From positions 3,162,001 to 3,226,000 of the forward strand of contig NC_013216.1 of assembly GCF_000024205.1 (NCBI RefSeq): a stretch of DNA of 64,000 nt. The letters run 5' to 3'. The notes below the pieces were generated by a model. It was not told the origin of the DNA. It saw nothing but the letters and a program-made list of their open reading frames with translations, and searched no databases. Below, one piece after another: positions 1 to 64,000 of this stretch; positions within the stretch are counted from its first letter, which is position 1, and each line of letters begins with the position of its first letter. The stretch comes from Desulfofarcimen acetoxidans DSM 771. Its GTDB lineage: Bacteria; Bacillota; Desulfotomaculia; Desulfotomaculales; Desulfofarciminaceae. The position numbers and the translations under genes are program-made.

Positions 1-73
1 ATAGAGGTGAGGAACCGCCTAAATGAAGGCGGTTTTAGTTTCAATTCCCTATGGGAATTATTTTGTTTTCAGA
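1..73 (-). CRISPR. Leader-proximal end of a III-B-type CRISPR array (runs off left edge)
   Basis: One 36-nt repeat is visible at 38-73. It differs from the repeats at 9738-9996 by one base in its palindromic centre (CCCTATGGG instead of CCCTACGGG). Bases 1-37 would be the first spacer. On the minus strand the repeat ends in ATTGAAAC, the usual crRNA 5' handle, so the array is read leftwards with its leader at 74 onwards. The spacer contains a 7-bp hairpin (AACCGCC / GGCGGTT) and may come from a terminator. The rest of the array is outside the window. Confidence 0.85.
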
Positions 74-300
74 CCCTGCCCGCTATAAGCCTTGAAATAC
101 AAGGCCTACAAAGCCATTTTGCGAGCGTCTAAAATAATTTCATATTTTCATCTATTTTACATCAAACAAGTCATCATTGTAAACCCCTATAACCCGCATA
201 ATTAACGATATTTTTTAAGATCGAGCAACCCCCGGCTTTTTTGCACACCAACGACGCTCGATCTTTTTAGTATCTTTCTACTATTGGTTAAATCTCTCCT
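74..300 (-). promoter_or_regulatory. CRISPR leader 1 between cmr6 and the array
   Basis: This stretch abuts the repeat at 38-73 and is almost repeated, base for base, at 9997-10230 beside the second array of the same repeat type. Conservation next to both arrays is what marks it as a leader. It contains a 10-bp inverted repeat, AAGATCGAGC at 217-226 and GCTCGATCTT at 256-265, present in both copies. It also has a shorter stem, GCCTTG / CAAGGC, near 91-107. Transcription of the array would run leftwards. The inverted repeat could instead end the cmr transcript, because it lies just past cmr6. Confidence 0.7.
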
Positions 301-372
301 CCCCTTTAAAATACATACCAGCATTAATCCAGCTGTAATGATCAAGAGCAATAATCTGTGCAATCTCGTATT

Positions 373-1548
373 TCACATTAATACCGATTTTATTTTCTCC
401 ACTTTATCTTTGTTTTTCCCTTTCGGTTTTTTCCAATCGTTCGGCTTATTTTTCCGGTACCACTCAGCCAGTATAGCTGCAATTTCAAGACGCTCTGCAG
501 GCTCAGCTTCCTCCAGGCGGGGTAACCATTTTTTAGTTAATTGCTCCATAAAATCATTCGGTCTGTCGCTTACCCCGTCCTCTTCCATTTCCCGCCGGAC
601 CTGGCTCATGGACGCTAATTCATTCAGGCGTTTTTCCGCCAACTCTTTTTCTATTCTTTCTTGCTCTTGCTGCTTTTCTTCTCTCTGCTGTTTTTTTCTC
701 CTATCTTCCCACATCTGCTCAGCCTGAAGATCTTGCACAAAGCGACCATATCCTACTGCTGTCTTAGCACCGGCACCTTGCCAAGTTAGGGCTTCTTCCA
801 ACCATTGAAAAACCTTTTGAACATCTTTTTTAGACTGCTCTTCTTCCGGATGACACGGGGCTACTGCGAAAATAAAGGCCTGCCCGGGGGCAACAGTGAG
901 AAATTGAATAGGCTCGGGTTTTAACCAGTCGGCCGGGGGGGTTTTATCACGGTAATAATCTGAATAATGCGGTGTCATTATTTCCGCTTCAAGCCGCACT
1001 GGATCTACGGGTAAGGCATCAAAAAACAGCACACTGCCTAACTTTTTCTCTGATTTATCCCGGGGACCGAATATGCGGTTTATAACATCCCCCTTTTCAT
1101 CTCCGGGGAGATAATTTTCTTCCTGGTTTTCCACCCATGAACGTATTACTCCTTTAAAAGATGTGCCGGGTAAGTAAGGAGTACCCAGAGTATGATGCCA
1201 GGCAAAACCATTTTCTACCGGGTGTTCCCGCCCCAAGCCGCTAACAAAACGCCACTCCGTAGCCAACACACACATTTTGCCTTTCAAGATCTCAACCATA
1301 TTAACCAATCGCCGGTTCATTTCACTTATTCGTTCTGCTTTCCCAATTTTCATGCCCGTAACTGTATTAATCCATTCGGCCTTAGGATTAATAGTTGTTT
1401 TATTTTGAGGAAAAGATTTTAGATTCCAGTAGCTCCCTCCATTAACTATCCACTTATGGCAAAACTTATCATACCACAGACCGGCATTGCTATCCCCAGC
1501 ATTTAATTCCTTAGGTACATTATGCTCATAATATAAAGGCAGCTTCAT
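373..1548 (-). CDS. cmr6: Type III-B RAMP protein Cmr6
   Basis: This is a Cmr6-family RAMP (Cas7-like) subunit that caps the Cmr ribonucleoprotein backbone near the 3' end of the crRNA. The RAMP core spans about residues 90-270, with a substrate-loop motif PGTSFKG near 127-133 and the glycine-rich loop GAGAKTAVGYGRF at 258-270. The remaining 120 residues form a highly charged, probably coiled-coil extension (QQREEKQQEQERIEKE), longer than in a minimal Cmr6. Its ATG shares one base with the stop of cmr5 (TAATG), implying translational coupling. It is the last gene of the operon; the CRISPR leader follows directly. Confidence 0.9.
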   Translation of the reverse strand: MKLPLYYEHNVPKELNAGDSNAGLWYDKFCHKWIVNGGSYWNLKSFPQNKTTINPKAEWINTVTGMKIGKAERISEMNRRLVNMVEILKGKMCVLATEWRFVSGLGREHPVENGFAWHHTLGTPYLPGTSFKGVIRSWVENQEENYLPGDEKGDVINRIFGPRDKSEKKLGSVLFFDALPVDPVRLEAEIMTPHYSDYYRDKTPPADWLKPEPIQFLTVAPGQAFIFAVAPCHPEEEQSKKDVQKVFQWLEEALTWQGAGAKTAVGYGRFVQDLQAEQMWEDRRKKQQREEKQQEQERIEKELAEKRLNELASMSQVRREMEEDGVSDRPNDFMEQLTKKWLPRLEEAEPAERLEIAAILAEWYRKNKPNDWKKPKGKNKDKVEKIKSVLM

Positions 1549-1949
1549 TATTTTTCACCTTCCGGATTGTGCAAATACGCTGCTGCAAATTTTTTAAGCC
1601 ACTGCAGCCAGGCCAATGCCTCGGCCTGGGCGCGTATATAGGCATTGCGGTCATTTGAGGTAATGGCCTCCATTAAGTCTTCTCCCTTGTTATAAGGCAC
1701 TACTTCTCTATCACTGCAAAGCCATTCTCTTAAATGCGTATACAAAATATAATGTGCGTCTTTTTTATTGTCCTTAGCTTTAGCCAACAAGGTTGCTGCG
1801 GCCTGGCCTAGGCCATTCGCCAAAATAGTAGCTGGGAGACTCTTGGCATAAGAGGAATATTCAATCAGCAAATCCTTACGTTCCTGTCTCACCTCTTTCA
1901 CTTTTTGCAGGGCATCCGCTGCCCGTTCTTGTTCAAGTGTTTTGCTCAT
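1548..1949 (-). CDS. cmr5: Type III-B small subunit Cmr5
   Basis: A small 133-residue all-helical protein in the position of the Cmr small subunit. In the complex, Cmr5 copies line the inner filament and help hold target RNA. The sequence is rich in Lys, Glu and Ala with no catalytic motif, as expected. It overlaps cmr4 by 4 nt and cmr6 by 1 nt. The first ~28 codons recur at 10238-10322 as a truncated copy, so this gene was part of an ancestral duplication. Identification rests on size, helical character and operon position between cmr4 and cmr6. Confidence 0.85.
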   Translation of the reverse strand: MSKTLEQERAADALQKVKEVRQERKDLLIEYSSYAKSLPATILANGLGQAAATLLAKAKDNKKDAHYILYTHLREWLCSDREVVPYNKGEDLMEAITSNDRNAYIRAQAEALAWLQWLKKFAAAYLHNPEGEK

Positions 1950-2767
1950 TTGTTACCCCCCTGTTTCTCCGGCCAAGCTACCGCACACCAACCCTGCCCC
2001 ACAGTTTCATTCCCACCAATCTGAAGATAAGGACACTCATTAAACAATTGCTTAACTTTGTCTAAAGAGTTATCTTTATCACTATGTGAAATAAGGAGAA
2101 AATAAAATAAGCTGTCCGGTGGCAGGGTTTCTTCATACCATAGATTCATACTGGTTTTTGTTATCTCATTCAGCTGGTTCCGGGCATTAACTTGTAGACC
2201 ATAAGCTGCAAAATAAGCGAAATTGTCATCATTAATTATAACTAACTGGTCATTTAGACGTTCTTGTACAGACTTATGAGGAATTAAAGGTTTAATAACA
2301 TCAACCATTTTAGTCAACTCACCTTTTACCGCTTTGAAAGATAACTCCTCCAAAAATATGCTATTTTCTTCTCCAGATGAAAAGGCCTGTTCTTTGTCCG
2401 GTCGCGGTATTTCTAAGGACCCACCCATCCCTGCTAATATTCTATCCCTCTGAAGGCGTTCTAAGATATACGGGCAGGTAACCCACTTATAATGCCCGGT
2501 CATTGACCGAACCGGTAACAACAGGAGCCGGGCATCGGTAACGGCAACCGCGCCCGCTTTATCCGGTTTACCGAAAATCTCATCCTCATCCACTAACTTT
2601 CTCCGGTGGGCCATATCTCTTAAAGCCCCTTTCATACTTGAACCAACAATAACAGGGTATCCGCTAAATGATTCCCTGGCCACCGGCATGTCCACTACAC
2701 CGGTACTCTGTTCCGTACCCGGATGTAGACTGGTTTCCGCCAGTAAACCGATAATTGCACTTTTCAT
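1946..2767 (-). CDS. cmr4: Type III-B backbone RAMP nuclease Cmr4
   Basis: Cmr4 forms the helical backbone of the Cmr complex and cuts target RNA at 6-nt intervals. The 273-residue length fits the family. The N-terminal segment contains GVVDMPVARE, with Asp26 in the position of the catalytic aspartate known in Cmr4, followed by VIVGSSMKGALRD, the RAMP substrate-binding motif. The C-terminal glycine loop reads [11 protein letters not shown]. It overlaps cmr3 and cmr5 by 4 nt each. Its last ~80 codons recur in frame at 10319-10559, a relic of duplication. Confidence 0.93.
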   Translation of the reverse strand: MKSAIIGLLAETSLHPGTEQSTGVVDMPVARESFSGYPVIVGSSMKGALRDMAHRRKLVDEDEIFGKPDKAGAVAVTDARLLLLPVRSMTGHYKWVTCPYILERLQRDRILAGMGGSLEIPRPDKEQAFSSGEENSIFLEELSFKAVKGELTKMVDVIKPLIPHKSVQERLNDQLVIINDDNFAYFAAYGLQVNARNQLNEITKTSMNLWYEETLPPDSLFYFLLISHSDKDNSLDKVKQLFNECPYLQIGGNETVGQGWCAVAWPEKQGGNK

Positions 2768-3894
2768 TGTTCATCCCCCCATCTCCCGATTACGATTTGT
2801 CCAAAGCCATAGGCAGTTTTATCATTATCCTTTTGTTTTTCATTATTGTTACCGATACATTGCCCGTGCAGTGAGTATACCCGTACCAACTCAGCTGCCG
2901 CTGCTTCAAAAAACCAGGTAGTACCTGCCGGAAGCACCGGTTTTAAGGGTCGGGGACAGCAATTTTTAATGTCCCAACCACCTACATGCTTTAGTTTCCC
3001 GATACAGGCAGTAACTAATTCTCCTGGAATGCTTTTCACAGGACCGCTTATTATAACTCTATCTAAATCATCAAACCAACCCGGCGTAATTAGAGTAACA
3101 GTAAACTGCACCTTGCCGTCCCTCGGCTTTAATTCCGGATGCGGGGGTAGTTCGAACCCGGTTTCTTTGATATCCAGGCTGGCCATTCTACCCTCACCAC
3201 CCATCCGTACGACCCTGGCAACCTTATCGTGCCAGTCCTCCGGTATTCCATCCACATAAACTCCCAGGCTGACCGTCTGCTCAAAATCTCTTAGCCGTAC
3301 ATGCATGGAAGAATAAATTTTACCAACCGCTGCAGTACGCGTGCTTTGCTGCCGCTCTATACCTACCCGGCTTTCCTCCTGCCATAGTTTGTCCTGTTCA
3401 AAAACATCGTCTTTATCCGGCAGTCCGCCTGCAAGAATAGCTTTTAAGCCCTCCGCTGTAAGCCAATGTTTTTCCATTAATTTAGCTCCGGGAAGCTTCT
3501 CTTTAAGCCGCGGCAGACATACATACCCCAGATCACAATCAACCTTTTCCCCCGGCACCAAACGGCTAAATTTCATATCTTTATCTTTTTTTTGCATTAA
3601 TAACAGCGGTACCGGAAAAAGTATTAGCCCGTCTTCTAACAGATAAGGGCCCATTAATTTTAAATTTCCCAGGTGCTCGGGAGTACCCAGCTCTTGTGGC
3701 CATTTTTCAGGGTTCTTTGGCGTCCATCCTTGCCCCTCGGCCAGAGCGGTACGAACTGCTCCCTGCAAGGTACTCATAAACGGCGGAAAACAGCCGCCTA
3801 CCCTTGACTGACCACCCTCACCCGCATTGTAAGGGGTTCCGTCGCCAAAGAATAAACTATCCAAAGCTGAGAAAACCCAAAACCTTCCCGTCAT
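2764..3894 (-). CDS. cmr3: Type III-B RAMP protein Cmr3
   Basis: Cmr3 is a Cas5-like RAMP that binds the 5' handle of the crRNA and contacts Cmr2. At 376 residues it has normal length. The start MTGRFWVFSALDSLFFGDG is typical, with the conserved Asp-Ser-LFF-GDG segment, and the C-terminal part contains KHVGGWDIKN and a late AYGFGQIVIG loop. It overlaps cmr2 by 4 nt upstream and cmr4 by 4 nt downstream. Nothing looks broken. Confidence 0.92.
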   Translation of the reverse strand: MTGRFWVFSALDSLFFGDGTPYNAGEGGQSRVGGCFPPFMSTLQGAVRTALAEGQGWTPKNPEKWPQELGTPEHLGNLKLMGPYLLEDGLILFPVPLLLMQKKDKDMKFSRLVPGEKVDCDLGYVCLPRLKEKLPGAKLMEKHWLTAEGLKAILAGGLPDKDDVFEQDKLWQEESRVGIERQQSTRTAAVGKIYSSMHVRLRDFEQTVSLGVYVDGIPEDWHDKVARVVRMGGEGRMASLDIKETGFELPPHPELKPRDGKVQFTVTLITPGWFDDLDRVIISGPVKSIPGELVTACIGKLKHVGGWDIKNCCPRPLKPVLPAGTTWFFEAAAAELVRVYSLHGQCIGNNNEKQKDNDKTAYGFGQIVIGRWGDEQ

Positions 3895-5762
3895 TCCACA
3901 ACCCCCTTTTCGGCCAAAAAACGAACTAAAAGGGCCCCGTCTACATTCAGTTTATTTAAAGACTGTACTCCATCAGGCCCGCGTAAAAACCTTCGACAAA
4001 ACATTAATAATTTTTCGACCCGGCTTTTTGCTGTAGCCTCAGCAATATTTTCACGCCCGCGGTTTTTAAGGTATTCCGCTGCCAACAGGTCAACTGCTTC
4101 CTCAAAAGTTAAAATATTATTGTCTCCGGACAACCAATCAAAACGCTTGCGAAGGTTATAAAAGAATGAGCTGTTGTATTGATCCTCATAACTGGACTTT
4201 CCCCGAAAATCCTCTACCAATTCATCCACCAAACAACTATCCCCACTTGTTATTACTTCCCAGGGAGCAGACCACTGTAATACCCGGCCGGCAGTTTTCC
4301 AGACACTAACAGCCAGGCTGGAGCGCCCGGTTTCTTCTTTTGCTATTTCATCCAGCAATCGGTGTGCTTCTTGTAATATGGACTTTAAGGGTGCGTGGTT
4401 GTGGGCATAAACAATACCCGCAGAAATTGTAGCCTCCCCATTTGCCAATCTACCACTAAAACTATTGGAATAAGCCCTGGATATTTCTACTGCTGTCTTG
4501 ATAGCATCTTCCAGTGGTAAAAGAGCCAGAACATCATCACCGCCGGCATAAACCAGGACACCGTTATTTTGTTCCAGTATTTTCGGAACCATGTCATTGA
4601 AACGTGACAACGCCTGGCTCACTTCCGCACTGTCATTAATTCGCAGCAAATTCCCTAAAGAGTCGCCGTCCATTATTAGAACGGCATAAAAAGGTTCGGG
4701 CGACTGCTTAAATTCCTTCAGTAACTTCGTTAAATGTTTTCTCTGCTCCTTAATACTTTCATCCCAGAGATTATCATTTTGTAAAGTGCTTTCAAAAAAC
4801 AAATTGCCGTTTAATTTTGCAAACGCCGCTATTTCCGGTTTTTCTTTTTGCATCTGCCGCAAGCAGTAAATTTGGGCTGACTGTTTACCGCCTTCCGGAG
4901 CCAGGCCGCAATTGCGCGAATATTCTAAAAAATTTACAACCTTTTCAGTATCATTTTGCATTACCTTTTCTACCCAGTGAACTGCCGAGATATTCGAATT
5001 TGAGGGGTAACTTGTTGGGACATCCCACCCCAATACTGTTTTTGCAGTAAAGGGGAATAGTCGTTTGATTATAGTCACGGCACAGAGCCGCTCATCTTTT
5101 CGTAACTCCAACGCTTTAACTTTTTTACGCAGTTCCCCCCAAAATTCATCCTGTTTTTTACTATTTAAGGAACGGGTATGACCTGAAAGTTCCTGAAGAT
5201 TACCCATGATAGTACATTTATCACCAGGTTCCTCAGCCTGCACATAACTGCGCCAATTTTTCCTCCGGTCAAGTAAATCATCACTTTCTGCATTATCACT
5301 AACCACCCAGGATACTTCCCAAAAATTATTTACCTGGCGCTCCCATATTTCTTTAGTACCTTTCCCATAGATAGCCACTGGTTCTATATACTTATTCCAT
5401 ACTGCACCGGCTATTTCTCTCCAGGCACTTATTACTGCCTGCCTGCATTCAACAGGCTTAAATTCACCGGGAATCTCAGCCTTAAAGCGATTGGGTAAAG
5501 TACCGGCAACAGGTTTTTTACTTATCGGCTTTCCCTCATTTTTGTCGGCTATTACATTCAGCAGTGGATCATTTATAATCCCGTTATTATCGTATACAGC
5601 AGGAAAAATTATCTTTCCCCCGGCTCTGTGTACTAAATACATAGCCTGTCCGGCCAGATATGAGAGTATAAATGAGCCGGCCCAGAGATCGCGGGTCCGC
5701 CGGGCCTGGGCGACAAAACTCTGTACCGGGCCGAGTGTAAAATGAAGAATTTTCTTACTCAT
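3891..5762 (-). CDS. cmr2: Type III-B Cas10 (Cmr2), palm cyclase without HD domain
   Basis: Cmr2/Cas10 is the large subunit that makes cyclic oligoadenylate when the complex binds target RNA. The palm motif GGDD is intact at residues 407-410 (YAGGDDVLALLP), and the partner palm motif MDGDSLG lies at 364-370. The protein opens directly with LHFTLGPVQSFVAQARRTRD, which in full-length Cmr2 follows a roughly 200-residue HD nuclease domain. Here that domain is absent and total length is only 623 residues. So ssDNA cleavage is probably missing while second-messenger synthesis is kept. It overlaps cmr1 and cmr3 by 4 nt. Confidence 0.93.
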   Translation of the reverse strand: MSKKILHFTLGPVQSFVAQARRTRDLWAGSFILSYLAGQAMYLVHRAGGKIIFPAVYDNNGIINDPLLNVIADKNEGKPISKKPVAGTLPNRFKAEIPGEFKPVECRQAVISAWREIAGAVWNKYIEPVAIYGKGTKEIWERQVNNFWEVSWVVSDNAESDDLLDRRKNWRSYVQAEEPGDKCTIMGNLQELSGHTRSLNSKKQDEFWGELRKKVKALELRKDERLCAVTIIKRLFPFTAKTVLGWDVPTSYPSNSNISAVHWVEKVMQNDTEKVVNFLEYSRNCGLAPEGGKQSAQIYCLRQMQKEKPEIAAFAKLNGNLFFESTLQNDNLWDESIKEQRKHLTKLLKEFKQSPEPFYAVLIMDGDSLGNLLRINDSAEVSQALSRFNDMVPKILEQNNGVLVYAGGDDVLALLPLEDAIKTAVEISRAYSNSFSGRLANGEATISAGIVYAHNHAPLKSILQEAHRLLDEIAKEETGRSSLAVSVWKTAGRVLQWSAPWEVITSGDSCLVDELVEDFRGKSSYEDQYNSSFFYNLRKRFDWLSGDNNILTFEEAVDLLAAEYLKNRGRENIAEATAKSRVEKLLMFCRRFLRGPDGVQSLNKLNVDGALLVRFLAEKGVVE

Positions 5763-6898
5763 CCCAGCCTCACCTCCAACCTGTCAGGAAAGCGTTCCAA
5801 AAAATTGTATAGTACAGAATAGTCCACCTTAACAGGTATCTTTTGAAGCTTTTGCTTTAGACTAATTTTTATTTTTTCACCTTCAGGAAGATAAACAGCC
5901 GGCAACACACTAATAACGGCTGCAAATTTTCCACCTACCAGGTGCAGGTGAATAAATAAAGGACTGGCCCGCCGCTCCTGTTTTTCCGCATTGACACTTA
6001 CGTTACATCCGGAAACCCGGTAATTATGCGGCAACCCAAAAACTGAGCGGCAGGGGTGCTTAACCAGTTCTTTCCCTCTGTAAAAATCGTATACTAAATC
6101 ATGATCCTCACTGAAAATCTGCTCCGCCGGAACATTCCACGGCAACATATGGATGCCATCCCTGCCTATTCCATAACTACGATAACTAATCAGTTCTCTT
6201 CCGATTTTATCAAACAGGTCTGTTTCGTCTCTGTCCGATGGCAAAACTATTACCCGACTTCGTCGGCTAAAAGCTGTATATTCAGGTAAATCCTCTGATA
6301 GGTCACCTAATTCATTGAGAAAAATTTCTATCCTATCCCGCAATCCCGTCGTATTTAGGGGGGCAGACCAGACTTCCTCTTTACCCAACTCCAGGGATTC
6401 CAGGCAAGCAGAACCAAAGCCTCGACGGGAACGAGACCCCAAACCGCCAAACAATCCTAACGCCTGTAATGCCATTATCAAATCTTTACGATCTGACTCA
6501 TCTATTAGTTTACGAAAGGTAAGAGTTACTGAAAAGCGCGCATTCTGTTTAATAAAAGCTCTAACAGTTTTCTGATTTTTTCCCGGTTTTATTAAACCAT
6601 AGCCCAAATATGACTTACCATCTCCGGACAGGTTATACTCCGGATCACAGATTTGAACATCCCCTTCCGGCTTCAATCTTATCAAAAACCTGGCCTGGCT
6701 ATCAGTACTGCCAAAGAGTTCCTGCTCTTTCTTTTTTACCTCTGACCAGTCTTTATATTTGGGAAGAGTGACTGCCCGGTACCAAAAACGCATTACTCCC
6801 TTAAAAGAAGGGGGACGCAGTTCTGCACTATTTACTGGATTTGCTCCCCCCATAAAAAGGGGCGTTACCACTTGATAAACAGCTCTTATATTATTCAT
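5759..6898 (-). CDS. cmr1: Type III-B RAMP protein Cmr1
   Basis: First cmr gene of the operon. Cmr1 is a double-RAMP subunit at the crRNA 3' end that helps capture target RNA. The N-terminus carries VVTPLFMGGAN and the RAMP motif LRPPSFKGVMRFWYRA at 27-42. The hallmark glycine/arginine loop GLFGGLGSRSRRGFGS lies at about 148-163. The 379-residue length is normal. The stop overlaps the cmr2 start by 4 nt. A 155-bp gap separates it from the upstream CARF/HEPN gene, so it may have its own promoter or sit on a shared transcript. Confidence 0.93.
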   Translation of the reverse strand: MNNIRAVYQVVTPLFMGGANPVNSAELRPPSFKGVMRFWYRAVTLPKYKDWSEVKKKEQELFGSTDSQARFLIRLKPEGDVQICDPEYNLSGDGKSYLGYGLIKPGKNQKTVRAFIKQNARFSVTLTFRKLIDESDRKDLIMALQALGLFGGLGSRSRRGFGSACLESLELGKEEVWSAPLNTTGLRDRIEIFLNELGDLSEDLPEYTAFSRRSRVIVLPSDRDETDLFDKIGRELISYRSYGIGRDGIHMLPWNVPAEQIFSEDHDLVYDFYRGKELVKHPCRSVFGLPHNYRVSGCNVSVNAEKQERRASPLFIHLHLVGGKFAAVISVLPAVYLPEGEKIKISLKQKLQKIPVKVDYSVLYNFLERFPDRLEVRLG

Positions 6899-7053
6899 AA
6901 CCCCTCCAGATTAATTCATATTGCTCTAATTTATAACCTTAATTATTTTACATAGTCATAATGTCAGTCCTGAAAAACTGAAAATCATAAATACTACAAT
7001 TAAACCCTGATATTTCAAACGGTTTTACTCACATTCAGATCCATAAAATATCT

Positions 7054-8709
7054 TTATTCAACAACTAACATATCACCCATAACATAGGGGTTTTCCTGCT
7101 GTTCACGAACCGGTCTTTTATCTATCATGACTACATTAACTAACTCCTCACAATTATCTACCTTAAGCCCGGCTATACGGGTTGTTATATATTGCAGCAA
7201 AGTAGTACCCCCGGCCAAGTTTATGTAAATTTTGTGTGGCGGCAGCATTTCCAAATAACCCATAACTTTTTCTATTACTTCGGATAATTCATTGAATCCG
7301 GCAAAAGGATCTTTCACTTCTACCACTTCTATTCCTCCGCTATAACCTGCTTGAGTTGTTATCTCTGTCAGCAATGCCCTACCCTCTTTAGACGTGAGTA
7401 CCAAAATACGATCCGGCTCAATGTGATTTATAGCGGTATATAAAAGTCCCGGAGACATTCCCAAAGGTGTTATAAGAACCTTTAAGTTTGAAGCTTCTCC
7501 ATCTGAATCAGGTATCTCGTGACAAACTATCAGCCCTTCTTCACTGAATAATTCCTCCAATAATGCAAGACATTCACTGGTTTCCTGCATTACCTTATGG
7601 GATGACCTGGGATTGGTTCTCCAGCCAGCATGGATTACATCATTGCGTGGGTCAGACAGCTTAGACCACAGCTTTCCTGAGAGACTATTTTCCTTAGCCC
7701 TGTACAGCTGTCCTGCTGTCAGTTCACGCATACCCCGATCAAAAGCCTTCCCGTACTCTCCTTTCTGGCACATAGTAAATGATATTACCAGTTCTCTCAT
7801 CATTGATAGTGCTTGAGGAGCATAATTATGCTCAACATACCAGCGGACCGCTGCCAGGTGCCTTTCAAGATTGAGAGGGTTATAATGATCTTCCACCCCT
7901 GCAAAGGCATAATACTCTTCTATGATTTTATCCATTAAGACACCAAAAGGAGCAGCCCACTCCCAGACATCACGTTCCAGAATATTTCTTTGCTCAGTTC
8001 CCTCTTTATAATATTTTAAATTGCGAGCCTTGTTGACCAGTTCAAAAGGTCTGGTGGTAAACAAAGCCCGGGAAATATCTTCAATTAACATACCAAAACT
8101 ATTTAGCTCCCGACGCGCCGGGCCCTGCTTTTCCTTAGCTTTTTTTTGAGCCATTACCAGGAGACTGCTGATTTCCCGGGCACTGCCGTGCTGGATAAAA
8201 GAATTTACACCAACAATCCAATCAAGCAGTGAGCAAAAATCAGTTAAATCAAAAACCGGAGTAATATTTTTTTCTTTATCCCTAGCTTCATATGCTCCAT
8301 AATAGAGACCCTTAATTTGCACATTCTTAACAAATTTTAGGTAGGCGATACTAAGGAAGCATACCAGGGAAAGAGATCGAAAACCGTGAGTTATATCAAA
8401 TACCACACTGTCCTGTTCATCGACCTTATCTATTAATGTATTGAATATCTCCCAGAGTTCCTTTGTACTTTTTCCTTCCGGTACATCTATCGGAACAGGT
8501 TCAGAAAAACCATTTTCTAAAAATTCCTGACAAAGAGGACCCCAGTGCTCATTAGCTGCCTCCTCGGTTCTAACTACCAGAACTTCAACAGGTTTTATGA
8601 TTGCTGTGGAAAATACGGAAAAATAGCGGGTATATATTTTATTTGTATCAAATATATAAGTAGTTTCCTCATATTTACCTGTTCCGATAAAAGTAATTAA
8701 CTTACACAT
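7054..8709 (-). CDS. csx1: Csx1/TM1812-type CARF-HEPN effector with an extra C-terminal CARF-like domain
   Basis: This is a predicted cyclic-oligoadenylate-activated ribonuclease of the type III system. The N-terminal CARF domain of the TM1812 kind (about 1-165) carries FDITHGFRS at 104-112. A helical HEPN region follows, with the RNase motif RNDVIH (R-x4-H) at 355-360. After about residue 405 comes another Rossmann-like module with LITPLGMSPG at 412-421 and YINLAGGTT at 495-503. These resemble the two ligand-binding motifs of CARF domains. Ordinary TM1812 proteins end near the HEPN domain, so the ~145-residue tail is unusual. It could be a second sensor or a built-in ring nuclease. It lies 155 bp upstream of cmr1 on the same strand. 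Confidence 0.85.
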   Translation of the reverse strand: MCKLITFIGTGKYEETTYIFDTNKIYTRYFSVFSTAIIKPVEVLVVRTEEAANEHWGPLCQEFLENGFSEPVPIDVPEGKSTKELWEIFNTLIDKVDEQDSVVFDITHGFRSLSLVCFLSIAYLKFVKNVQIKGLYYGAYEARDKEKNITPVFDLTDFCSLLDWIVGVNSFIQHGSAREISSLLVMAQKKAKEKQGPARRELNSFGMLIEDISRALFTTRPFELVNKARNLKYYKEGTEQRNILERDVWEWAAPFGVLMDKIIEEYYAFAGVEDHYNPLNLERHLAAVRWYVEHNYAPQALSMMRELVISFTMCQKGEYGKAFDRGMRELTAGQLYRAKENSLSGKLWSKLSDPRNDVIHAGWRTNPRSSHKVMQETSECLALLEELFSEEGLIVCHEIPDSDGEASNLKVLITPLGMSPGLLYTAINHIEPDRILVLTSKEGRALLTEITTQAGYSGGIEVVEVKDPFAGFNELSEVIEKVMGYLEMLPPHKIYINLAGGTTLLQYITTRIAGLKVDNCEELVNVVMIDKRPVREQQENPYVMGDMLVVE

Positions 8710-9177
8710 TTAACTCCCTCCCCTGCCTATGTCAATGTATTTTCTACCCCACTCCGGCATAAAAAGTTTCCACCAGTATGCATACCCTGGTCGCAATATC
8801 TTCCTTTTGCCAGCGTATCCTAATATATAAAAAAACCCACATGCTAACATTTTTCAAAGCTCATAACAATGGTTTGTAATTTATACGAACCGGGGAAGGG
8901 TTTTTCTTGATAAATTCAAGAATCAACAGATTTAAGGCCTTGCTTGAAAACCATTGTAAGGTCACTTCCCACTAGATGCATTATTAGGTATAAGTTTCTA
9001 CCGCATAGTCACGTTTTCCTGCAAAAAGTTGCAATTTTTCCTACAATTTCGATATATATCTCGATTTAAGCCTAATAATGATTACCGTAGCATCCCGACA
9101 TCCACGGGCCCATCTATAATATCTACAGCCCGATTTAATGTTTTTTGAGTAAGCACCTACTACCGCCACCGCATAAC
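8710..9177. other. Intergenic stretch without a gene; two inverted repeats
   Basis: I see no supportable coding gene here. There is a 10-bp inverted pair, ACAATGGTTT near 8867 with AAACCATTGT near 8950, and a perfect pair, CATTATTAGG at 8979-8988 with CCTAATAATG at 9071-9080. The sequence between the second pair is AT-rich and repetitive. These may be remnants of a small mobile element or an uncharacterised RNA. Upstream of the CARF/HEPN gene I find a ribosome binding site (GGGGAGGG) but no convincing -35/-10 pair. Confidence 0.4.
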
Positions 9178-9290
9178 CTACTTCACGTACAGTTTTCGTA
9201 ACTCATTCTTGCCAATAAGTCCTTCGAATAAGTTTTCTACCAGATTAACACCTGTTTTACAACCATTGCTGCACCATTAATTATTCTCTT
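9178..9290 (-). pseudogene. Frameshifted fragment related to sequence at 10590-10650
   Basis: Read on the minus strand, this stretch encodes GAAMVVK and, after a one-base shift, TGVNLVENLFEGLIGKNEL before stops. The stretch at 10590-10650 encodes a similar [16 protein letters not shown]. The flanking DNA is also similar, for example TTTTCTACCAGATT against TTTTCTACTAGATT, and the shared TCTACACAATTATAG farther right (about 9362-9376). Both look like decayed copies of the 3' part of a small hydrophobic-protein gene. No family is recognised. Confidence 0.4.
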
Positions 9291-9676
9291 AGAAAAAATG
9301 TCTAAAACCCCCATTCAATCAACCCCTATCCCGCAAAATAATAATAATTTTTTGTCATTACTCTACACAATTATAGCTAACCAGCCAGGTAAAATATTTT
9401 CCAGTCAGAGACGTATATACAACATGACGTTCATTCTTTAATGATTTGTGCAAAAGTAACCAATATATTTTAGATTGATGTAGTCTAAAATATATTTAAT
9501 TTTGTACAATCCAGAAGAACAAAAAAGCCAGTTACCTGAAAAGCAACTGACTCGAAAAACCTCAATTAAATTAAGAAATTTATAAATGTATTTACCTAAC
9601 CTTGAATTTTTGGGATATAGGATTGTTATATGAATGTTTTATGTATAGGAATTATTTTATTTTTAAACTTATATAT

Positions 9677-9996
9677 GGCAATTGTTTTGTTTTCAGACTA
9701 CGGCTGCAAATAAATGGCTTGAGCAGGAGATACCGTAGTTTCAATTCCCTACGGGAATTATTTTGTTTTCAGATATTGCATACTCAATAAACCGGGACCG
9801 TTGTCTGAGCAAGGTTTCAATTCCCTACGGGAATTATTTTGTTTTCAGATATATATAAGGCATAGTATTAGCAGCGTACTTTAAATCGTTTCAATTCCCT
9901 ACGGGAATTATTTTGTTTTCAGATGTGATAAGGAATATTGATTAAGGAGGTAATTATTAAGTTTCAATTCCCTACGGGAATTATTTTGTTTTCAGA
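9677..9996 (-). CRISPR. Short III-B-type CRISPR array, four full repeats
   Basis: Full 36-nt repeats lie at 9738-9773, 9814-9849, 9888-9923 and 9961-9996, beginning GTTTCAATTCCC and ending TTTTCAGA, with spacers of 40, 38 and 37 nt. A half-preserved repeat (GGCAATTGTTTTGTTTTCAGA-like, 9677-9697) and a weaker one near 9648-9667 lie at the left, so the left side is the degenerate trailer end. The minus strand gives the ATTGAAAC handle. The leader is on the right (9997 onward), a near copy of that at 74-300. The repeat centre is palindromic. Confidence 0.93.
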
Positions 9997-10237
9997 TACT
10001 GCCCGCTACAAGCCTTGAAATACAAGGCCTGCAAAGCCACTTTGCGAGCGTCTAAAATAATTTCATATTTTTATCCATTTTACATCAAACAAATCATCAT
10101 TGTAAACCCCTCTAGCCCGCATAATTAAAGATATTTTTTAAGATCGAGCAACCCCCGGCTTTTTTGCACACCAACGACGCTCGATCTTTTTAGCATTTCT
10201 CTACTATTGGTTAAATCTCTCCTCCCCTTTAAAACAC
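9997..10237 (-). promoter_or_regulatory. CRISPR leader 2 (copy of leader 1)
   Basis: Directly flanks the first repeat of the short array and matches 74-316 with only scattered substitutions. The 10-bp inverted repeat AAGATCGAGC (10140-10149) / GCTCGATCTT (10179-10188) is unchanged. Because the copies have otherwise drifted slightly, the retained inverted repeat suggests function in transcription or in spacer integration. It ends where the deletion scar joins cmr5 sequence, near 10238. Confidence 0.7.
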
Positions 10238-10559
10238 ATAGCAATTCCTTACGTTCCTGTCTCACCTCTTTCACTTTTTGCAAGGCATCCGCTGCCCGTT
10301 CTTGTTCCAGTGTTTTACTCATTTGTTACCTCCCTGTTTCTCCGGCCAAGCTACCGCACACCAACCCTGTCCCACAGTTTCATTCCCGCCAATCTGAAGA
10401 TAAGGACACTCATTAAACATTTGCTTAACTTTATCTAAAGAGTTATCTTTACCGCTATGTGAAATTAGGAGAAAATAAAATAAACTGTCCGTTGGCAGGG
10501 TTTCTTCATACCATAGATTTATACTGGTTTTTGTTAATTCATTCAGCTGGTTCCGGGCA
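10238..10559 (-). pseudogene. Remnant of cmr5 5' end and cmr4 3' end
   Basis: 10238-10322 keeps the start of cmr5 ([20 protein letters not shown]), then runs into leader sequence and stops. 10319-10559 keeps the last ~80 codons of cmr4 in frame, including the [11 protein letters not shown] glycine loop, but has no start. Compared with the intact operon, everything from the middle of cmr5 through cmr6 has been removed, joining position-316-like DNA to position-1868-like DNA. Similarity stops at 10559, equivalent to about 2187. So a second copy of the leader/cmr region once existed and decayed by deletion. Confidence 0.9.
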
Positions 10560-10561
10560 AA

Positions 10562-10717
10562 ATGTTGAAGATAAGAAGATCCACGTATACGTTTTCTACT
10601 AGATTCAAACCTGTTATTACTATCGTTGCTGCACCTTTAATCATTCCATTTGTAAAAATTTATAAGCCCCATTTCAAATATTTGTTTCTCTACACAATTA
10701 TAGTTATGAATGCACTA
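10562..10717. other. Non-coding junction sequence with decayed gene fragment
   Basis: No intact gene. On the minus strand about 10590-10645 encodes [16 protein letters not shown], similar to the fragment at 9178-9290. The common TCTACACAATTATAG near 10690 supports a shared origin. The similar stretches lie on either side of the short array and its leader, so they might mark the ends of an inserted or duplicated segment. Confidence 0.35.
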
Positions 10718-11599
10718 CTACCGGGCATAGGCCTTAAAGACATGGTAACAAACCTTTACCGCCAGATAGACTGAGGTGGGCGCCGAAGTCGGGGGAAAAG
10801 ACAGGAGAGCCATAATGGCTACAATCTTAACCACCTTAAGCCCGGTTATTTTGGCCACCCTGTATGCACACTGTTCCCTGGTGATATTTCCCCGCCACCA
10901 TTCTCTCATAACCGGAACCACTAATAAGGTGGTAGACCACAAGACTGCGTGCGGGATAAAGTCCAAGGGACGTGCTGCGGCAGCATCGAGATCTAATAAT
11001 TCCTGCCGCACTTCGTTTGTAATATCAATGTTGGAAAAGCCCGAATCATGCACCATTGAATTCCCAGCTAAATCATCTGCCACCTCAGATGTGGCATAAA
11101 CCTCCGTGTCAGGGTATTTTTCTAAAGCAAGTTTTACCGGCTCAGAACTATTAACAGCCTTAAGCTGCACCTCCACTTCCTCACCGTCAGCATTGGTGAG
11201 TATAACATCACTGCCGGGGTAATTGACATCAGGATGCAACCGGGCATAGGTATCATCACCATCGGCATTTTCAGCCTCAACAAACTTTATCTCGTGATAA
11301 ATACCCTTAATATTATTAATAAATCCAACCATAGAGGTATCACTGACATTGGATACATATTCAGACACCTCTTCCAGACTCGCATCAGGAGCAAGGTCAT
11401 TAGTTGATCTTTTAATTGACTCCACAATCATCCGGGCCTCAGGAGTATCTATGGCATCATACTGGTTCTGCCGGAGAACCTGCATCACTGCCAGGATGCC
11501 TATTTCGTCACCGGTCTTTTTTAAAATCCCGGCTGTTCGGCCTTTTATATCCGGCATCTTGAGTTTTGCCAGAGCAATCATCCCCTTTACTAATATCAA
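10718..11599 (-). CDS. Membrane-anchored protein with a nuclease-like domain
   Basis: No named family is recognised. The middle (about residues 95-175) has the spacing of a PD-(D/E)XK-type nuclease: an early Glu in YHEIKFVEAE, then PGSDVILTNADGEEVEVQLK, giving an Asp followed by an E-x-QLK strand. The C-terminal 90 residues are hydrophobic, with LWSTTLLVVPV and VVKIVAIMALLSF as likely membrane segments. The gene directly follows the DUF697 gene (1-nt gap), so the two form an operon next to CRISPR loci. The nuclease reading is inference; the motif is imperfect and no other family was evident. Confidence 0.6.
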   Translation of the reverse strand: MILVKGMIALAKLKMPDIKGRTAGILKKTGDEIGILAVMQVLRQNQYDAIDTPEARMIVESIKRSTNDLAPDASLEEVSEYVSNVSDTSMVGFINNIKGIYHEIKFVEAENADGDDTYARLHPDVNYPGSDVILTNADGEEVEVQLKAVNSSEPVKLALEKYPDTEVYATSEVADDLAGNSMVHDSGFSNIDITNEVRQELLDLDAAAARPLDFIPHAVLWSTTLLVVPVMREWWRGNITREQCAYRVAKITGLKVVKIVAIMALLSFPPTSAPTSVYLAVKVCYHVFKAYAR

Positions 11600-11600
11600 A

Positions 11601-12107
11601 TTACCGCTTTTTGCCTAATTTTTTACCCTCCTGTAGTGCTGCATTCCATATTTTGCAGACAATATCTCTATCCAGAGGCTCTCCGGCCCGGCGCACATCA
11701 AAATAATAGCTGACTACCCTTCCCATGGCATAGGTAAACGCAAAGGCTATGGGTAGGGTAAAAAAACCACCTGCAAAAGGTAGGCCGAGTTTGTAAAGAC
11801 TTATGGTGGCCTGCTGTGCTAAAAAGCCCATCCCAGTCAAGCCACCCAATTCGACAATAATCTCCTTTGACCGCCACGTTGACAGTTCAAATCCCTTAAT
11901 CTTGCCTATCTTCATGGCCATAAAAGCCTGTAGCGGCGTTAATATGGCAATATCGGCAAAGGGCAAGGGCTGAACAGCAATACCAGCGCACAGGGCGGAA
12001 GTAACCATAATAATCTTATCTACACTCTCATGCTCGCTGCACGACGAGCTTTCCAGCTGAGCATACTCACGGGCTAATTTTTCTTTTACTTCTTCAAATT
12101 TACTCAT
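11601..12107 (-). CDS. DUF697 family membrane protein
   Basis: A 168-residue protein with the DUF697 signature: VDKIIMVTSALCAGIAVQPL, then PFADIAILTPLQAFMAMKIG, a pattern of helices with a conserved Pro-x-Ala-Asp turn. A second hydrophobic hairpin lies around residues 110-135. DUF697 is often the C-terminal part of GTPases, but here it stands alone with no nucleotide-binding motif. Its partner is the nuclease-like membrane gene immediately downstream. The start has an AGAGGG-type ribosome binding site. Role unknown; a membrane stress or defence module is a guess from context. Confidence 0.75.
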   Translation of the reverse strand: MSKFEEVKEKLAREYAQLESSSCSEHESVDKIIMVTSALCAGIAVQPLPFADIAILTPLQAFMAMKIGKIKGFELSTWRSKEIIVELGGLTGMGFLAQQATISLYKLGLPFAGGFFTLPIAFAFTYAMGRVVSYYFDVRRAGEPLDRDIVCKIWNAALQEGKKLGKKR

Positions 12108-12211
12108 AATATTTAACCCTCTTTCGAGTCGATTAAAATAACTTATAAAACCCTTTTTATTTATAAAAATTATAGACTAAAGAAAAGGAGAAAAAGTTTC
12201 CGGAGAACCGC

Positions 12212-12240
12212 AAAAAAAATAGCCTTATTACAATATGGCT
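12212..12240 (-). terminator. Intrinsic terminator downstream of the WYL operon (distal)
   Basis: On the minus strand a short stem AGCC / GGCT with an AT loop is followed by ATTTTTTTT. It lies about 135 nt past the second WYL gene and is probably a back-up to the hairpin at 12268-12295. Confidence 0.5.
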
Positions 12241-12267
12241 AAAAAATATAAAGTATAGGGTATATAA

Positions 12268-12295
12268 AACCGGAGGTCTATTAGAGCATCCGGTT
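12268..12295 (-). terminator. Hairpin terminator of the WYL operon
   Basis: AACCGGA at 12268-12274 pairs with TCCGGTT at 12289-12295. Read on the minus strand the stem is followed by TTATAT. It sits 80 nt after the stop of the second WYL gene. Confidence 0.55.
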
Positions 12296-12375
12296 AAAGT
12301 CAATATTTTGTAATACATTTGTTGCAGAACTTTTCCTTATGGGAATTTTTTTAAAATTTTACGTATTGATATATT

Positions 12376-13404
12376 TTATAATCTTTCATATATAGTTCTG
12401 GCAATTGATATTACCCGGCGACGCATTTCACCTGGTTCGATTATTTCCGCCGCTGAACCAAAGCTTAAAATCCACTTGGTAAAATTATTTTTACCCCGGA
12501 TTTCGCCCTCCCATAAAAGGGATCCGTCAAGCTGTTTTTGGGGTGGTGTCAAACCTCGCCTTTTTAGTTCTGATCTAACTTTTTCATGCACACTGGCCCG
12601 GTCATAAAACTTGACTTTTACCTGAACCGGCGGAGACATATCCATACCCCATCTACACCGCAGGAAATCCTTAAGGGAAAAATCTATTGGATATGTAAAG
12701 CACTCACCGAGAACTACTAAGGATTTAATCCTCTCCAGGTGAAAAACAAGCTCCCTGTTAACATGATTGTCTTTGCCGGAAAATTCTCTTCCTATCAGAT
12801 ACCAGGAACCAGTACCGTTGTAAAAAACAAGCCCCAGTGGCATTAGCCTTACCTCTCGGTCCTCACTGTAATTCTTAGCGTAGTAGAGCATTTGCACTAA
12901 TCTCTCCTGAATAACAGCCAGCCTGAGTTGGGAAAGATATTGTGCGCCTGCCAACTTCACCCCGGATTTTACTTTTATAGTACTGGAAAATTCCCGTACT
13001 GAATTCTGACCTGCATGGGGCAAAACCCTGGACCGCAGGCATTCCCGCAGCCACCTTAACTCCTCGCTCGGGGGATTTTCCTCCAATGCCCAGAGTAATC
13101 CTGCCGACTCTGCGGCAGTCAAAGATATTCCCGGCGTTGAATTTTTCCTGGACATCAAGAACCATTTTATTTTTGGATCATGCACTTCACAATCACCTTC
13201 ATATGCTTCCTCCAGATTCGGATCCGGGAAAAGAGAGTAGTGCTGGGCATATTCCGACTGCATTGCAACCCAATTCAGATCCTCCAGTATTATTATCTCT
13301 GAGTATCCGGTTATTTTTGACAATTGCTCAGCTGAAAGACCCTCAGGGTAACCCTCCAGCAGTTGCATAATCCGCATTAGTCTGAATATAACCTCATCAT
13401 GCAT
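12376..13404 (-). CDS. WYL-domain transcriptional regulator (second of pair)
   Basis: The reading frame is open to 13500, but the likely start is the ATG at 13404 (MHDEVIFRLMRIMQ). It has a GGGGGGAGGA ribosome binding site just upstream and overlaps the stop of the preceding gene by 8 nt. That gives 342 residues. The N-terminus is a winged-helix (GLSAEQLSKITGYSEIIILEDLNW). The WYL domain follows, with LGLVFYNGTGSWYLIGREF as its core, then a C-terminal WCX-like region. WYL proteins are ligand-responsive regulators, often linked to CRISPR and other defence loci. Partner of the upstream WYL gene. Confidence 0.85.
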   Translation of the reverse strand: MHDEVIFRLMRIMQLLEGYPEGLSAEQLSKITGYSEIIILEDLNWVAMQSEYAQHYSLFPDPNLEEAYEGDCEVHDPKIKWFLMSRKNSTPGISLTAAESAGLLWALEENPPSEELRWLRECLRSRVLPHAGQNSVREFSSTIKVKSGVKLAGAQYLSQLRLAVIQERLVQMLYYAKNYSEDREVRLMPLGLVFYNGTGSWYLIGREFSGKDNHVNRELVFHLERIKSLVVLGECFTYPIDFSLKDFLRCRWGMDMSPPVQVKVKFYDRASVHEKVRSELKRRGLTPPQKQLDGSLLWEGEIRGKNNFTKWILSFGSAAEIIEPGEMRRRVISIARTIYERL

Positions 13405-14698
13405 ATGGGTCCTCCCCCCTATATACAGCCAGCATGCGTCCTGCTGTCTCCTTAACTGACTCCTGAAGCCAGAGTGGTGAAATAACTTCAACCACATCAC
13501 CGTAGCCTCTAAGCCAGGACTTAAATTCTGAAAGACCGGTTATTTCATCCCTTAAAATAGCTGAGCCATCCGGGTAAAGCTTAACCTGGCAACCATCATA
13601 ATAACTTTTTCTATAATTCATTTCACAAATCATCCGTTCAACTGCATTTGTATCCCAGGAAGTGTTTCTGAATCTAACCTCCACTTGAAAAGTTTTATCT
13701 CCGCTAACGCCCCAGTAGCGGGACAGCAATTGAGAAACTTCCTCCTCCCCCGGCATTGCAAAATCCCTATCCAACTGCTCGGCCTTCTCCATCCGGTCCA
13801 GGCGAAAAACCAGGGGAACCTTACCCTGCGCACGTCCTCCAAAAGCAATAACATACCACAGACCACGTCGCCAGTGATAAATTACACCCAAAGGCTTAAG
13901 CCTCGCTCTTCTACCCCGGTAGATAACCTCAACCACCTTTCTCCTGACTACACACTCCCTTAGGGTTTGAGCCACCTCAACATTTTGACTTTCCTCCGGT
14001 AGATACCCGTGCATCACTTCCCTTAAGAATAACTTCACCTGCTCCTCATAGCGTGCATCATCTCCACCCACCACTAGCGACGCATTAAGTTTTTCCCTAA
14101 TGGAATTTATTTCATTCGGTTCCATGGGAAGAACAGCCGGAAGGGAATTAAGATAGTGCTGAAGCTGTTGCGACTGCCTATTGGTAAGAACAAAAGGTGC
14201 CATAAGGAAACTGCCCGGATGGTATCTGTCTCCTGTACAACCAACCAATCCCTCTACAGAAAGCTCCTCTAAATCATTTTTTACTGCATCCTTTGTAAAT
14301 CCCAGTTCTACCTTATCCCCACAGCCCCAATCACCCAAACCGGTGGCGTTATATATTTCCGTAAATGTAAGACCTGCTCTATGTTTTGCCGTTCCTATTA
14401 GATTAGAAAGGATCCGTAAAATAACTAACTGACGCAGGTGCTTTCTCTTTAGCGGCCGGGCTGTCAGTTTAGAAATATTACCTAAGCATTCCAACCCTAC
14501 ACCAGTAATTTTAACACCACCTCGATATCTTACTACTAAACTCTGCTTTTCCAATTCAATACAATCAAGCTTTATAGCCCTTGCCGATAATTTAAAATAT
14601 ATTGCTAAATCATTAAATGAAGCCTGTCTATCTTCCTGGATTGAAAGGTATTCTAAGATCTCCGTTCTTCGCTTTTCTACCTCTTTTTGTTTTGCCAT
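13397..14698 (-). CDS. WYL-domain transcriptional regulator (first of pair)
   Basis: A 433-residue protein with an N-terminal winged helix (about 10-65, FNDLAIYFKLSARAIKLD). A middle region follows that looks like a second helical DNA-binding or dimerisation part (TFTEIYNATGLGDWG). The WYL domain (about 250-315) contains VIYRGRRARLKPLGVIYHW and LWYVIAFGG at 280-288, with a C-terminal WCX-like extension. It overlaps the second WYL gene by 8 nt, so the two are translated together and may form a heteromeric regulator. Placed between a CRISPR/membrane operon and a Ter operon; the regulated target is not clear from sequence. Confidence 0.87.
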   Translation of the reverse strand: MAKQKEVEKRRTEILEYLSIQEDRQASFNDLAIYFKLSARAIKLDCIELEKQSLVVRYRGGVKITGVGLECLGNISKLTARPLKRKHLRQLVILRILSNLIGTAKHRAGLTFTEIYNATGLGDWGCGDKVELGFTKDAVKNDLEELSVEGLVGCTGDRYHPGSFLMAPFVLTNRQSQQLQHYLNSLPAVLPMEPNEINSIREKLNASLVVGGDDARYEEQVKLFLREVMHGYLPEESQNVEVAQTLRECVVRRKVVEVIYRGRRARLKPLGVIYHWRRGLWYVIAFGGRAQGKVPLVFRLDRMEKAEQLDRDFAMPGEEEVSQLLSRYWGVSGDKTFQVEVRFRNTSWDTNAVERMICEMNYRKSYYDGCQVKLYPDGSAILRDEITGLSEFKSWLRGYGDVVEVISPLWLQESVKETAGRMLAVYRGEDPYA

Positions 14699-15003
14699 AC
14701 TAAAACTTCCTCTGCAATCTTTTTAGAATTTTATATATTTATGCCGAATTTCTTTTTATTAAGCTAATGGTTATAAGATTTAGGTGCTAAAGTTAAAATC
14801 TAATTAGCTAACTTGAAATATAGTCCCATTGCTGCAACGAGTAGCTAGTAATTAATGGTTAGAAGTCTTGATGATTATTTTTAATTTCTACATTTATATA
14901 ACTTTTCCTTTTATTACTGATAAATTTTACTGTTTAATTCGCTAAAATTACCCTTATATCTATATATACAAATCATACAACCATCGGATGTAGATATACA
15001 AGC
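14699..15003. other. AT-rich intergenic region, promoter side of the WYL operon
   Basis: No gene seen. The minus strand has a GCAGAGGAAG ribosome binding site just upstream of the first WYL gene. The region is very AT-rich with several TATA-like runs, and I cannot choose a single promoter. Confidence 0.35.
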
Positions 15004-15036
15004 AAAAAACCCCAGCCTATAGCATCAGGTGGGGGT
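15004..15036 (-). terminator. Rho-independent terminator of the Ter/Uma2 transcript
   Basis: AACCCC and CCT on one side pair with AGG and GGGGTT on the other around the loop ATAGCATC. On the minus strand the stem is followed by TTTTTT. It lies about 60 nt past the Uma2 gene stop, the right place to end that transcript. Confidence 0.75.
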
Positions 15037-15094
15037 TAATGAGACCGCTATCCTGTCTATCAACAAGAAAGAACCCATTATTCAGGTCATTTCA

Positions 15095-15649
15095 TTATAT
15101 TACACCTTTCAATTGTATCTCTAAACCGTCTAACAAGGGAGATGTCAATGTATTATCTTCACCATAGGACTGAAACAAAATCCAATTTTTTTCACCGGCT
15201 ACAAAAATCTCAATAACTTTATGAACAGGATCAACTATCCAATATTCCTTTACTCCATGCTTGTAATACATTTTACTTTTTTCAACTTTATCATATTTGC
15301 CTGTTGACGGAGACAATATTTCAACCACGAGATCAGGTGTGCCTTGGATATTCATTTCGGTAATAATGTCCAACCGTTCTTTTGAGATAAACACAATATC
15401 AGGCTGAGGTTTTTCTTTTTCACTTAGCAGTACGTCAATAGGCGCACCGTATAATTCGCCAAGATTATTTTTATCAACAAATATTCCGATAGTCTGAAGC
15501 AGCTTTCTGGTTATCTTCTGATGTATCGTTCTCGGTGCCGGAACCAAAATCAATTTCCCTCCAATGAGCTCGTATTGATTGTCATCTTCAATTTTTAAAT
15601 AATCCTCATAGGTAAACAATCTATCAGCTACTTCAATTTGCATAGGCAC
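15095..15649 (-). CDS. Uma2 family (DUF820) restriction-fold nuclease
   Basis: A 184-residue protein of the Uma2 family, a PD-(D/E)XK-fold group greatly expanded in some bacteria. The signature is clear: TYEDYLKIEDDNQYELIGGK near the start, then KPQPDIVFIS (catalytic Asp), PDLVVEILSPSTGKYD (Glu) and KMYYKHGVKEYWIVDP. The biological role of Uma2 proteins is not settled; many behave as mobile, selfish or defence-associated genes. It may be the last gene of the Ter transcript or a separate insertion; about 200 bp, including a decayed radical SAM fragment, separate it from the upstream TerD gene. Confidence 0.88.
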   Translation of the reverse strand: MPMQIEVADRLFTYEDYLKIEDDNQYELIGGKLILVPAPRTIHQKITRKLLQTIGIFVDKNNLGELYGAPIDVLLSEKEKPQPDIVFISKERLDIITEMNIQGTPDLVVEILSPSTGKYDKVEKSKMYYKHGVKEYWIVDPVHKVIEIFVAGEKNWILFQSYGEDNTLTSPLLDGLEIQLKGVI

Positions 15650-15787
15650 CTCTCCTTACCCAAAGACTACCTTTTCGAATAAACATTATTATGTACATAT
15701 TATACCATATTCAGAAGCTAATACCTATAGCCCCGGACAGTTCCTTGCAAGCTTCCTGCGACTGCGATGAACAGGAATCAAACTGTC

Positions 15788-15856
15788 TCAAGACGTTCTG
15801 AGGCTGGCAAAAGAGCAATCGTTGCAAGCAAGATTGCAGCGTGTCGTAATACTCAC
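15788..15856 (-). pseudogene. Remnant of a radical SAM gene 5' end
   Basis: Starting at a GTG just after the stop of the beta-helix/TerD gene, with GGTGAG nearby, this reads MSITTRCNLACNDCSFASL and stops after 22 residues. It carries a complete C-x3-C-x2-C radical SAM cluster motif. A 27-nt run (about 15832-15858) is identical to the DNA encoding the cluster motif of the intact radical SAM gene (about 24258-24284). It is probably a relic of a second copy, or of recombination between operon ends. Confidence 0.65.
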
Positions 15857-15857
15857 C

Positions 15858-17159
15858 TTACATAATTTCCACCCCATACATCTCACACAAAGCTTTCAAA
15901 TCATCCCTATATCCCGCTCCAACGGCAGCTAACTTCCATTTACCTTTGTACCGGTAGATCTCTGCTATTATTAATGAATTCTCCATAAGAGCAAAATCCT
16001 TGACTTCGAAATAAAACATCGGTTTCCCTGATTCATCCGATACTTTTATATATACCCTTTCCAGCTGATTAAAATATTGCTGTTTTTTCTTCCCCTCATA
16101 GATAGCCAGAGCTATAACAATTCTCTCATACTGTTGGGGAAGCCTTGATAAATCTATAGAAATTTTCTCCTGCAGGCCTTTTCCCTGTCCCAGAAGTGAT
16201 ATACTGCCATCACTGCTTGACCGGTTACCATAGAAAATAAGGTCTTCATCCCTGATAATTTTTTTGTTGCCCCCTAAAATAAACGCCACAGCATCAATTT
16301 CAATGGGGGCTGCCAATCTATTATCCCAGCCTATGCCGACAAAAATTTTCTTATCTCCGGGATTAAATTGCGATAATTCTATCCGCTGTCCTTTTTTAAG
16401 CACGGGTATTGAGCCGGTTTCTTGAACTAAACCGTAATTTTTATCTGATGGCGTTAACTTTTTATCAACAGCAGGGTCATTGGTATTTACACCGGTATTT
16501 TGATAATATTCAGCCACAGGTTCAGGTGCGCCCTCTGGCAGACAGGCACCTGACGGACTCCAGATCAGCTGACCGTTAGATACGAAAGCACTGCCGGTTA
16601 CTATGGCGTTGACCGGAATGCGCCTGATGAATTTTGACACTAACAAAAAACTTCCGCACAGGATTGAATTTTGAAACAAAGGATTAATTTTTATCAGTAC
16701 TTCCACCGTTCCGGGACCAACCAACTCAGGTTCAATAATTATACCCGCAATATGAGATATTATTTTACAGCTGACCGGCAGAGACAATCTCATCTTAAGT
16801 ATAATTGCCCGGCTGTGAGGTAATTGCCCGAAATTCAGGGAGTCAGGAAAATCCCACACTCCCGATTCGGCTCCAAAACCGGTTACCCTACCCCTTACCT
16901 CCACGTTTTCAACCAATACCCCATAACTGTCCTCTGAACGGATGGCAATATCATTGGAACCCCTGGTTGCCTCCACTTGCAGGTTTTTTAATACGACCCC
17001 TTCTTTTGTGACATCAATAACCGGGCTGCTTCCGGCCCAAATTGTCGTATTGCTTCCTTCTATGGTCACGGGTTTATTTATATTGACAGGCCCCTTGTAT
17101 TCACCCGCTTTCAGCTTTAAACAACCTCCGGTCGTCATACCGTTAATTTGTTCCTGCAA
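15858..17159 (-). CDS. Beta-helix / TerD fusion protein
   Basis: Two parts are visible. Residues 1-100 look like rungs of a right-handed parallel beta-helix (NINKPVTIEGSNTTI, VVLKNLQVEATRG, VLVENVEVRG), as in NosD- or pectate-lyase-like repeats. After a long middle region, residues ~240-433 form a TerD domain (VLKKGQRIELSQFNPG; VGIGWDNRLAAPIEIDAVAF; ALAIYEGKKK; IIAEIYRYKGKWKLAAVGAGY). TerD domains bind calcium. The start is TTG, with a GGCGGTGA site about 12 nt upstream, so the true start is uncertain. It is the last TerD gene of the operon, 57 nt after the kinase. A beta-helix joined to TerD is unusual. Confidence 0.75.
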   Translation of the reverse strand: MQEQINGMTTGGCLKLKAGEYKGPVNINKPVTIEGSNTTIWAGSSPVIDVTKEGVVLKNLQVEATRGSNDIAIRSEDSYGVLVENVEVRGRVTGFGAESGVWDFPDSLNFGQLPHSRAIILKMRLSLPVSCKIISHIAGIIIEPELVGPGTVEVLIKINPLFQNSILCGSFLLVSKFIRRIPVNAIVTGSAFVSNGQLIWSPSGACLPEGAPEPVAEYYQNTGVNTNDPAVDKKLTPSDKNYGLVQETGSIPVLKKGQRIELSQFNPGDKKIFVGIGWDNRLAAPIEIDAVAFILGGNKKIIRDEDLIFYGNRSSSDGSISLLGQGKGLQEKISIDLSRLPQQYERIVIALAIYEGKKKQQYFNQLERVYIKVSDESGKPMFYFEVKDFALMENSLIIAEIYRYKGKWKLAAVGAGYRDDLKALCEMYGVEIM

Positions 17160-17216
17160 GATAATTTAAATCACCGCCTTAATACTTTAGAAACCTAATT
17201 TTCTTATAAGCTTCTC

Positions 17217-18635
17217 TTATATACGCAAGAACTGAGTAAGTATTAAGCGTCCGTGGGATTCAGAGGACAAACGCAGTTGCAGCCCTTCTGATAATCTCAC
17301 ATGCTGACCTTTGGGTACCGGTTTTGGATATCCGTTCTCAATTACTTTTAAGTCCATCTCCATGTTATAGAGGTACCAGTTGTTTTCATGGTAAACGAAA
17401 TACCCTTGCGGAGTTTTATCGACATTTTCTCCGGCCCAAATATTATCAAATACATGCCATTTGTAGATATACATGCCATGCCAAACCACCAGCCGGTGCT
17501 TTTCATTTAAGAAATTGCCCGGTTTACCGGGCTGTTCTCTGTAGCAGTGAAGAATGGGTACGAAGGGAAGAGCAATCTTTTGCTTACAAAACGGACAACA
17601 ATAATCCATAGCTTTAGAAAGTACAAACCACTTCATTTCACATTTTTCGTTACTGCAGGGATGAATCAAATCTGCTGTACGCACTAAAGCACTCTCCCAA
17701 TCAAGGGCAGTAGGACGATTATCAGGAGAGTGCAGGGCATGAACAAAGGATTGGGGAATAACCTCGGACAAATATGGTCCCATACATTCATAACCGGTTA
17801 CCAGCTTAGCAGGCCGGTTGGAATGATCCGTCGGGTTCTCTATGAAGAGTGCCTTTTCCCCCAGTGAAAGTTGTTCATCTTCTTCCGCAGAAGACGTGGA
17901 ATTAATCCTGGGGCCTTTTAAAGGGTGCCTGAATAAAAGGGTTTGGTATATTAAAACTGCCAAAGCGTGTAAATCAGTCCTGATCGACGGCTCTGCCGTA
18001 CCCATCAGAACTTCCGGCGCTATCAGGCCCGGAGTGCCGGCAATTTTCGGCGGGTGCAGTCCCGGCACAACCAGACCGTCAACATCAATCATAACTGTGG
18101 AACCGCTGACAGGATCACCCAGGAAATTATTATAGGAAAGATCCGAGTGCGCTAAGCCTGCGGAATGCAGCCTCCTGGTTGACCTGGCCATAGTAATGGC
18201 CATTTTTAAATGTCCAAGCCAGGTGCCCCTTTCAGCGGCCGGCACGAAATTTCTGGTCTTAGGATTTACAAACCAGCTTAACTTCTTCTCTATGCCGTCA
18301 GAGGTAAAGAATTTGGCCGGATAAACAGGAACCTTCACTCCGAGCTTAGGAGATACCACCAGACCGGCAGGCCAGCAATATAAATTGCTCCAATAATCTC
18401 CTGATATTTTATCCCTTGTCGGATTATATTTATTAACGATATGATCAATACGGTCTTTACGCTCCGGGTCTTTCAAGTCAGCTTCATCTTTATAAAACTT
18501 TATTATTGACAACCGGTCAGCGGTAAAGTGAACAATACCTTCACTTCCCTCGCCAATAATCTCAGGCAGGTATTCAAGTTCAGTTCCGTCAATCAAGGTT
18601 GCTACCGGATTTTTTGCTGTTTTTCTCTTAGCCAA
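17217..18635 (-). CDS. TerY-P triad protein kinase with C-terminal zinc ribbon
   Basis: A 472-residue protein kinase-fold enzyme. The glycine-rich loop is IGEGSEGIVHF (27-37), a lysine lies in LSIIKFYKDE, the catalytic loop is HSDLSYNN (163-170) and DVDG (184-187) stands in for DFG. So it is probably active. After the kinase domain comes a four-cysteine zinc ribbon (CSNEKCEMKWF ... CCPFCKQKI, about 328-357) and a beta-rich tail. It starts with TTG behind AGGAGGT. It follows the phosphatase gene by 6 nt. Kinase, PP2C and VWA protein together form the TerY-P triad known from comparative genomics of Ter systems. Confidence 0.85.
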   Translation of the reverse strand: MAKRKTAKNPVATLIDGTELEYLPEIIGEGSEGIVHFTADRLSIIKFYKDEADLKDPERKDRIDHIVNKYNPTRDKISGDYWSNLYCWPAGLVVSPKLGVKVPVYPAKFFTSDGIEKKLSWFVNPKTRNFVPAAERGTWLGHLKMAITMARSTRRLHSAGLAHSDLSYNNFLGDPVSGSTVMIDVDGLVVPGLHPPKIAGTPGLIAPEVLMGTAEPSIRTDLHALAVLIYQTLLFRHPLKGPRINSTSSAEEDEQLSLGEKALFIENPTDHSNRPAKLVTGYECMGPYLSEVIPQSFVHALHSPDNRPTALDWESALVRTADLIHPCSNEKCEMKWFVLSKAMDYCCPFCKQKIALPFVPILHCYREQPGKPGNFLNEKHRLVVWHGMYIYKWHVFDNIWAGENVDKTPQGYFVYHENNWYLYNMEMDLKVIENGYPKPVPKGQHVRLSEGLQLRLSSESHGRLILTQFLRI

Positions 18636-18641
18636 GTATAG

Positions 18642-19979
18642 TTACCTCCTGTGCAAAAATACAATGGTCCGGTCGTCAAAAGAGCCCCTCTTTTCATACC
18701 CCAGCCAATCAACAAGTTTGTCTGCCGGATTTTCTCCCAGAACTATTTGATATACATACTCAAACATTTTCGGCATCATTGTATCTACAGGGAAAAAGTC
18801 GTCGGAAATGCCGTCGGTCATAACAGCTACAGCATCTACCTCCGGCTTGATAGCAAAAAACACCTTATGTTCAAATTCTTTTTCAATGTCCTTAGTGGTA
18901 ATAAATTTTGTTTCACTGGCATACTCACCGCTGTCAGCAACACCCAGAATTGAAACACTGCTGCCGCCATGCCATAAGGCTATTGCCCCGTCCCCCACCT
19001 GAATGCTGGCAATCAAACTTTTACCCATCCACTCACGGTGAACAGCAATTAGCATAGTTGTTGACAAAAGATCAAATTCAATCTTCCTGGCGGCTGCTTC
19101 TTCCTTTAAGGATATAAGGACCTCATGCATTGTATCTACAAGAAAGGTCCGAATTTTTATCAAGTCAGTTTCCTCCGGAATATTTACACCTTCTATTTGC
19201 TTCACTTTATAATCTTTAAGAAATTGTTTTAAGGTTTTAACAGCCATCTCGCAGCCTATTTTTGAACCTACTCTTGATAAACGGCAGGAACCGGCTCCAT
19301 CTGCCGCGGCTAAAATGCTCCAACCGTTTTCAAAATCAAAACCAAAGGAATCATCCCGGTGACTGCCTTCATGGGCATGAGTTTTACCCCGGCGGCTGGC
19401 GGCACAAATCCCCCAGCCATTCCATTCCTTAAAAGCGGAGTCGTTAATTTCAACCCAGTCCTCTTGGTCAGCCGGAGGCAGGTCCCTCCACCGGGGGTAG
19501 ACCACCTCTTCTTCCTTTGGAGCAGGTTTTTCCCGGCTGTCTTTTACCGGAGGTTCCGTTTGCTTTATAACAGACTGCTTATTTTCAGACTGACGGAAGG
19601 ATAAAATTATTTTATCTGTCTGAATTACTTTCTTATCTTTAGTATAATTTAAGTTTAATTTTATATCTCTCGTTGGAAGCAATACGTCCCCTACTATGTC
19701 GTAATCACTACTTTTTATAATCCTGTCATTTTTTGTTTTAATAATCTTATGATTAGGTTTTTCATATAGTTTTTCTGCTTCTGAAAAAAACTCATATATT
19801 GACATACTGCCCGAATTAAGCTTTTCAAGAAGTGTAGTACGGCCGGCATCCGCTGCCTTAACCATTACCAGTTCCCTGGTTTCTTCTATTGTAAAGCCCA
19901 TATCTATAAGTTTTGTTTTCGCCTCATCCATATCAGCTTTGCCGGTATAATATCTTCCTATATTTACAACTAAATTCAT
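18642..19979 (-). CDS. PP2C-family protein phosphatase of the TerY-P triad
   Basis: The C-terminal two thirds (about 170-445) is a PP2C domain. GKTHAHEGSHRDDSFGFD leads into LAAADGAGSC (metal-binding DG), followed by VAVMTDGISDDFF and the final SFDDRTIVF with a metal aspartate. The first ~170 residues are a separate region (helical start with DMGFTIEETRELVMV, then basic beta-rich DRIIKSSDYDIVGD). ATG start behind AAAAGGGGG. It likely counteracts the kinase encoded 6 nt downstream, with shared substrates in the Ter complex. Confidence 0.87.
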   Translation of the reverse strand: MNLVVNIGRYYTGKADMDEAKTKLIDMGFTIEETRELVMVKAADAGRTTLLEKLNSGSMSIYEFFSEAEKLYEKPNHKIIKTKNDRIIKSSDYDIVGDVLLPTRDIKLNLNYTKDKKVIQTDKIILSFRQSENKQSVIKQTEPPVKDSREKPAPKEEEVVYPRWRDLPPADQEDWVEINDSAFKEWNGWGICAASRRGKTHAHEGSHRDDSFGFDFENGWSILAAADGAGSCRLSRVGSKIGCEMAVKTLKQFLKDYKVKQIEGVNIPEETDLIKIRTFLVDTMHEVLISLKEEAAARKIEFDLLSTTMLIAVHREWMGKSLIASIQVGDGAIALWHGGSSVSILGVADSGEYASETKFITTKDIEKEFEHKVFFAIKPEVDAVAVMTDGISDDFFPVDTMMPKMFEYVYQIVLGENPADKLVDWLGYEKRGSFDDRTIVFLHRR

Positions 19980-20041
19980 ATTAGCCCCCTTTTAAGAGAG
20001 ACCTCCTGCTATGCAAAAGGCCTGGATAAGAAGCTGACAGA

Positions 20042-20701
20042 CTAGGGAATAATTTGAATTGTTGGCGGAGGTGCGGGCAGGTTAGTCGGCTGGTCACTGT
20101 CTTTGGTAAATTTAATACTCGCCTGCTTTACTGATTGTGAAACCCACCGGAAAAACTGTTTAAAATCTTCAGGTTGATAGGAAGACATCAGCAAAACAAT
20201 ATCGGTTATTTTTTTCAGGGTATCTGTATTAACATCCGGTCCACAGCCAACTGCCACAATGTTAGCCACCTTACCGGACTTCTGTTTAATTTCCCGGGCG
20301 GCATTTTCCCAATCATCTGTTGGCTCACCATCTGTCATTATAAATACAAGCGGCTTATAGTCACCTTTTTGTGTTGGTGTGGATTTGCGAACTTCATTGT
20401 CAAAGCAGTTATTTAAGATATGGAGCGCGGCACCCAGAGATGTAGTGCCGTTAGCTTCAATTTGTGGTTCTTTAAAAGCGGCCAATTCCGTTAACTGAAC
20501 ATCCTGCCTTGCATCGCTGCCAAAGGTAATTACAGAAATATAAGCGGTTTCAATAGCCTGGGGCTCCTTTTTGAGTTCCGAAATCATATATTTTACACCC
20601 TGCTTCACTGCCTCTATCGGTTCCCCAAACATTGAACCTGACCTGTCAAGTAATAAGTAAACCGGCAGCCTTCTGCTGAGACCTTCAACTTCATTAAACA
20701 T
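20042..20701 (-). CDS. terY: TerY-like von Willebrand factor A protein
   Basis: A VWA-domain protein of about 219 residues. The MIDAS metal site is complete: DRSGSM near residue 19, a Thr in ANGTTSLGAAL and Asp in FIMTDGEPTDDW. The C-terminus ends in a proline-rich tail (NLPAPPPTIQIIP). I place the start at the ATG at 20701, behind AGGGGGAA. TerY proteins are thought to act as metal-dependent scaffolds for TerD-family proteins. It heads the VWA-PP2C-kinase triad, 62 nt upstream of the phosphatase. Confidence 0.9.
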   Translation of the reverse strand: MFNEVEGLSRRLPVYLLLDRSGSMFGEPIEAVKQGVKYMISELKKEPQAIETAYISVITFGSDARQDVQLTELAAFKEPQIEANGTTSLGAALHILNNCFDNEVRKSTPTQKGDYKPLVFIMTDGEPTDDWENAAREIKQKSGKVANIVAVGCGPDVNTDTLKKITDIVLLMSSYQPEDFKQFFRWVSQSVKQASIKFTKDSDQPTNLPAPPPTIQIIP

Positions 20702-20847
20702 CAAATATTCCCCCTGTTGTTTTTTGTTTTATAAACACGGTCTTTGGGCAACATGCAATAAGGTTCTTTACATAGCGATCTGCTAATCTTCCTGTCCCCG
20801 GCTTCTCCTGATTCTTAATAGATGCGTCCCTTAAACCCGCCGCAGAT

Positions 20848-22104
20848 TTACTTGCGGCCGGATGTCCAGCTCATATTCCAATTAAAGGCTCTGTCCATTT
20901 CTTTATGACCGGCAAAATAGCTGACCAATCGCTCTACACTGAAGGTTTCATTGTTAACATTTTCAATCATAGCTATTGCGCACATGATCTTTCTGTTATC
21001 GTGCTCATCCAGCTTTACTATAATATCCGGCCCTCCGGGCTGTTTAACAGTAACAACTCCGTCAGCTTCAGCCCAGCAGGCAACGCCTTGATAAATAAAG
21101 CTATATACCAGTATTCTTTTAAACTCATGAATAAAGTTTCCGTTAATCCTGATGTTTTCCCCCGTACTTACAGCACCCGTCCGATCATCACCGTCAAGAG
21201 CGATATAGGGATAGTTTTGATAACTGCCAAAAGATTTGCCAAGAGCCTGAATAGCCCCCTTATTTCCATTTTTCATTTCAATCAGGCAACCAAGGTCAAG
21301 ATCAATACCACCATTTTTACCGCTGCCAAATAAAGAACCTAAAAATCCTTTGGGCTGAGATTTTTTTCCCTGGTTCCAGTTAAGGTTAATCAGAATTTCC
21401 CCTAATTTACCTTCCGCCTTCTTTTCAAGATTGATTTTCTGTCCGACTTTAGTCAGTTCTATTTTTTGCAGATTGATTCTTGCAGATTTTTGCACCGGTT
21501 TTTCTTGTGTCGCTGCAGTTTCCTTCTGAGATTGATTAGATGGTCGGTCATTGACCTGGATGCCAAAACCACCGCACAGGGCAGCAAGTCCACCCTGGTA
21601 GCCCATGGCGATAGGATTAAACTTCCACTCCCCTTTATGCCGGTAAAGTTCCGCTACCACTATAGCAACTTCTTCATTAAAATCCCTTCCCATCTCAAAC
21701 CTTACCATTTCCTCGTTGCTTTGGGTTGCCACCCGCAGATAGGAACTTGACACTTGATTAAATTTATGGCCTCTTGCCGGCCCCTCATAAATCGTTAAAG
21801 TAAAGGCTATTTTTTCAACATCTTCCGGTATTAAATTAATATCTATTAAAAACTGAGCCTTGTCGCTTGATCTTACAATATCTGTATTGACGGTAATAGC
21901 ACGACCTCTTCCGCTAGGATTTCCATAAAATACGAAATCTTCATCACCCCGGCATTTACCGTTTGACTGGAGTAAGAAAGCGGCTGCATCAACTTCAATG
22001 TTGGTGTTACCCATGTCCCAACCAAGGCCAACTAAAAAACTCCTGACTCCAGGGTGATTTTTGGTTAAATCCGTTTTCTGTCCCCTCATAATCAATTGAC
22101 TCAA
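20848..22104 (-). CDS. TerD/TerA-like tandem-domain protein
   Basis: I choose the TTG at 22104 (SQLIMRGQKTDLTKN): AGGTGA lies 5 nt upstream, and the sequence then matches the family start. The frame is open to 22146. The first ~195 residues are a TerD domain (VGLGWDMGNTNIEVDAAAFL, calcium-site aspartates; AELYRHKGEWKFNPIAMGY). A Gln/Lys-rich linker follows, then a TerA-like second domain (EILINLNWNQGKK; GIDLDLGCLIEM; DGDDRTG) that ends with a basic tail. TerA-type proteins carry such a second, divergent TerD fold. Member of the Ter operon. Confidence 0.87.
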   Translation of the reverse strand: MSQLIMRGQKTDLTKNHPGVRSFLVGLGWDMGNTNIEVDAAAFLLQSNGKCRGDEDFVFYGNPSGRGRAITVNTDIVRSSDKAQFLIDINLIPEDVEKIAFTLTIYEGPARGHKFNQVSSSYLRVATQSNEEMVRFEMGRDFNEEVAIVVAELYRHKGEWKFNPIAMGYQGGLAALCGGFGIQVNDRPSNQSQKETAATQEKPVQKSARINLQKIELTKVGQKINLEKKAEGKLGEILINLNWNQGKKSQPKGFLGSLFGSGKNGGIDLDLGCLIEMKNGNKGAIQALGKSFGSYQNYPYIALDGDDRTGAVSTGENIRINGNFIHEFKRILVYSFIYQGVACWAEADGVVTVKQPGGPDIIVKLDEHDNRKIMCAIAMIENVNNETFSVERLVSYFAGHKEMDRAFNWNMSWTSGRK

Positions 22105-22263
22105 GTTTATCACCTCAATGTAAAGTACCGGTAAAGACCATGACATTTAACTCCCGTATTAAAACATCCCCCTAAATCAGCTTCTTTTGATAATCAGCAA
22201 ATTCTGCCGTCCCACTATAATCATGTCGAAGATTATTCAAGAAAATTGCTTTATGCGACTCTA

Positions 22264-22298
22264 GAGCAGCCACAGGCACTCGCGTTCGACGGAAATTA
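22264..22298. repeat. Left copy of a 35-nt inverted repeat flanking terD
   Basis: This 35-nt sequence (starting GAGCAGCCACAGGCACTCG) is the reverse complement of 23024-23058 with 4 mismatches. The pair brackets the terD gene at 22415-22990. It may be a REP/MITE-like element or the trace of a cassette insertion. The rest of 22105-22414 contains no gene that I can support. Confidence 0.7.
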
Positions 22299-22414
22299 TG
22301 CAGCAACAGCCTTGCTTATGCAACATAAATTTGCACGCACATTAAGCAATGGTTTATCCACAGATCCATCAAAAGCATAATTTTATAGAGTATAAAAAAT
22401 CAACTAATTTCCCT

Positions 22415-22990
22415 TTAAGCGTCCAAGCCATAGAGTCTAACCAATCCCTGCAAGCCATCATTAAAACCTTGACCTACAGCTGCAAACTTCCACTCTGTTC
22501 CCTTACGATATAGCTCACAGAAAACCAATGCAGTTTCAATACTGTAATCTTCCGATAAGTCATAACGGAGTAATTCTTGATTGTAGGCATCATCAACTAC
22601 TCGAACAAATGCGTTGGATACAAGACCGAAGTTTTGACCACGTTCTTGAGCCATATGAATAGTAACAGTAATGGCTATTTTTTGTATATTGGCGGGAATT
22701 TTAGAAAGATCAATGGTAATTTGCTCATCGTCACCTTCTCCGTCACCGGTAAGGTTGTCCCCCATGTGTTGAACTGAACCGCTCTTGTGGGTAAGGTTAT
22801 TATAAAACACAAAATCATCAGGGCTTGCGCACTTACCGTTATCACCTAACAGAAAAGCGGAAGCATCCAGGTCAAAATCAGGACCGTCAAATTTGTTAGT
22901 ATCCCAACCAAGCCCTACAACTACCTTGGAAAGACCTTCTCTACCCTTTGTTAAATCAACCTTTTGCCCTTTTTGTAAATTAACAGCCAT
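22415..22990 (-). CDS. terD: TerD family calcium-binding stress protein
   Basis: A full-length 191-residue TerD/TerE-type protein. It starts [19 protein letters not shown], as the family does. The calcium-binding stretch [19 protein letters not shown] is intact, with a second acidic loop [14 protein letters not shown] and the C-terminal [20 protein letters not shown] motif. Such proteins are linked to tellurite, phage and metal-stress responses. It lies between the candidate peptide gene and the TerD/TerA gene and is bracketed by an inverted repeat. It is the most canonical TerD of the four. Confidence 0.95.
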
Positions 22991-23023
22991 TTTTTTACCC
23001 CCTTATAAACAAAGTTATAACAG

Positions 23024-23058
23024 TAATTTCCGTTGAATACGAGTGCCTGTAGCTGCTC
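23024..23058. repeat. Right copy of the 35-nt inverted repeat flanking terD
   Basis: Reverse complement of 22264-22298 with 4 differences in 35 nt. It lies in the 135-nt gap between the candidate peptide gene and terD, just left of a short palindrome at 23061-23079. Confidence 0.7.
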
Positions 23059-23060
23059 AA

Positions 23061-23079
23061 AAGTCGTTTAAAACGACTT
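23061..23079 (-). terminator. Perfect palindrome between peptide gene and terD, possible attenuator
   Basis: AAGTCGTTTAAAACGACTT is a perfect 19-nt hairpin sequence. On the minus strand it is followed by TTGAG, with few T residues, so at most a weak terminator. It could set the ratio of peptide to terD transcript, or act as an RNA-processing site. Confidence 0.4.
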
Positions 23080-23125
23080 ACGAGCTCATATTGCTTATTA
23101 TCATCCGGCTTAATCATCTTCGTAT

Positions 23126-23260
23126 TTATAAATCCTCTTCATAGTGATCCCACTCCTCCCAACCATCTACGTCAGTATAGTTATTCCAACCATCAGATGC
23201 AGATAATTCAGAAGCAACTAATCTCCTTGCAATATCATTCTCAATGTTGCTGCTACCCAC
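23126..23260 (-). CDS. Candidate radical-SAM RiPP precursor peptide (44 aa)
   Basis: This gene is shorter than usual gene-calling limits. The start is the GTG at 23260, with AAAGGAGG placed 8 nt upstream, one of the best ribosome binding sites in the operon. It begins GSSNIENDIARRLVASELSA, a helical leader-like segment with a conserved-looking LVASELSAS stretch. It continues with DGWNNYTDV and DGWEEWDHYEEDL. The tail has three Trp and two Tyr spaced among Asn, Asp and Glu, in two DGW-led halves. That fits aromatic-x-N/D motifs modified by cyclophane-forming radical SAM/SPASM enzymes. It overlaps the 3' end of the radical SAM gene by 43 nt in another frame, which also argues for coupled expression. 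The product and modification are inference. Confidence 0.7.
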   Translation of the reverse strand: MGSSNIENDIARRLVASELSASDGWNNYTDVDGWEEWDHYEEDL

Positions 23261-24321
23261 AACCACGACCTCCTTTCTGCATTTACATTTTTTTCTCGTA
23301 CTGTTTGAACCAAATTAGAGATATCCCGGAAGAACATTTTTTTCTCTAAACACACTCCTTCCAGCCTTTCCGCCCCGGCACATGCATTACGACAGAGGGC
23401 GGTAAAGAAGCAGTCGCTGCAGGAAGGCGGTAATTTATGCTGCTTGATTACCTGCCCAGCCTTTCTGTAGATATCATTTAAATCGTCCAGCAGGATATTT
23501 CCTAACTTAAGATACATAGAACTACCATGCAGGCACTCGCAAGGGTATACATCGCCATTTGGCCTTACGGTCAAAAATCTCTTACAGTCACCAAGGTAAC
23601 GACAAAGACGTGATTTGCCACGGATAAAATAATTCAAGGTACTGTCGATGGTGCGAATTTTGAGTGAAGCATCATCCAGTTTAAGCCACTGGTTAAAAAT
23701 GCTTCTTATAAAACCGTAATATTCTTCAGTTGAAAGCCCACCGTCCGGTGCTTTGTACCTTAAAAAGTCAAGCTTTTTAACCCCAAGCAAAATAAATTCT
23801 TCCAACAAATTTTCACTGTGTTCCAGCATTTCAGGAGTTACAACTGCCAGTAATCCCCCACAAAGCCGGTCATTTTTAGTCTCTCGCATCTTTGATAAGG
23901 TAGTCAATATATTTTTGAAGGACCCGTTACCGGCAATGGTTTTGCGATTTATATCATGGCAGGTAGGACCGTCACAGGAAATCCCCACTCTGAACCCGCT
24001 CCCGGAAAACCAGGCATACCAGTCCTCGTCCAACAATAAGCCATTAGTCTGCAGAGTATTTAAGATTTTATTGTGCTCACCCCTGAATCTCTTCTGGCAG
24101 GAAACCACCTCTTCATAAAAACTGATTCCCCTTAGCAAAGTTTCCCCGCCATGCCAGCAAAACTGCACACGGGAAGTAGCGGCTAAAGCCTTTTGTGTCA
24201 AAGATTCTACTACTGAAAGGTCCATGTCCTCATCGGTCTTTTCTTCATAACAGTAACTGCAAGCAAGATTGCAGCGTGTCGTAACTTTTACAATGAAACA
24301 AATTTGCTTATCATCCATCAT
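23218..24321 (-). CDS. Radical SAM/SPASM peptide-modifying enzyme
   Basis: A 367-residue radical SAM enzyme. The cluster motif is CNLACSYC (Cys17, 21, 24), followed by QFCWHGGETLL (SAM-binding GGE) and the CDGP segment. The C-terminal part is a SPASM domain: CKRFLTVRPNGDVYPCECLHG, then CSDCFFTALCRNACAG and a late Cys, for auxiliary Fe-S clusters. This arrangement is that of anaerobic sulfatase-maturase-like and peptide (RiPP) maturases. It overlaps the M48 peptidase stop by 11 nt upstream and the candidate precursor peptide start downstream. The likely substrate is therefore that peptide. No sulfatase gene is in the window. Confidence 0.88.
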   Translation of the reverse strand: MMDDKQICFIVKVTTRCNLACSYCYEEKTDEDMDLSVVESLTQKALAATSRVQFCWHGGETLLRGISFYEEVVSCQKRFRGEHNKILNTLQTNGLLLDEDWYAWFSGSGFRVGISCDGPTCHDINRKTIAGNGSFKNILTTLSKMRETKNDRLCGGLLAVVTPEMLEHSENLLEEFILLGVKKLDFLRYKAPDGGLSTEEYYGFIRSIFNQWLKLDDASLKIRTIDSTLNYFIRGKSRLCRYLGDCKRFLTVRPNGDVYPCECLHGSSMYLKLGNILLDDLNDIYRKAGQVIKQHKLPPSCSDCFFTALCRNACAGAERLEGVCLEKKMFFRDISNLVQTVREKNVNAERRSWLWVAATLRMILQGD

Positions 24322-25609
24322 ATACCCTCATACTTTCCGGCAAAGAAGAGCAGCCTGAACATTTCTCAACAACCTTCCGGTATATACCGTTATTAACCCA
24401 TTTATCCATTTCGCTTGCTCTCATAACCGTCCAGGGGTGATCGGCAAACATAATGCTTAGATATTTAGCCATGGTGTTCATCTTATCATCATCCATTCCT
24501 TCGAACTCCCTGGCCTGTTCCAGAAAATCGGCAGGATTTAAAGCCTTGTAATACCTCATAGGGGCACCTGCTATCTTCATCATCGCGGATACAGCAGCAT
24601 TAATGTTCTGACATGCCAAAAGACCACCCCTGTCTGCCGTATACTCAGACTTGCGGTACCAGTTAAGAAGAGCCACCTGGAGTCCGGAACCAACCAGAGA
24701 ACCTATAGCGCCCATTAGGCCGCTAATAAATGGGAATATCTGGGCTATTTGATGATAGAGCATATGCTCGCTCTTGATATGAGCAACTTCATGTCCTAAC
24801 AAAAACAGCAGCTCATCATAAGACAACAAGCTAATAGCCGCCGACTTAATCACTACAATAGGATTTTCAACTCCCACTGTAAGGGCATTAATAAAACCCT
24901 GCTCCACATAAAATTCCGGTATTTTCCCTACATTCAAGACTTCACAGACAGTCAACAGCGCCCTGTATAATTGAGGAAAGTTCCTGGTTGTTACCTTGAT
25001 GTTACTGCCGGAATAAACTACCCGGTATAGTTTATCAAGACCATGCTCATTTACTTTTCGAACCAATTTATCAATACCCGGGATCTTTGAGAGAGCTTCC
25101 ATGGCCGCTGTATCCTGGGGGTGTTCATACTCGGTCTTTGATAAGCCGTGAAGAATTCGTTTTTTTATATAGCACCCTTCCTGTACTGCTCCATAAGTCG
25201 TATCTTCCGCCCATTTCTGAAATTCTTCGCAGGGGTTTAATATGCACTCTAAAAGCGATGACTCGTCAATCCATTTTTTATAATGAGCCCTCCGCATTGA
25301 ACGCATATAATAGGCAACAAAATCATCCGATACTAAAAAAACATCCCGGATGCTTTTTATATCGGCATCCTCCAAAAGGTTGCGATCCCGCAAGAGAACA
25401 TACATATGAAAATATGTCATTAATAAAAGCTTCTGGTTGGAAGTTAACAGCTGAGCCTCATGCTTTAATGTGTTAAAGCTTAAATCCACGCTGGTTCCTT
25501 TTTGGGTAAGAACAGGTTTTAACCTGTTAATTAAGTAGGTCCTATCCTCAGAAGAAGCTGCGTAGTAGAAAGACATGGTTACAATTCGAGCAAATGACAG
25601 TTCATCCAT
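24311..25609 (-). CDS. M48 family zinc metallopeptidase
   Basis: A 432-residue protein with a C-terminal M48 peptidase domain. The zinc motif is HEVAH at 273-277 (FLLGHEVAHIKSEH), and the third ligand is Glu322 in SEYTADRGG. A hydrophobic segment, IFPFISGLMGAIGSLVGSGL (about 291-310), is probably membrane-associated. The first 180 residues are a helical domain resembling TerB- or stress-associated regions, but I cannot name it. ATG start behind GAGGTGG. It lies 9 nt after a TerD gene and overlaps the radical SAM gene. It could be the protease that trims the modified peptide; this is inference. Confidence 0.85.
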   Translation of the reverse strand: MDELSFARIVTMSFYYAASSEDRTYLINRLKPVLTQKGTSVDLSFNTLKHEAQLLTSNQKLLLMTYFHMYVLLRDRNLLEDADIKSIRDVFLVSDDFVAYYMRSMRRAHYKKWIDESSLLECILNPCEEFQKWAEDTTYGAVQEGCYIKKRILHGLSKTEYEHPQDTAAMEALSKIPGIDKLVRKVNEHGLDKLYRVVYSGSNIKVTTRNFPQLYRALLTVCEVLNVGKIPEFYVEQGFINALTVGVENPIVVIKSAAISLLSYDELLFLLGHEVAHIKSEHMLYHQIAQIFPFISGLMGAIGSLVGSGLQVALLNWYRKSEYTADRGGLLACQNINAAVSAMMKIAGAPMRYYKALNPADFLEQAREFEGMDDDKMNTMAKYLSIMFADHPWTVMRASEMDKWVNNGIYRKVVEKCSGCSSLPESMRVYDG

Positions 25610-25618
25610 TGTTCCACC

Positions 25619-26284
25619 TCAACGCCCAAAAATGGAAGTATCCACGATGCCCATGGACATCTGGCTTTTTTCATATTCATTTTTTTGCCGGTTGTTAATG
25701 AAAGTATCAATTCGAGCCAAGTGTTTTAATATAGCCAACTCTTCTTTTTTAGATGAAAAAATACTATTCTTTATTTCTACTCCATAGCTAGCGCATAAAG
25801 CCTCAAAACCACCGGCAAACCCACTCCCTATTGCAGATAGCTTCCAACTTTCATTGTGCCGGTACAATTCGGCAATTACAAGAGCCGTATCTCCACTTTC
25901 TTCACTTATACTGAAATATGCGATATCTTTTCCGTTTTCCAGATTGCACAGCTTAAAGGTCAAGGAGGGGATTTTATTTGAGGTTTTTTTTGCAGCCAAG
26001 CCCAAAATGATTTTTTGAACCAAAGGCGATACCTTATCGAGATGTACATTAACTCGCCGGTTGTTCTCCGATGTAAAAAAAACTGATTGATCGCTATTAC
26101 TCAAATTGTCATAATATAAAAAGTCCCTGGTATTTCTGACTCTCCCGGAGATGTCTGTAAGTAAGACTGCCCCCAAAAAATCATTTGCGGGAGTATTTAA
26201 GGATAAGCACATTGCGATGCTTTTTAATCCTTGATCAAGCTTATAAAGATCAATTTTTTGTCCTTTGATTAAACTTATAGCCAT
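25619..26284 (-). CDS. TerD-family protein with C-terminal coiled tail
   Basis: First gene of the Ter operon. It starts MAISLIKGQKIDLYKLDQGL as TerD proteins do and has the closing motif ALVIAELYRHNESWKLSAIGSGF. The calcium-binding segment is degraded: where others have GWD...DxDA this has SLNTPANDFLGAVLL, so metal binding is doubtful. About 50 additional residues after the TerD fold (KKEELAILKHLARIDTF) look helical. The ATG has AGGTGAGG upstream. It is followed after 9 nt by the M48 peptidase gene, so it may be specialised for that peptide-processing part. Confidence 0.85.
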   Translation of the reverse strand: MAISLIKGQKIDLYKLDQGLKSIAMCLSLNTPANDFLGAVLLTDISGRVRNTRDFLYYDNLSNSDQSVFFTSENNRRVNVHLDKVSPLVQKIILGLAAKKTSNKIPSLTFKLCNLENGKDIAYFSISEESGDTALVIAELYRHNESWKLSAIGSGFAGGFEALCASYGVEIKNSIFSSKKEELAILKHLARIDTFINNRQKNEYEKSQMSMGIVDTSIFGR

Positions 26285-26599
26285 TTATCCCTCACCTTTA
26301 TAAAAAACTATGCAGTTAAGTAGAACTGTAATGGGGTGAAAATACATACTTCAATTTTGTGGTACTTTTTAAAATTAATAAGTTGTTTATATTATAAAAA
26401 CCTTATTTCATTTTTCCAGATTATACTCGAATTCTTCGACATTTTTTAATTATTTTCCTTTTAACAAACCAATATATTTTCAAGAAAAAACATAACCCGA
26501 ATTTCGATTTATAATGTCAACAGCCCAACTATAGTTGTATTCATTAATTTTTTTAGTATTGCCAGTATTTATACAGAAAAAGAGTATCGAAAAATGCTC
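26285..26599 (-). promoter_or_regulatory. Upstream region of the Ter operon with a TATAAT box
   Basis: The gap before the first TerD gene holds a perfect TATAAT on the minus strand at 26420-26425 (GAGTATAATCTGG), about 135 nt from the start codon. I cannot find a good -35 at 16-18 nt, so the promoter may need an activator or be weak. No gene is seen here. Confidence 0.4.
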
Positions 26600-26642
26600 A
26601 CAAGCGCTGGTTTACGGAAATATCCATAAAACCAGCGCTTGT
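26600..26642 (-). terminator. Strong hairpin after the flavoprotein gene
   Basis: Perfect 14-bp arms ACAAGCGCTGGTTT (26600-26613) and AAACCAGCGCTTGT (26629-26642) enclose a 15-nt loop. On the minus strand it is followed by GAGCATTTTTCG. It lies about 100 nt past the flavoprotein stop and before the Ter operon promoter region. Confidence 0.65.
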
Positions 26643-26743
26643 AAACGGTATGTTTATTGTGAGTGTGATAAAGCTATGAAACATAAACTTCATGGAGTAG
26701 CACCGGCATAGGATAAATCCACACGATAACCAATGCAAAACAA

Positions 26744-27298
26744 TTATTCCACTAATCTTTTCCCAGCTTGAAATGCTGTTTCCATAAGAGTTGCATTATT
26801 ACCGGATGTTGTAGGAACATTCGCACCGGCAGATATGATTGTATCCATAACATCTAAACCCATAACTTTAAGAACATTAGCGTTAATATCAAAAGATGTC
26901 TTAAAAGAATTAGCATCAGGGTTACCTTGAGAATATACCATAATGGTTTTCTTAATACCAAATCTAGGTTTAAAATTGGAATCAGTTAGTGGAAACAGCC
27001 TTTCAATTAAAAGCTTAGTCAGGGCTGTAACCTGGTGCATGTAAACAGGCGAACCAATAACTATTGCATCAGCTTCCTTTATATCCTCATATACCAACTG
27101 CATATCATCCTTGATCGCGCACATTTCCACTTCTCTGCAGTGGAAACAGCCTTGACATTGCTTTATATTCATATCACTCAAAGTGTAAACCTTTGTCTCC
27201 GCTCCCGCTTCTTTTGCCCCTCTGACTATTTCTCCTACAATAGTTGATATATTGGCATTCTTTCTTGGACTCCCTACAAAAGCTACCATTTTCTTCAT
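26744..27298 (-). CDS. Iron-sulfur flavoprotein / NADPH-dependent FMN reductase family
   Basis: A 184-residue flavodoxin-fold protein. The phosphate-binding loop is GSPRKNANIST near the N-terminus. A compact cysteine motif CQGCFHCREVEMC (about 48-60) is the type that holds a [4Fe-4S] cluster in iron-sulfur flavoproteins of anaerobes. GSPVYMHQVTALTK is the second FMN-binding loop. Such proteins pass electrons or reduce quinones, oxygen or metals. It stands alone, with a ribosome binding site GAGGGGA. No link to the CRISPR array next door is evident. Confidence 0.9.
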   Translation of the reverse strand: MKKMVAFVGSPRKNANISTIVGEIVRGAKEAGAETKVYTLSDMNIKQCQGCFHCREVEMCAIKDDMQLVYEDIKEADAIVIGSPVYMHQVTALTKLLIERLFPLTDSNFKPRFGIKKTIMVYSQGNPDANSFKTSFDINANVLKVMGLDVMDTIISAGANVPTTSGNNATLMETAFQAGKRLVE

Positions 27299-27689
27299 TT
27301 GATATATCCCCTCTCATTCAAAGTTGATTCTTGCCTTTATCAAGTTAAATTAGCATAGCTTTCTCCATGAAATTTGGAGGTACTGACGGATGTCCCCTAT
27401 TATTTGAGCAGAGATATACAAAATCATCTTCCATTGGATCGTTTACAACTTTTCTACGGTATTTTACTACCAAACCAGATGATATGTAAGTAAGGAGACT
27501 GAGTGACTATTTGTATCAAGTTCGCTCAATAATAATCAAACCTTCCTTATTGCTACTGATTATATTTTGCCATATCATAGAAGCTTTGGCAACCATTATT
27601 TTATTAGCATACAAAACAAGGCCAGCATTTATCCCGCCACCTTACTTATTAATGTCGCTAAGTAGGGATCCCTTTGTGAGGAAAAAGGT
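27299..27689. other. Intergenic region with no supported gene
   Basis: A 62-codon plus-strand frame at 27511-27699 is hydrophobic, but it starts at a TTG with poorly spaced AAGGAG and matches no family I recognise. I find no transposon ends or tRNA. It may be decayed DNA beside the trailer end of the array. Confidence 0.3.
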
Positions 27690-27716
27690 AAAAAAATAAC
27701 CGGTTGGTGTACCGGT
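27690..27716 (-). terminator. Terminator downstream of the truncated gene/array
   Basis: ACCGGT at 27711-27716 and ACCGGT at 27699-27704 form a 6-bp stem with a 6-nt loop. On the minus strand it is followed by TATTTTTTT. It would end read-through transcription coming out of the large CRISPR array and the fragment at 27747. Confidence 0.6.
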
Positions 27717-27746
27717 CATTCTCCTTCTGCACCGTCTTCCATACCA

Positions 27747-27931
27747 CTAATTTATCAGTCCTGATGCATCAATGGTTATAGGCAAAAACCTATCTTCTAA
27801 AACCTGCATAAGTTCTTTTGCATTATAAATTTTAAGGTTTTCTAGTCCAACCAAATCTAGGCGGTGTGTCATAGGAACAATATATTCTTCACCCGATTCC
27901 GATAATATATACCCTACCCTAGTTTTTATAT
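27747..27931 (-). pseudogene. Truncated gene at the trailer end of the array
   Basis: The last ~60 codons of an unrecognised gene (VGYILSESGEEYIVPMTHRL; NAKELMQVLEDRFLP) end at 27747, and the frame runs upstream straight into the leftmost repeats. There is no start or ribosome binding site outside the array. The array's trailer end therefore seems to have cut into, or replaced, the 5' part of an older gene. The frame stays open only because the repeat itself translates as ETVTFDVLK. Confidence 0.5.
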
Positions 27932-30900
27932 ATTTCAATACATCAAATGTGACGGTTTCCCTGTCCTTGGGCGGTGGGTTGTGACTACGATAGTTATATT
28001 TCAATACATCAAATGTGACGGTTTCCCGAAACGAAAAGCGGAAATGAAAAAGTTCTCGAAAAAAATTTCAATACATCAAATGTGATGGTTTCCCGAAACG
28101 AAAAGCGGAAATGAAAAAGTTCTCGAAAAAAATTTCAATACATCAAATGTGATGGTTTCCCCAGTGTACTTGAATGGCCTGCACCAAAGTTTGAGATATT
28201 TCAATACATCAAATGTGACGGTTTCCCTTGGACAACCGGCCATGCCGGAGATATAAACAGCTATTTCAATACATCAAATGTGACGGTTTCCCTTTTGGTG
28301 CTGCTAGGAGTTCCATAATTACAATGGTATTTCAATACATCAAATGTGACGGTTTCCCATTACTGTTAATTTTGAAGGCGATTTAGTTTTCTTCATTTCA
28401 ATACATCAAATGTGACGGTTTCCCTTACAAGCCAGCGCTGGTAGTCTAAACTATCAATATTTCAATACATCAAATGTGACGGTTTCCCGCCGGAAACTTG
28501 TCGGCAAAATTACGGCGTAAATCATTTCAATACATCAAATGTGACGGTTTCCCCCTTTAAAGCCTTGTGGTGCCTGTGTAGTTTTTCGAATTTCAATACA
28601 TCAAATGTGACGGTTTCCCACGGACAGAATGTGCGAAGGGAGGTGAAAAAAGGTATTTCAATACATCAAATGTGACGGTTTCCCAGATAATCGCAAAGTA
28701 TGCGGTGATGCCAGTTAACTATTTCAATACATCAAATGTGACGGTTTCCCTCACTGACCTACAACCTTCTGTAACCCACCAACCAAATTTCAATACATCA
28801 AATGTGACGGTTTCCCTTTTTTTACATCAATTATAACATTAATGAAGTTAATTATTTCAATACATCAAATGTGACGGTTTCCCCAGTCCGGTGTTAAGGA
28901 ACAAATTTATTTTGTTGTATTTCAATACATCAAATGTGACGGTTTCCCTTTTGATTATGAGGTGATAATATGCTTTCTATCTTATTTCAATACATCAAAT
29001 GTGACGGTTTCCCATGGCCAGGACCTCCGGAGCCGAACCGGAAAGAAACATTTCAATACATCAAATGTGACGGTTTCCCACCAAGCACCATTGTAACAAA
29101 CACAATAAGTGCCATATTTCAATACATCAAATGTGACGGTTTCCCTCACTGACCTACAACCTTCTGTAACCCACCAACAAGATTTCAATACATCAAATGT
29201 GACGGTTTCCCGAAAAATATTTCGTTGGTGATTGTATTATGTTCGTAATTTCAATACATCAAATGTGACGGTTTCCCTTTTATTAAGCTTGTCTTGCTCA
29301 CGCTTAATATCGGATTTCAATACATCAAATGTGACGGTTTCCCTCGCATTTCCCACACATCAAAATATCCTCAGGACGTATTTCAATACATCAAATGTGA
29401 CGGTTTCCCCCCTCATGTGCAATAGATTTCTAGAAAATTATATCAATTTCAATACATCAAATGTGACGGTTTCCCTTTTGTGGGTTTTTTCGCTGAATAG
29501 CCATGGCATAATTTCAATACATCAAATGTGACGGTTTCCCCGTTCCTGTTTTCGCAACATATCAGACAAATTCTCTATTTCAATACATCAAATGTGACGG
29601 TTTCCCCTATAAACCTGGCACTAGGATAATCAAAACCAAAGAAATTTCAATACATCAAATGTGACGGTTTCCCGTCAGTCCCTGGGTATTGTCCTAACCG
29701 GTTCCTTTAATTTCAATACATCAAATGTGACGGTTTCCCAATAAAGAAAGGCGTAGCTTCGAAGGTAGCTAGTTATTTCAATACATCAAATGTGACGGTT
29801 TCCCTTTACTTCGGTATACTGGCATACTAAAAGTATACCAATTTCAATACATCAAATGTGACGGTTTCCCTTTTAGCACTCATAGCTATTTTAATTCCTG
29901 TTGGCTATTTCAATACATCAAATGTGACGGTTTCCCAATTTAGGAACAACTAAACCTAAATTATAAAACCTGATTTCAATACATCAAATTTGACGGTTTC
30001 CCACGTATATGGATGGTGGCAAAAGCGGAAAAAAAAGATTTCAATACATCAAATGTGACGGTTTCCCAACAGAGGGCAGAGGTTACTGTTTGGGAGGTAA
30101 GTATTTCAATACATCAAATGTGACGGTTTCCCTTGATAGGGGGGGTTATAAGTGTTAGCTTTAATTACATTTCAATACATCAAATGTGACGGTTTCCCTT
30201 TCCGGAGTTCGTTTATTAGGTGTCTTATCAGCAAATTTCAATACATCAAATGTGACGGTTTCCCTCCTAAGCCTTATATTTAAAGGATTTTCAAGTCAAA
30301 ATTTCAATACATCAAATGTGACGGTTTCCCCAGCTTGTTGGCCAAACTGCACAGGATGTTATTGTATTTCAATACATCAAATGTGACGGTTTCCCCCCTT
30401 CAAATTCGGATTACAGGCAATATAATACAAAATTTCAATACATCAAATGTGACGGTTTCCCATAGAAGGTGAACAAATACCTTTAGATTGGTATTCATTT
30501 CAATACATCAAATGTGACGGTTTCCCCAACCTGGGCAGCAGCCTTGGCATCATGCTGATATATTTCAATACATCAAATGTGACGGTTTCCCTTGCGCCTG
30601 TTAATGAAGCTCAGGCGATTGTTCCTTATTTCAATACATCAAATGTGACGGTTTCCCTACCCTTCCTCATGCCAGCGTTCATAACGTGAAACTATTTCAA
30701 TACATCAAATGTGACGGTTTCCCGTTTTTCATCCAACTGTTATGATGGTCAGTATTTCTTATTTCAATACATCAAATGTGACGGTTTCCCTCACTGACCT
30801 ACAACCTTCTGTAACCCACCAAACAAATTTCAATACATCAAATGTGACGGTTTCCCTGCTGGCGCAAAATAATACCCGGGAAGGTGATTTCAATTTCAAT

Positions 30901-33900
30901 ACATCAAATGTGACGGTTTCCCGAAATTAAAGCATATGTGGAGGCAGAGCTTAGGGATTTCAATACATCAAATGTGACGGTTTCCCAACCAATTGACCAA
31001 CGCAAAAAAATCAGAACTGCTATTTCAATACATCAAATGTGACGGTTTCCCGTGGATCTTTAAATATAACTACAGATGCTAATGAAAAATTTCAATACAT
31101 CAAATGTGACGGTTTCCCTCAGGGACTTCATGTTACTAACCGACTGGAACCGTGATTTCAATACATCAAATGTGACGGTTTCCCAAAAAACAAAGGATGG
31201 TAAGTACCATCCTTAAGAGGATTTCAATACATCAAATGTGACGGTTTCCCAACGCCAAAATTATCATATATTGGACAATCATTAAAATTTCAATACATCA
31301 AATGTGACGGTTTCCCTACCATTTTAAAATTAACTATGTAAACTTTTCATTCATTTCAATACATCAAATGTGACGGTTTCCCATTCGTAATATAAATAAA
31401 TATGAGTGCTATTGTGTAATTTCAATACATCAAATGTGACGGTTTCCCATAAGAATTTTCTCCTGTTCATCTGTCGGCAGAGCATATTTCAATACATCAA
31501 ATGTGACGGTTTCCCTTAACAGCCTCAGACACTGTAATATTTAATGATTTATTTCAATACATCAAATGTGACGGTTTCCCTTGATAACCTATTAACCAAC
31601 TGGATAATATCTGTAAAATTTCAATACATCAAATGTGACGGTTTCCCGTACTTCTTAAACACCATATTACTACACACAAAGTGATTTCAATACATCAAAT
31701 GTGACGGTTTCCCAGAGGGTTAGCAAGCAAATACAGGTATCATTATACCATTTCAATACATCAAATGTGACGGTTTCCCCTTTTAACTTTTACCTTTTTT
31801 ACAATCTCTAACCAACATTTCAATACATCAAATGTGACGGTTTCCCTATCCAGCATTCTTCATCTTGATCGTATTCAACTGAATTTCAATACATCAAATG
31901 TGACGGTTTCCCTTATCCAGCATTCTTCATCTTGATCGTATTCAACTGAATTTCAATACATCAAATGTGACGGTTTCCCTTTTTCTTTTCAAGCAAAAAC
32001 TTTGCAGCCTCCAATATTTCAATACATCAAATGTGACGGTTTCCCACAGAATGAAAGATTTTAGACTAAATATGGGTAAATATTTCAATACATCAAATGT
32101 GACGGTTTCCCTTTAATTAATACCCAAATATAAGGAGGTCATACAAATTTCAATACATCAAATGTGACGGTTTCCCAAAAAAGAAAGCTCCCGGTTATGG
32201 AATTATACCTAAATTTCAATACATCAAATGTGACGGTTTCCCGAAGTTGAAATTGGTAACATGAGTAACATTAATAAATTTCAATACATCAAATGTGACG
32301 GTTTCCCCAGTATCGCGGGTCAAGATTACCGGAAGGTGCTACATTTCAATACATCAAATGTGACGGTTTCCCTTATTGTATTTATGCTTAATAACCGTAC
32401 CCATAAAAGATTTCAATACATCAAATGTGACGGTTTCCCCTGATATTGAAACAATGCTTAAAAAGACATTATGCAAATTTCAATACATCAAATGTGACGG
32501 TTTCCCCTAGAAATGTTCAAGAATTTTGCCGCAAGATTATGACATTTCAATACATCAAATGTGACGGTTTCCCTTATATATTTGATTGCTAATACTGGTA
32601 TTAGAAGAGGATTTCAATACATCAAATGTGACGGTTTCCCGATAATGAATAGAATATAATTATAATTGTTCACACATTTCAATACATCAAATGTGACGGT
32701 TTCCCTAATATTTTCATTAGATTCCTTCTTATTGATTGTTATTTCAATACATCAAATGTGACGGTTTCCCAGAATCTGGAGAATTAATTAACGTAATGTA
32801 TCAAGGATTTCAATACATCAAATGTGACGGTTTCCCGGCATGGCGCGGATGCCTGGGGTTGGAACCAACGCATTTCAATACATCAAATGTGACGGTTTCC
32901 CCAGGGAAGCTTATATAATAAGTGTGTTTGGGTTGTGATTTCAATACATCAAATGTGACGGTTTCCCTTGATAGTGCTGATATAAGTATTAGCCGCTACT
33001 TTAATTTCAATACATCAAATGTGACGGTTTCCCCCGGAAGAAACGCATTTTTTAAGGTATTTGAGGCATATTTCAATACATCAAATGTGACGGTTTCCCC
33101 CATAAGCCGGTGTAGTTAAAAAAGGAGGTGTTTTATTTCAATACATCAAATGTGACGGTTTCCCGGGATGTCAGAAATGATTTTGAGCAACACATTAACC
33201 GATTTCAATACATCAAATGTGACGGTTTCCCATATTTCGTTAACGAACCCGTGCTAGCTAGAATAACATTTCAATACATCAAATGTGACGGTTTCCCTAC
33301 TCAGGCGGTGATGAACCGTTTAAATGCTATGGCATTTCAATACATCAAATGTGACGGTTTCCCCCTACCATATAGCAAAACAGAAGCTTACATTGACACA
33401 TTTCAATACATCAAATGTGACGGTTTCCCTTGTTAGCGCATTCAGTACATAAGACAAAAATGCCAATTTCAATACATCAAATGTGACGGTTTCCCTTACG
33501 ATTCGGAGGCTATTAAAGAGCAGTCAGTAAGATTTCAATACATCAAATGTGACGGTTTCCCAATGCGGAACGGTAAAATATACACATTTCCATACAGATT
33601 TCAATACATCAAATGTGACGGTTTCCCTCAAACCAATCGTAAAACCATTTATAATCATTAGGTAATTTCAATACATCAAATGTGACGGTTTCCCTTAATT
33701 TTAAAATTGGTAATTTAAGCATTACTTTCAAATTTCAATACATCAAATGTGACGGTTTCCCAGTACCCCTTATCGTAACTTTGTAACAATAAAGCTTAAT
33801 TTCAATACATCAAATGTGACGGTTTCCCTGCCATATAAATGTTCATTTCCTCCGGAACTACATTTATTTCAATACATCAAATGTGACGGTTTCCCAGAAC

Positions 33901-36900
33901 ACGGAAACGAGTTTTGAGGGAGGGGTTAAAAATTTCAATACATCAAATGTGACGGTTTCCCGGCGTTATATAATGCCTGCTCCATGCGCTTATGGCATTT
34001 CAATACATCAAATGTGACGGTTTCCCAAACTTAAGGCTAAAGATGGATTGAAAGCGGAACTATTTCAATACATCAAATGTGACGGTTTCCCTATTCTGAC
34101 TGGCACACCACTATCACAGGGGGTAGTATTTCAATACATCAAATGTGACGGTTTCCCTTTCACCTTTACATATCTTTGAAATATAAGAATGATATTTCAA
34201 TACATCAAATGTGACGGTTTCCCTTTTTGGTATCTTAAAGGTAACTTCGCTGTACCTGAATTTCAATACATCAAATGTGACGGTTTCCCCTGCTATTCAA
34301 TCGGGGTAGTTGCAGGGGAAATTGAATTTCAATACATCAAATGTGACGGTTTCCCTATCCTGCTTGGCTGCTGATATATTCACCTTTTGGAATTTCAATA
34401 CATCAAATGTGACGGTTTCCCCATCTAAATTGCTCATTTCCTTAACGACCCACCACTATTTCAATACATCAAATGTGACGGTTTCCCGACTTAAGAGGAT
34501 TTTTAATGTATCTTGGGAAGCCAATTTCAATACATCAAATGTGACGGTTTCCCGCCCTGATTGTGGCGGTGGGCCTGGATATTTAGAGGGATTTCAATAC
34601 ATCAAATGTGACGGTTTCCCTGTTGCCAGGCAGCAGTGCAGGCAGCTAGTCCTGAAATTTCAATACATCAAATGTGACGGTTTCCCTCAGCAGCAGTCCA
34701 GAAAAGTATCTGGTAATACTCAATTTCAATACATCAAATGTGACGGTTTCCCCGACATACAGAAAAGGTTTGTGGGATTGGTATACTTATTTCAATACAT
34801 CAAATGTGACGGTTTCCCTATACCATTTTGAGGAGGAGATACGATGCCTTTATTATTTCAATACATCAAATGTGACGGTTTCCCGGGGTTGCAGGAAATC
34901 AGGGTTTCCAGCCTAATACAATTTCAATACATCAAATGTGACGGTTTCCCAGCAGGGAGGTAATTATAACAGCAAATCTAATTGGATTTCAATACATCAA
35001 ATGTGACGGTTTCCCCATCGTCGGTAATGCGGTTATCCTCACCAATTTCCAATTTCAATACATCAAATGTGACGGTTTCCCCTCTCCCCGGCCGGTTACT
35101 TACTGTATATAGAAAAACATTTCAATACATCAAATGTGACGGTTTCCCTTCAAAATAGACCGTATCATGGATTACCGAAGGAATATTTCAATACATCAAA
35201 TGTGACGGTTTCCCGTAGTCGTACATCATGTTTATGTTGCAGTAAGCTTTATTTCAATACATCAAATGTGACGGTTTCCCTGTGCAGGGGCCTTTTTTAA
35301 ATTCCATGACAGCGGGAATTTCAATACATCAAATGTGACGGTTTCCCCTTAAAGATATGGAATACAGAATTGAATATCAAACATTTCAATACATCAAATG
35401 TGACGGTTTCCCGAAATATCCACTTGATTTGTTATCTGAAGCTATTGAATTTCAATACATCAAATGTGACGGTTTCCCTTCACCGTCATCTTTGCGCGTG
35501 TCTTTCCAGCCGATATTTCAATACATCAAATGTGACGGTTTCCCTGATACCGACATGGTCGTTAGAAACTTGCTCCATCTATTTCAATACATCAAATGTG
35601 ACGGTTTCCCTTCCGAGAATATTTTGCAGATACAGGCTGCCGGTGAATTTCAATACATCAAATGTGACGGTTTCCCCCGAGAAGGTGCCTGCTGCATGGT
35701 GAGGTGGGCAGCAATTTCAATACATCAAATGTGACGGTTTCCCGGGGCAGGGGCAACCTTATTCCCAGACGATCAGCTGATTTCAATACATCAAATGTGA
35801 CGGTTTCCCGGTGTCGGATAAAGAATACTACGAAAAACGCAGAATATTTCAATACATCAAATGTGACGGTTTCCCGGGTGACGGAGAAGCCGGAACAGCA
35901 ATGATTAACGGATTTCAATACATCAAATGTGACGGTTTCCCGGACTTGCCCCCGGTTACAGTAAAACTGCCGGACGGATTTCAATACATCAAATGTGACG
36001 GTTTCCCCTGAATTAATTGAGGCACTATACAATGCTTTTGTGTATTTCAATACATCAAATGTGACGGTTTCCCACTACCGCCGCAAGTGGCATAACGGTG
36101 CCCAACCTAAATTTCAATACATCAAATGTGACGGTTTCCCGAAACGTGAAATAACTGGTCTAATTGAGGTAAAGCCATTTCAATACATCAAATGTGACGG
36201 TTTCCCGAGCTATCACGAGATAGTATACAAGCTTCGTATGGGATTTCAATACATCAAATGTGACGGTTTCCCCTCTAAAGTCAACACTTGAAGAAATGGC
36301 TTCAATTGTATTTCAATACATCAAATGTGACGGTTTCCCGGATACATATCTCCAGCCTCTTGCCAAATAGAATCCCATTTCAATACATCAAATGTGACGG
36401 TTTCCCGACCATCAAAGCATCCAGATCCTCCAATATTAAATAAATTTCAATACATCAAATGTGACGGTTTCCCCAAATAGAAAAATATTCCCTTAGCAAT
36501 GGGGATTGTAATTTCAATACATCAAATGTGACGGTTTCCCACGAAACAATGGATTTAACTGGTGCAACTAATACGTATTTCAATACATCAAATGTGACGG
36601 TTTCCCGGTTATTTTCCCACTGCAGACGGAAGCTGATCTGCTATTTCAATACATCAAATGTGACGGTTTCCCTAAAACACTCTGATGGGTAAATATAATC
36701 AAAAATAATTTCAATACATCAAATGTGACGGTTTCCCGAAATATTGGTCAGCGGTACGCTAACATGAACATTATTTCAATACATCAAATGTGACGGTTTC
36801 CCAAGGTGAAATTCAAGTCCTGGCTAATAACAATGCCGCATTTCAATACATCAAATGTGACGGTTTCCCGGGACTGTTTGTAGCGCATTTCGCCACTATA

Positions 36901-37658
36901 TATCTATTTCAATACATCAAATGTGACGGTTTCCCCAAAACAGCTTTTTTAGCTAATTTTATATCTCCAATATTTCAATACATCAAATGTGACGGTTTCC
37001 CTCACCATTTCGATACATTGTCCAAGCGCCCAAACCTATTTCAATACATCAAATGTGACGGTTTCCCGTGTTTGCAATACCGGTTAAAGCAACAACACAG
37101 GTATTTCAATACATCAAATGTGACGGTTTCCCTCAGCCATTTATGGTTGCCCAATCTAAGTCAAGAATATTTCAATACATCAAATGTGACGGTTTCCCAA
37201 GGATATTATGCTTAATACAACCGTTTATTTAGAATTTCAATACATCAAATGTGACGGTTTCCCAAAACATAATGTACAAACAAGATTAACAGAAATGAAT
37301 TTCAATACATCAAATGTGACGGTTTCCCTTATATTCGACGTTCAGTATTTAAATTCCTTCTTTTTATTTCAATACATCAAATGTGACGGTTTCCCACAAT
37401 TATAAAGCACATTTGGGGAACAGATAAAAAATTTCAATACATCAAATGTGACGGTTTCCCGGAGAAAAGAATGGAGAAAAGAAAAAATATAGCAAATTTC
37501 AATACATCAAATGTGACGGTTTCCCGAATTTAATACATATTTAATAGGAGGCTCACAATAAATTTCAATACATCAAATGTGACGGTTTCCCGAGGAAGAA
37601 GAAAAAAGGATACTGAGACAGTTAGCAAATTTCAATACATCAAATGTGACGGTTTCCC
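27932..37658 (-). CRISPR. Subtype I-B CRISPR array, about 148 repeats
   Basis: By reading each unit I count 148 copies of a 30-nt repeat (starting ATTTCAATACATC, ending GACGGTTTCCC on the plus strand) with spacers of mostly 34-38 nt. The first copy is at 27932 and the last at 37629-37658. On the minus strand the repeat ends ATTGAAAT, the 5' handle, so transcription runs leftwards from the leader next to cas2. Repeats are almost invariant. Copies at 28065 and 28132 have GATGG for GACGG and the copy at 29973 has AAATTTGAC. Several spacers are duplicated or nearly so (see findings). Confidence 0.99.
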
Positions 37659-37832
37659 CAACGCAAATTGGACATTTTATTTCTTAAGATATTCCTCTAT
37701 AAGGCATTATATCAGGCCTTTACATTTATTTTTCCAAGTGATACCCACTTTCAAAAAAATAAATCCAAAGTCCTCTCCCCTCCTATTTTCAAGCGCTTTA
37801 CACTATTAATATATAATCTTACTTGGAAAAAA
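37659..37832 (-). promoter_or_regulatory. Leader of the I-B array
   Basis: AT-rich 174-bp stretch between the cas2 stop and the first repeat. On the minus strand it contains TATAAT at 37706-37711 (CCTGATATAATGCC), about 48 bp before the first repeat, a reasonable -10 box for array transcription, though no strong -35 is seen. Its position beside the most uniform repeats and the adaptation genes marks it as the insertion end. Confidence 0.8.
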
Positions 37833-38117
37833 TCAAATAATAATTGACTCAGGACTAACTCCCGTATTCCCAATACTTTCTTCGTGGAAAGAAGACTCAC
37901 TTATAGTTTGAATAAAGGTTATGAAATCATGATCTGGATCAATGGCTTTCTTTAACTTGTTTTTAAGTTCCAGATAGTTTCCTGGAGTGATGTGTCCCCT
38001 GAACACTGATTTTTGATAATGTTTTAAATACTGTTTGCAGATTTTAAATATTTTAGCGACCCGTTTCTCACCCACATCATAAAAAACAATGGCATAATTA
38101 AAATTTGGCTTGTTCAC
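37833..38117 (-). CDS. cas2: CRISPR adaptation protein Cas2
   Basis: A 94-residue Cas2, which forms the central dimer of the Cas1-Cas2 integrase. It opens NYAIVFYDVGEKRVAKIFKI, with the ferredoxin-fold first strand and catalytic-position Asp, and continues YLKHYQKSVFRGHITPGNYL, the typical HxQxSVFxG-like motif. It overlaps cas1 by 4 nt and is the last cas gene before the leader. Confidence 0.95.
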   Translation of the reverse strand: MNKPNFNYAIVFYDVGEKRVAKIFKICKQYLKHYQKSVFRGHITPGNYLELKNKLKKAIDPDHDFITFIQTISESSFHEESIGNTGVSPESIII

Positions 38118-39121
38118 TTTTTATCCTCCATGCAAAAAGGAACGAAGTTTTTTCCTTCCAAAATATGCTTAATGAGCTTATATCCGTCTAACCTGATAGC
38201 TTGTTTGTAACTACACCTTCTTCTTAAGGTTTGATGTTCAAATGTCTGGTTCAACCGTTCTTCAAAAGCCTCGATAAACACTTTGCGCCCAAGCTCGTTT
38301 AGCAGGGCATAATTCAGCTTTTTGTCAAAATGCTTTTCTACCATAATTTTGCGATTATTTACACAATCAAAAATAGTTTTGCAAACCAATACCGGTTTAA
38401 ATACTTCCGACAAATCCAAGCTTAAGGAAAATCGTCGTTCCGCCGGTTCGTGCAAGAAGGAAATAGTTTGATTCAAGTGGGTATGGAAAATTTGCGTAAT
38501 GGTTTTTGTGTACAACAAGGTATTACCAAAAGATATCAGTGCGTTAATGGGATTATCGGGCGGACGTTTTACTCTTTTGTTCATAGCAAAAGACTCGGGC
38601 AGAAATACCCGGAATGACTGATAAAACCGGGCCCATATTTCCCCTTCAATACGCAGTAGCTGTTTAATATTGCCGACAGAATCGACCAAGCGCGAAACAT
38701 CCTTACGCAACCAGTCCAAAAAGTCTTTTAGTTCACTTTTCCCATGTCGGTAATAATGGTAAAGTACAAAATAAGTATTTTTAGCAATTCCCTTAATAAT
38801 TTGTCCCGCGATCTGCAACCTGTTTTGCTCATAAGCCAAAGCCTGAGCAACCGTCAGCCTCCCGCTTAATAATTGCTCTTTGGGATAAAATGTCCCTATA
38901 TAATTTTCATAATAACCGAAGAAATGCACCACAATACCGGCTTTGGCCAAAAGTTGAAGCAACTTTGTGCTCAGGGTGATATCATTAAAGCAGTATAGTT
39001 CCCGCGTATCCTTGATGGGAATATAAAAATTACCATCTTCTTTACGGAATGCTATGGAAAAATCCTTTTGATACAAATCTCCGGCTGAAAAAATATACCG
39101 GGTATCACTGCTCTTACCCAT
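38114..39121 (-). CDS. cas1: CRISPR integrase Cas1 (I-B type)
   Basis: A 335-residue Cas1. The N-terminal beta domain includes YIFSAGDLYQKDFSIAFRK. The catalytic helical domain carries LLRIEGEIWARFYQSF (Glu ligand), HEPAERRFSLSLDLSEVFKP (His and Asp/Glu ligands) and a DNLINALIS-like PPDNPINALISFGNTLLY segment. All metal-binding residues appear present. The ATG lies behind GAGGAGGGATGG. It overlaps cas2 by 4 nt. With Cas2 and Cas4 it would serve the large array and perhaps also the III-B arrays, which have no adaptation genes here. Confidence 0.97.
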   Translation of the reverse strand: MGKSSDTRYIFSAGDLYQKDFSIAFRKEDGNFYIPIKDTRELYCFNDITLSTKLLQLLAKAGIVVHFFGYYENYIGTFYPKEQLLSGRLTVAQALAYEQNRLQIAGQIIKGIAKNTYFVLYHYYRHGKSELKDFLDWLRKDVSRLVDSVGNIKQLLRIEGEIWARFYQSFRVFLPESFAMNKRVKRPPDNPINALISFGNTLLYTKTITQIFHTHLNQTISFLHEPAERRFSLSLDLSEVFKPVLVCKTIFDCVNNRKIMVEKHFDKKLNYALLNELGRKVFIEAFEERLNQTFEHQTLRRRCSYKQAIRLDGYKLIKHILEGKNFVPFCMEDKK

Positions 39122-39135
39122 CCTCCATCCCTCCT

Positions 39136-39621
39136 CTAAATGAAACAGTATTCAAAATATGCACATTTTTTACAAGTCGGCTTTCGAATAGGCGGAGGCG
39201 GCAGTTCTTGTTTTAAGAATTCCTCTATTTGCTGGTATTGGGTCTTGCAATCCCTAATATCTTCTTCCGTCAGTATCAAAGTATGAACGCTTTTACTTTG
39301 TTTATTTTTTTCCAGACATTCCAAACGTCCTTTTCGATTAACTCCTTTGTCGTGTAAAACAACCAAATAAAACTCCAATTGGGCTCTGGCCGCTGCCAGA
39401 TCAGCATCAGATTTTTTGATTTCAACAACATATTCCGCCGTTAATTTATCAAGCTTGATACCCTCCAGCGCTATCTCATCTTTGTCCTGCTTTTTTAATT
39501 CATGCATTATTTTCCCAACCCGTACATCTTCTGAATTGTCCTCCAAATTTATTTTGTGGTAAAACAACCAACATTGCCTTTGACAATGCGTATAATAATT
39601 CACCACCGTTCCGGTCAGCAT
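39136..39621 (-). CDS. cas4: CRISPR adaptation nuclease Cas4
   Basis: A Cas4 family Fe-S PD-(D/E)XK nuclease, about 161 residues, that trims prespacers and helps choose the PAM end. The first cysteines are in HCQRQCWLFYHK, and the C-terminal cluster is CKKCAYFEYC. YVVEIKKSDAD supplies the nuclease Glu-x-Lys, and RVGKIMHELK the conserved early helix. The ATG at 39621 overlaps the cas3 stop (TGATG). It sits between cas3 and cas1 as usual for I-B. Confidence 0.94.
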   Translation of the reverse strand: MLTGTVVNYYTHCQRQCWLFYHKINLEDNSEDVRVGKIMHELKKQDKDEIALEGIKLDKLTAEYVVEIKKSDADLAAARAQLEFYLVVLHDKGVNRKGRLECLEKNKQSKSVHTLILTEEDIRDCKTQYQQIEEFLKQELPPPPIRKPTCKKCAYFEYCFI

Positions 39622-42005
39622 CACAAAAATATCCCCCCATAATATTTTTCCAACTCATCTCTGTTCAAAACTCCATCATCAATAAAACGCTCCCCGCCTT
39701 CAATAAAATAATAGCCGCCGTATTCCTCGGCACCGGCAGGAATCTTATCCCTGAATACCGTAAAGGTAAAGTAGGACATTTCTAGAGCTAGTCTGGAATA
39801 CTCGACCATACGCTGGGCATAGCCCATTTCCTTATAGCTGCCCAAAGCCTTGAATTCCTCCCACACCTGATACCCGTCTAATTCTTCCCAGACATAAGGA
39901 ATAAAAAGCTGCCAACTACGTTCAATTAAGCGCATTTTCTCTTCTATGTTCCTGCAATTAAACTGCGCACAATTCTCATATAGATTAGCCAGGTTTTTCC
40001 GGTTAGCTTTACTTGTCTTGTCTATTAAATCCCTAAAAACCCGCGCATAAATTTCGTCAAATCGTTTTTCCTGAAGATTTTGCCGTATAGCAGGATCCTG
40101 GATAGAATATCTCAGCCTGGCATCCCCTCTATAGATCAACGACGCATCGTCAAAATCGAAAAAGTAGGCCACAGCACCACCGGCATTTAGACAGGACCTG
40201 TTGATTCGTCCCAAAAATTGCTCTTCGGAATCAAGAAGAGAGATATCTTTAAATCCAATTTCCATGTCAATGTTCACACCTGCTTCAATGACTTGAGTGG
40301 CAATGAGAATTAGCTTCTCACCTCTGTCGATCCGCCGGATTACCTTATCCCGTCTGGCCGCACTGTCGTCACCCGTAAGCAAAACAGCATTACACTCTTC
40401 CTTGCAAAGCTCGAAAAATTGCCTGGCCGTCTTTTTCTTGATAAATTCCACCAACACACGTTTGTCCCGGAAACGCAATACTTCTTCTTTCAGTTCCTCC
40501 AGAGCAATCTCGCCTTTTTCCAGCAGAGAGAAATCCAACTGCACCCTTCCCTGAAAAAGCGGGTGCCGGTAATACCTTTGCGGAACTTCCACAAGTGCGG
40601 CAAATTTTGCGTCTACCGTCCTAAGCAGTTGATTCAGCTGCGGCAGAGTGGCAGACATCATAATGATCTTAATATGAAGCTGTTGAGCATAACTTTGCAG
40701 AAAACCAATTATTTCCCGCCAAATACTGTTTTTGTAGCTTTGGATTTCATCAAGTATGACCACACTGTTGCAGAGTTTGAGCAAGGGGAAGCACTGCTCA
40801 CGCCCACAACCGAACAAAGCATTGAAGAAGTTAACATGAGAAGTCAAGACAATTGAATAATTATTGAAGATATAATCCAGCCAGGCTGCCTCATACTTAT
40901 CTTTCCGCTCTTCCCTGCCCATCACAACCGGCGTGATGGAATTGATTACCGCCAGTTGATCGTTGAAAAAGGGAAGCAGAGCTTTCTTAGTCTGCTCTAC
41001 AAGGGTATTAAAAGGGAAAACATAAAATACACTATTTATATTGGGATCCATCTCCAAAACACGTAAGGTAAGGTTGACAGCCATATTGGTTTTTCCGGCA
41101 CCGGTGGGTGCCTCCAGGTAGTAGATATTGGCCTCCGGTTGAGCCAACAAGTTCCGCTCCGCCTCTAAAAACAATTGATTTCGCAAGGCGTTGATCGGAT
41201 CTCCGCTAAAAGTTGCCGGATCCTTCTGGTAATTACGAATGCTCCGGCAGATAGTACTGTCATCATAGCACCGTTTCAAATTTTCCCCACTGTTTTCAAT
41301 CACTGCAGGCCGCATGGCGTGGCCTGTCATGAACTCCTGAGCAGCACAGTAGTCGCAGCCTGTAATCAAGGCGTATAATAACCGACACAGGATATAAAAA
41401 TTTATTGGGCTTACAAATACTTCAGACTCCTGCATATAATAACGGATATTTTCAAAAATACTGCTGTCTAGATCGCTTTTGTAATATCTCTCACTCCAAG
41501 TTTCCAGCTGCGAAAAATCATGCCCGTTGTCTAATTTTCCATGGTGTTTACAGATACAATAGGCAAAGGACGCGAGGCATTTTTGCACAGCCAACGTTGG
41601 ATTATTGAGCAGAATTTTGTACATATGATCTATGTACAAATAAGCGGAAGCCAGGGCATGATGAGAATTTCTTGCCTGCCTGCACATTTCCTTAAACAAT
41701 CCGTTATCCAGCACCTCGTATTGAAAGCGGGGATTAATTTTTCCCGCATCATGCAAATAAATAGCATAGAGGAACAAAAGATAAACTGTTTGCTCCTCTT
41801 CTCCCTGAAAACCACATGCGGCAATTAAACCTTTGATAATTTCCTCCATTCCTTTTTTTTCACAATACACTTCGTAATAGTGCATCGTCAGTTCGGAATG
41901 AGCCAGCAGAGTTTCCGTTTCTCTGCTGCCGCCAGTATTTCTGGTATGAGCCAAGTAACGAAGATCCCGCATTATCTCCGGCGCAATCATATTGATCTTA
42001 CTCAT
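39621..42005 (-). CDS. cas3: Cas3 HD nuclease-helicase
   Basis: The interference nuclease of the type I system. An N-terminal HD domain has His near 41 and the HD pair in YAIYLHDAGKINPRFQ (about 90). The helicase follows, with Walker A APTGAGKTNMAVNL, DEIQ box (VVILDEIQSYKN), MMSATLPQL, and motif VI region EEQFLGRINRSC. All are intact. I place the start at the ATG at 42005 because GGAAGG lies 7 nt upstream; the frame is open to 42020. It follows cas5 by about 20 nt and overlaps cas4. Confidence 0.96.
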   Translation of the reverse strand: MSKINMIAPEIMRDLRYLAHTRNTGGSRETETLLAHSELTMHYYEVYCEKKGMEEIIKGLIAACGFQGEEEQTVYLLFLYAIYLHDAGKINPRFQYEVLDNGLFKEMCRQARNSHHALASAYLYIDHMYKILLNNPTLAVQKCLASFAYCICKHHGKLDNGHDFSQLETWSERYYKSDLDSSIFENIRYYMQESEVFVSPINFYILCRLLYALITGCDYCAAQEFMTGHAMRPAVIENSGENLKRCYDDSTICRSIRNYQKDPATFSGDPINALRNQLFLEAERNLLAQPEANIYYLEAPTGAGKTNMAVNLTLRVLEMDPNINSVFYVFPFNTLVEQTKKALLPFFNDQLAVINSITPVVMGREERKDKYEAAWLDYIFNNYSIVLTSHVNFFNALFGCGREQCFPLLKLCNSVVILDEIQSYKNSIWREIIGFLQSYAQQLHIKIIMMSATLPQLNQLLRTVDAKFAALVEVPQRYYRHPLFQGRVQLDFSLLEKGEIALEELKEEVLRFRDKRVLVEFIKKKTARQFFELCKEECNAVLLTGDDSAARRDKVIRRIDRGEKLILIATQVIEAGVNIDMEIGFKDISLLDSEEQFLGRINRSCLNAGGAVAYFFDFDDASLIYRGDARLRYSIQDPAIRQNLQEKRFDEIYARVFRDLIDKTSKANRKNLANLYENCAQFNCRNIEEKMRLIERSWQLFIPYVWEELDGYQVWEEFKALGSYKEMGYAQRMVEYSRLALEMSYFTFTVFRDKIPAGAEEYGGYYFIEGGERFIDDGVLNRDELEKYYGGIFL

Positions 42006-42027
42006 TAATGTACCTTCCATTCAATAA

Positions 42028-42768
42028 TCAATAAAAGCAATACTGCAGTTCCCCGTCCGCATATAGCAGGGGAGGCAGCACCGCTTCAGGAACGGTGCAA
42101 TTAGTAAAAATATAGCGTCCAAATTCATAAAAATTGTACTTAGGCACTAAACCGGTCGGAGCAGTTTCCACAAATAAATATTGCGCAGGCCCGCCTCCAC
42201 CCAAAGCATTGAGATCCCCATCATATAAAAACAGCGAATCAATACGGGACTGCCTGGAAGGAAAAAGCTCCACCATATGCATATCCTCAATCTGGGCTGG
42301 AAAATCATTGCGGCCTAAATAGGGAAGATAAACGCATCGTCCTTCCAAAAGACTGCTGCAAAGCTTATCCCAAACAATATCATCCAAATTATTCTGCTTC
42401 AGAAAAATAGTCCAACTGGGATTTTCCAGCCATTGTTCCCGCACCTGCAAATTACCGCCTTTTTCCCTCGACGCATACCCCACACTGTTATTAAAATATT
42501 GTATTTTTTTAGTAAAATAACCGTTTTTGGTATTGGGAACTACGGATATCTGCAGGGAAGAAAGCACCTCGTAAAACTCCGGAAAGATTGGATCCTCCTG
42601 TCCGTGGAGTTTGGCATTGCGGTACCCGCTTAATCCTAAAACCGCTCCCAGCAAGCCCAGCAGAGCAACTTTGTGGATATTGTTATAGGTAAAATAAACA
42701 AGAGTGTTAACATCAGGCTGTCGAAAGCAAGCCGCCGAACCGGAAAGAGTGAAGCGCAGACTTTTCAT
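42028..42768 (-). CDS. cas5: Cascade subunit Cas5 (I-B)
   Basis: Cas5 binds the crRNA 5' handle in Cascade. The N-terminal RAMP strand LRFTLSGSAACFRQPDVN and the following NIHKVALLGLLGAVLGLSGY are typical of Cas5 in the I-B/Hmari group. The start is taken as the ATG at 42768, with AAGGGG 8 nt upstream, giving 246 residues. The gene lies between cas7 and cas3, with about a dozen bases on the cas7 side. Confidence 0.9.
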   Translation of the reverse strand: MKSLRFTLSGSAACFRQPDVNTLVYFTYNNIHKVALLGLLGAVLGLSGYRNAKLHGQEDPIFPEFYEVLSSLQISVVPNTKNGYFTKKIQYFNNSVGYASREKGGNLQVREQWLENPSWTIFLKQNNLDDIVWDKLCSSLLEGRCVYLPYLGRNDFPAQIEDMHMVELFPSRQSRIDSLFLYDGDLNALGGGGPAQYLFVETAPTGLVPKYNFYEFGRYIFTNCTVPEAVLPPLLYADGELQYCFY

Positions 42769-42780
42769 CGTCTTCACCCC

Positions 42781-43713
42781 TTAATAAATGGAATAAACGC
42801 TGCAATTAAGCGAACCATACTCTACATCGACAGTGACCGGATTACAGTAAAGTTCCACGAATTGGATTTCCTCCTGGCGCGGGGCCAAGAAATTTGCCAG
42901 TTTGCTCAGGTCAAACAAAATCCGATCTTCCTTCTTGCGTACCGTTACATAGCGATCCAAATTGGCCAGGTATAATTGGCTATCCTCTTTCATTTCAATA
43001 AACAAGGCCAGTTCATTTTCGCAGCCGCTTTTGGAATTAGTATTAAAAGCTGTGGTGGCTACTCTGGCAGCCCATTTAAATTTTTCATACGCTTCAACGG
43101 TATAACCCTCAAAGCCGTCAGCCAGCCCGATAAAATCATTATAATTGGCGGGATTCACTGAGAAAGAATATACGTAATGCGCTTCATCAGTGACAATCTT
43201 GGTCCCCATGGTAGAAGCCAGCTTGCCCTCACTTTTCTCATTAGAATTGCGGAATGGAGAAAGAATCTCCTGCGTCAGCACATGGGTATCCTCAAAAAGG
43301 TTGCGCCCCTGGTTAATCTGCACTGCCCCTGTGATGCTGATGTTCTGTTTTTTCTCGGCAAAGGTGGCACCGAAATTCATGACATCTATGGCGGAAAACA
43401 GTTTGCCTAAAACCTCTTTAGAAGATGTTTTTTCATCCAGGTTCCCGAAAAGTTCCGTATATCTCTCATTCAAATCCCTGGGTTGAATCTTTTCACCTTC
43501 TTCTTTATTTTTCATGCTTTGCATGCTTTTAATATAAAGTATTGGGTCACCTTGCATTAGCCACATGCGCTTCATTGGATATTTCAGGGCTTTATCGCTG
43601 CCAAAGATATGACTATCGGTAGTCGTTTTGGGATATCCTGACAGGTCTGCATTGAAATTGGCCATATAAGCACCAACGGCAAGAATTCCATACACTCTAT
43701 TAGTTTTCTGCAT
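42781..43713 (-). CDS. cas7: Cascade backbone subunit Cas7 (Csh2-like)
   Basis: Cas7 coats the crRNA spacer in Cascade. The frame is open to 43845, but the start is surely the ATG at 43713 (MQKTNRVYGILAVGAYMANF). It has AAGGAGG 9 nt upstream and overlaps the cas8b end by 14 nt, giving 310 residues. Typical Csh2 features are the early NRVYGILAVGAYMANFNADL, GATFAEKKQNISITGAVQIN and the DEAHYVYSFSVNP segment. No catalytic residues are expected. Confidence 0.93.
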   Translation of the reverse strand: MQKTNRVYGILAVGAYMANFNADLSGYPKTTTDSHIFGSDKALKYPMKRMWLMQGDPILYIKSMQSMKNKEEGEKIQPRDLNERYTELFGNLDEKTSSKEVLGKLFSAIDVMNFGATFAEKKQNISITGAVQINQGRNLFEDTHVLTQEILSPFRNSNEKSEGKLASTMGTKIVTDEAHYVYSFSVNPANYNDFIGLADGFEGYTVEAYEKFKWAARVATTAFNTNSKSGCENELALFIEMKEDSQLYLANLDRYVTVRKKEDRILFDLSKLANFLAPRQEEIQFVELYCNPVTVDVEYGSLNCSVYSIY

Positions 43714-45499
43714 TTTTGTCAGCCTCCTTATTCTTTTCATTACCTTTTTTATCTTTATCCTTGTCCTTATAATAAATAATGCTACTTGACGCAAAACCGT
43801 AGAACAGGGCGTCCAGGTTAATGGATTCCTCTTCTTTTGATTCATAGGAAGATACGATACTCAACATATTGTTAAAACGAGAATTATCGGTGTCAATAGC
43901 GTAAGCATACTTTTGAAAATGCTTACGATGTTCCCTTTTGATATCTTCCACACTTTTGGCGGACGCAATCCCGCGCCATAAAACATCATAATGCAGTTTC
44001 TGTGCTTCACTCAAACTGAAATAATAATAAAGAAGTTGTCCCACCGCCAAATAAAATTCCATGGAACTTTGGCAGGCAATATACTCTTTACTGTCGGTTT
44101 TGAGAACTTTTTCTTTTAATACGATATATGTCTCTTCTATGGCATATCCCATATCGTTTTCCCCCCTACGAAAATAGTTTAAGAGTGATAACCGGACATT
44201 GAGTGCATGAGCCAGATCAGATATATACTTCAGATTTTGCAGCCTGGCCAGGAGCACCCCCATCGTGACTTTGTCCACACAGCTTTGCATAGGACAATCG
44301 TTTTCTTTTCTCAACCAGGCATGCAGGGCTTCTCGCGTCAGCACGATTTGATCGGCCAGCACTTGGGGTAAGCTATCGGTCACTTGAATTTTTTCCGTGT
44401 AATAATTACGGACCAACTGTCCCCCGTACAAATAAGCGTTGATATGTGCCTCCACGGCGCTTAATTTGTTCAGTTTGTCGCCCGGATATTTCGGGGCATC
44501 CAGGTAATTCTCGAAATTCACCGGATTGTCCATCCGATCCCGGAAGCTTGGCAAAAAATCATAATCATTTACCGTTACATTCATTCCCCTGTCCAAATGG
44601 ACATAAACAGCAGGCTTTCGCACTTTCATCTCACTTGCCACGGTAAACAGTCCCGGAAGATCATGTTTACCAACGGGAAAATAACCGGTATAAAGTGGTT
44701 TCCCATCTTTTTCCTGTCCATTAAGCCATAAAAAGAATTTGTGCAATAAAACGCCTTCTTCTGCCGTAATTCGATAAGGCACCTTAAATTCCGTCGTTTT
44801 ATGTTCCAGGTAGGGTTTTTTGGCATTCATGCCCATATTGGCATTTGATAAGCCAAGAACCTGGCCGTTGATTTTTTTGTTGTATTTGTTATCGTTGAAT
44901 ATTTTAGGCAGCAGGTAACGCCCGCTTTCATATATATAATCCTCTAAATTTTTGTCCAAAAATAGTTTAATATAACAGTTATCTTTGATATTATAATGAT
45001 TAATCCTTTCCTCTACCGTTTTCAAAGAAGAAAGAAATAGCGCTTTGCTTTTCTCAACGGTTTTGTCTTGCAGCGGCTCATATCCTGCGGCTTTTAGAAT
45101 TTCGGCACTTTCTTTATCCCTGGTGCCGAGCAAGGCGTTGAAATAACGGTCAATATGTTCCTTTAACTCAGGATTCACCGCCCCAACCCCAAAAGTATCG
45201 TGTTTACAGAATAAAGTATACAGATTATTGCTATGAATCTTCTTTTTGGGATCTACCGGTTTATTCATTTCAATCAAACTGCTGGCAAAATCCGCCTGTT
45301 TAAACCACTCAAACAAAGGGTCATTTTCCGGCAAAACCATTTTTTTTGTTACATAAAATTCTTCCATCCCGCTATCTTTGTTTAAACGAAGATACAATCC
45401 GGGTTTAAGCCGGTAATTTTGCACAACCATGCTATCGGCATCAAACTCAGGGTATTGAGATTGATGATCAGTAAATTCATGAAGGAGTTCCTTCAGCAT
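43700..45499 (-). CDS. cas8b: Cascade large subunit Cas8b (Csh1-like)
   Basis: Large subunit that recognises the PAM and recruits Cas3 in I-B Cascade. The start is the ATG at 45499 (MLKELLHEFTDHQSQYPEF), preceded by CAGGAGGTG; the frame is open to 45529. The 599-residue protein has the Csh1-like N-terminus and a long mostly helical C-terminal half ending in a Lys/Asp/Asn-rich tail (DKDKDKKGNEKNKEADKN). Identification relies on size, Csh1-like segments (YLRLNKDSGMEEFYVTKK) and position between cas6 and cas7. Confidence 0.9.
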   Translation of the reverse strand: MLKELLHEFTDHQSQYPEFDADSMVVQNYRLKPGLYLRLNKDSGMEEFYVTKKMVLPENDPLFEWFKQADFASSLIEMNKPVDPKKKIHSNNLYTLFCKHDTFGVGAVNPELKEHIDRYFNALLGTRDKESAEILKAAGYEPLQDKTVEKSKALFLSSLKTVEERINHYNIKDNCYIKLFLDKNLEDYIYESGRYLLPKIFNDNKYNKKINGQVLGLSNANMGMNAKKPYLEHKTTEFKVPYRITAEEGVLLHKFFLWLNGQEKDGKPLYTGYFPVGKHDLPGLFTVASEMKVRKPAVYVHLDRGMNVTVNDYDFLPSFRDRMDNPVNFENYLDAPKYPGDKLNKLSAVEAHINAYLYGGQLVRNYYTEKIQVTDSLPQVLADQIVLTREALHAWLRKENDCPMQSCVDKVTMGVLLARLQNLKYISDLAHALNVRLSLLNYFRRGENDMGYAIEETYIVLKEKVLKTDSKEYIACQSSMEFYLAVGQLLYYYFSLSEAQKLHYDVLWRGIASAKSVEDIKREHRKHFQKYAYAIDTDNSRFNNMLSIVSSYESKEEESINLDALFYGFASSSIIYYKDKDKDKKGNEKNKEADKNAEN

Positions 45500-45503
45500 T
45501 TTT

Positions 45504-46202
45504 TCACCTCCTGGCAATGCAGTAGCCAAAACCCAGTCCGTTTTTTTCCAGAAGACCTACCGCCAAAGCTGTAAAGGCAAGTTGCTGGGCCCAAGGGTTG
45601 GGCTTTACTCTCAGTCGTATTTTATGGCCGAGCAGTATAGCCCTTTTCCCTCTATAGCTCATGACTATGGGTTTTTGGTTGAGCATTGTAATATGGTTGA
45701 AAAAAAATTCTTCGGGCACGGAAAGGGACGCATCCCAAGTCTTGGATTTTTTTAGAATATTCACATGCAGACGCTCGGACAAAAGCCCTATTCCGTTCTC
45801 AGGCATCCAGCAACGGTTATCAATCGTACAAACAATAGGCGTCAATGTAACCAGTTCTTCAATAGTCTTTAGCTTGTAATTTTTTAATTCACTTGAAATA
45901 ACCTTAGCCAAGCCTTTCGCTTTTGGTAAATACTGCTTTACCTTAAGAGCAAATTTTAGATCCAGCGTACGCAAGTGGAAACAATATATTCTTCCTTTGC
46001 GATAAATCCGGTCGGCCTCCAGGGGATAGGGCGCAGAAAAAACATAAAATTTGAATGTATTTCGATGATGGAAGTCTTTTAGTTGCTCGTCATAAATCAT
46101 GCTGTTATTAATAATTTCCGCTAAAGCAGACTGCACCTCGCGGGCAGGTATATCTTCATGAAATCTAACTGTCGATAAGATTTCATGGTAACACTGCACC
46201 AT
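45504..46202 (-). CDS. cas6: CRISPR RNA endonuclease Cas6
   Basis: First gene of the cas operon. Cas6 cuts repeat RNA to give crRNAs with the ATTGAAA-type handle. The C-terminal glycine-rich loop GLLEKNGLGFGYC is the family hallmark, and HEDIPAREVQSALAEIINNS is the usual N-terminal region. A conserved His lies in DFHHRNTFKFYVFS. I choose the ATG at 46202 (MVQCYHEIL), about 8 nt after GGGAG; an ATG at 46220 is also possible. No other cas6 is seen, so it may also process the III-B repeats, which share the ATTGAAA end. Confidence 0.92.
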   Translation of the reverse strand: MVQCYHEILSTVRFHEDIPAREVQSALAEIINNSMIYDEQLKDFHHRNTFKFYVFSAPYPLEADRIYRKGRIYCFHLRTLDLKFALKVKQYLPKAKGLAKVISSELKNYKLKTIEELVTLTPIVCTIDNRCWMPENGIGLLSERLHVNILKKSKTWDASLSVPEEFFFNHITMLNQKPIVMSYRGKRAILLGHKIRLRVKPNPWAQQLAFTALAVGLLEKNGLGFGYCIARR

Positions 46203-46259
46203 GATCCCATCTCCCTTCAATGTTATATTATTATTAATTTAAGTAATATGTATGTATAA

Positions 46260-46288
46260 ATAATACCCCACATAGCAAAATCCGTCAA
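46260..46288 (-). promoter_or_regulatory. Sigma-A-type promoter of the I-B cas operon
   Basis: On the minus strand TTGACG (46283-46288) and TATTAT (46260-46265) are separated by 17 nt, close to the vegetative consensus TTGACA-N17-TATAAT. The -10 lies about 57 nt upstream of the cas6 start. It is the clearest housekeeping promoter in the window. Confidence 0.75.
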
Positions 46289-46749
46289 TATCTCTTTTAA
46301 TATTTATTTCCAGTTACTATTTTGATGTTTTTTGAGTATACTATTTATTGAAACAAGCAATGTATTGAAATATGTTTTATTACTATTAAGTGTTCGCAAC
46401 CTTCACATCTGATGTTTAAAATGCATTGCACACCTGAAACCGAAACATAATGTTTGTTTCAATTACAAAGACAGCACCCTTCTTGAAAGATGAAGAGTGC
46501 TGTTCTTTATATTTTAGAGAAGATACTAGAAAAAACCGCCTCATGCTCAAAAAAATAAGACAGAAGGTGACATTGTTATCATTGAGCTATAGAAAAAATT
46601 AATACCGCAAACAAGATGATAACAACGGAATCACTGGATATTGTAGTGGTTCCTTGTATTTTTAAAATAAATTTAATTTTTCAGTGGCCTCCTTTAGAGG
46701 TAGGGGAATTCTGGCTGGTTTTGGTGTAATTCTCCAACTTCAAGATATG
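46289..46749. other. Intergenic region with two hairpins
   Basis: No gene seen. ACAGCAC at 46471 pairs with GTGCTGT at about 46497-46503, with extra pairing inside. GGAATCACT at about 46629 pairs with AGTGGTTCC near 46647, with one G-U; on the plus strand a TTGTATTTTT run follows. These probably end transcripts of the sensory operon and insulate it from the cas promoter. Confidence 0.45.
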
Positions 46750-48282
46750 CTAAAGATCTGGACGCAGTTCATTTGGTATTTTAAACCGTATAAAAAAAGT
46801 GGTACCGGCAGGACCGGTTTCTACTGATATAGCTGCGTTATGTCTATTGGCGATGCTGTAACATGTTGCCAGACCTAAACCCGTTCCATTGTTTTTGGTA
46901 GTAAAAAAAGGTGTGCCCATTTTATTCAGTATATCAGGGGCGATTTCTTTCCCCTGGTCTTGTACCGACAGAACAACTTCATCACCTTCCATATACGTTT
47001 TTATAGTTAAAATCTTACCGGAAGGCATTGCTTCCAGTCCATTTCGAGTAAGATTAAGAACAATTTGTCGTATCTCCTGTTCATTCAATAATAAATCTTG
47101 AATATCTCCATATTGTGCTATTATGTTTTTATCGGACTTGATGGCATCAGCCGTAATTAGCGGCATTAACACATTTATAATACAATTAAGACTCTGTAAT
47201 TTAAAATCATTTGTATTGTTTCTGGCTAAAGAAAGAAATTCAGATATTATTGAATTAGCCCGATCAAGCTCATCAATCATTAGGCTATAGTATTCCTGAT
47301 ATTTAACACACTCCTTTTTAGTTCCCAGCAATTGCAGGAAGCCCCTAACTGTAGTCATCGGGTTTCTTATCTCGTGGGCAATACCGGCAGCCATTTCTCC
47401 AACTAAATCCAGCCGATCCAAACGTGCTATTTCCCGCTCTGCACGTTTTCGCTCACTTATATCATGAAAATAAACTGATAATCCATCCTGGTAAGGGTAA
47501 GCGTGAACCTCTACCCATCTATGCATTACAGGTAAAAATGCTTCAAAATGAACGGCCTTCTGCCGGAATACTGCTTTATAATACTCACTTTCAAGAGAAG
47601 TGCCAATGGCTTCAGGGAACTCATCCCACATGATTTTACCAATTAGTTTTTCTCTTGTTATACCCCATAATCGTTCTGCCGCCGAGTTAACATATATAAA
47701 CCTCCACTGGCCATCCAGTGCAAAAAAGGCGTCTGTGGTACTTTCAAGAATGCTTGCAATTCTTTCGTTTGATTTTGCCAGCCTTTCCGAGACTTCTATT
47801 CGTTCCATAACCTCTTGCTGCAGGCGCTTGTTTGCTGCCGATAAATCAGAAGTACGCGCCTGCACCAACTTCTCAAGGTTCTCACGATCCCGGTAAATAC
47901 TAATATATAATTCAATTTTTATTTTTAATGTATCAGGATGAAAAGGTTTAATAATATAGTCCATAGCACCAAGTTTGTATCCCTGGACGACAAACTCATT
48001 AGCCTGATTTATTGCGGTAATAAAAACAATCGGTACATTTTTAGATTTTTTCCTTGATCTTATTAACCTGGCGGTTTCAAATCCATCCAGTCCCGGCATT
48101 TGAACATCCAATAAGATCAAAGCGAAATCATTCTTTAAAACACACTTTAAAGCTTCTTCCCCTGAATAAGCTCGAACCAGGTTATAATTCTGAGATATGA
48201 GCACTGCCTCCAAAGCCAGCAAGTTTTCCGGACGGTCGTCAACCATTAATATATTTATTCTTTGATCATCCATCTGAAACAC
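46750..48282 (-). CDS. Response regulator-PAS-histidine kinase
   Basis: Receiver domain at the N-terminus (ILMVDDRPENLLALEAVL; phospho-Asp in LILLDVQMPGLDG; Lys in IIKPFHP), then a coiled coil and a PAS domain (ESTTDAFFALDGQWRFIYVN). A HisKA domain with H-box AAGIAHEIRNPMTTVRGFLQ and a HATPase (NLTRNGLEAM; GTGLGLATC) follow. The 510-residue frame starts at a GTG at 48282; an ATG three codons later is possible. It is probably soluble. It follows the CheR gene by about 40 nt, the last gene of a three-gene signalling operon. Confidence 0.9.
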   Translation of the reverse strand: MFQMDDQRINILMVDDRPENLLALEAVLISQNYNLVRAYSGEEALKCVLKNDFALILLDVQMPGLDGFETARLIRSRKKSKNVPIVFITAINQANEFVVQGYKLGAMDYIIKPFHPDTLKIKIELYISIYRDRENLEKLVQARTSDLSAANKRLQQEVMERIEVSERLAKSNERIASILESTTDAFFALDGQWRFIYVNSAAERLWGITREKLIGKIMWDEFPEAIGTSLESEYYKAVFRQKAVHFEAFLPVMHRWVEVHAYPYQDGLSVYFHDISERKRAEREIARLDRLDLVGEMAAGIAHEIRNPMTTVRGFLQLLGTKKECVKYQEYYSLMIDELDRANSIISEFLSLARNNTNDFKLQSLNCIINVLMPLITADAIKSDKNIIAQYGDIQDLLLNEQEIRQIVLNLTRNGLEAMPSGKILTIKTYMEGDEVVLSVQDQGKEIAPDILNKMGTPFFTTKNNGTGLGLATCYSIANRHNAAISVETGPAGTTFFIRFKIPNELRPDL

Positions 48283-48324
48283 GATCCCTTTCCTATTTCC
48301 ATATAATTAGATAGTTAGCTTATT

Positions 48325-49179
48325 TTATTTGATCTTACGATAAAGTTTTTCTTGTACACTCAGTTCCTCATAGCATTGAGCCAGGTCAGTGAATACAATC
48401 GCCTCCTTATTGCCCAAGCCTAGAAAACCCTGCAAACACAGGCTATCATAAAATAATTTGTGCACCCGGCTTTGCAAATATTTATCAAAATATATCATAA
48501 CATTTCTGCAAAATATTACATCAAATTCATTAAAAGAATTATCGGTGACTAAATTATGCTGTGCAAAAGTAATATTATTCTTTAGATACGATTCAAATAA
48601 TACTTTTCCCCCTATAACTTTATAGTAGCTGGAAAAACTTCTGGTCCCCCCGGCTTTTATATAATTTTGTGTATAAACTTGCATTTTTGAAATAGGCAAT
48701 ATCCCCTTCTTGGCCTTTTCAAGTAAGAATTCGCTTACATCGGTGGCATAGATTCTTGTTTTCTCGTACAATCCCTCCTCTTGTAAAAGAATTGCCAGGG
48801 AATACACTTCTTCACCTGTAGAACAACCGGCATGCCAGATTCGAATAAATTCTTTGTCTTTCAGCAAAGGCAAAACTTTTACTCTAAAGAACAAGAAGAA
48901 GCTGGGATCACGAAACATTTCCGTCACATTGATACAGAAATCGCCCAACAGCCTATCCATCACCTGCTTACTATGCAAAACTTTTTCCTGTAATCCTGAA
49001 ATACTATATAAATTCTCAGCCAGAATTCTGTGCCAAATTCTTCTGCGAAGAGAGGAATAAACATAGTTTCTGAAATCAAAGCCATAATGCCTATAAATAC
49101 CTTCCAGAAGCAACTGAATTTCAAGCTTTTCCAACTGTTCATTATATTTTGCTTGATCGGCTGCTTCATTAATTATCAT
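48325..49179 (-). CDS. cheR: CheR-type protein-glutamate methyltransferase
   Basis: A 284-residue CheR-family SAM-dependent methyltransferase. The N-terminal helical domain has FDFRNYVYSSLRRRIWHR, then NVTEMFRDPSFF. The SAM-binding loop is WHAGCSTGEEVYSLAI, and the late IFCRNVMIYFD is the signature. In chemotaxis CheR methylates receptor glutamates, but no receptor, CheB or CheA is in this window. Here it sits between two kinases, as in CheR-hybrid-kinase stress-signalling operons. The overlapping kinase may be its target; that is inference. Confidence 0.93.
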   Translation of the reverse strand: MIINEAADQAKYNEQLEKLEIQLLLEGIYRHYGFDFRNYVYSSLRRRIWHRILAENLYSISGLQEKVLHSKQVMDRLLGDFCINVTEMFRDPSFFLFFRVKVLPLLKDKEFIRIWHAGCSTGEEVYSLAILLQEEGLYEKTRIYATDVSEFLLEKAKKGILPISKMQVYTQNYIKAGGTRSFSSYYKVIGGKVLFESYLKNNITFAQHNLVTDNSFNEFDVIFCRNVMIYFDKYLQSRVHKLFYDSLCLQGFLGLGNKEAIVFTDLAQCYEELSVQEKLYRKIK

Positions 49180-49190
49180 ATATCCACCAC

Positions 49191-51953
49191 CTATTTATAC
49201 AACCATACCTGTATTAATGAAAGCAGTTGCTCCACATTGACCGGCTTACATATATAATCAGAAGCTCCCACACTAATACACTTCTCACGGTCATTTTTCA
49301 TGGCCTTCGCGGTCAGAGCTATAACCGGCAATGTTTTGTATTCCGGCATTCGCCGAATAGTTTGAATGGCCTCATAGCCATCCATTTCCGGCATCATGAT
49401 ATCCATTAGTACAAGATCAATACCGGGGTTTTTATTTAAAACATTAATGCCATCCTTACCATTTTCCGCAAATAAAACCTTCGCCCCATACTTTTCAAGA
49501 GCTACCGTTAGAGCAAAGACATTGCGCATATCATCGTCTACCAACAATATTTTTCGATCCACCAGCAAGTTCTTGACATGCTCCATTGCAATAACTTCAC
49601 CGACATTATCCTCACCTGTATTCTGTTCATCAGCTACGGATTCAAAAGATTCATAATTAATCGGTTTACCCGGTTCTGCCGCTACTTCACTTGTGGCCGC
49701 CGCTTCCGCCAAAGCGCCATCTAAGATATATGGCAAATAAAGTGTAAAGGTACTGCCCTTTCCTTCTTCACTTTCCAGTTCAATAAAACCACCCAGCAAC
49801 ATGGCAATTTTATTGGAAATGGACAGGCCTAGGCCTGAGCCCCCGTATTTACGGCTGGTTGTCCCGTCTGCCTGACGGAATTCTTCAAAAATCATAATAT
49901 GCTTTTCTTGAGAAATTCCAATACCCGTATCGGAAACGGCAAAACTTAACATCGTCGGGAACTCTTGTTTATCAGTGAGCTTCTTTTGCACCTTTCGTAT
50001 ACTTAGAAGCACACATCCTTGTTCCGTAAATTTAAAAGCATTAGATAATAAATTTTTAAGTATTTGCAGCAATCTTTGTTCATCGGCAAAAATAGTCTCC
50101 GGCAAATCACTGTCAATCAATATTGTAAAAACAATTGTCTTTTGGTTAGCAACAGGCAGATATTGACGTTCTAAAAACTTTTGTATATCCTTTAACTTCA
50201 CTGCCCTTGGACAGACATCCATTTTGCCCGATTCTACTTTAGATAAGTCCAAAATATCATTAATTAGAACTAATAAATCCTGACCGGAAGATAAAATAGT
50301 CTCCGCATACTCGACTTGTTTCGGGGTAAGGTTACTTTTATCATTCTCAGCCAGCATTTGAGCGAGAATCAAAAGGCTGTTTAAAGGTGTCCGCAGTTCA
50401 TGGGAAATATTAGAGAGAAATTCCGACTTATACCGGGAAGTTTGTTCTAATTGACCTGCCTTTTCTTCCAGCGCAGCCCTAACCTTTTCCAGCTCAACCG
50501 TTCTCTGATGGGAAGTCTTATACTGCTCATCCAGCTTTTCATTAAAGGTTTTTAATTCCTCTTGCTGGAGTTGAAGTTCTTCAGCCTGGGTTTGCAGCTC
50601 TTCCGTTAATACCTGAGACTCCTTTAGCAGTTTGCTCACCTGCATGTGGCTGGTTATTCGGTCAATTGTAATTCCTATATCATCTAACACCTGTTCAAGC
50701 AGTTCCTGCTGTATCAGGCTAAATTCCTCTAAAGCCGCTAATTCCAATACTGCCAGAACTTGTCCTTCAAATTTCACCGGGTGAATTATAATATTTTTAG
50801 GCGGTGCCGAGCCTAACCCGGATGCAATTCTGATATAATTATCCGGTATTTGTGTTAAAGTTATCATTCTGCTTTCCAGAGCACATTGTCCTACCAGGCC
50901 TTCCCCTAATTGGAAATTAGGGCAGGCGATATCCTGCTTGTCAAAGGCATACGCAGCTATTTTAGATATGCAATATTGTCCTTCTTGCCTTTCTAACATA
51001 TAAAAAGCACCATAACTTCCACCAACTACCGGGGTTAATTTATTTATAAGCAAGTTAGCAAAAGTTTGTAAATCCTTCACTCCGGAATACATTGTAGAAA
51101 TTTCGGCAATTTTTGATTTTAACCAGCTTTGCTCCTCAAGTGTTTTGGTATACATCTTTTGCCGGTTGACCTGATCCTCCAAGGTCCGGGACATTTCATT
51201 AAATGCTGCCGCAATTTCACCTATGGCATCTTTAGTAAATATTTCTACACGAGGCAACTCTTCTTTAGGACCCAGGGAGGTAATTTTGTTTATCGCAGTA
51301 GTTACTTTATTAATATTACCGGTTATATTGCGTATTGCTATTATCGTAATTCCCGTACCGATCAATAAGCCCAATATTATGAAGATGAGATATATTCGTA
51401 CGGCTTGCCGGTAATTATATTCACCTTGTTCAACTAAATCCCGCATAGTCTGCCCCTGGATTCCTTTTATTTCATTAATCATTCCGTACAATTGCTCTCG
51501 ATACTTTTGACCTCCTACTAATAAAAGATTCGTTGCCTCATCTTTACGCCCAGCCATAACCGCAGCTTCTATTTCTTTTTGAAACTCAATAAACGAGTCA
51601 TACATAAGCTTAATTCGAGATACTAATTCTATAAGCTGCGGCCTATCAACAATTCTATCCATGGTATCCAGAGCGAGCAAAGTACTTTCCCGGGACTTTT
51701 CTATTTTCTCAATGGTTTTTTGTATGCTGTTTTTATCATTATCCAACAAGATGAGATCCCTGAGATAACGGCTAATGTTATAAGTCTCATCACTGATAAC
51801 TCCTGCCAATCGAACCTTTTCATACCTGACCACCATTGCTTCATGTATGTTGTTCTTTAGTTGGTTGATAAAACCAAGAGCAATCCCCATAGTCATCATT
51901 ATCAATAGCAAAAGGCTGCCAAAACAAATATAAAGCTTAGTTTTAAAGCCCAT
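49191..51953 (-). CDS. Membrane hybrid histidine kinase (4-helix sensor, HAMP, GAF, HisKA, REC)
   Basis: A large sensor kinase, about 920 residues from the ATG at 51953 (MGFKTKLYICFGSLLLLIMM), with AGGGGTGAT upstream. TM1 lies at 7-32. A periplasmic helical bundle follows (about 35-185, no disulphides), then TM2 (YLIFIILGLLIGTGITIIAI), a HAMP domain and a GAF domain (SYGAFYMLERQEGQYCI). A long Gln/Glu coiled coil, HisKA with ISHELRTPLNSLL, HATPase (GSGLGLSISNKIA) and a C-terminal receiver with LVLMDIMMPEMDG complete it. It is first in the operon with CheR and the REC-PAS kinase. The signal is unknown. Confidence 0.93.
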   Translation of the reverse strand: MGFKTKLYICFGSLLLLIMMTMGIALGFINQLKNNIHEAMVVRYEKVRLAGVISDETYNISRYLRDLILLDNDKNSIQKTIEKIEKSRESTLLALDTMDRIVDRPQLIELVSRIKLMYDSFIEFQKEIEAAVMAGRKDEATNLLLVGGQKYREQLYGMINEIKGIQGQTMRDLVEQGEYNYRQAVRIYLIFIILGLLIGTGITIIAIRNITGNINKVTTAINKITSLGPKEELPRVEIFTKDAIGEIAAAFNEMSRTLEDQVNRQKMYTKTLEEQSWLKSKIAEISTMYSGVKDLQTFANLLINKLTPVVGGSYGAFYMLERQEGQYCISKIAAYAFDKQDIACPNFQLGEGLVGQCALESRMITLTQIPDNYIRIASGLGSAPPKNIIIHPVKFEGQVLAVLELAALEEFSLIQQELLEQVLDDIGITIDRITSHMQVSKLLKESQVLTEELQTQAEELQLQQEELKTFNEKLDEQYKTSHQRTVELEKVRAALEEKAGQLEQTSRYKSEFLSNISHELRTPLNSLLILAQMLAENDKSNLTPKQVEYAETILSSGQDLLVLINDILDLSKVESGKMDVCPRAVKLKDIQKFLERQYLPVANQKTIVFTILIDSDLPETIFADEQRLLQILKNLLSNAFKFTEQGCVLLSIRKVQKKLTDKQEFPTMLSFAVSDTGIGISQEKHIMIFEEFRQADGTTSRKYGGSGLGLSISNKIAMLLGGFIELESEEGKGSTFTLYLPYILDGALAEAAATSEVAAEPGKPINYESFESVADEQNTGEDNVGEVIAMEHVKNLLVDRKILLVDDDMRNVFALTVALEKYGAKVLFAENGKDGINVLNKNPGIDLVLMDIMMPEMDGYEAIQTIRRMPEYKTLPVIALTAKAMKNDREKCISVGASDYICKPVNVEQLLSLIQVWLYK

Positions 51954-52170
51954 ATTATCTATCACCCCTACTCTATAAGCCTCAAAATAAACCAATAAAT
52001 TAAAGAGTTTATATCAAATATTCTTATATCTCTTATAATTTACCAATACACCTCATTTACCAACTATTCAACGCAAAATGCTAAATACCTACTGAATATT
52101 AAAAAAATTTTTAATATTATATTTTTTATGCAGTTTAAAACCATAGAAACAGGCAAAAAGACGGATAAAA

Positions 52171-52275
52171 TCATAAATCGGGCCCGCCGTATTGAGTTAT
52201 CAGATATTTAGCCATTTTTACATCTTTTTTAGACACGCGGACAGGATACTCCAGTTTCTTTTCATAAATCCACAT
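52171..52275 (-). pseudogene. cotJC: Truncated spore coat protein gene cotJC
   Basis: Twenty-five nucleotides past the cotJB stop (TAG, 52300-52302), behind GGAGTAAAGG, a gene starts MWIYEKKLEYPVRVSKKD and continues KMAKYLITQYGGPDL, then stops at TGA (34 residues). This is the well-known N-terminus of CotJC, a manganese-catalase-like coat protein normally about 190 residues. I see no continuation of CotJC in any frame farther left. So the gene has been cut short, while its ribosome binding site and first codons survive. A full-length homologue elsewhere in the genome cannot be excluded. Confidence 0.8.
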
Positions 52276-52299
52276 ACCTTTACTCCTCTCCCTAAATCA

Positions 52300-52572
52300 C
52301 TAATATACAATTTCCCAGGGCCAGGGTTCTTCTATCCATTGCCAGTAGTTCTTATTGGAGGCCCCGCTGTAAAAGGTCAGTGGTCCATATCTTTCTTCAT
52401 ATTCTCTTTTTTCTTTTCCCAGTTCCATAACAGTTTTCTCAAAATGGGCCAGTGCTCTTCTGTCATTCGGGTGTGTATCCAGAAAAAGATTCAAATCAAT
52501 AGCCGTAAATTCAAGTTCCATAATACATTTTAACTTGGCAAGTCTTTCCTTATCCATATATTGTTTACTCAT
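52300..52572 (-). CDS. cotJB: Spore coat protein CotJB
   Basis: A 90-residue CotJB protein. The conserved part is CIMELEFTAIDLNLFLDTHP followed by NDRRALAHFEK and a Tyr-rich end (YGPLTF, WQWIEEPWPWEIVY). CotJ proteins are made in the mother cell and enter the spore coat. It follows cotJA by about 20 nt. It is direct evidence that the host forms spores. Confidence 0.93.
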   Translation of the reverse strand: MSKQYMDKERLAKLKCIMELEFTAIDLNLFLDTHPNDRRALAHFEKTVMELGKEKREYEERYGPLTFYSGASNKNYWQWIEEPWPWEIVY

Positions 52573-52592
52573 AAAATCACCCCAAACCCAAA

Positions 52593-52994
52593 TTATTTTA
52601 TAAATTCTGGGAAGATGGTTCCCATTCTTAAAGCCTCCGACGGATTAAAAACCTTACCATAGGACTGCCAGCACACAAATGATTTGGCCAACGGGCACCG
52701 GTCAGGCATCATATTATCTTCTCCCGGCTTGTGCATGCAATCCTTATCTTCTAAGCAATCATCAGGTTCCTTTGCCGGGTGGTGATAATAGTCATGTTCC
52801 TTCATATTATCTTCAGGATAATAAAACTTGTCATGTTCATGCCCGCAACCACCATGGATATCCCCCGGATAGTTAATATAATTAAGCTTTTTCGTCTCCT
52901 CGACAGGCTTTACTGGTTGAGTGTTTACTTTTTTATTGGGTCGTGGCGGCATCTTAGGATTGCGCATAAAGAAAGGAATAAATGTTTGTTTCAT
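52593..52994 (-). CDS. cotJA: Spore coat associated protein CotJA, His/Asp-rich
   Basis: The C-terminal 40 residues carry the CotJA signature (CPLAKSFVCWQSYGKVFNPS then EALRMGTIFPEF). The first ~90 residues are an unusual hydrophilic insert rich in His, Asp, Pro and Lys (GCGHEHDKFYYPED; EHDYYHHPAKEPDD), making the protein about 133 rather than the more common 60-80 residues. The His-rich part could bind metal, like the His-rich tail of the GvpC-like protein in this window. ATG preceded by AGGAGGCTGCT. Confidence 0.85.
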   Translation of the reverse strand: MKQTFIPFFMRNPKMPPRPNKKVNTQPVKPVEETKKLNYINYPGDIHGGCGHEHDKFYYPEDNMKEHDYYHHPAKEPDDCLEDKDCMHKPGEDNMMPDRCPLAKSFVCWQSYGKVFNPSEALRMGTIFPEFIK

Positions 52995-53163
52995 AGCAGC
53001 CTCCTAATTAATAATAGTTTCCATTTATAGTATTCATTTCCTTAATACATGTTCCGTTAGAAAAAATTTTTCAAATTATTTCCGTATATTTTTTAAATAA
53101 TTTAATAAATTAAGTGGTGACTGAAGCAAAAAATTGCTATACTACTACAAAGGAGGTGCTCAA

Positions 53164-53619
53164 ATGGTAAACTATCTTAGCTTGGAGCAAGTTAAGACCC
53201 TTCATAATTTAATCGACCCCGGCATTACTGTTATAAAAGATGAAGCCGCATTACAAGACGCTTTAGCCGGACCACAGGCTACCGTCCTTGGAGAAGATGC
53301 CTATTCTACAGTTGATGAAAAAGCCGCCGTCTTGCTTGATCACATGATTAAAGAAAAACCTTTTAAAACAGCTAACAGGCGCACGGGCCTGCTCACCTAC
53401 CTGGTTTTTCTTTATGTTAACAATCACCAGATAACCGTCTCGTCGGATAAACTGGTGGAACTGGTAGATTCAGTAGCTGTTAAGCACATACCCATCAGCG
53501 ATATACTTGCTTTTACCAGACACTCGACAACAGTAATTCAACCTAAATACGAGAATTTTTCAGATGTAGCAAATTTTATTTATAATCATTATGAAGAGGC
53601 CTTCAACGAACTTTCATAA
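53164..53619 (+). CDS. Doc/Fic-like protein with altered active-site motif
   Basis: The start is the ATG at 53164 (MVNYLSLEQVKTLHNLI) behind AAAGGAGGTG; the frame is open from 53134. The 151-residue protein matches the Doc family in layout: DEAALQDALAGPQAT, TVDEKAAVLLDHMI, then EKPFKTANRRTGLLTYLVFL in place of the H-P-F-x-x-(G/A)-N-K-R-T motif. The catalytic His is Lys (Lys65) and the Lys of NKR is Arg. So Fic/Doc transfer chemistry is doubtful. No antitoxin gene (Phd-like) is next to it. A long terminator hairpin follows directly. Confidence 0.75.
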   Translation: MVNYLSLEQVKTLHNLIDPGITVIKDEAALQDALAGPQATVLGEDAYSTVDEKAAVLLDHMIKEKPFKTANRRTGLLTYLVFLYVNNHQITVSSDKLVELVDSVAVKHIPISDILAFTRHSTTVIQPKYENFSDVANFIYNHYEEAFNELS

Positions 53620-53627
53620 GCTGACAT

Positions 53628-53682
53628 GCAAAATATAAAAGCTGCTCCGTTTATAATTAACGGAGCAGCTTTTATATTTTGC
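53628..53682. terminator. Bidirectional terminator between doc-like gene and pgpA
   Basis: A perfect inverted repeat of about 24 bp per arm: AAAAGCTGCTCCGTT pairs with AACGGAGCAGCTTTT, extended by matching AT-rich ends. It is flanked by A and T runs on both sides, and lies between convergent genes, so it can stop transcription from both directions. Confidence 0.9.
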
Positions 53683-53688
53683 ATTGGA

Positions 53689-54180
53689 TTATTCTATTTT
53701 AGACCGGAGATTCTGATTTTTATGAGCAACTCTGCTGGCAGCGGCGGCAATAATAGCACATACAAGGTCATCCAAAAAAATATTTATTCTTTCGTGAGAA
53801 GTATCCAGTTTTCCAATGATGCCTGGCTTGGTTTTATCCAAAAAACCAAAATTAGTAGAACCGATAGTGCCATAAAGCGTGCCTGCTCCAAGAGCAAGTA
53901 TTTCATCAACACCGTACAAACCGTCGTCATTTTTCAAAACAGACAGCAAAGGTTCTTCAATTAAGTTTTTCTCAGCCAATTCGTCAATAGCTATACCTGT
54001 CAGAATAGTGTGTTGAAAATCCCTCTTATTCAAGACCGCCAGAATACTTTCCAGGCACTCCTGCAAAGTCAAGCCAGGTATATAAGGTCGCTGAAGTTGC
54101 ATAACCAGGGGAGCCATATCCTCAATAAATACTCCCCTTTGTTGAAGCTTTTTTATAGTATGTTCCTTTATAACCCTCAC
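53689..54180 (-). CDS. Phosphatidylglycerophosphatase A-like protein (YutG type)
   Basis: About 163 residues, resembling the YutG/PgpA group of Firmicutes. Key segments are LTLQECLESILAVLNKRDFQ, TGIAIDELAEKNLI, LYGVDEILALG and TNFGFLDKTKPGIIGKLD, ending HERINIFLDDLVCAIIAAAA. PgpA proteins remove phosphate from phosphatidylglycerophosphate in lipid synthesis; this soluble branch is less well known. I take the GTG at 54180 with GGGGAG upstream; a TTG four codons earlier is possible. Convergent with the Doc-like gene. Confidence 0.85.
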   Translation of the reverse strand: MRVIKEHTIKKLQQRGVFIEDMAPLVMQLQRPYIPGLTLQECLESILAVLNKRDFQHTILTGIAIDELAEKNLIEEPLLSVLKNDDGLYGVDEILALGAGTLYGTIGSTNFGFLDKTKPGIIGKLDTSHERINIFLDDLVCAIIAAAASRVAHKNQNLRSKIE

Positions 54181-54398
54181 CCCTCTCCCCAAAACTCTCT
54201 AGTTTTACTATATAATAATAATCTTTGATTGCTACTAAAAATTTTCTTACCAGTTTTTACATCTACTTTCAGCTTTAAAATTATTGAATGATTGCACTTC
54301 CTATTTATCAAGAGAAATACTTGTAATTTATTTCCTACACAAAATCACTAATAATATCTTCCTGCATATACTATAAAAAATGTAAAGGAGAGTATATT

Positions 54399-54731
54399 AT
54401 GGAATTTATCAAAAGACATTTATCTGATATGCTGCCTCACTATAAAAACAAGGACCCTTTTTGCTTTGGTCCCGGCAGCGGATGGGTCACTAAAAGTTTC
54501 TTCACTGCCTATGAAAGTGAAATTATCTGGTTGGTATATATTAAAGAATTAGATACTTATGCGCATTTGAAAGTAGGTTCGACATGGATAGAAACTTGCG
54601 CACCTCTTATTCTTAACTCGCCACATGTCTTTGTCAGCTGGACAGAAAAACACAAAATAATTTACTGGGCTGTCGGCCAAGAAAAAAGCAAATTGCATTA
54701 TGAACATTGTAAAGAAAAAAAATCACAATAA
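54399..54731 (+). CDS. Conserved-looking hypothetical protein, 110 aa
   Basis: No family recognised. It begins MEFIKRHLSDMLPHYKNKDP and contains SGWVTKSFFTAYESEIIWLV, THLKVGS-like and SWTEKHKIIYWAVGQEK segments. It is probably a small soluble beta-rich protein with many aromatic residues. The ATG has AAAGGAGAG 8 nt upstream, so it is very likely translated. It lies just before the gas vesicle genes on the same strand, with 220 bp before gvpA. Confidence 0.6.
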   Translation: MEFIKRHLSDMLPHYKNKDPFCFGPGSGWVTKSFFTAYESEIIWLVYIKELDTYAHLKVGSTWIETCAPLILNSPHVFVSWTEKHKIIYWAVGQEKSKLHYEHCKEKKSQ

Positions 54732-54835
54732 TATCAATAATGCAATTATGAATTTTTGGAACCAATAACTGAACCATGAATATATTAATAGTATAAATTG
54801 GCATATTTAAGTATGTTCTAAACATGGATTTTCTT

Positions 54836-54844
54836 CATACAATA
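54836..54844 (+). promoter_or_regulatory. Mother-cell sigma -10-like element upstream of gvpA
   Basis: CATACAATA matches the -10 consensus of sigma-E (CATACAAT) and also the CATAnnnTA core of sigma-K. It lies about 105 nt upstream of the gvpA start. I could not find a convincing -35 at the right distance, so this is tentative. It would link gvpA expression to sporulation. Confidence 0.35.
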
Positions 54845-54894
54845 AAGTTAGTTAGTTAAGTAAAAATTAATTTTCTAGTAGGAGGGAGCAATAT

Positions 54895-54999
54895 ATGCAA
54901 TATACCTCTTCCGTACTAGAAGAATATAATAATTTAAGGGGGTATTCCCATGGCAGTAAAGCACTCTGTTGCATCTTCCAGTTTAGTAGAAGTTATTGA
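54895..54999 (+). CDS. Possible upstream ORF overlapping gvpA
   Basis: An ATG at 54895 has a near-perfect AGGAGGG 8 nt upstream, a stronger site than many genes here. It encodes 34 residues ([20 protein letters not shown] and more) in a different frame and ends 50 nt inside gvpA. It contains the gvpA ribosome binding site (AAGGGGG), so translating it could open or block gvpA initiation. No homology is recognised; it may be a regulatory leader peptide or a chance frame. Confidence 0.35.
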
Positions 55000-55165
55000 C
55001 CGTATCCTTGAAAAAGGTATTGTAATTGATGCATGGGCAAGAGTATCACTGGTAGGAATTGAACTTTTAGCAATAGAGGCCCGTGTAGTCGTTGCTTCAG
55101 TTGATACTTTCTTAAAGTATGCCGAAGCAATCGGACTTACCAAGTTTGCTGCAGTTCCCGCATAG
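54950..55165 (+). CDS. gvpA: Major gas vesicle structural protein GvpA
   Basis: A 71-residue GvpA, the small hydrophobic subunit that forms the gas vesicle wall. The sequence is highly typical: [40 protein letters not shown], then [13 protein letters not shown]. The ribosome binding site is AAGGGGG. It is followed by a terminator-like hairpin (55181-55212), giving more gvpA than downstream message, as expected for the main shell protein. The other gvp genes are on the opposite strand farther right. Confidence 0.98.
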
Positions 55166-55180
55166 TTTATTTTCTTTTTA

Positions 55181-55212
55181 CAGGCCCTTACCTTTATTTA
55201 GGCAAGGGTCTG
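55181..55212 (+). terminator. Attenuator/terminator after gvpA
   Basis: CAGGCCCTTACC pairs with GGCAAGGGTCTG with mismatches, followed by AAAAAATTTTTT. Placed between gvpA and the GvpC-like gene, it likely allows partial read-through. Confidence 0.65.
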
Positions 55213-55239
55213 CAAAAAATTTTTTGGGAGGTAGATAAG

Positions 55240-55974
55240 ATGGGAAGTATGAAAGATATGTTAGAAAATGAAGCGCTTCGTCAAAAAGAGGCTACCCAAA
55301 TAATTATGGAGCGTAAAAATAATATAAACAACATGCTGGAACAGTTTCAAAATGAACGCATGCAAATGAACAATAACCAGATGCTGCTATTCAATAAATA
55401 CCACCATGAACGGATTACTATGGATAAAAAGCGCCAAAAAAGAAATGACCAGGCAACAAAGGATAGAATAAATAGCGTTAAACATATTCATAATTCCGTA
55501 AATAACTTACTTAAAGATTTCCATGAAAATCATATTGATTTGCTGGAATTCCTCCGGCATAGGTTTCAAGTAACAGAACATATTCGAATGAAAAAAACGG
55601 CCGAATTAGAAAAAGCACTTAAACACTATATGGCAGGTATAAAGAAAGATACTACTAATTTGTTAAATGGCTTTCATTTAGAACACAAACATATGAAAAG
55701 ACAGTTAAGAGAAAATATGAATGACTATATTGTACAACTTTTAAGGGATGCAAAGCACGAGCACAAAAAAAGAATGAAATTTCTATCCGAACTTCTTGAC
55801 CTTGATTATAACCCAAATGCTCCCAAACACAAACCAAAAGACAAAGAAAAAGAGATCCATAAACATGATCATAAAAAACATTATCATGAAAAACATTATC
55901 ATGAGAAATACGATCATGAAAAACATGATCATGAAAATTCTTATCCTTATGAACATAACTTCTTTGAAGAATAA
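55240..55974 (+). CDS. GvpC-like coiled-coil protein with His-rich tail
   Basis: A 244-residue, strongly helical protein rich in Lys, Glu, Asn, Met and His. A motif recurs: INNMLEQFQNER (29-40), VNNLLKDFHENH (87-98) and TTNLLNGFHLEH (138-149), spaced 50-60 residues apart. GvpC proteins are repeated amphipathic helices that wrap and stiffen the gas vesicle. The location, 74 nt after gvpA, supports a GvpC-like role, although I cannot align it to classical GvpC. The tail (207-239) is HD/HEK repeats such as HDHKKHYHEKHYHEKYDHEK, probably metal-binding. ATG behind GGGAGG. Confidence 0.65.
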   Translation: MGSMKDMLENEALRQKEATQIIMERKNNINNMLEQFQNERMQMNNNQMLLFNKYHHERITMDKKRQKRNDQATKDRINSVKHIHNSVNNLLKDFHENHIDLLEFLRHRFQVTEHIRMKKTAELEKALKHYMAGIKKDTTNLLNGFHLEHKHMKRQLRENMNDYIVQLLRDAKHEHKKRMKFLSELLDLDYNPNAPKHKPKDKEKEIHKHDHKKHYHEKHYHEKYDHEKHDHENSYPYEHNFFEE

Positions 55975-56045
55975 CTTATCATATTCTTTTTCATGCCCGG
56001 GAAATATAAATAATAAATATTAAATATTAAAAATCAAATACAAAA

Positions 56046-56073
56046 CCCTTCCTGCATTTGGCAGTAGGAAGGT
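56046..56073 (+). terminator. Hairpin between the GvpC-like gene and hfq paralogue
   Basis: CCTTCCTGC (56047-56055) pairs with GCAGTAGGAAGG (56061-56072), with bulged bases, followed by TTTCTGTGTTTT on the plus strand. It may reduce read-through into the Hfq-like gene. Confidence 0.6.
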
Positions 56074-56113
56074 TTCTGTGTTTTATATCATTTTTAAGGA
56101 GTACAAGTCCATT

Positions 56114-56335
56114 ATGAAACCATACGATTTATCAGTACAAAATAAAATTCTGGTGCAGCTCAAAGAGCAGCAGGCATCAATAATTGTATATTTAATCAAC
56201 GGTTACCGTCTGGGCGGTAAGCTAAAGGATTTCGATACATTTACCGTTATTTTAGAGGAAAAAGAAACTCAATATATTGTTTACAAGCATGCCATCTCCA
56301 CGATCATTCCCGAAAAACTGCTCGAAACAGTATAA
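56114..56335 (+). CDS. Hfq-like RNA chaperone in the gas vesicle cluster
   Basis: The start ATG at 56114 (MKPYDLSVQNKILVQLKEQQ) is preceded at some distance by AAGGAG; the frame is open from 56078. The 73-residue protein has the Hfq fold: a short N-terminal helix, Sm1 with YLINGYRLGGKLKDFDTFTV, and Sm2 with YKHAISTIIP, matching the Hfq YKHA signature. It differs from a housekeeping Hfq in having I-V-Y in place of P-V-T-I-F before Sm1. Hfq binds small RNAs and mRNAs. It is at the end of the plus-strand gvp genes and convergent with the XRE regulator. Confidence 0.85.
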   Translation: MKPYDLSVQNKILVQLKEQQASIIVYLINGYRLGGKLKDFDTFTVILEEKETQYIVYKHAISTIIPEKLLETV

Positions 56336-56345
56336 TTCCATTTCA

Positions 56346-57188
56346 TCACCGGAGCTTATACTTTTTAACCCGTGCCAGCATAAACTCCCATTCTAAAAAT
56401 ACACGTTTTTTGAACTCATCCATAAATTCTTCCGGAATTTCTTCAATGTCCCGGTAAGATATTCTTATAGATAAATCCTTAACTAAAAGCTCCACTGTCT
56501 TCTGTTTTACATTAAACTCCTGGGTTTCAGCAATAGACGTAAGGTTAACTATAGTAGAGGTAATTTGACCCAATTCATCGGAATAAAGATTACGCAGCCC
56601 GTTATCACGATCAATCTGAACAGCAATTTGCCTGAACACTCTACCCAAATCCCAAAAAAACCTGTCAATAATTGGCCCGTAATCTTTATCACCATCTAAC
56701 TTCAAAATAATACGCATAATTAATTCCACAAAGGATGTAAGTTCTATAACAGTTTGAGTATATCTATCGTAATCCTCATACACATCCTGAGCCAAACATG
56801 TTTGAACCACCTCAAGTAATTCTAAAATATTGGCAATCTTCTCGCAGGCTTGATAATGTACGGGTCCTACATGCTCACGAAAATTCTGCAATGTTTTATT
56901 ACATTCCTTAAGAATAGAAGTTAATGATTGACGGGCTTGAATAAAACTTTCCTTATTGCCACTTATACCGGTTAGCAAGTAGTCCACTGTAACACCTAAA
57001 TCCGCTGCAAGTCTATTCAAAACAGCAAAACTGGGATTTTTTATTTTCTGCCGTTCAATTAAGCTGAGACTCTGTTTAGTAACTCCTATACGATTTGCTA
57101 CATTTTGCAGGCTATATTTTTTTTTATCCTGCTTCTTTAGTTCCAGTCGCAAGAATCTGATTCTCTCTCCAAAAGTTAAGTTTAGCAT
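56346..57188 (-). CDS. XRE-family transcriptional regulator with long helical C-terminus
   Basis: The open frame reaches 57314, but the likely start is ATG 57188 (MLNLTFGERIRFLRLELKKQ), 6 nt after AAGGGG, giving about 280 residues. The N-terminal HTH is clear: YSLQNVANRIGVTKQSLSLI ... NPSFAVLNRLAADLGVTVDYLL. The remaining ~200 residues are helical with no recognised ligand domain. It follows the CDC48-type gene by about 20 nt, last in the long minus-strand gvp operon. It could regulate gas vesicle synthesis. Confidence 0.82.
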   Translation of the reverse strand: MLNLTFGERIRFLRLELKKQDKKKYSLQNVANRIGVTKQSLSLIERQKIKNPSFAVLNRLAADLGVTVDYLLTGISGNKESFIQARQSLTSILKECNKTLQNFREHVGPVHYQACEKIANILELLEVVQTCLAQDVYEDYDRYTQTVIELTSFVELIMRIILKLDGDKDYGPIIDRFFWDLGRVFRQIAVQIDRDNGLRNLYSDELGQITSTIVNLTSIAETQEFNVKQKTVELLVKDLSIRISYRDIEEIPEEFMDEFKKRVFLEWEFMLARVKKYKLR

Positions 57189-57211
57189 CATTTGCCCCTT
57201 AATAATTTTAT

Positions 57212-59341
57212 CTAATAAGAAGCTGTATTTTGACGATGGTGCCTTATAGCATTCATAAAATGTTCTTTTCTTAATTCTAATTTGGTATCGTCTTTTATGC
57301 CGCTGCGTATACACTCCCTAATTAAATACAGCATGGCATTTTTACATACCAATTCGATATCGGCCCCGGACATATCTTCTGTAAGAGAAGCTAATTCAAC
57401 AAAATTCACACACGAATTAAGAGTACAGCCCTTTGTATGGGTAATAAAAATTTCTTCCCGACCTTTTTTATCGGGTAAAGGTATTTCCAGCAATATATCA
57501 AATCTTCCCGGACGAAGCAGTGCCTCATCAATAATATCTATTCGATTGGTGGCTGCAACTGCGATTACCCCTCGCAGTTCTTCCACACCATCAATTTCGG
57601 TCAACAGTTGACTTACCACTCTGTCCATCACTGCCGAACCTTCGCCGCCAGACTGCCGTCTTGGAGCCAGCGAATCCAATTCATCAAAAAATATGACACA
57701 AGGGCTGACTTGCCTGGCTTTTTTAAATACTTCCCTGACACCCTTTTCCGATTCACCAACCCATTTAGACAAAAGCGCCGGTCCTTTTATGGATATGAAA
57801 TTAGCATTACACTCTGTGGCAATTGCCTTTGCAAGCAGTGTTTTACCGGTACCCGGAGAACCATACAAAATAATTCCCTTAGGTGGAGTAAGACCGGTCT
57901 TTTTGTATAGTTGCTCGTATTTTAAGGGCCACTCAATGGTCTCTATAAGTGTTTGTTTGATCCGGTCAAGCCCCCCTATATCCGTCCAATGAATATTGGG
58001 ATTCTCAACAAACACCTCCCGAATAGCGGAAGGCTCTATTTCCGAATAAGCCTGCAGAAAATGCTCCATTTTGATCTCTAAACACTGAAGCAGCTGATAA
58101 GGTAATTCAACCTGAGAAAAATCAATCTGCGGCAATACGGAACGCAAGGTTGACATAGCTGCTTCCCTGCATAAAGCAGTCAAATCAGCTCCTACAAAAC
58201 CGTGAGTAATCTCGGCCAACCTCGTTAATTCTACATCATCCGCCAGAGGCATACCTCTGGTATGGATCTGAAGTATTTTTAATCTTCCTTTTTTATTCGG
58301 TACTCCGATTTTTATTTCCCGATCAAAGCGGCCCGGACGCCTCAAGGCGGGATCCAGTGCATCCGGAATGTTCGTTGCGCCGATAACAATTATTTCACGG
58401 CGCGCTTCCAATCCGTCCATCAAAGCTAAAAACTGGGCTACTACTCTTTTTTCCACATCCCCGGTTACCTCAGTTCTTTTCGGGGCAATTCCATCCAATT
58501 CATCTAAAAAAATAATACTAGGCGCGTTTTGAGCTGCGCGTTCAAAAATATTTCGTAACTTTGCTTCACTTTCTCCATAAAATTTAGCAATAATCTCCGG
58601 GCCATTAACATGAATAAAATGTGCATCCGTCTCCTCCGCCACTGCCCTGGCGATTAAAGTTTTTCCGGTACCGGGAGGACCGTATAAAAGAACACCCTTG
58701 GGCGGGTCAATACCCAAATGTTCAAACAATTGAGGAAATCTTAAGGGCAACTCAATCATTTCACGTATCCGCTGAACTTCCTGTTCCAATCCACCGATAT
58801 CTTCATAAGATATTTTGTGACCACTTTTCTTTTCACTATTATCATTGTGCTTAATACTAATTTTGGTAGAGTCACGCAGAACTACTGCCCTCTCCGGCTT
58901 GGTTTCCAATACCCTGAAGTCCTGAGCGCTGGCACCAAAAAGATTAACCCGGACCCGATCACCGGCTATCACCGGTTTTCCGTCCAACAAACTGCTTAAA
59001 TAGCCGATATTCTTTTCAAGCATTCTAAAATTTTTATTAAGCGGCGTAATGGTAATACTATCCGCAAAGCCAAGATTTATTTTACTAATCTCGATTTTTT
59101 CTCCCAGCCCGCTTTGCACATTCTCCCTGGTAATACCGTCAATCTGAATTATTCCTTTATAACGTTCCGCTGTAAATGTCGGCATCACCCTTACCACAGT
59201 CACGCGCTGCCCCTTTAATTGAATAATATCCCCGATTTCCACAGCAATTCTTTCAAAATACTCAGGATCAATCCTGGCAATACATCTCCCCACGTCCCTG
59301 GTTAAGGCCTCGGAAATCTTTAAAGTTATTCCGTCTCCCAT
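57212..59341 (-). CDS. CDC48/VAT-type double AAA+ ATPase
   Basis: A 709-residue ATPase with a CDC48-like N domain (1-180; [20 protein letters not shown]), then two AAA+ domains. D1 has [32 protein letters not shown] and arginine finger [11 protein letters not shown]2 has [32 protein letters not shown] and [11 protein letters not shown]. All Walker residues are present. Such ATPases unfold proteins. In several Firmicute and archaeal gas vesicle clusters a related AAA protein (GvpN-like or CDC48) helps assembly; GvpN itself is absent from this window, so this may take its role (inference). Confidence 0.92.
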
Positions 59342-59379
59342 TACTTTGATTAATCCTCCCAGCAGTAGAATAGGTTAAA

Positions 59380-59910
59380 CTAAACCGGTTCATTTTTTCG
59401 TTCCAGCTTTATTTCCAGGATACCGTTATTGTAGTTATTTACCAATGACTCCGGTATTACCGGAACATTTAGACATACTTCTTTTTCATACTTACGGCCA
59501 TTTTTGATTCCGGTAACTGTTTTGATAAACAATATATTGTCTTTTAACCCGACTTGAATCTCTTTTTCTTGCACACCCGGCATTTCCAATATTACTAATA
59601 CATGATCATCTTCCACAAACACATCGGTGAGGGGCTCGCGAATATCGTCCAGCACCGGACCGGCAGCACCGTCCCGCACGTTACCAAACTGCTCCACCCG
59701 GGGACCGTTTCCTCCCAGCTTAACACTAAAACCATAAACACCTTTAAGCCCGTCTTTCTTGCCTCCCCCGATTTCACCAGTTTGAAAAAACTCATTTTTC
59801 CCTTCCCTGTCCATTCGACTCACTAAATCCAAAAGATTGGCTACTCCCTTAAAAATATTAGAGAAACCTCCCACATTCAAAATATCAAATTCATCGTTTT
59901 TCTTACCCAC
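59380..59910 (-). CDS. gvpH: GvpH-like Hsp20-fold protein
   Basis: I choose the GTG at 59910 (GKKNDEFDILNVGGFSNIFK): GGAGG lies 8 nt upstream, and the frame is otherwise open to 59988 inside the next gene. The 176-residue protein has a C-terminal alpha-crystallin/Hsp20-like domain (LTDVFVEDDHVLVILEMPGV; KDNILFIKTVTG; GILEIKLERKN). The N-terminal part has glycine- and charge-rich segments. GvpH proteins act as chaperones or regulators during gas vesicle formation. Located between the GvpJ-like gene and the AAA+ gene. Confidence 0.85.
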   Translation of the reverse strand: MGKKNDEFDILNVGGFSNIFKGVANLLDLVSRMDREGKNEFFQTGEIGGGKKDGLKGVYGFSVKLGGNGPRVEQFGNVRDGAAGPVLDDIREPLTDVFVEDDHVLVILEMPGVQEKEIQVGLKDNILFIKTVTGIKNGRKYEKEVCLNVPVIPESLVNNYNNGILEIKLERKNEPV

Positions 59911-59933
59911 GTCTATAACCTCCACAGAAGTTT

Positions 59934-60179
59934 TTAGTGCCTGGAAGACCGCAGCCTTCTTTCGGCCAAACGGCTTTCCTGATCCCAATCAATTAATAAG
60001 CCATATTTTTTCATTGTTTCCATACCGGCAATGGCTGCCTTAAGGGTAATTCCAATCAAAGGTACACCCGCTACCGAAATTAAAATATCGGCATTCAATA
60101 ACAGCCCTTTATCCAAAACCCTATCCAGTAAATCAGTTAATGTCGCTCTTTCTTCCCGTATCGGAAGCAAAAATACCAC
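59934..60179 (-). CDS. gvpJ: GvpJ/GvpM-like GvpA-family minor shell protein
   Basis: An 81-residue member of the GvpA family, one of the minor subunits that help nucleate vesicles. The signature is LTDLLDRVLDKGLLLNADIL, ISVAGVPLIGITLKAAIAGM, then ETMKKYGLL. Charged residues differ from GvpA (for example no AWAR), so it is not the main shell protein. Starts available are a GTG (60179) and a TTG five codons on; GAGAGG lies just upstream. It follows gvpL by 11 nt and overlaps neither neighbour. Confidence 0.87.
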   Translation of the reverse strand: MVFLLPIREERATLTDLLDRVLDKGLLLNADILISVAGVPLIGITLKAAIAGMETMKKYGLLIDWDQESRLAERRLRSSRH

Positions 60180-60190
60180 CTCTCTCGATC

Positions 60191-60970
60191 TTACACAAAA
60201 CTATATGCGGGCCAGGGGCCACTAAATTTAATTTTAATAGCAATATCATTGCTTTTAATTTTCTCCAACACATCACCTAACACTTCAACCTCATTGTCAC
60301 CGGCCAGGCAAACAAGGTTAATAATCATAATCTCATTACGCCCCGCCTGTTTTAGTTTACACAGCTTACACTCGCTTACAACACTGCTAATTTCATGATA
60401 AAATTGGCGGCAATAACTGTCAGCACGATTTGCCATCAGTTCCCCTATTTTTTTATTGATCTTCTCCTGAACAAAATAGGCCTTTCCCTTCGCACTTCCT
60501 AATAACTCCACCTGCAATTCCAGAATATCCGATTCTGACTGAAGCAGCGATAATGAAACTTGCTTATCCAAAAATAACTGAACGCTATATTCTTTTTTAC
60601 CCTTTATTTTTCCGAGTTTTAATTTAAAATTGTCATAATTGTCTTCTAACCAATTTACTAATATTTCATGAGAAGATAAATCTTCTTTGCCCTTTACAAT
60701 TGAGTTGAAGGTAAAGGGCAAAACACTGCTATAACAACTGCAGGCTTTATCCACTACCAACTGATGACCTAAAACCCAATCAATTACTTTATTATTGTCG
60801 TCAGAATTATAAGGTTGTTCCGCACAGTCATGTACAACAGCCGCAATATCCCGGTAAACAACGTGATAAACCAAACTACCTTCTACTCCCATGACCTCCG
60901 AAGGCCAATTGCCAGGGTTCTCCCCTATACAATAAATATATTTAGCTTTGCAGTCATCAATTAAATTCAT
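60191..60970 (-). CDS. gvpL: Gas vesicle protein GvpF/GvpL family
   Basis: A 259-residue GvpF/L protein from the ATG at 60970 (MNLIDDCKAKYIYCIGENPG), with AGGTGG 9 nt upstream and a 14-nt overlap with gvpK. GvpF/L proteins are essential for assembly and bind nascent GvpA. The conserved YIYCIGE, YRDIAAVVHD, HQLVVDKACSCYSSVLPFTF and the GPWPAYSFV end are present. It is the most divergent of three GvpF/L paralogues in the operon. Confidence 0.9.
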   Translation of the reverse strand: MNLIDDCKAKYIYCIGENPGNWPSEVMGVEGSLVYHVVYRDIAAVVHDCAEQPYNSDDNNKVIDWVLGHQLVVDKACSCYSSVLPFTFNSIVKGKEDLSSHEILVNWLEDNYDNFKLKLGKIKGKKEYSVQLFLDKQVSLSLLQSESDILELQVELLGSAKGKAYFVQEKINKKIGELMANRADSYCRQFYHEISSVVSECKLCKLKQAGRNEIMIINLVCLAGDNEVEVLGDVLEKIKSNDIAIKIKFSGPWPAYSFV

Positions 60971-61271
60971 TCTCAGCAATCCACCTTTCGGGATTGAAGG
61001 TATCAACTACCTCATTTACTACGTTATCCAAGCCTTCACGAATATTTTGGACAACATTTTGCAAATTGTGCTCCATTTCAATTTCCACCAGTGCCTCTTC
61101 CAGCTCATGAAGGGCGTTTCCCAAACGCTCAATCTCATCTTCCGTTAAGCTGTCACCTTCTATACGTTTTAGTGCCTGAATTTTCAGGGCATCCTTAATT
61201 ATCTCCACCAGAGCAAGCAATAACCCCAGAACTCCCTGCTTTAAACTACCCTCTGAAATATCAATATACAT
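60957..61271 (-). CDS. gvpK: Gas vesicle protein GvpK
   Basis: A 104-residue GvpK starting at ATG 61271 with AAGGGTGG 6 nt upstream. GvpK is an essential minor component. The family pattern is complete: LKQGVLGLLLALVEIIKDAL, KIQALKRIEGDSLTEDEIER and LGNALHELEEALVEIEMEHN. Ends with NPERWIAENEFN. Overlaps gvpL by 14 nt. Confidence 0.95.
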   Translation of the reverse strand: MYIDISEGSLKQGVLGLLLALVEIIKDALKIQALKRIEGDSLTEDEIERLGNALHELEEALVEIEMEHNLQNVVQNIREGLDNVVNEVVDTFNPERWIAENEFN

Positions 61272-61283
61272 TAACAACCACCC

Positions 61284-61655
61284 TTACCGCTGACTGTGTT
61301 CTGTTTCTAATCTCAGCGCCCTGGCGCTGATCCAGCCGCACCAGGGACAGCCTTCATGCAATAACTCATCCCTACCTGATTTCTTACCGCACTCCGGGCA
61401 TATCTCTTTTAGCTGCTTGGCCGCTTCCGATACTTTCTCATTAATCTCCGTACCCGTGGGAAATTGCAAGCCATATTTGGCAGCTGTTTCAAAAGAGGCA
61501 ACAGCCGCCTTTATCTTAATACCCAAAAGCTCTACACCGACTATAGAGACGGAAATATCAGCGTTAATTACTAAACCCTTATCCAAAATACGATCAATAA
61601 CATCTAACAAGGACAGGTTCCCTGTACTTTTTATCGGTCCCATTTGAGGTCCCAT
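61284..61655 (-). CDS. GvpA-family protein with C-terminal zinc ribbon (GvpS/J-like)
   Basis: A 123-residue protein from the ATG at 61655 behind AGGAGG. Residues 14-65 are a GvpA-like domain (LSLLDVIDRILDKGLVINAD, ISVSIVGVELLGIKIKAAVA). After a short helix, four cysteines form a zinc-ribbon pattern: CPEC (86-89) and CPWC (103-106), separated by 13 residues. Standard GvpA, GvpJ, GvpM and GvpS proteins have no such ribbon as far as I know. It may let this shell-like protein bind a partner. Located between gvpO and gvpK. Confidence 0.85.
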   Translation of the reverse strand: MGPQMGPIKSTGNLSLLDVIDRILDKGLVINADISVSIVGVELLGIKIKAAVASFETAAKYGLQFPTGTEINEKVSEAAKQLKEICPECGKKSGRDELLHEGCPWCGWISARALRLETEHSQR

Positions 61656-61657
61656 CA

Positions 61658-61966
61658 CTAGTCCTCCTCATTGTCCAGATGATCTTTGAGCCAGAATGAG
61701 GTTACTTCCAGTTCATCATCTAAAGTAATCAGATAAAGATTTTTATCATGAATTGTCGGCACCCCCTTCATTTCTAAATAGGTATTAACTTGGGTTACCT
61801 GTATTAATCCCTTCCACCCACCTTTACTTCTATTTATCCCCAGAACCACAACTGCTTCCCTTGGTAAATGAAACTCCATTTCAAAGAAGCTGATAATTTT
61901 TTTATGAGCGTCAATCAGCTTAAAGTTACTGTCACTTAGGTCACCGGGCACAACAGTATTATACAT
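61658..61966 (-). CDS. gvpO: Gas vesicle protein GvpO-like
   Basis: A 102-residue protein. GINRSKGGWKGLIQVTQVNT and the following YLEMKGVPTIHDKNLYLITL match the GvpO pattern of a Gly-Gly-Trp segment leading into acidic strands and a final aromatic-rich strand (EVTSFWLKDHLD). GvpO is required for vesicle formation in some clusters, and its exact job is unknown. It ends where the next ribosome binding site begins. Family match is by pattern only. Confidence 0.8.
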   Translation of the reverse strand: MYNTVVPGDLSDSNFKLIDAHKKIISFFEMEFHLPREAVVVLGINRSKGGWKGLIQVTQVNTYLEMKGVPTIHDKNLYLITLDDELEVTSFWLKDHLDNEED

Positions 61967-61972
61967 ATATAC

Positions 61973-62224
61973 TTAAACCTCCTCTTCTTCTGTTTCCATA
62001 GACGCTAACTCATCCAATCTAACCAGCAGTTCTTCCTCTCGCTGTAGGTAATACTCTTCAGTTATCTCCTCCAGCTCCAGTTTTATTTGCAGCTCCATTA
62101 AATCTTGTTTAATCTTCGACTTATCGTAAAGCTCCTGATCAGCTTGCTGCTTTATTTTTTCCGCAATAAACTTAACACCCATTACAGGTCCCAGTATCGG
62201 AGATAATAATAATTTTCCCAGCAA
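61973..62224 (-). CDS. gvpG: Gas vesicle protein GvpG
   Basis: An 83-residue GvpG, a small helical assembly factor. The N-terminal hydrophobic segment LLSPILGPVMGVKFIAEKIK is the family signature (P-x-x-P/G-x-x-G), followed by a charged helix QQADQELYDKSKIKQDLMEL and an acidic end. GvpG usually adjoins gvpF, as here (17-nt gap). Confidence 0.93.
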   Translation of the reverse strand: MLGKLLLSPILGPVMGVKFIAEKIKQQADQELYDKSKIKQDLMELQIKLELEEITEEYYLQREEELLVRLDELASMETEEEEV

Positions 62225-62241
62225 ATAACATCCCAGCTTTC

Positions 62242-62994
62242 TTAAAAATTCACATATAAGGTTACAAAATTATAAGGAGGCAACGGACCAATATATTTAA
62301 AAAGAGCTTGCTCATTAAAAAATTCACCCAATTCATTAACCTTTGCATTAAAATCATCAAGCGAGCTCCGGCTAATTAAAAAATCCGCATTTACAAACAT
62401 TTGATCTCCGTATAAAAAACTCTCTTTTGTCTCTAAAGCAATTTTTTGCAGGGGCTTTAATACCATCTCTTTTTGCTTTTCTTTTTTTCTCAACAATGCC
62501 TGGTTGACCATTTGCCCCAAATCAATCATTTCATAATGAATAGTTTCAGCTGGTTTGCTCTCCAATTTTTTCTTTAGGTTCTTTATTTGTGGATTTTCCT
62601 CCACGATTTCTTGATATACCGTCTTCATATCAGTCCATAAGACTTTTAACCCCATTTGAACTTTTCCCGTTACATTATGCAGCATTGATCGCAATTCAGC
62701 ATAACGTTCCTGCAAAAGAAACTTTTTTACAATTTCTTCATTTTGAGCTACCGTACCAAACCGTACAGGCAAAAGCGGATGGGATACCAATACCTCCTCC
62801 AGAACCTTCTGATGAGCAATGGTGTTTTCTCTGCACACATTATATTTTTCTTCCGATGATTGGCTTACTACAGCAGCAAGTTCTTTATAGTGAACGGTAA
62901 ATACTCCCTCAGGTTCATTTCCTACCGGTCCGGACATAAATGTCAACGGTTCAATAGAATTTATTACACAATAAACATATCTGCCTGTGCTCAT
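62242..62994 (-). CDS. gvpF: Gas vesicle protein GvpF
   Basis: A 250-residue GvpF/L protein, closer to canonical GvpF than the other two. It shows GRYVYCVINS, YKELAAVVSQSSEEKYNVCR, HQKVLEEVLVSHPLLPVRFG (the conserved H-x-x-V/L...PVRFGT segment), then GKVQMGLKVLW. The end FKYIGPLPPYNFVTLYVNF is typical. Neighbours gvpG and the GvpF/L-DnaJ fusion. Confidence 0.95.
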   Translation of the reverse strand: MSTGRYVYCVINSIEPLTFMSGPVGNEPEGVFTVHYKELAAVVSQSSEEKYNVCRENTIAHQKVLEEVLVSHPLLPVRFGTVAQNEEIVKKFLLQERYAELRSMLHNVTGKVQMGLKVLWTDMKTVYQEIVEENPQIKNLKKKLESKPAETIHYEMIDLGQMVNQALLRKKEKQKEMVLKPLQKIALETKESFLYGDQMFVNADFLISRSSLDDFNAKVNELGEFFNEQALFKYIGPLPPYNFVTLYVNF

Positions 62995-63050
62995 TCTAAA
63001 ACCTCATTCTTAGTCAATTTGAAACTTCTCATCCACATCTGAAAGTATTT

Positions 63051-64000
63051 TTACTCCATATTCATAGAGTTCACATTACTTTTATCTGCTTTTATCACTT
63101 TCATAATGTAATAGTCAGTTATCAGGTCAACATTAAAATCAGAAGAATTTTCTTGACAATATTCTTCCAATAATTTATAAGCAGCGTTAATCTCCTGAAC
63201 TTTATTTACTGCCGCGTGATCATTTTTATCCGGATGATAGCAATGCAGCAGGGCTCTCCTTGCCGCATTGATATCCTGAAGACTTGCTGTGTCAGGCAAT
63301 TTTAAAATATCCTTTGCCAGCAGCAACTGATCCATGGTAATTTTCTTTATGCTCACAGTTGAAAAGCCTTGCGGCAATAGACTTTTAGTTAAACTGAAAT
63401 CTAAACTGTCCCTGTATATTTGATTTAGATACTCTATTTTTTTATTAACATCATCTACTTTACCGGTTATTGCAAGTAAGGTTAGATTTAATATAGAGTT
63501 TTCATCAACTACCTCATTAATAAAATAATCCTCCCACAAATTTCTTAATTCAGATATGATGTACTCTCTTGCAGCCTGCTTTTTCTGCTGCATCTGAAAA
63601 CTTATTATTTTCCCGATCTTTATCAGGTCTTCCTGGCTGACTTGCTCCTGAGCTAACAAAGATTGCTTCAGTTTCTTTACTTCATCTTCTTCACCTATTT
63701 TTGCAACCACTTCGTTTAAGTCATTCCAGGAAACTGACAAATTAAGTTCCACCTTATCCTTCAGGTAGTTTAATAAATCATTAAATTTTTCTTCATTATT
63801 AGCTAATACCGCGGCAGCCTCTGTCACACTCTCTAAAACAGTACCCAGCTTTACCGGTATGAGAGAAAATTTTTGCCGTAGACATTCTAAGACCTGCTGG
63901 TGATCAACAAACAACTGTATTATTGATTCTTTAGATAAATCTTTTAAAGGATAATCCGGTGCGGCACTAACAGCAAAACCTATATTTTTATGCCAAACAC
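63051..64000 (-). CDS. GvpF/L-DnaJ fusion protein (5' end outside window)
   Basis: Coding continues to the right edge: upstream of 63914 the frame reads HKNIGFAVSAAPDYPLKDLS, so the start is outside. The visible ~300 residues are a GvpF/L domain (VDHQQVLECLRQKFSLIPVK, LGTVLESVTEAAAVLANNEE). A J-domain follows near the C-terminus (ARRALLHCYHPDKNDHAAVN; EINAAYKLLEEYC) with the HPD tripeptide that triggers Hsp70 ATPase. DnaJ-like fusion suggests a link between Hsp70 and GvpA handling; related fusions occur in Firmicute gas vesicle loci. The first of the listed minus-strand gvp genes. Confidence 0.85.
   Translation of the reverse strand, partial: VWHKNIGFAVSAAPDYPLKDLSKESIIQLFVDHQQVLECLRQKFSLIPVKLGTVLESVTEAAAVLANNEEKFNDLLNYLKDKVELNLSVSWNDLNEVVAKIGEEDEVKKLKQSLLAQEQVSQEDLIKIGKIISFQMQQKKQAAREYIISELRNLWEDYFINEVVDENSILNLTLLAITGKVDDVNKKIEYLNQIYRDSLDFSLTKSLLPQGFSTVSIKKITMDQLLLAKDILKLPDTASLQDINAARRALLHCYHPDKNDHAAVNKVQEINAAYKLLEEYCQENSSDFNVDLITDYYIMKVIKADKSNVNSMNME

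Follow-up and report, generated by a model that had tools for sequence, protein, structure and literature searches.

A 44-codon open reading frame that overlaps the end of a radical SAM/SPASM gene in a Ter operon of Desulfofarcimen acetoxidans DSM 771 is almost certainly a real protein-coding gene, and its sequence and neighbourhood suggest that it most likely encodes a RiPP precursor, one whose core is unusually conserved and for which no dedicated exporter is present. The adjacent enzyme probably modifies this peptide by one chemistry or another. That the modification is aromatic cross-linking of the three-residue type, that the product serves inside the cell, and that the genes form a small RiPP cassette on Ter stress operons is a reading that the comparison of sequences somewhat favours. 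The gene lies in the window, by which we mean the whole 64,000-nt stretch analysed (positions 3,162,001 to 3,226,000 of NC_013216.1), and coordinates are those of the window unless a locus is named. Its parts are as follows.

23269-23276, minus strand: ribosome-binding site AAAGGAGG, with GGAGG 8 nt before the GTG, a spacing equal in the homologue
23126-23260, minus strand: gene of the 44-aa precursor-like peptide, GTG start, stop codon included; its homologue shows synonymous-only change in the core
23195-23260, minus strand: leader-like part, residues 1-22, conserved only at SNIExxxARRLxxSE
23135-23191, minus strand: core GWNNYTDVDGWEEWDHYEE, residues 24-42, with 9 synonymous and 0 amino-acid changes relative to the homologue

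The frame runs on the minus strand from the GTG at 23260 to the stop codon at 23126-23128 and translates as MGSSNIENDIARRLVASELSASDGWNNYTDVDGWEEWDHYEEDL. Another in-frame GTG, at 23266, is a less likely start because its spacing to the AAAGGAGG motif is only 2 nt. The peptide gene shares 43 nt with the radical SAM frame (23218-24321), which in turn overlaps the frame of the preceding peptidase by 11 nt; both overlaps are in keeping with translational coupling. The original prediction had reported the GTG start, the well-spaced ribosome-binding motif, the overlap and the peptide sequence, and all of these are as claimed, at matching coordinates. A real precursor gene can thus hide within the tail of its enzyme's gene.

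We searched 113 genomes of the class and found one homologue besides the window itself (E 3e-17), in a second species (genome G056). It occupies L009:7429-7563, has 44 codons and an ATG start, and its protein is 70% identical; an AAGGAGG motif precedes it, with GGAGG 8 nt from the start as in the window. Two members of the family are known, one of them beside a dead enzyme. Leader residues 2-22 are 48% identical (dN 0.39), and within the 19-residue core GWNNYTDVDGWEEWDHYEE the 9 nucleotide differences between the two genes are all at synonymous third positions. The two genes differ at 12 nucleotides in tail codons 23-44, with 1/0/11 of them at codon positions 1/2/3. Amino-acid changes, both of them D/E swaps, affect only 2 of these codons; random placement of the differences altered 8.6 codons on average, and none of ~20,000 such placements gave as few as 2. 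When dN was compared between the window and G056, the tail (0.04) proved to be the best-conserved stretch of the cassette, ahead of TerD2 (0.11), the M48 peptidase (0.24) and the radical SAM enzyme (0.37). As synonymous change is saturated over the whole cassette, the conserved tail reflects long-term selection. A pattern with selection on the overlapping enzyme frame only had been named as a refutation; we see the reverse, with selection on the peptide frame. In the window, leader codon 15 contains the end of the enzyme frame (23218), and the tail starts at 23194; in G056 that frame stops at L009:7404, which leaves 24 nt before the peptide start, and the frames do not overlap. Since the tail lies wholly outside the enzyme frame and the overlap is missing from G056, that frame cannot explain the conservation. 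In the window, the overlap seems to have arisen secondarily, through an extension of the enzyme at its C terminus.

The peptide gene is part of a cassette that stands before a TerY-P operon in the window:

25619-26284, minus strand: terD1, TerD-domain protein, first cassette gene
24311-25609, minus strand: M48 metallopeptidase, 432 aa, with HEVAH and EYTAD motifs, candidate leader peptidase
23218-24321, minus strand: radical SAM/SPASM enzyme, 367 aa, with CNLACSYC (residues 17-24), CX9GX4C (246) and CX2CX5CX3C (301)
22415-22990, minus strand: terD2, TerD protein, 88% identical to the one encoded at the equivalent place of the homologous locus
20848-22146, minus strand: 432-aa TerD-domain protein
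20042-20704, minus strand: TerY-like von Willebrand factor A (vWA) protein
18642-19979, minus strand: PP2C-type phosphatase
17217-18635, minus strand: protein-kinase-like protein of the TerY-P triad, scoring 30.2, just under the Pfam cutoff of 31.7

TerD proteins are found here with vWA, PP2C and kinase-like genes in a single operon, as in known Ter stress systems with the TerY-P triad, to which this locus adds the peptidase-radical SAM-peptide cassette. A possible NosD-like/TerD fusion protein (15858-17159) lies at the end of the Ter operon and is followed by a gene that we labelled Uma2-like by eye (15095-15649). The cassette order terD1–M48 peptidase–radical SAM/SPASM–peptide–terD2 is the same in both loci, although in G056 the cassette precedes a terD-terD-terD-terC type operon. 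The short frame is thus conserved in a related Ter/radical SAM locus, beside a radical SAM/SPASM gene and terD. Fifteen class genomes carry a close relative of terD2. The cassette was found within 1.5 kb of it in two of them (the window genome and G056) and was missing within that distance of the terD2 orthologues in the 13 others; the window genome has in addition a separate Ter operon of canonical type (L099) that lacks the cassette. On this distribution the cassette behaves like an accessory element that goes with terD.

In the window enzyme the radical SAM motif and both SPASM cluster motifs are intact, so three clusters are expected. The profiles on which it scores best are those of sulfatase maturases and of the enzymes that mature dynobactin, darobactin and cyclophanes, but it stays below the cutoff of every curated maturase family; against the curated 3-CyFE families GrrM, FxsB, XyeB, YhhB and AmcB it scored 52-112 bits, compared with cutoffs of 310-450. 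The nearest solved structure is that of an anaerobic sulfatase maturase (PDB 4k37), followed by the radical SAM enzyme ChlB, and single-sequence structure predictions gave pLDDT values of 34-36, too low to be relied on. An RRE-like peptide-binding region in the enzyme, whose prediction had been suggested as a check, was not identified: no RRE-type Pfam match was obtained and there is no N-terminal extension. With its core beginning near residue 13 of 367, the enzyme leaves no space for an RRE at the N terminus.

The tail can be read as the triplets WNN, YTD, VDG, WEE, WDH and YEE, in which each Trp or Tyr takes the first place. All five tail aromatics fall in one mod-3 register (P=0.004 for a register chosen post hoc), and a nine-residue duplication may explain part of this signal. 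The links made by published triceptide enzymes always run from residue i to residue i+2, with Asn, Asp or Arg as partner of Trp, Asn or Ser of Phe, Asp or Arg of Tyr, and Ala or Arg of His (PMC11002830). With Asn, Asp, Arg, Ser or Ala at i+2 as the mark of such a motif, WNN and YTD qualify, and both are invariant in the two members of the family. For WEE, WDH and YEE, with Glu or His as acceptor, no precedent was found among the published triceptide motifs searched. Of the five motifs originally suggested as possible sites of modification, WNN and YTD therefore have published counterparts, and the other three lack a precedent there. Like the known triceptide systems (XncB, OscB/GrrM, MscB, YxdB, HaaB, YhhB), this locus has a short peptide beside a radical SAM/SPASM enzyme of similar size, and its WNN and YTD match the described Trp-Cbeta(Asn/Asp) and Tyr-Cbeta(Asp) links (PMC11002830). 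It differs from them in an enzyme that scores far under the family cutoffs, in the undescribed WEE, WDH and YEE, in an invariant core and in its Ter context.

Considered as a precursor gene, the frame is short and real, encodes a leader and a C-terminal core, and lies beside an enzyme gene in two loci, in one of which the enzyme has decayed. The SNIE...ARRL helix would guide the SPASM enzyme to the peptide, and the enzyme would link aromatics to the residue two places on inside the triplet tail. The likeliest links would be Trp25-Asn27 and Tyr28-Asp30, with Trp34-Glu36, Trp37-His39 and Tyr40-Glu42 as further possibilities. The M48 peptidase, a candidate for leader removal because it is the sole protease of the cassette and carries HEVAH and EYTAD, would then cut off the leader. 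The product probably functions intracellularly, together with the TerD/TerY-P machinery (effector, metal ligand or cofactor), and not as a diversifying antibiotic. In RiPP antibiotics it would be unusual for the core to be more conserved than its enzyme, as it is here, and this counts against the RiPP reading. Also counting against it are the small family of two known members, the failure to identify an RRE and the lack of precedent for Glu and His as acceptors. The same comparison, which involves two sequences, makes a fixed internal function likelier than that of a secreted antibiotic, since the operon has no transporter and its enzymes vary more than the core does. The fullest form of the proposal is that an invariant acidic-aromatic peptide, cross-linked into up to five three-residue rings, some of them on Glu or His, is, as a metal ligand or cofactor, a working component of a Ter complex for stress or defence within the cell and not a secreted antibiotic; we think this possible, if doubtful. 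Cross-linking as proposed would add Glu and His to the acceptors of radical cyclophane chemistry and would give an example of a RiPP used within the cell.

Alternatively, the enzyme could modify the peptide by other chemistry, for example by epimerisation, by a darobactin-like ether or Trp-Trp link, or by a PqqA-like Glu-Tyr link on the way to a redox cofactor. ExxxY is the PqqA motif. It is present in the tail (E36-x-x-x-Y40), and an invariant core would suit a cofactor. The maturases DynA, DarE and DarW, whose substrates are Trp-rich peptides, are among the closest-scoring SPASM enzymes besides the cyclophane makers and give the next-best profiles after that of the sulfatase maturases. No core similarity to their substrates was seen in the window peptide, the scores lie far below the cutoffs (the window enzyme being under that of every curated maturase family), and the operon has no exporter genes. 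Nor does the operon hold PqqB/C/D-like partners, and we regard such chemistry as unlikely.

The state of the G056 locus bears on whether the peptide is modified at all. Three internal deletions have hit terD1, the peptidase and the enzyme there (L009:6132-7404). What remains is residues 1-88 and 189-221 of TerD1, residues 1-146 of the peptidase, whose catalytic half is gone, and residues 43-178 and about 320-344 of the enzyme, which has lost the CxxxCxxC motif and most of SPASM. The peptide gene and terD2 have been left untouched, and the locus clearly illustrates how a biosynthetic unit decays step by step. An intact peptide beside a truncated enzyme and peptidase also fits a peptide that needs no enzyme, for instance a small, acidic, unmodified partner of TerD proteins that contains DxDG and binds metal or calcium, in which case the radical SAM enzyme would have a different substrate. 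Favouring this are the many Asp, Glu and His residues of the tail and the position of the peptide directly upstream of terD2 in both loci. Calcium binding, however, needs no aromatic triplets, and the loop is not a canonical EF-hand. Furthermore, because the G056 remnants of terD1, the peptidase and the enzyme contain no stop codons, the deletions are probably young relative to the species split; the peptide may simply not have been lost yet, and most of its conservation would have accumulated while the enzyme worked. As the second species' enzyme is dead, the pairing of enzyme and peptide is an argument from shared cassette ancestry and not from two working copies, and in the common ancestor the peptide adjoined the enzyme. 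Taken together, these points make an unmodified peptide quite unlikely, and a peptide modified by its neighbour remains our preferred reading.

The enzyme could also be the genome's divergent anaerobic sulfatase maturase (anSME), with the peptide next to it by coincidence. It is the most sulfatase-maturase-like protein of the genome (204 bits with TIGR03942; the next scores 99), it shares the cysteine arrangement of anSME, and anSME gives both its best profile and its closest structure. The genome encodes one CCPSR-motif sulfatase and no FGE above cutoff. This sulfatase (L087, G000:C1:2234037-2235191) was noted in a genome in which no maturase or FGE exceeds the curated cutoffs. The TIGR03942 cutoff, however, is 349 bits, well above the score of the window enzyme, and the five homologues tested that are true maturases, with the usual Asp, score 400-502. 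After the SPASM cysteine the window enzyme reads YPCE, so that Glu replaces the conserved Asp, whereas C-D is found in 19 of the 20 readable homologues, those five included. The only other Glu case among the 20, L012, has 272 bits and is likewise below the cutoff. In addition, the enzyme gene is ~0.95 Mb from the sulfatase gene, the neighbouring peptide has no C/S-x-P/A-x-R motif, and the terD-M48-peptide cassette is common to a second species. The window enzyme is, by these comparisons, a relative and not a member of the sulfatase-maturase family, and a role as the genome's maturase, even a moonlighting one, is very improbable. Its nearest relative (L012/L097) has as neighbours a regulator, a second radical SAM gene and a transporter, with neither TerD nor a visible precursor among them. 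The G517 locus L098, which carries this relative with its Glu after the SPASM cysteine, has two tandem radical SAM/SPASM genes (L098:4036-6397) by a regulator and an MFS-like transporter, and no precursor was seen there. Finally, the frame might have been a chance ORF where the enzyme gene ends, given that it overlaps a gene and that many short ORFs have a ribosome-binding-like site. This reading is ruled out by the synonymous-only codon pattern of the core, the conserved start context, an enzyme frame that misses the tail and the lack of overlap in G056.

That a RiPP inside a TerD/TerY-P locus is not a standard description, as originally suggested, agrees with the literature covered, in which we found no work joining TerD with a radical SAM-modified peptide; the main 2012 paper on Ter systems lay outside that coverage. 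The claim needs qualifying, as systems built around vWA proteins offer a partial precedent. In the vWA-MoxR-FtsH ternary conflict systems, a radical SAM enzyme has been proposed to modify a separately encoded peptide effector (PMC7159879). These systems, likewise regulatory operons containing vWA, are the closest conceptual precedent (PMC7159879), but the operon here has TerD, TerY, PP2C and a kinase in place of MoxR and FtsH, and the lineages differ. In the parts available of a 2014 survey of RiPPs in anaerobes (PMC4289311), other D. acetoxidans loci are given and this one is not mentioned. For TerD/TerY-P systems, a conserved and probably cross-linked peptide would be a concrete molecule to purify and test.

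We looked for further relatives of the peptide in scans of genome contigs, plasmids, phages and viral contigs, and in 398 genomes drawn from the phylum or from the class to which the nearest enzyme relative belongs, and found none; the genomes searched are a sample, and pattern-based scans are insensitive for a 44-aa query. Absence from the genome contigs is weak evidence, since the peptide scan there returned no G056-like record either. With the N-terminal region of the M48 peptidase as query, the phylum sample gave general M48 matches only. Weak peptide matches in G265 and G203 were set aside, as by eye they resemble small acid-soluble spore proteins.

Two further observations concern the surrounding DNA. 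The 135-nt gap between the peptide gene and terD2 (22991-23125) contains a stem, AAGUCGUUUUAAACGACUU, that could have a role in mRNA processing or attenuation; it is not significant against shuffled sequences (z -1.66), and no Rfam family matched the gap. The window also holds a very large CRISPR array, which extends from 27931 to 40000 and possibly beyond and has about 150 copies of ATTTCAATACATCAAATGTGACGGTTTCCC at a spacing of ~66 nt. A few of its spacers recur nearly unchanged, for example at 28720, 29115 and 30760.
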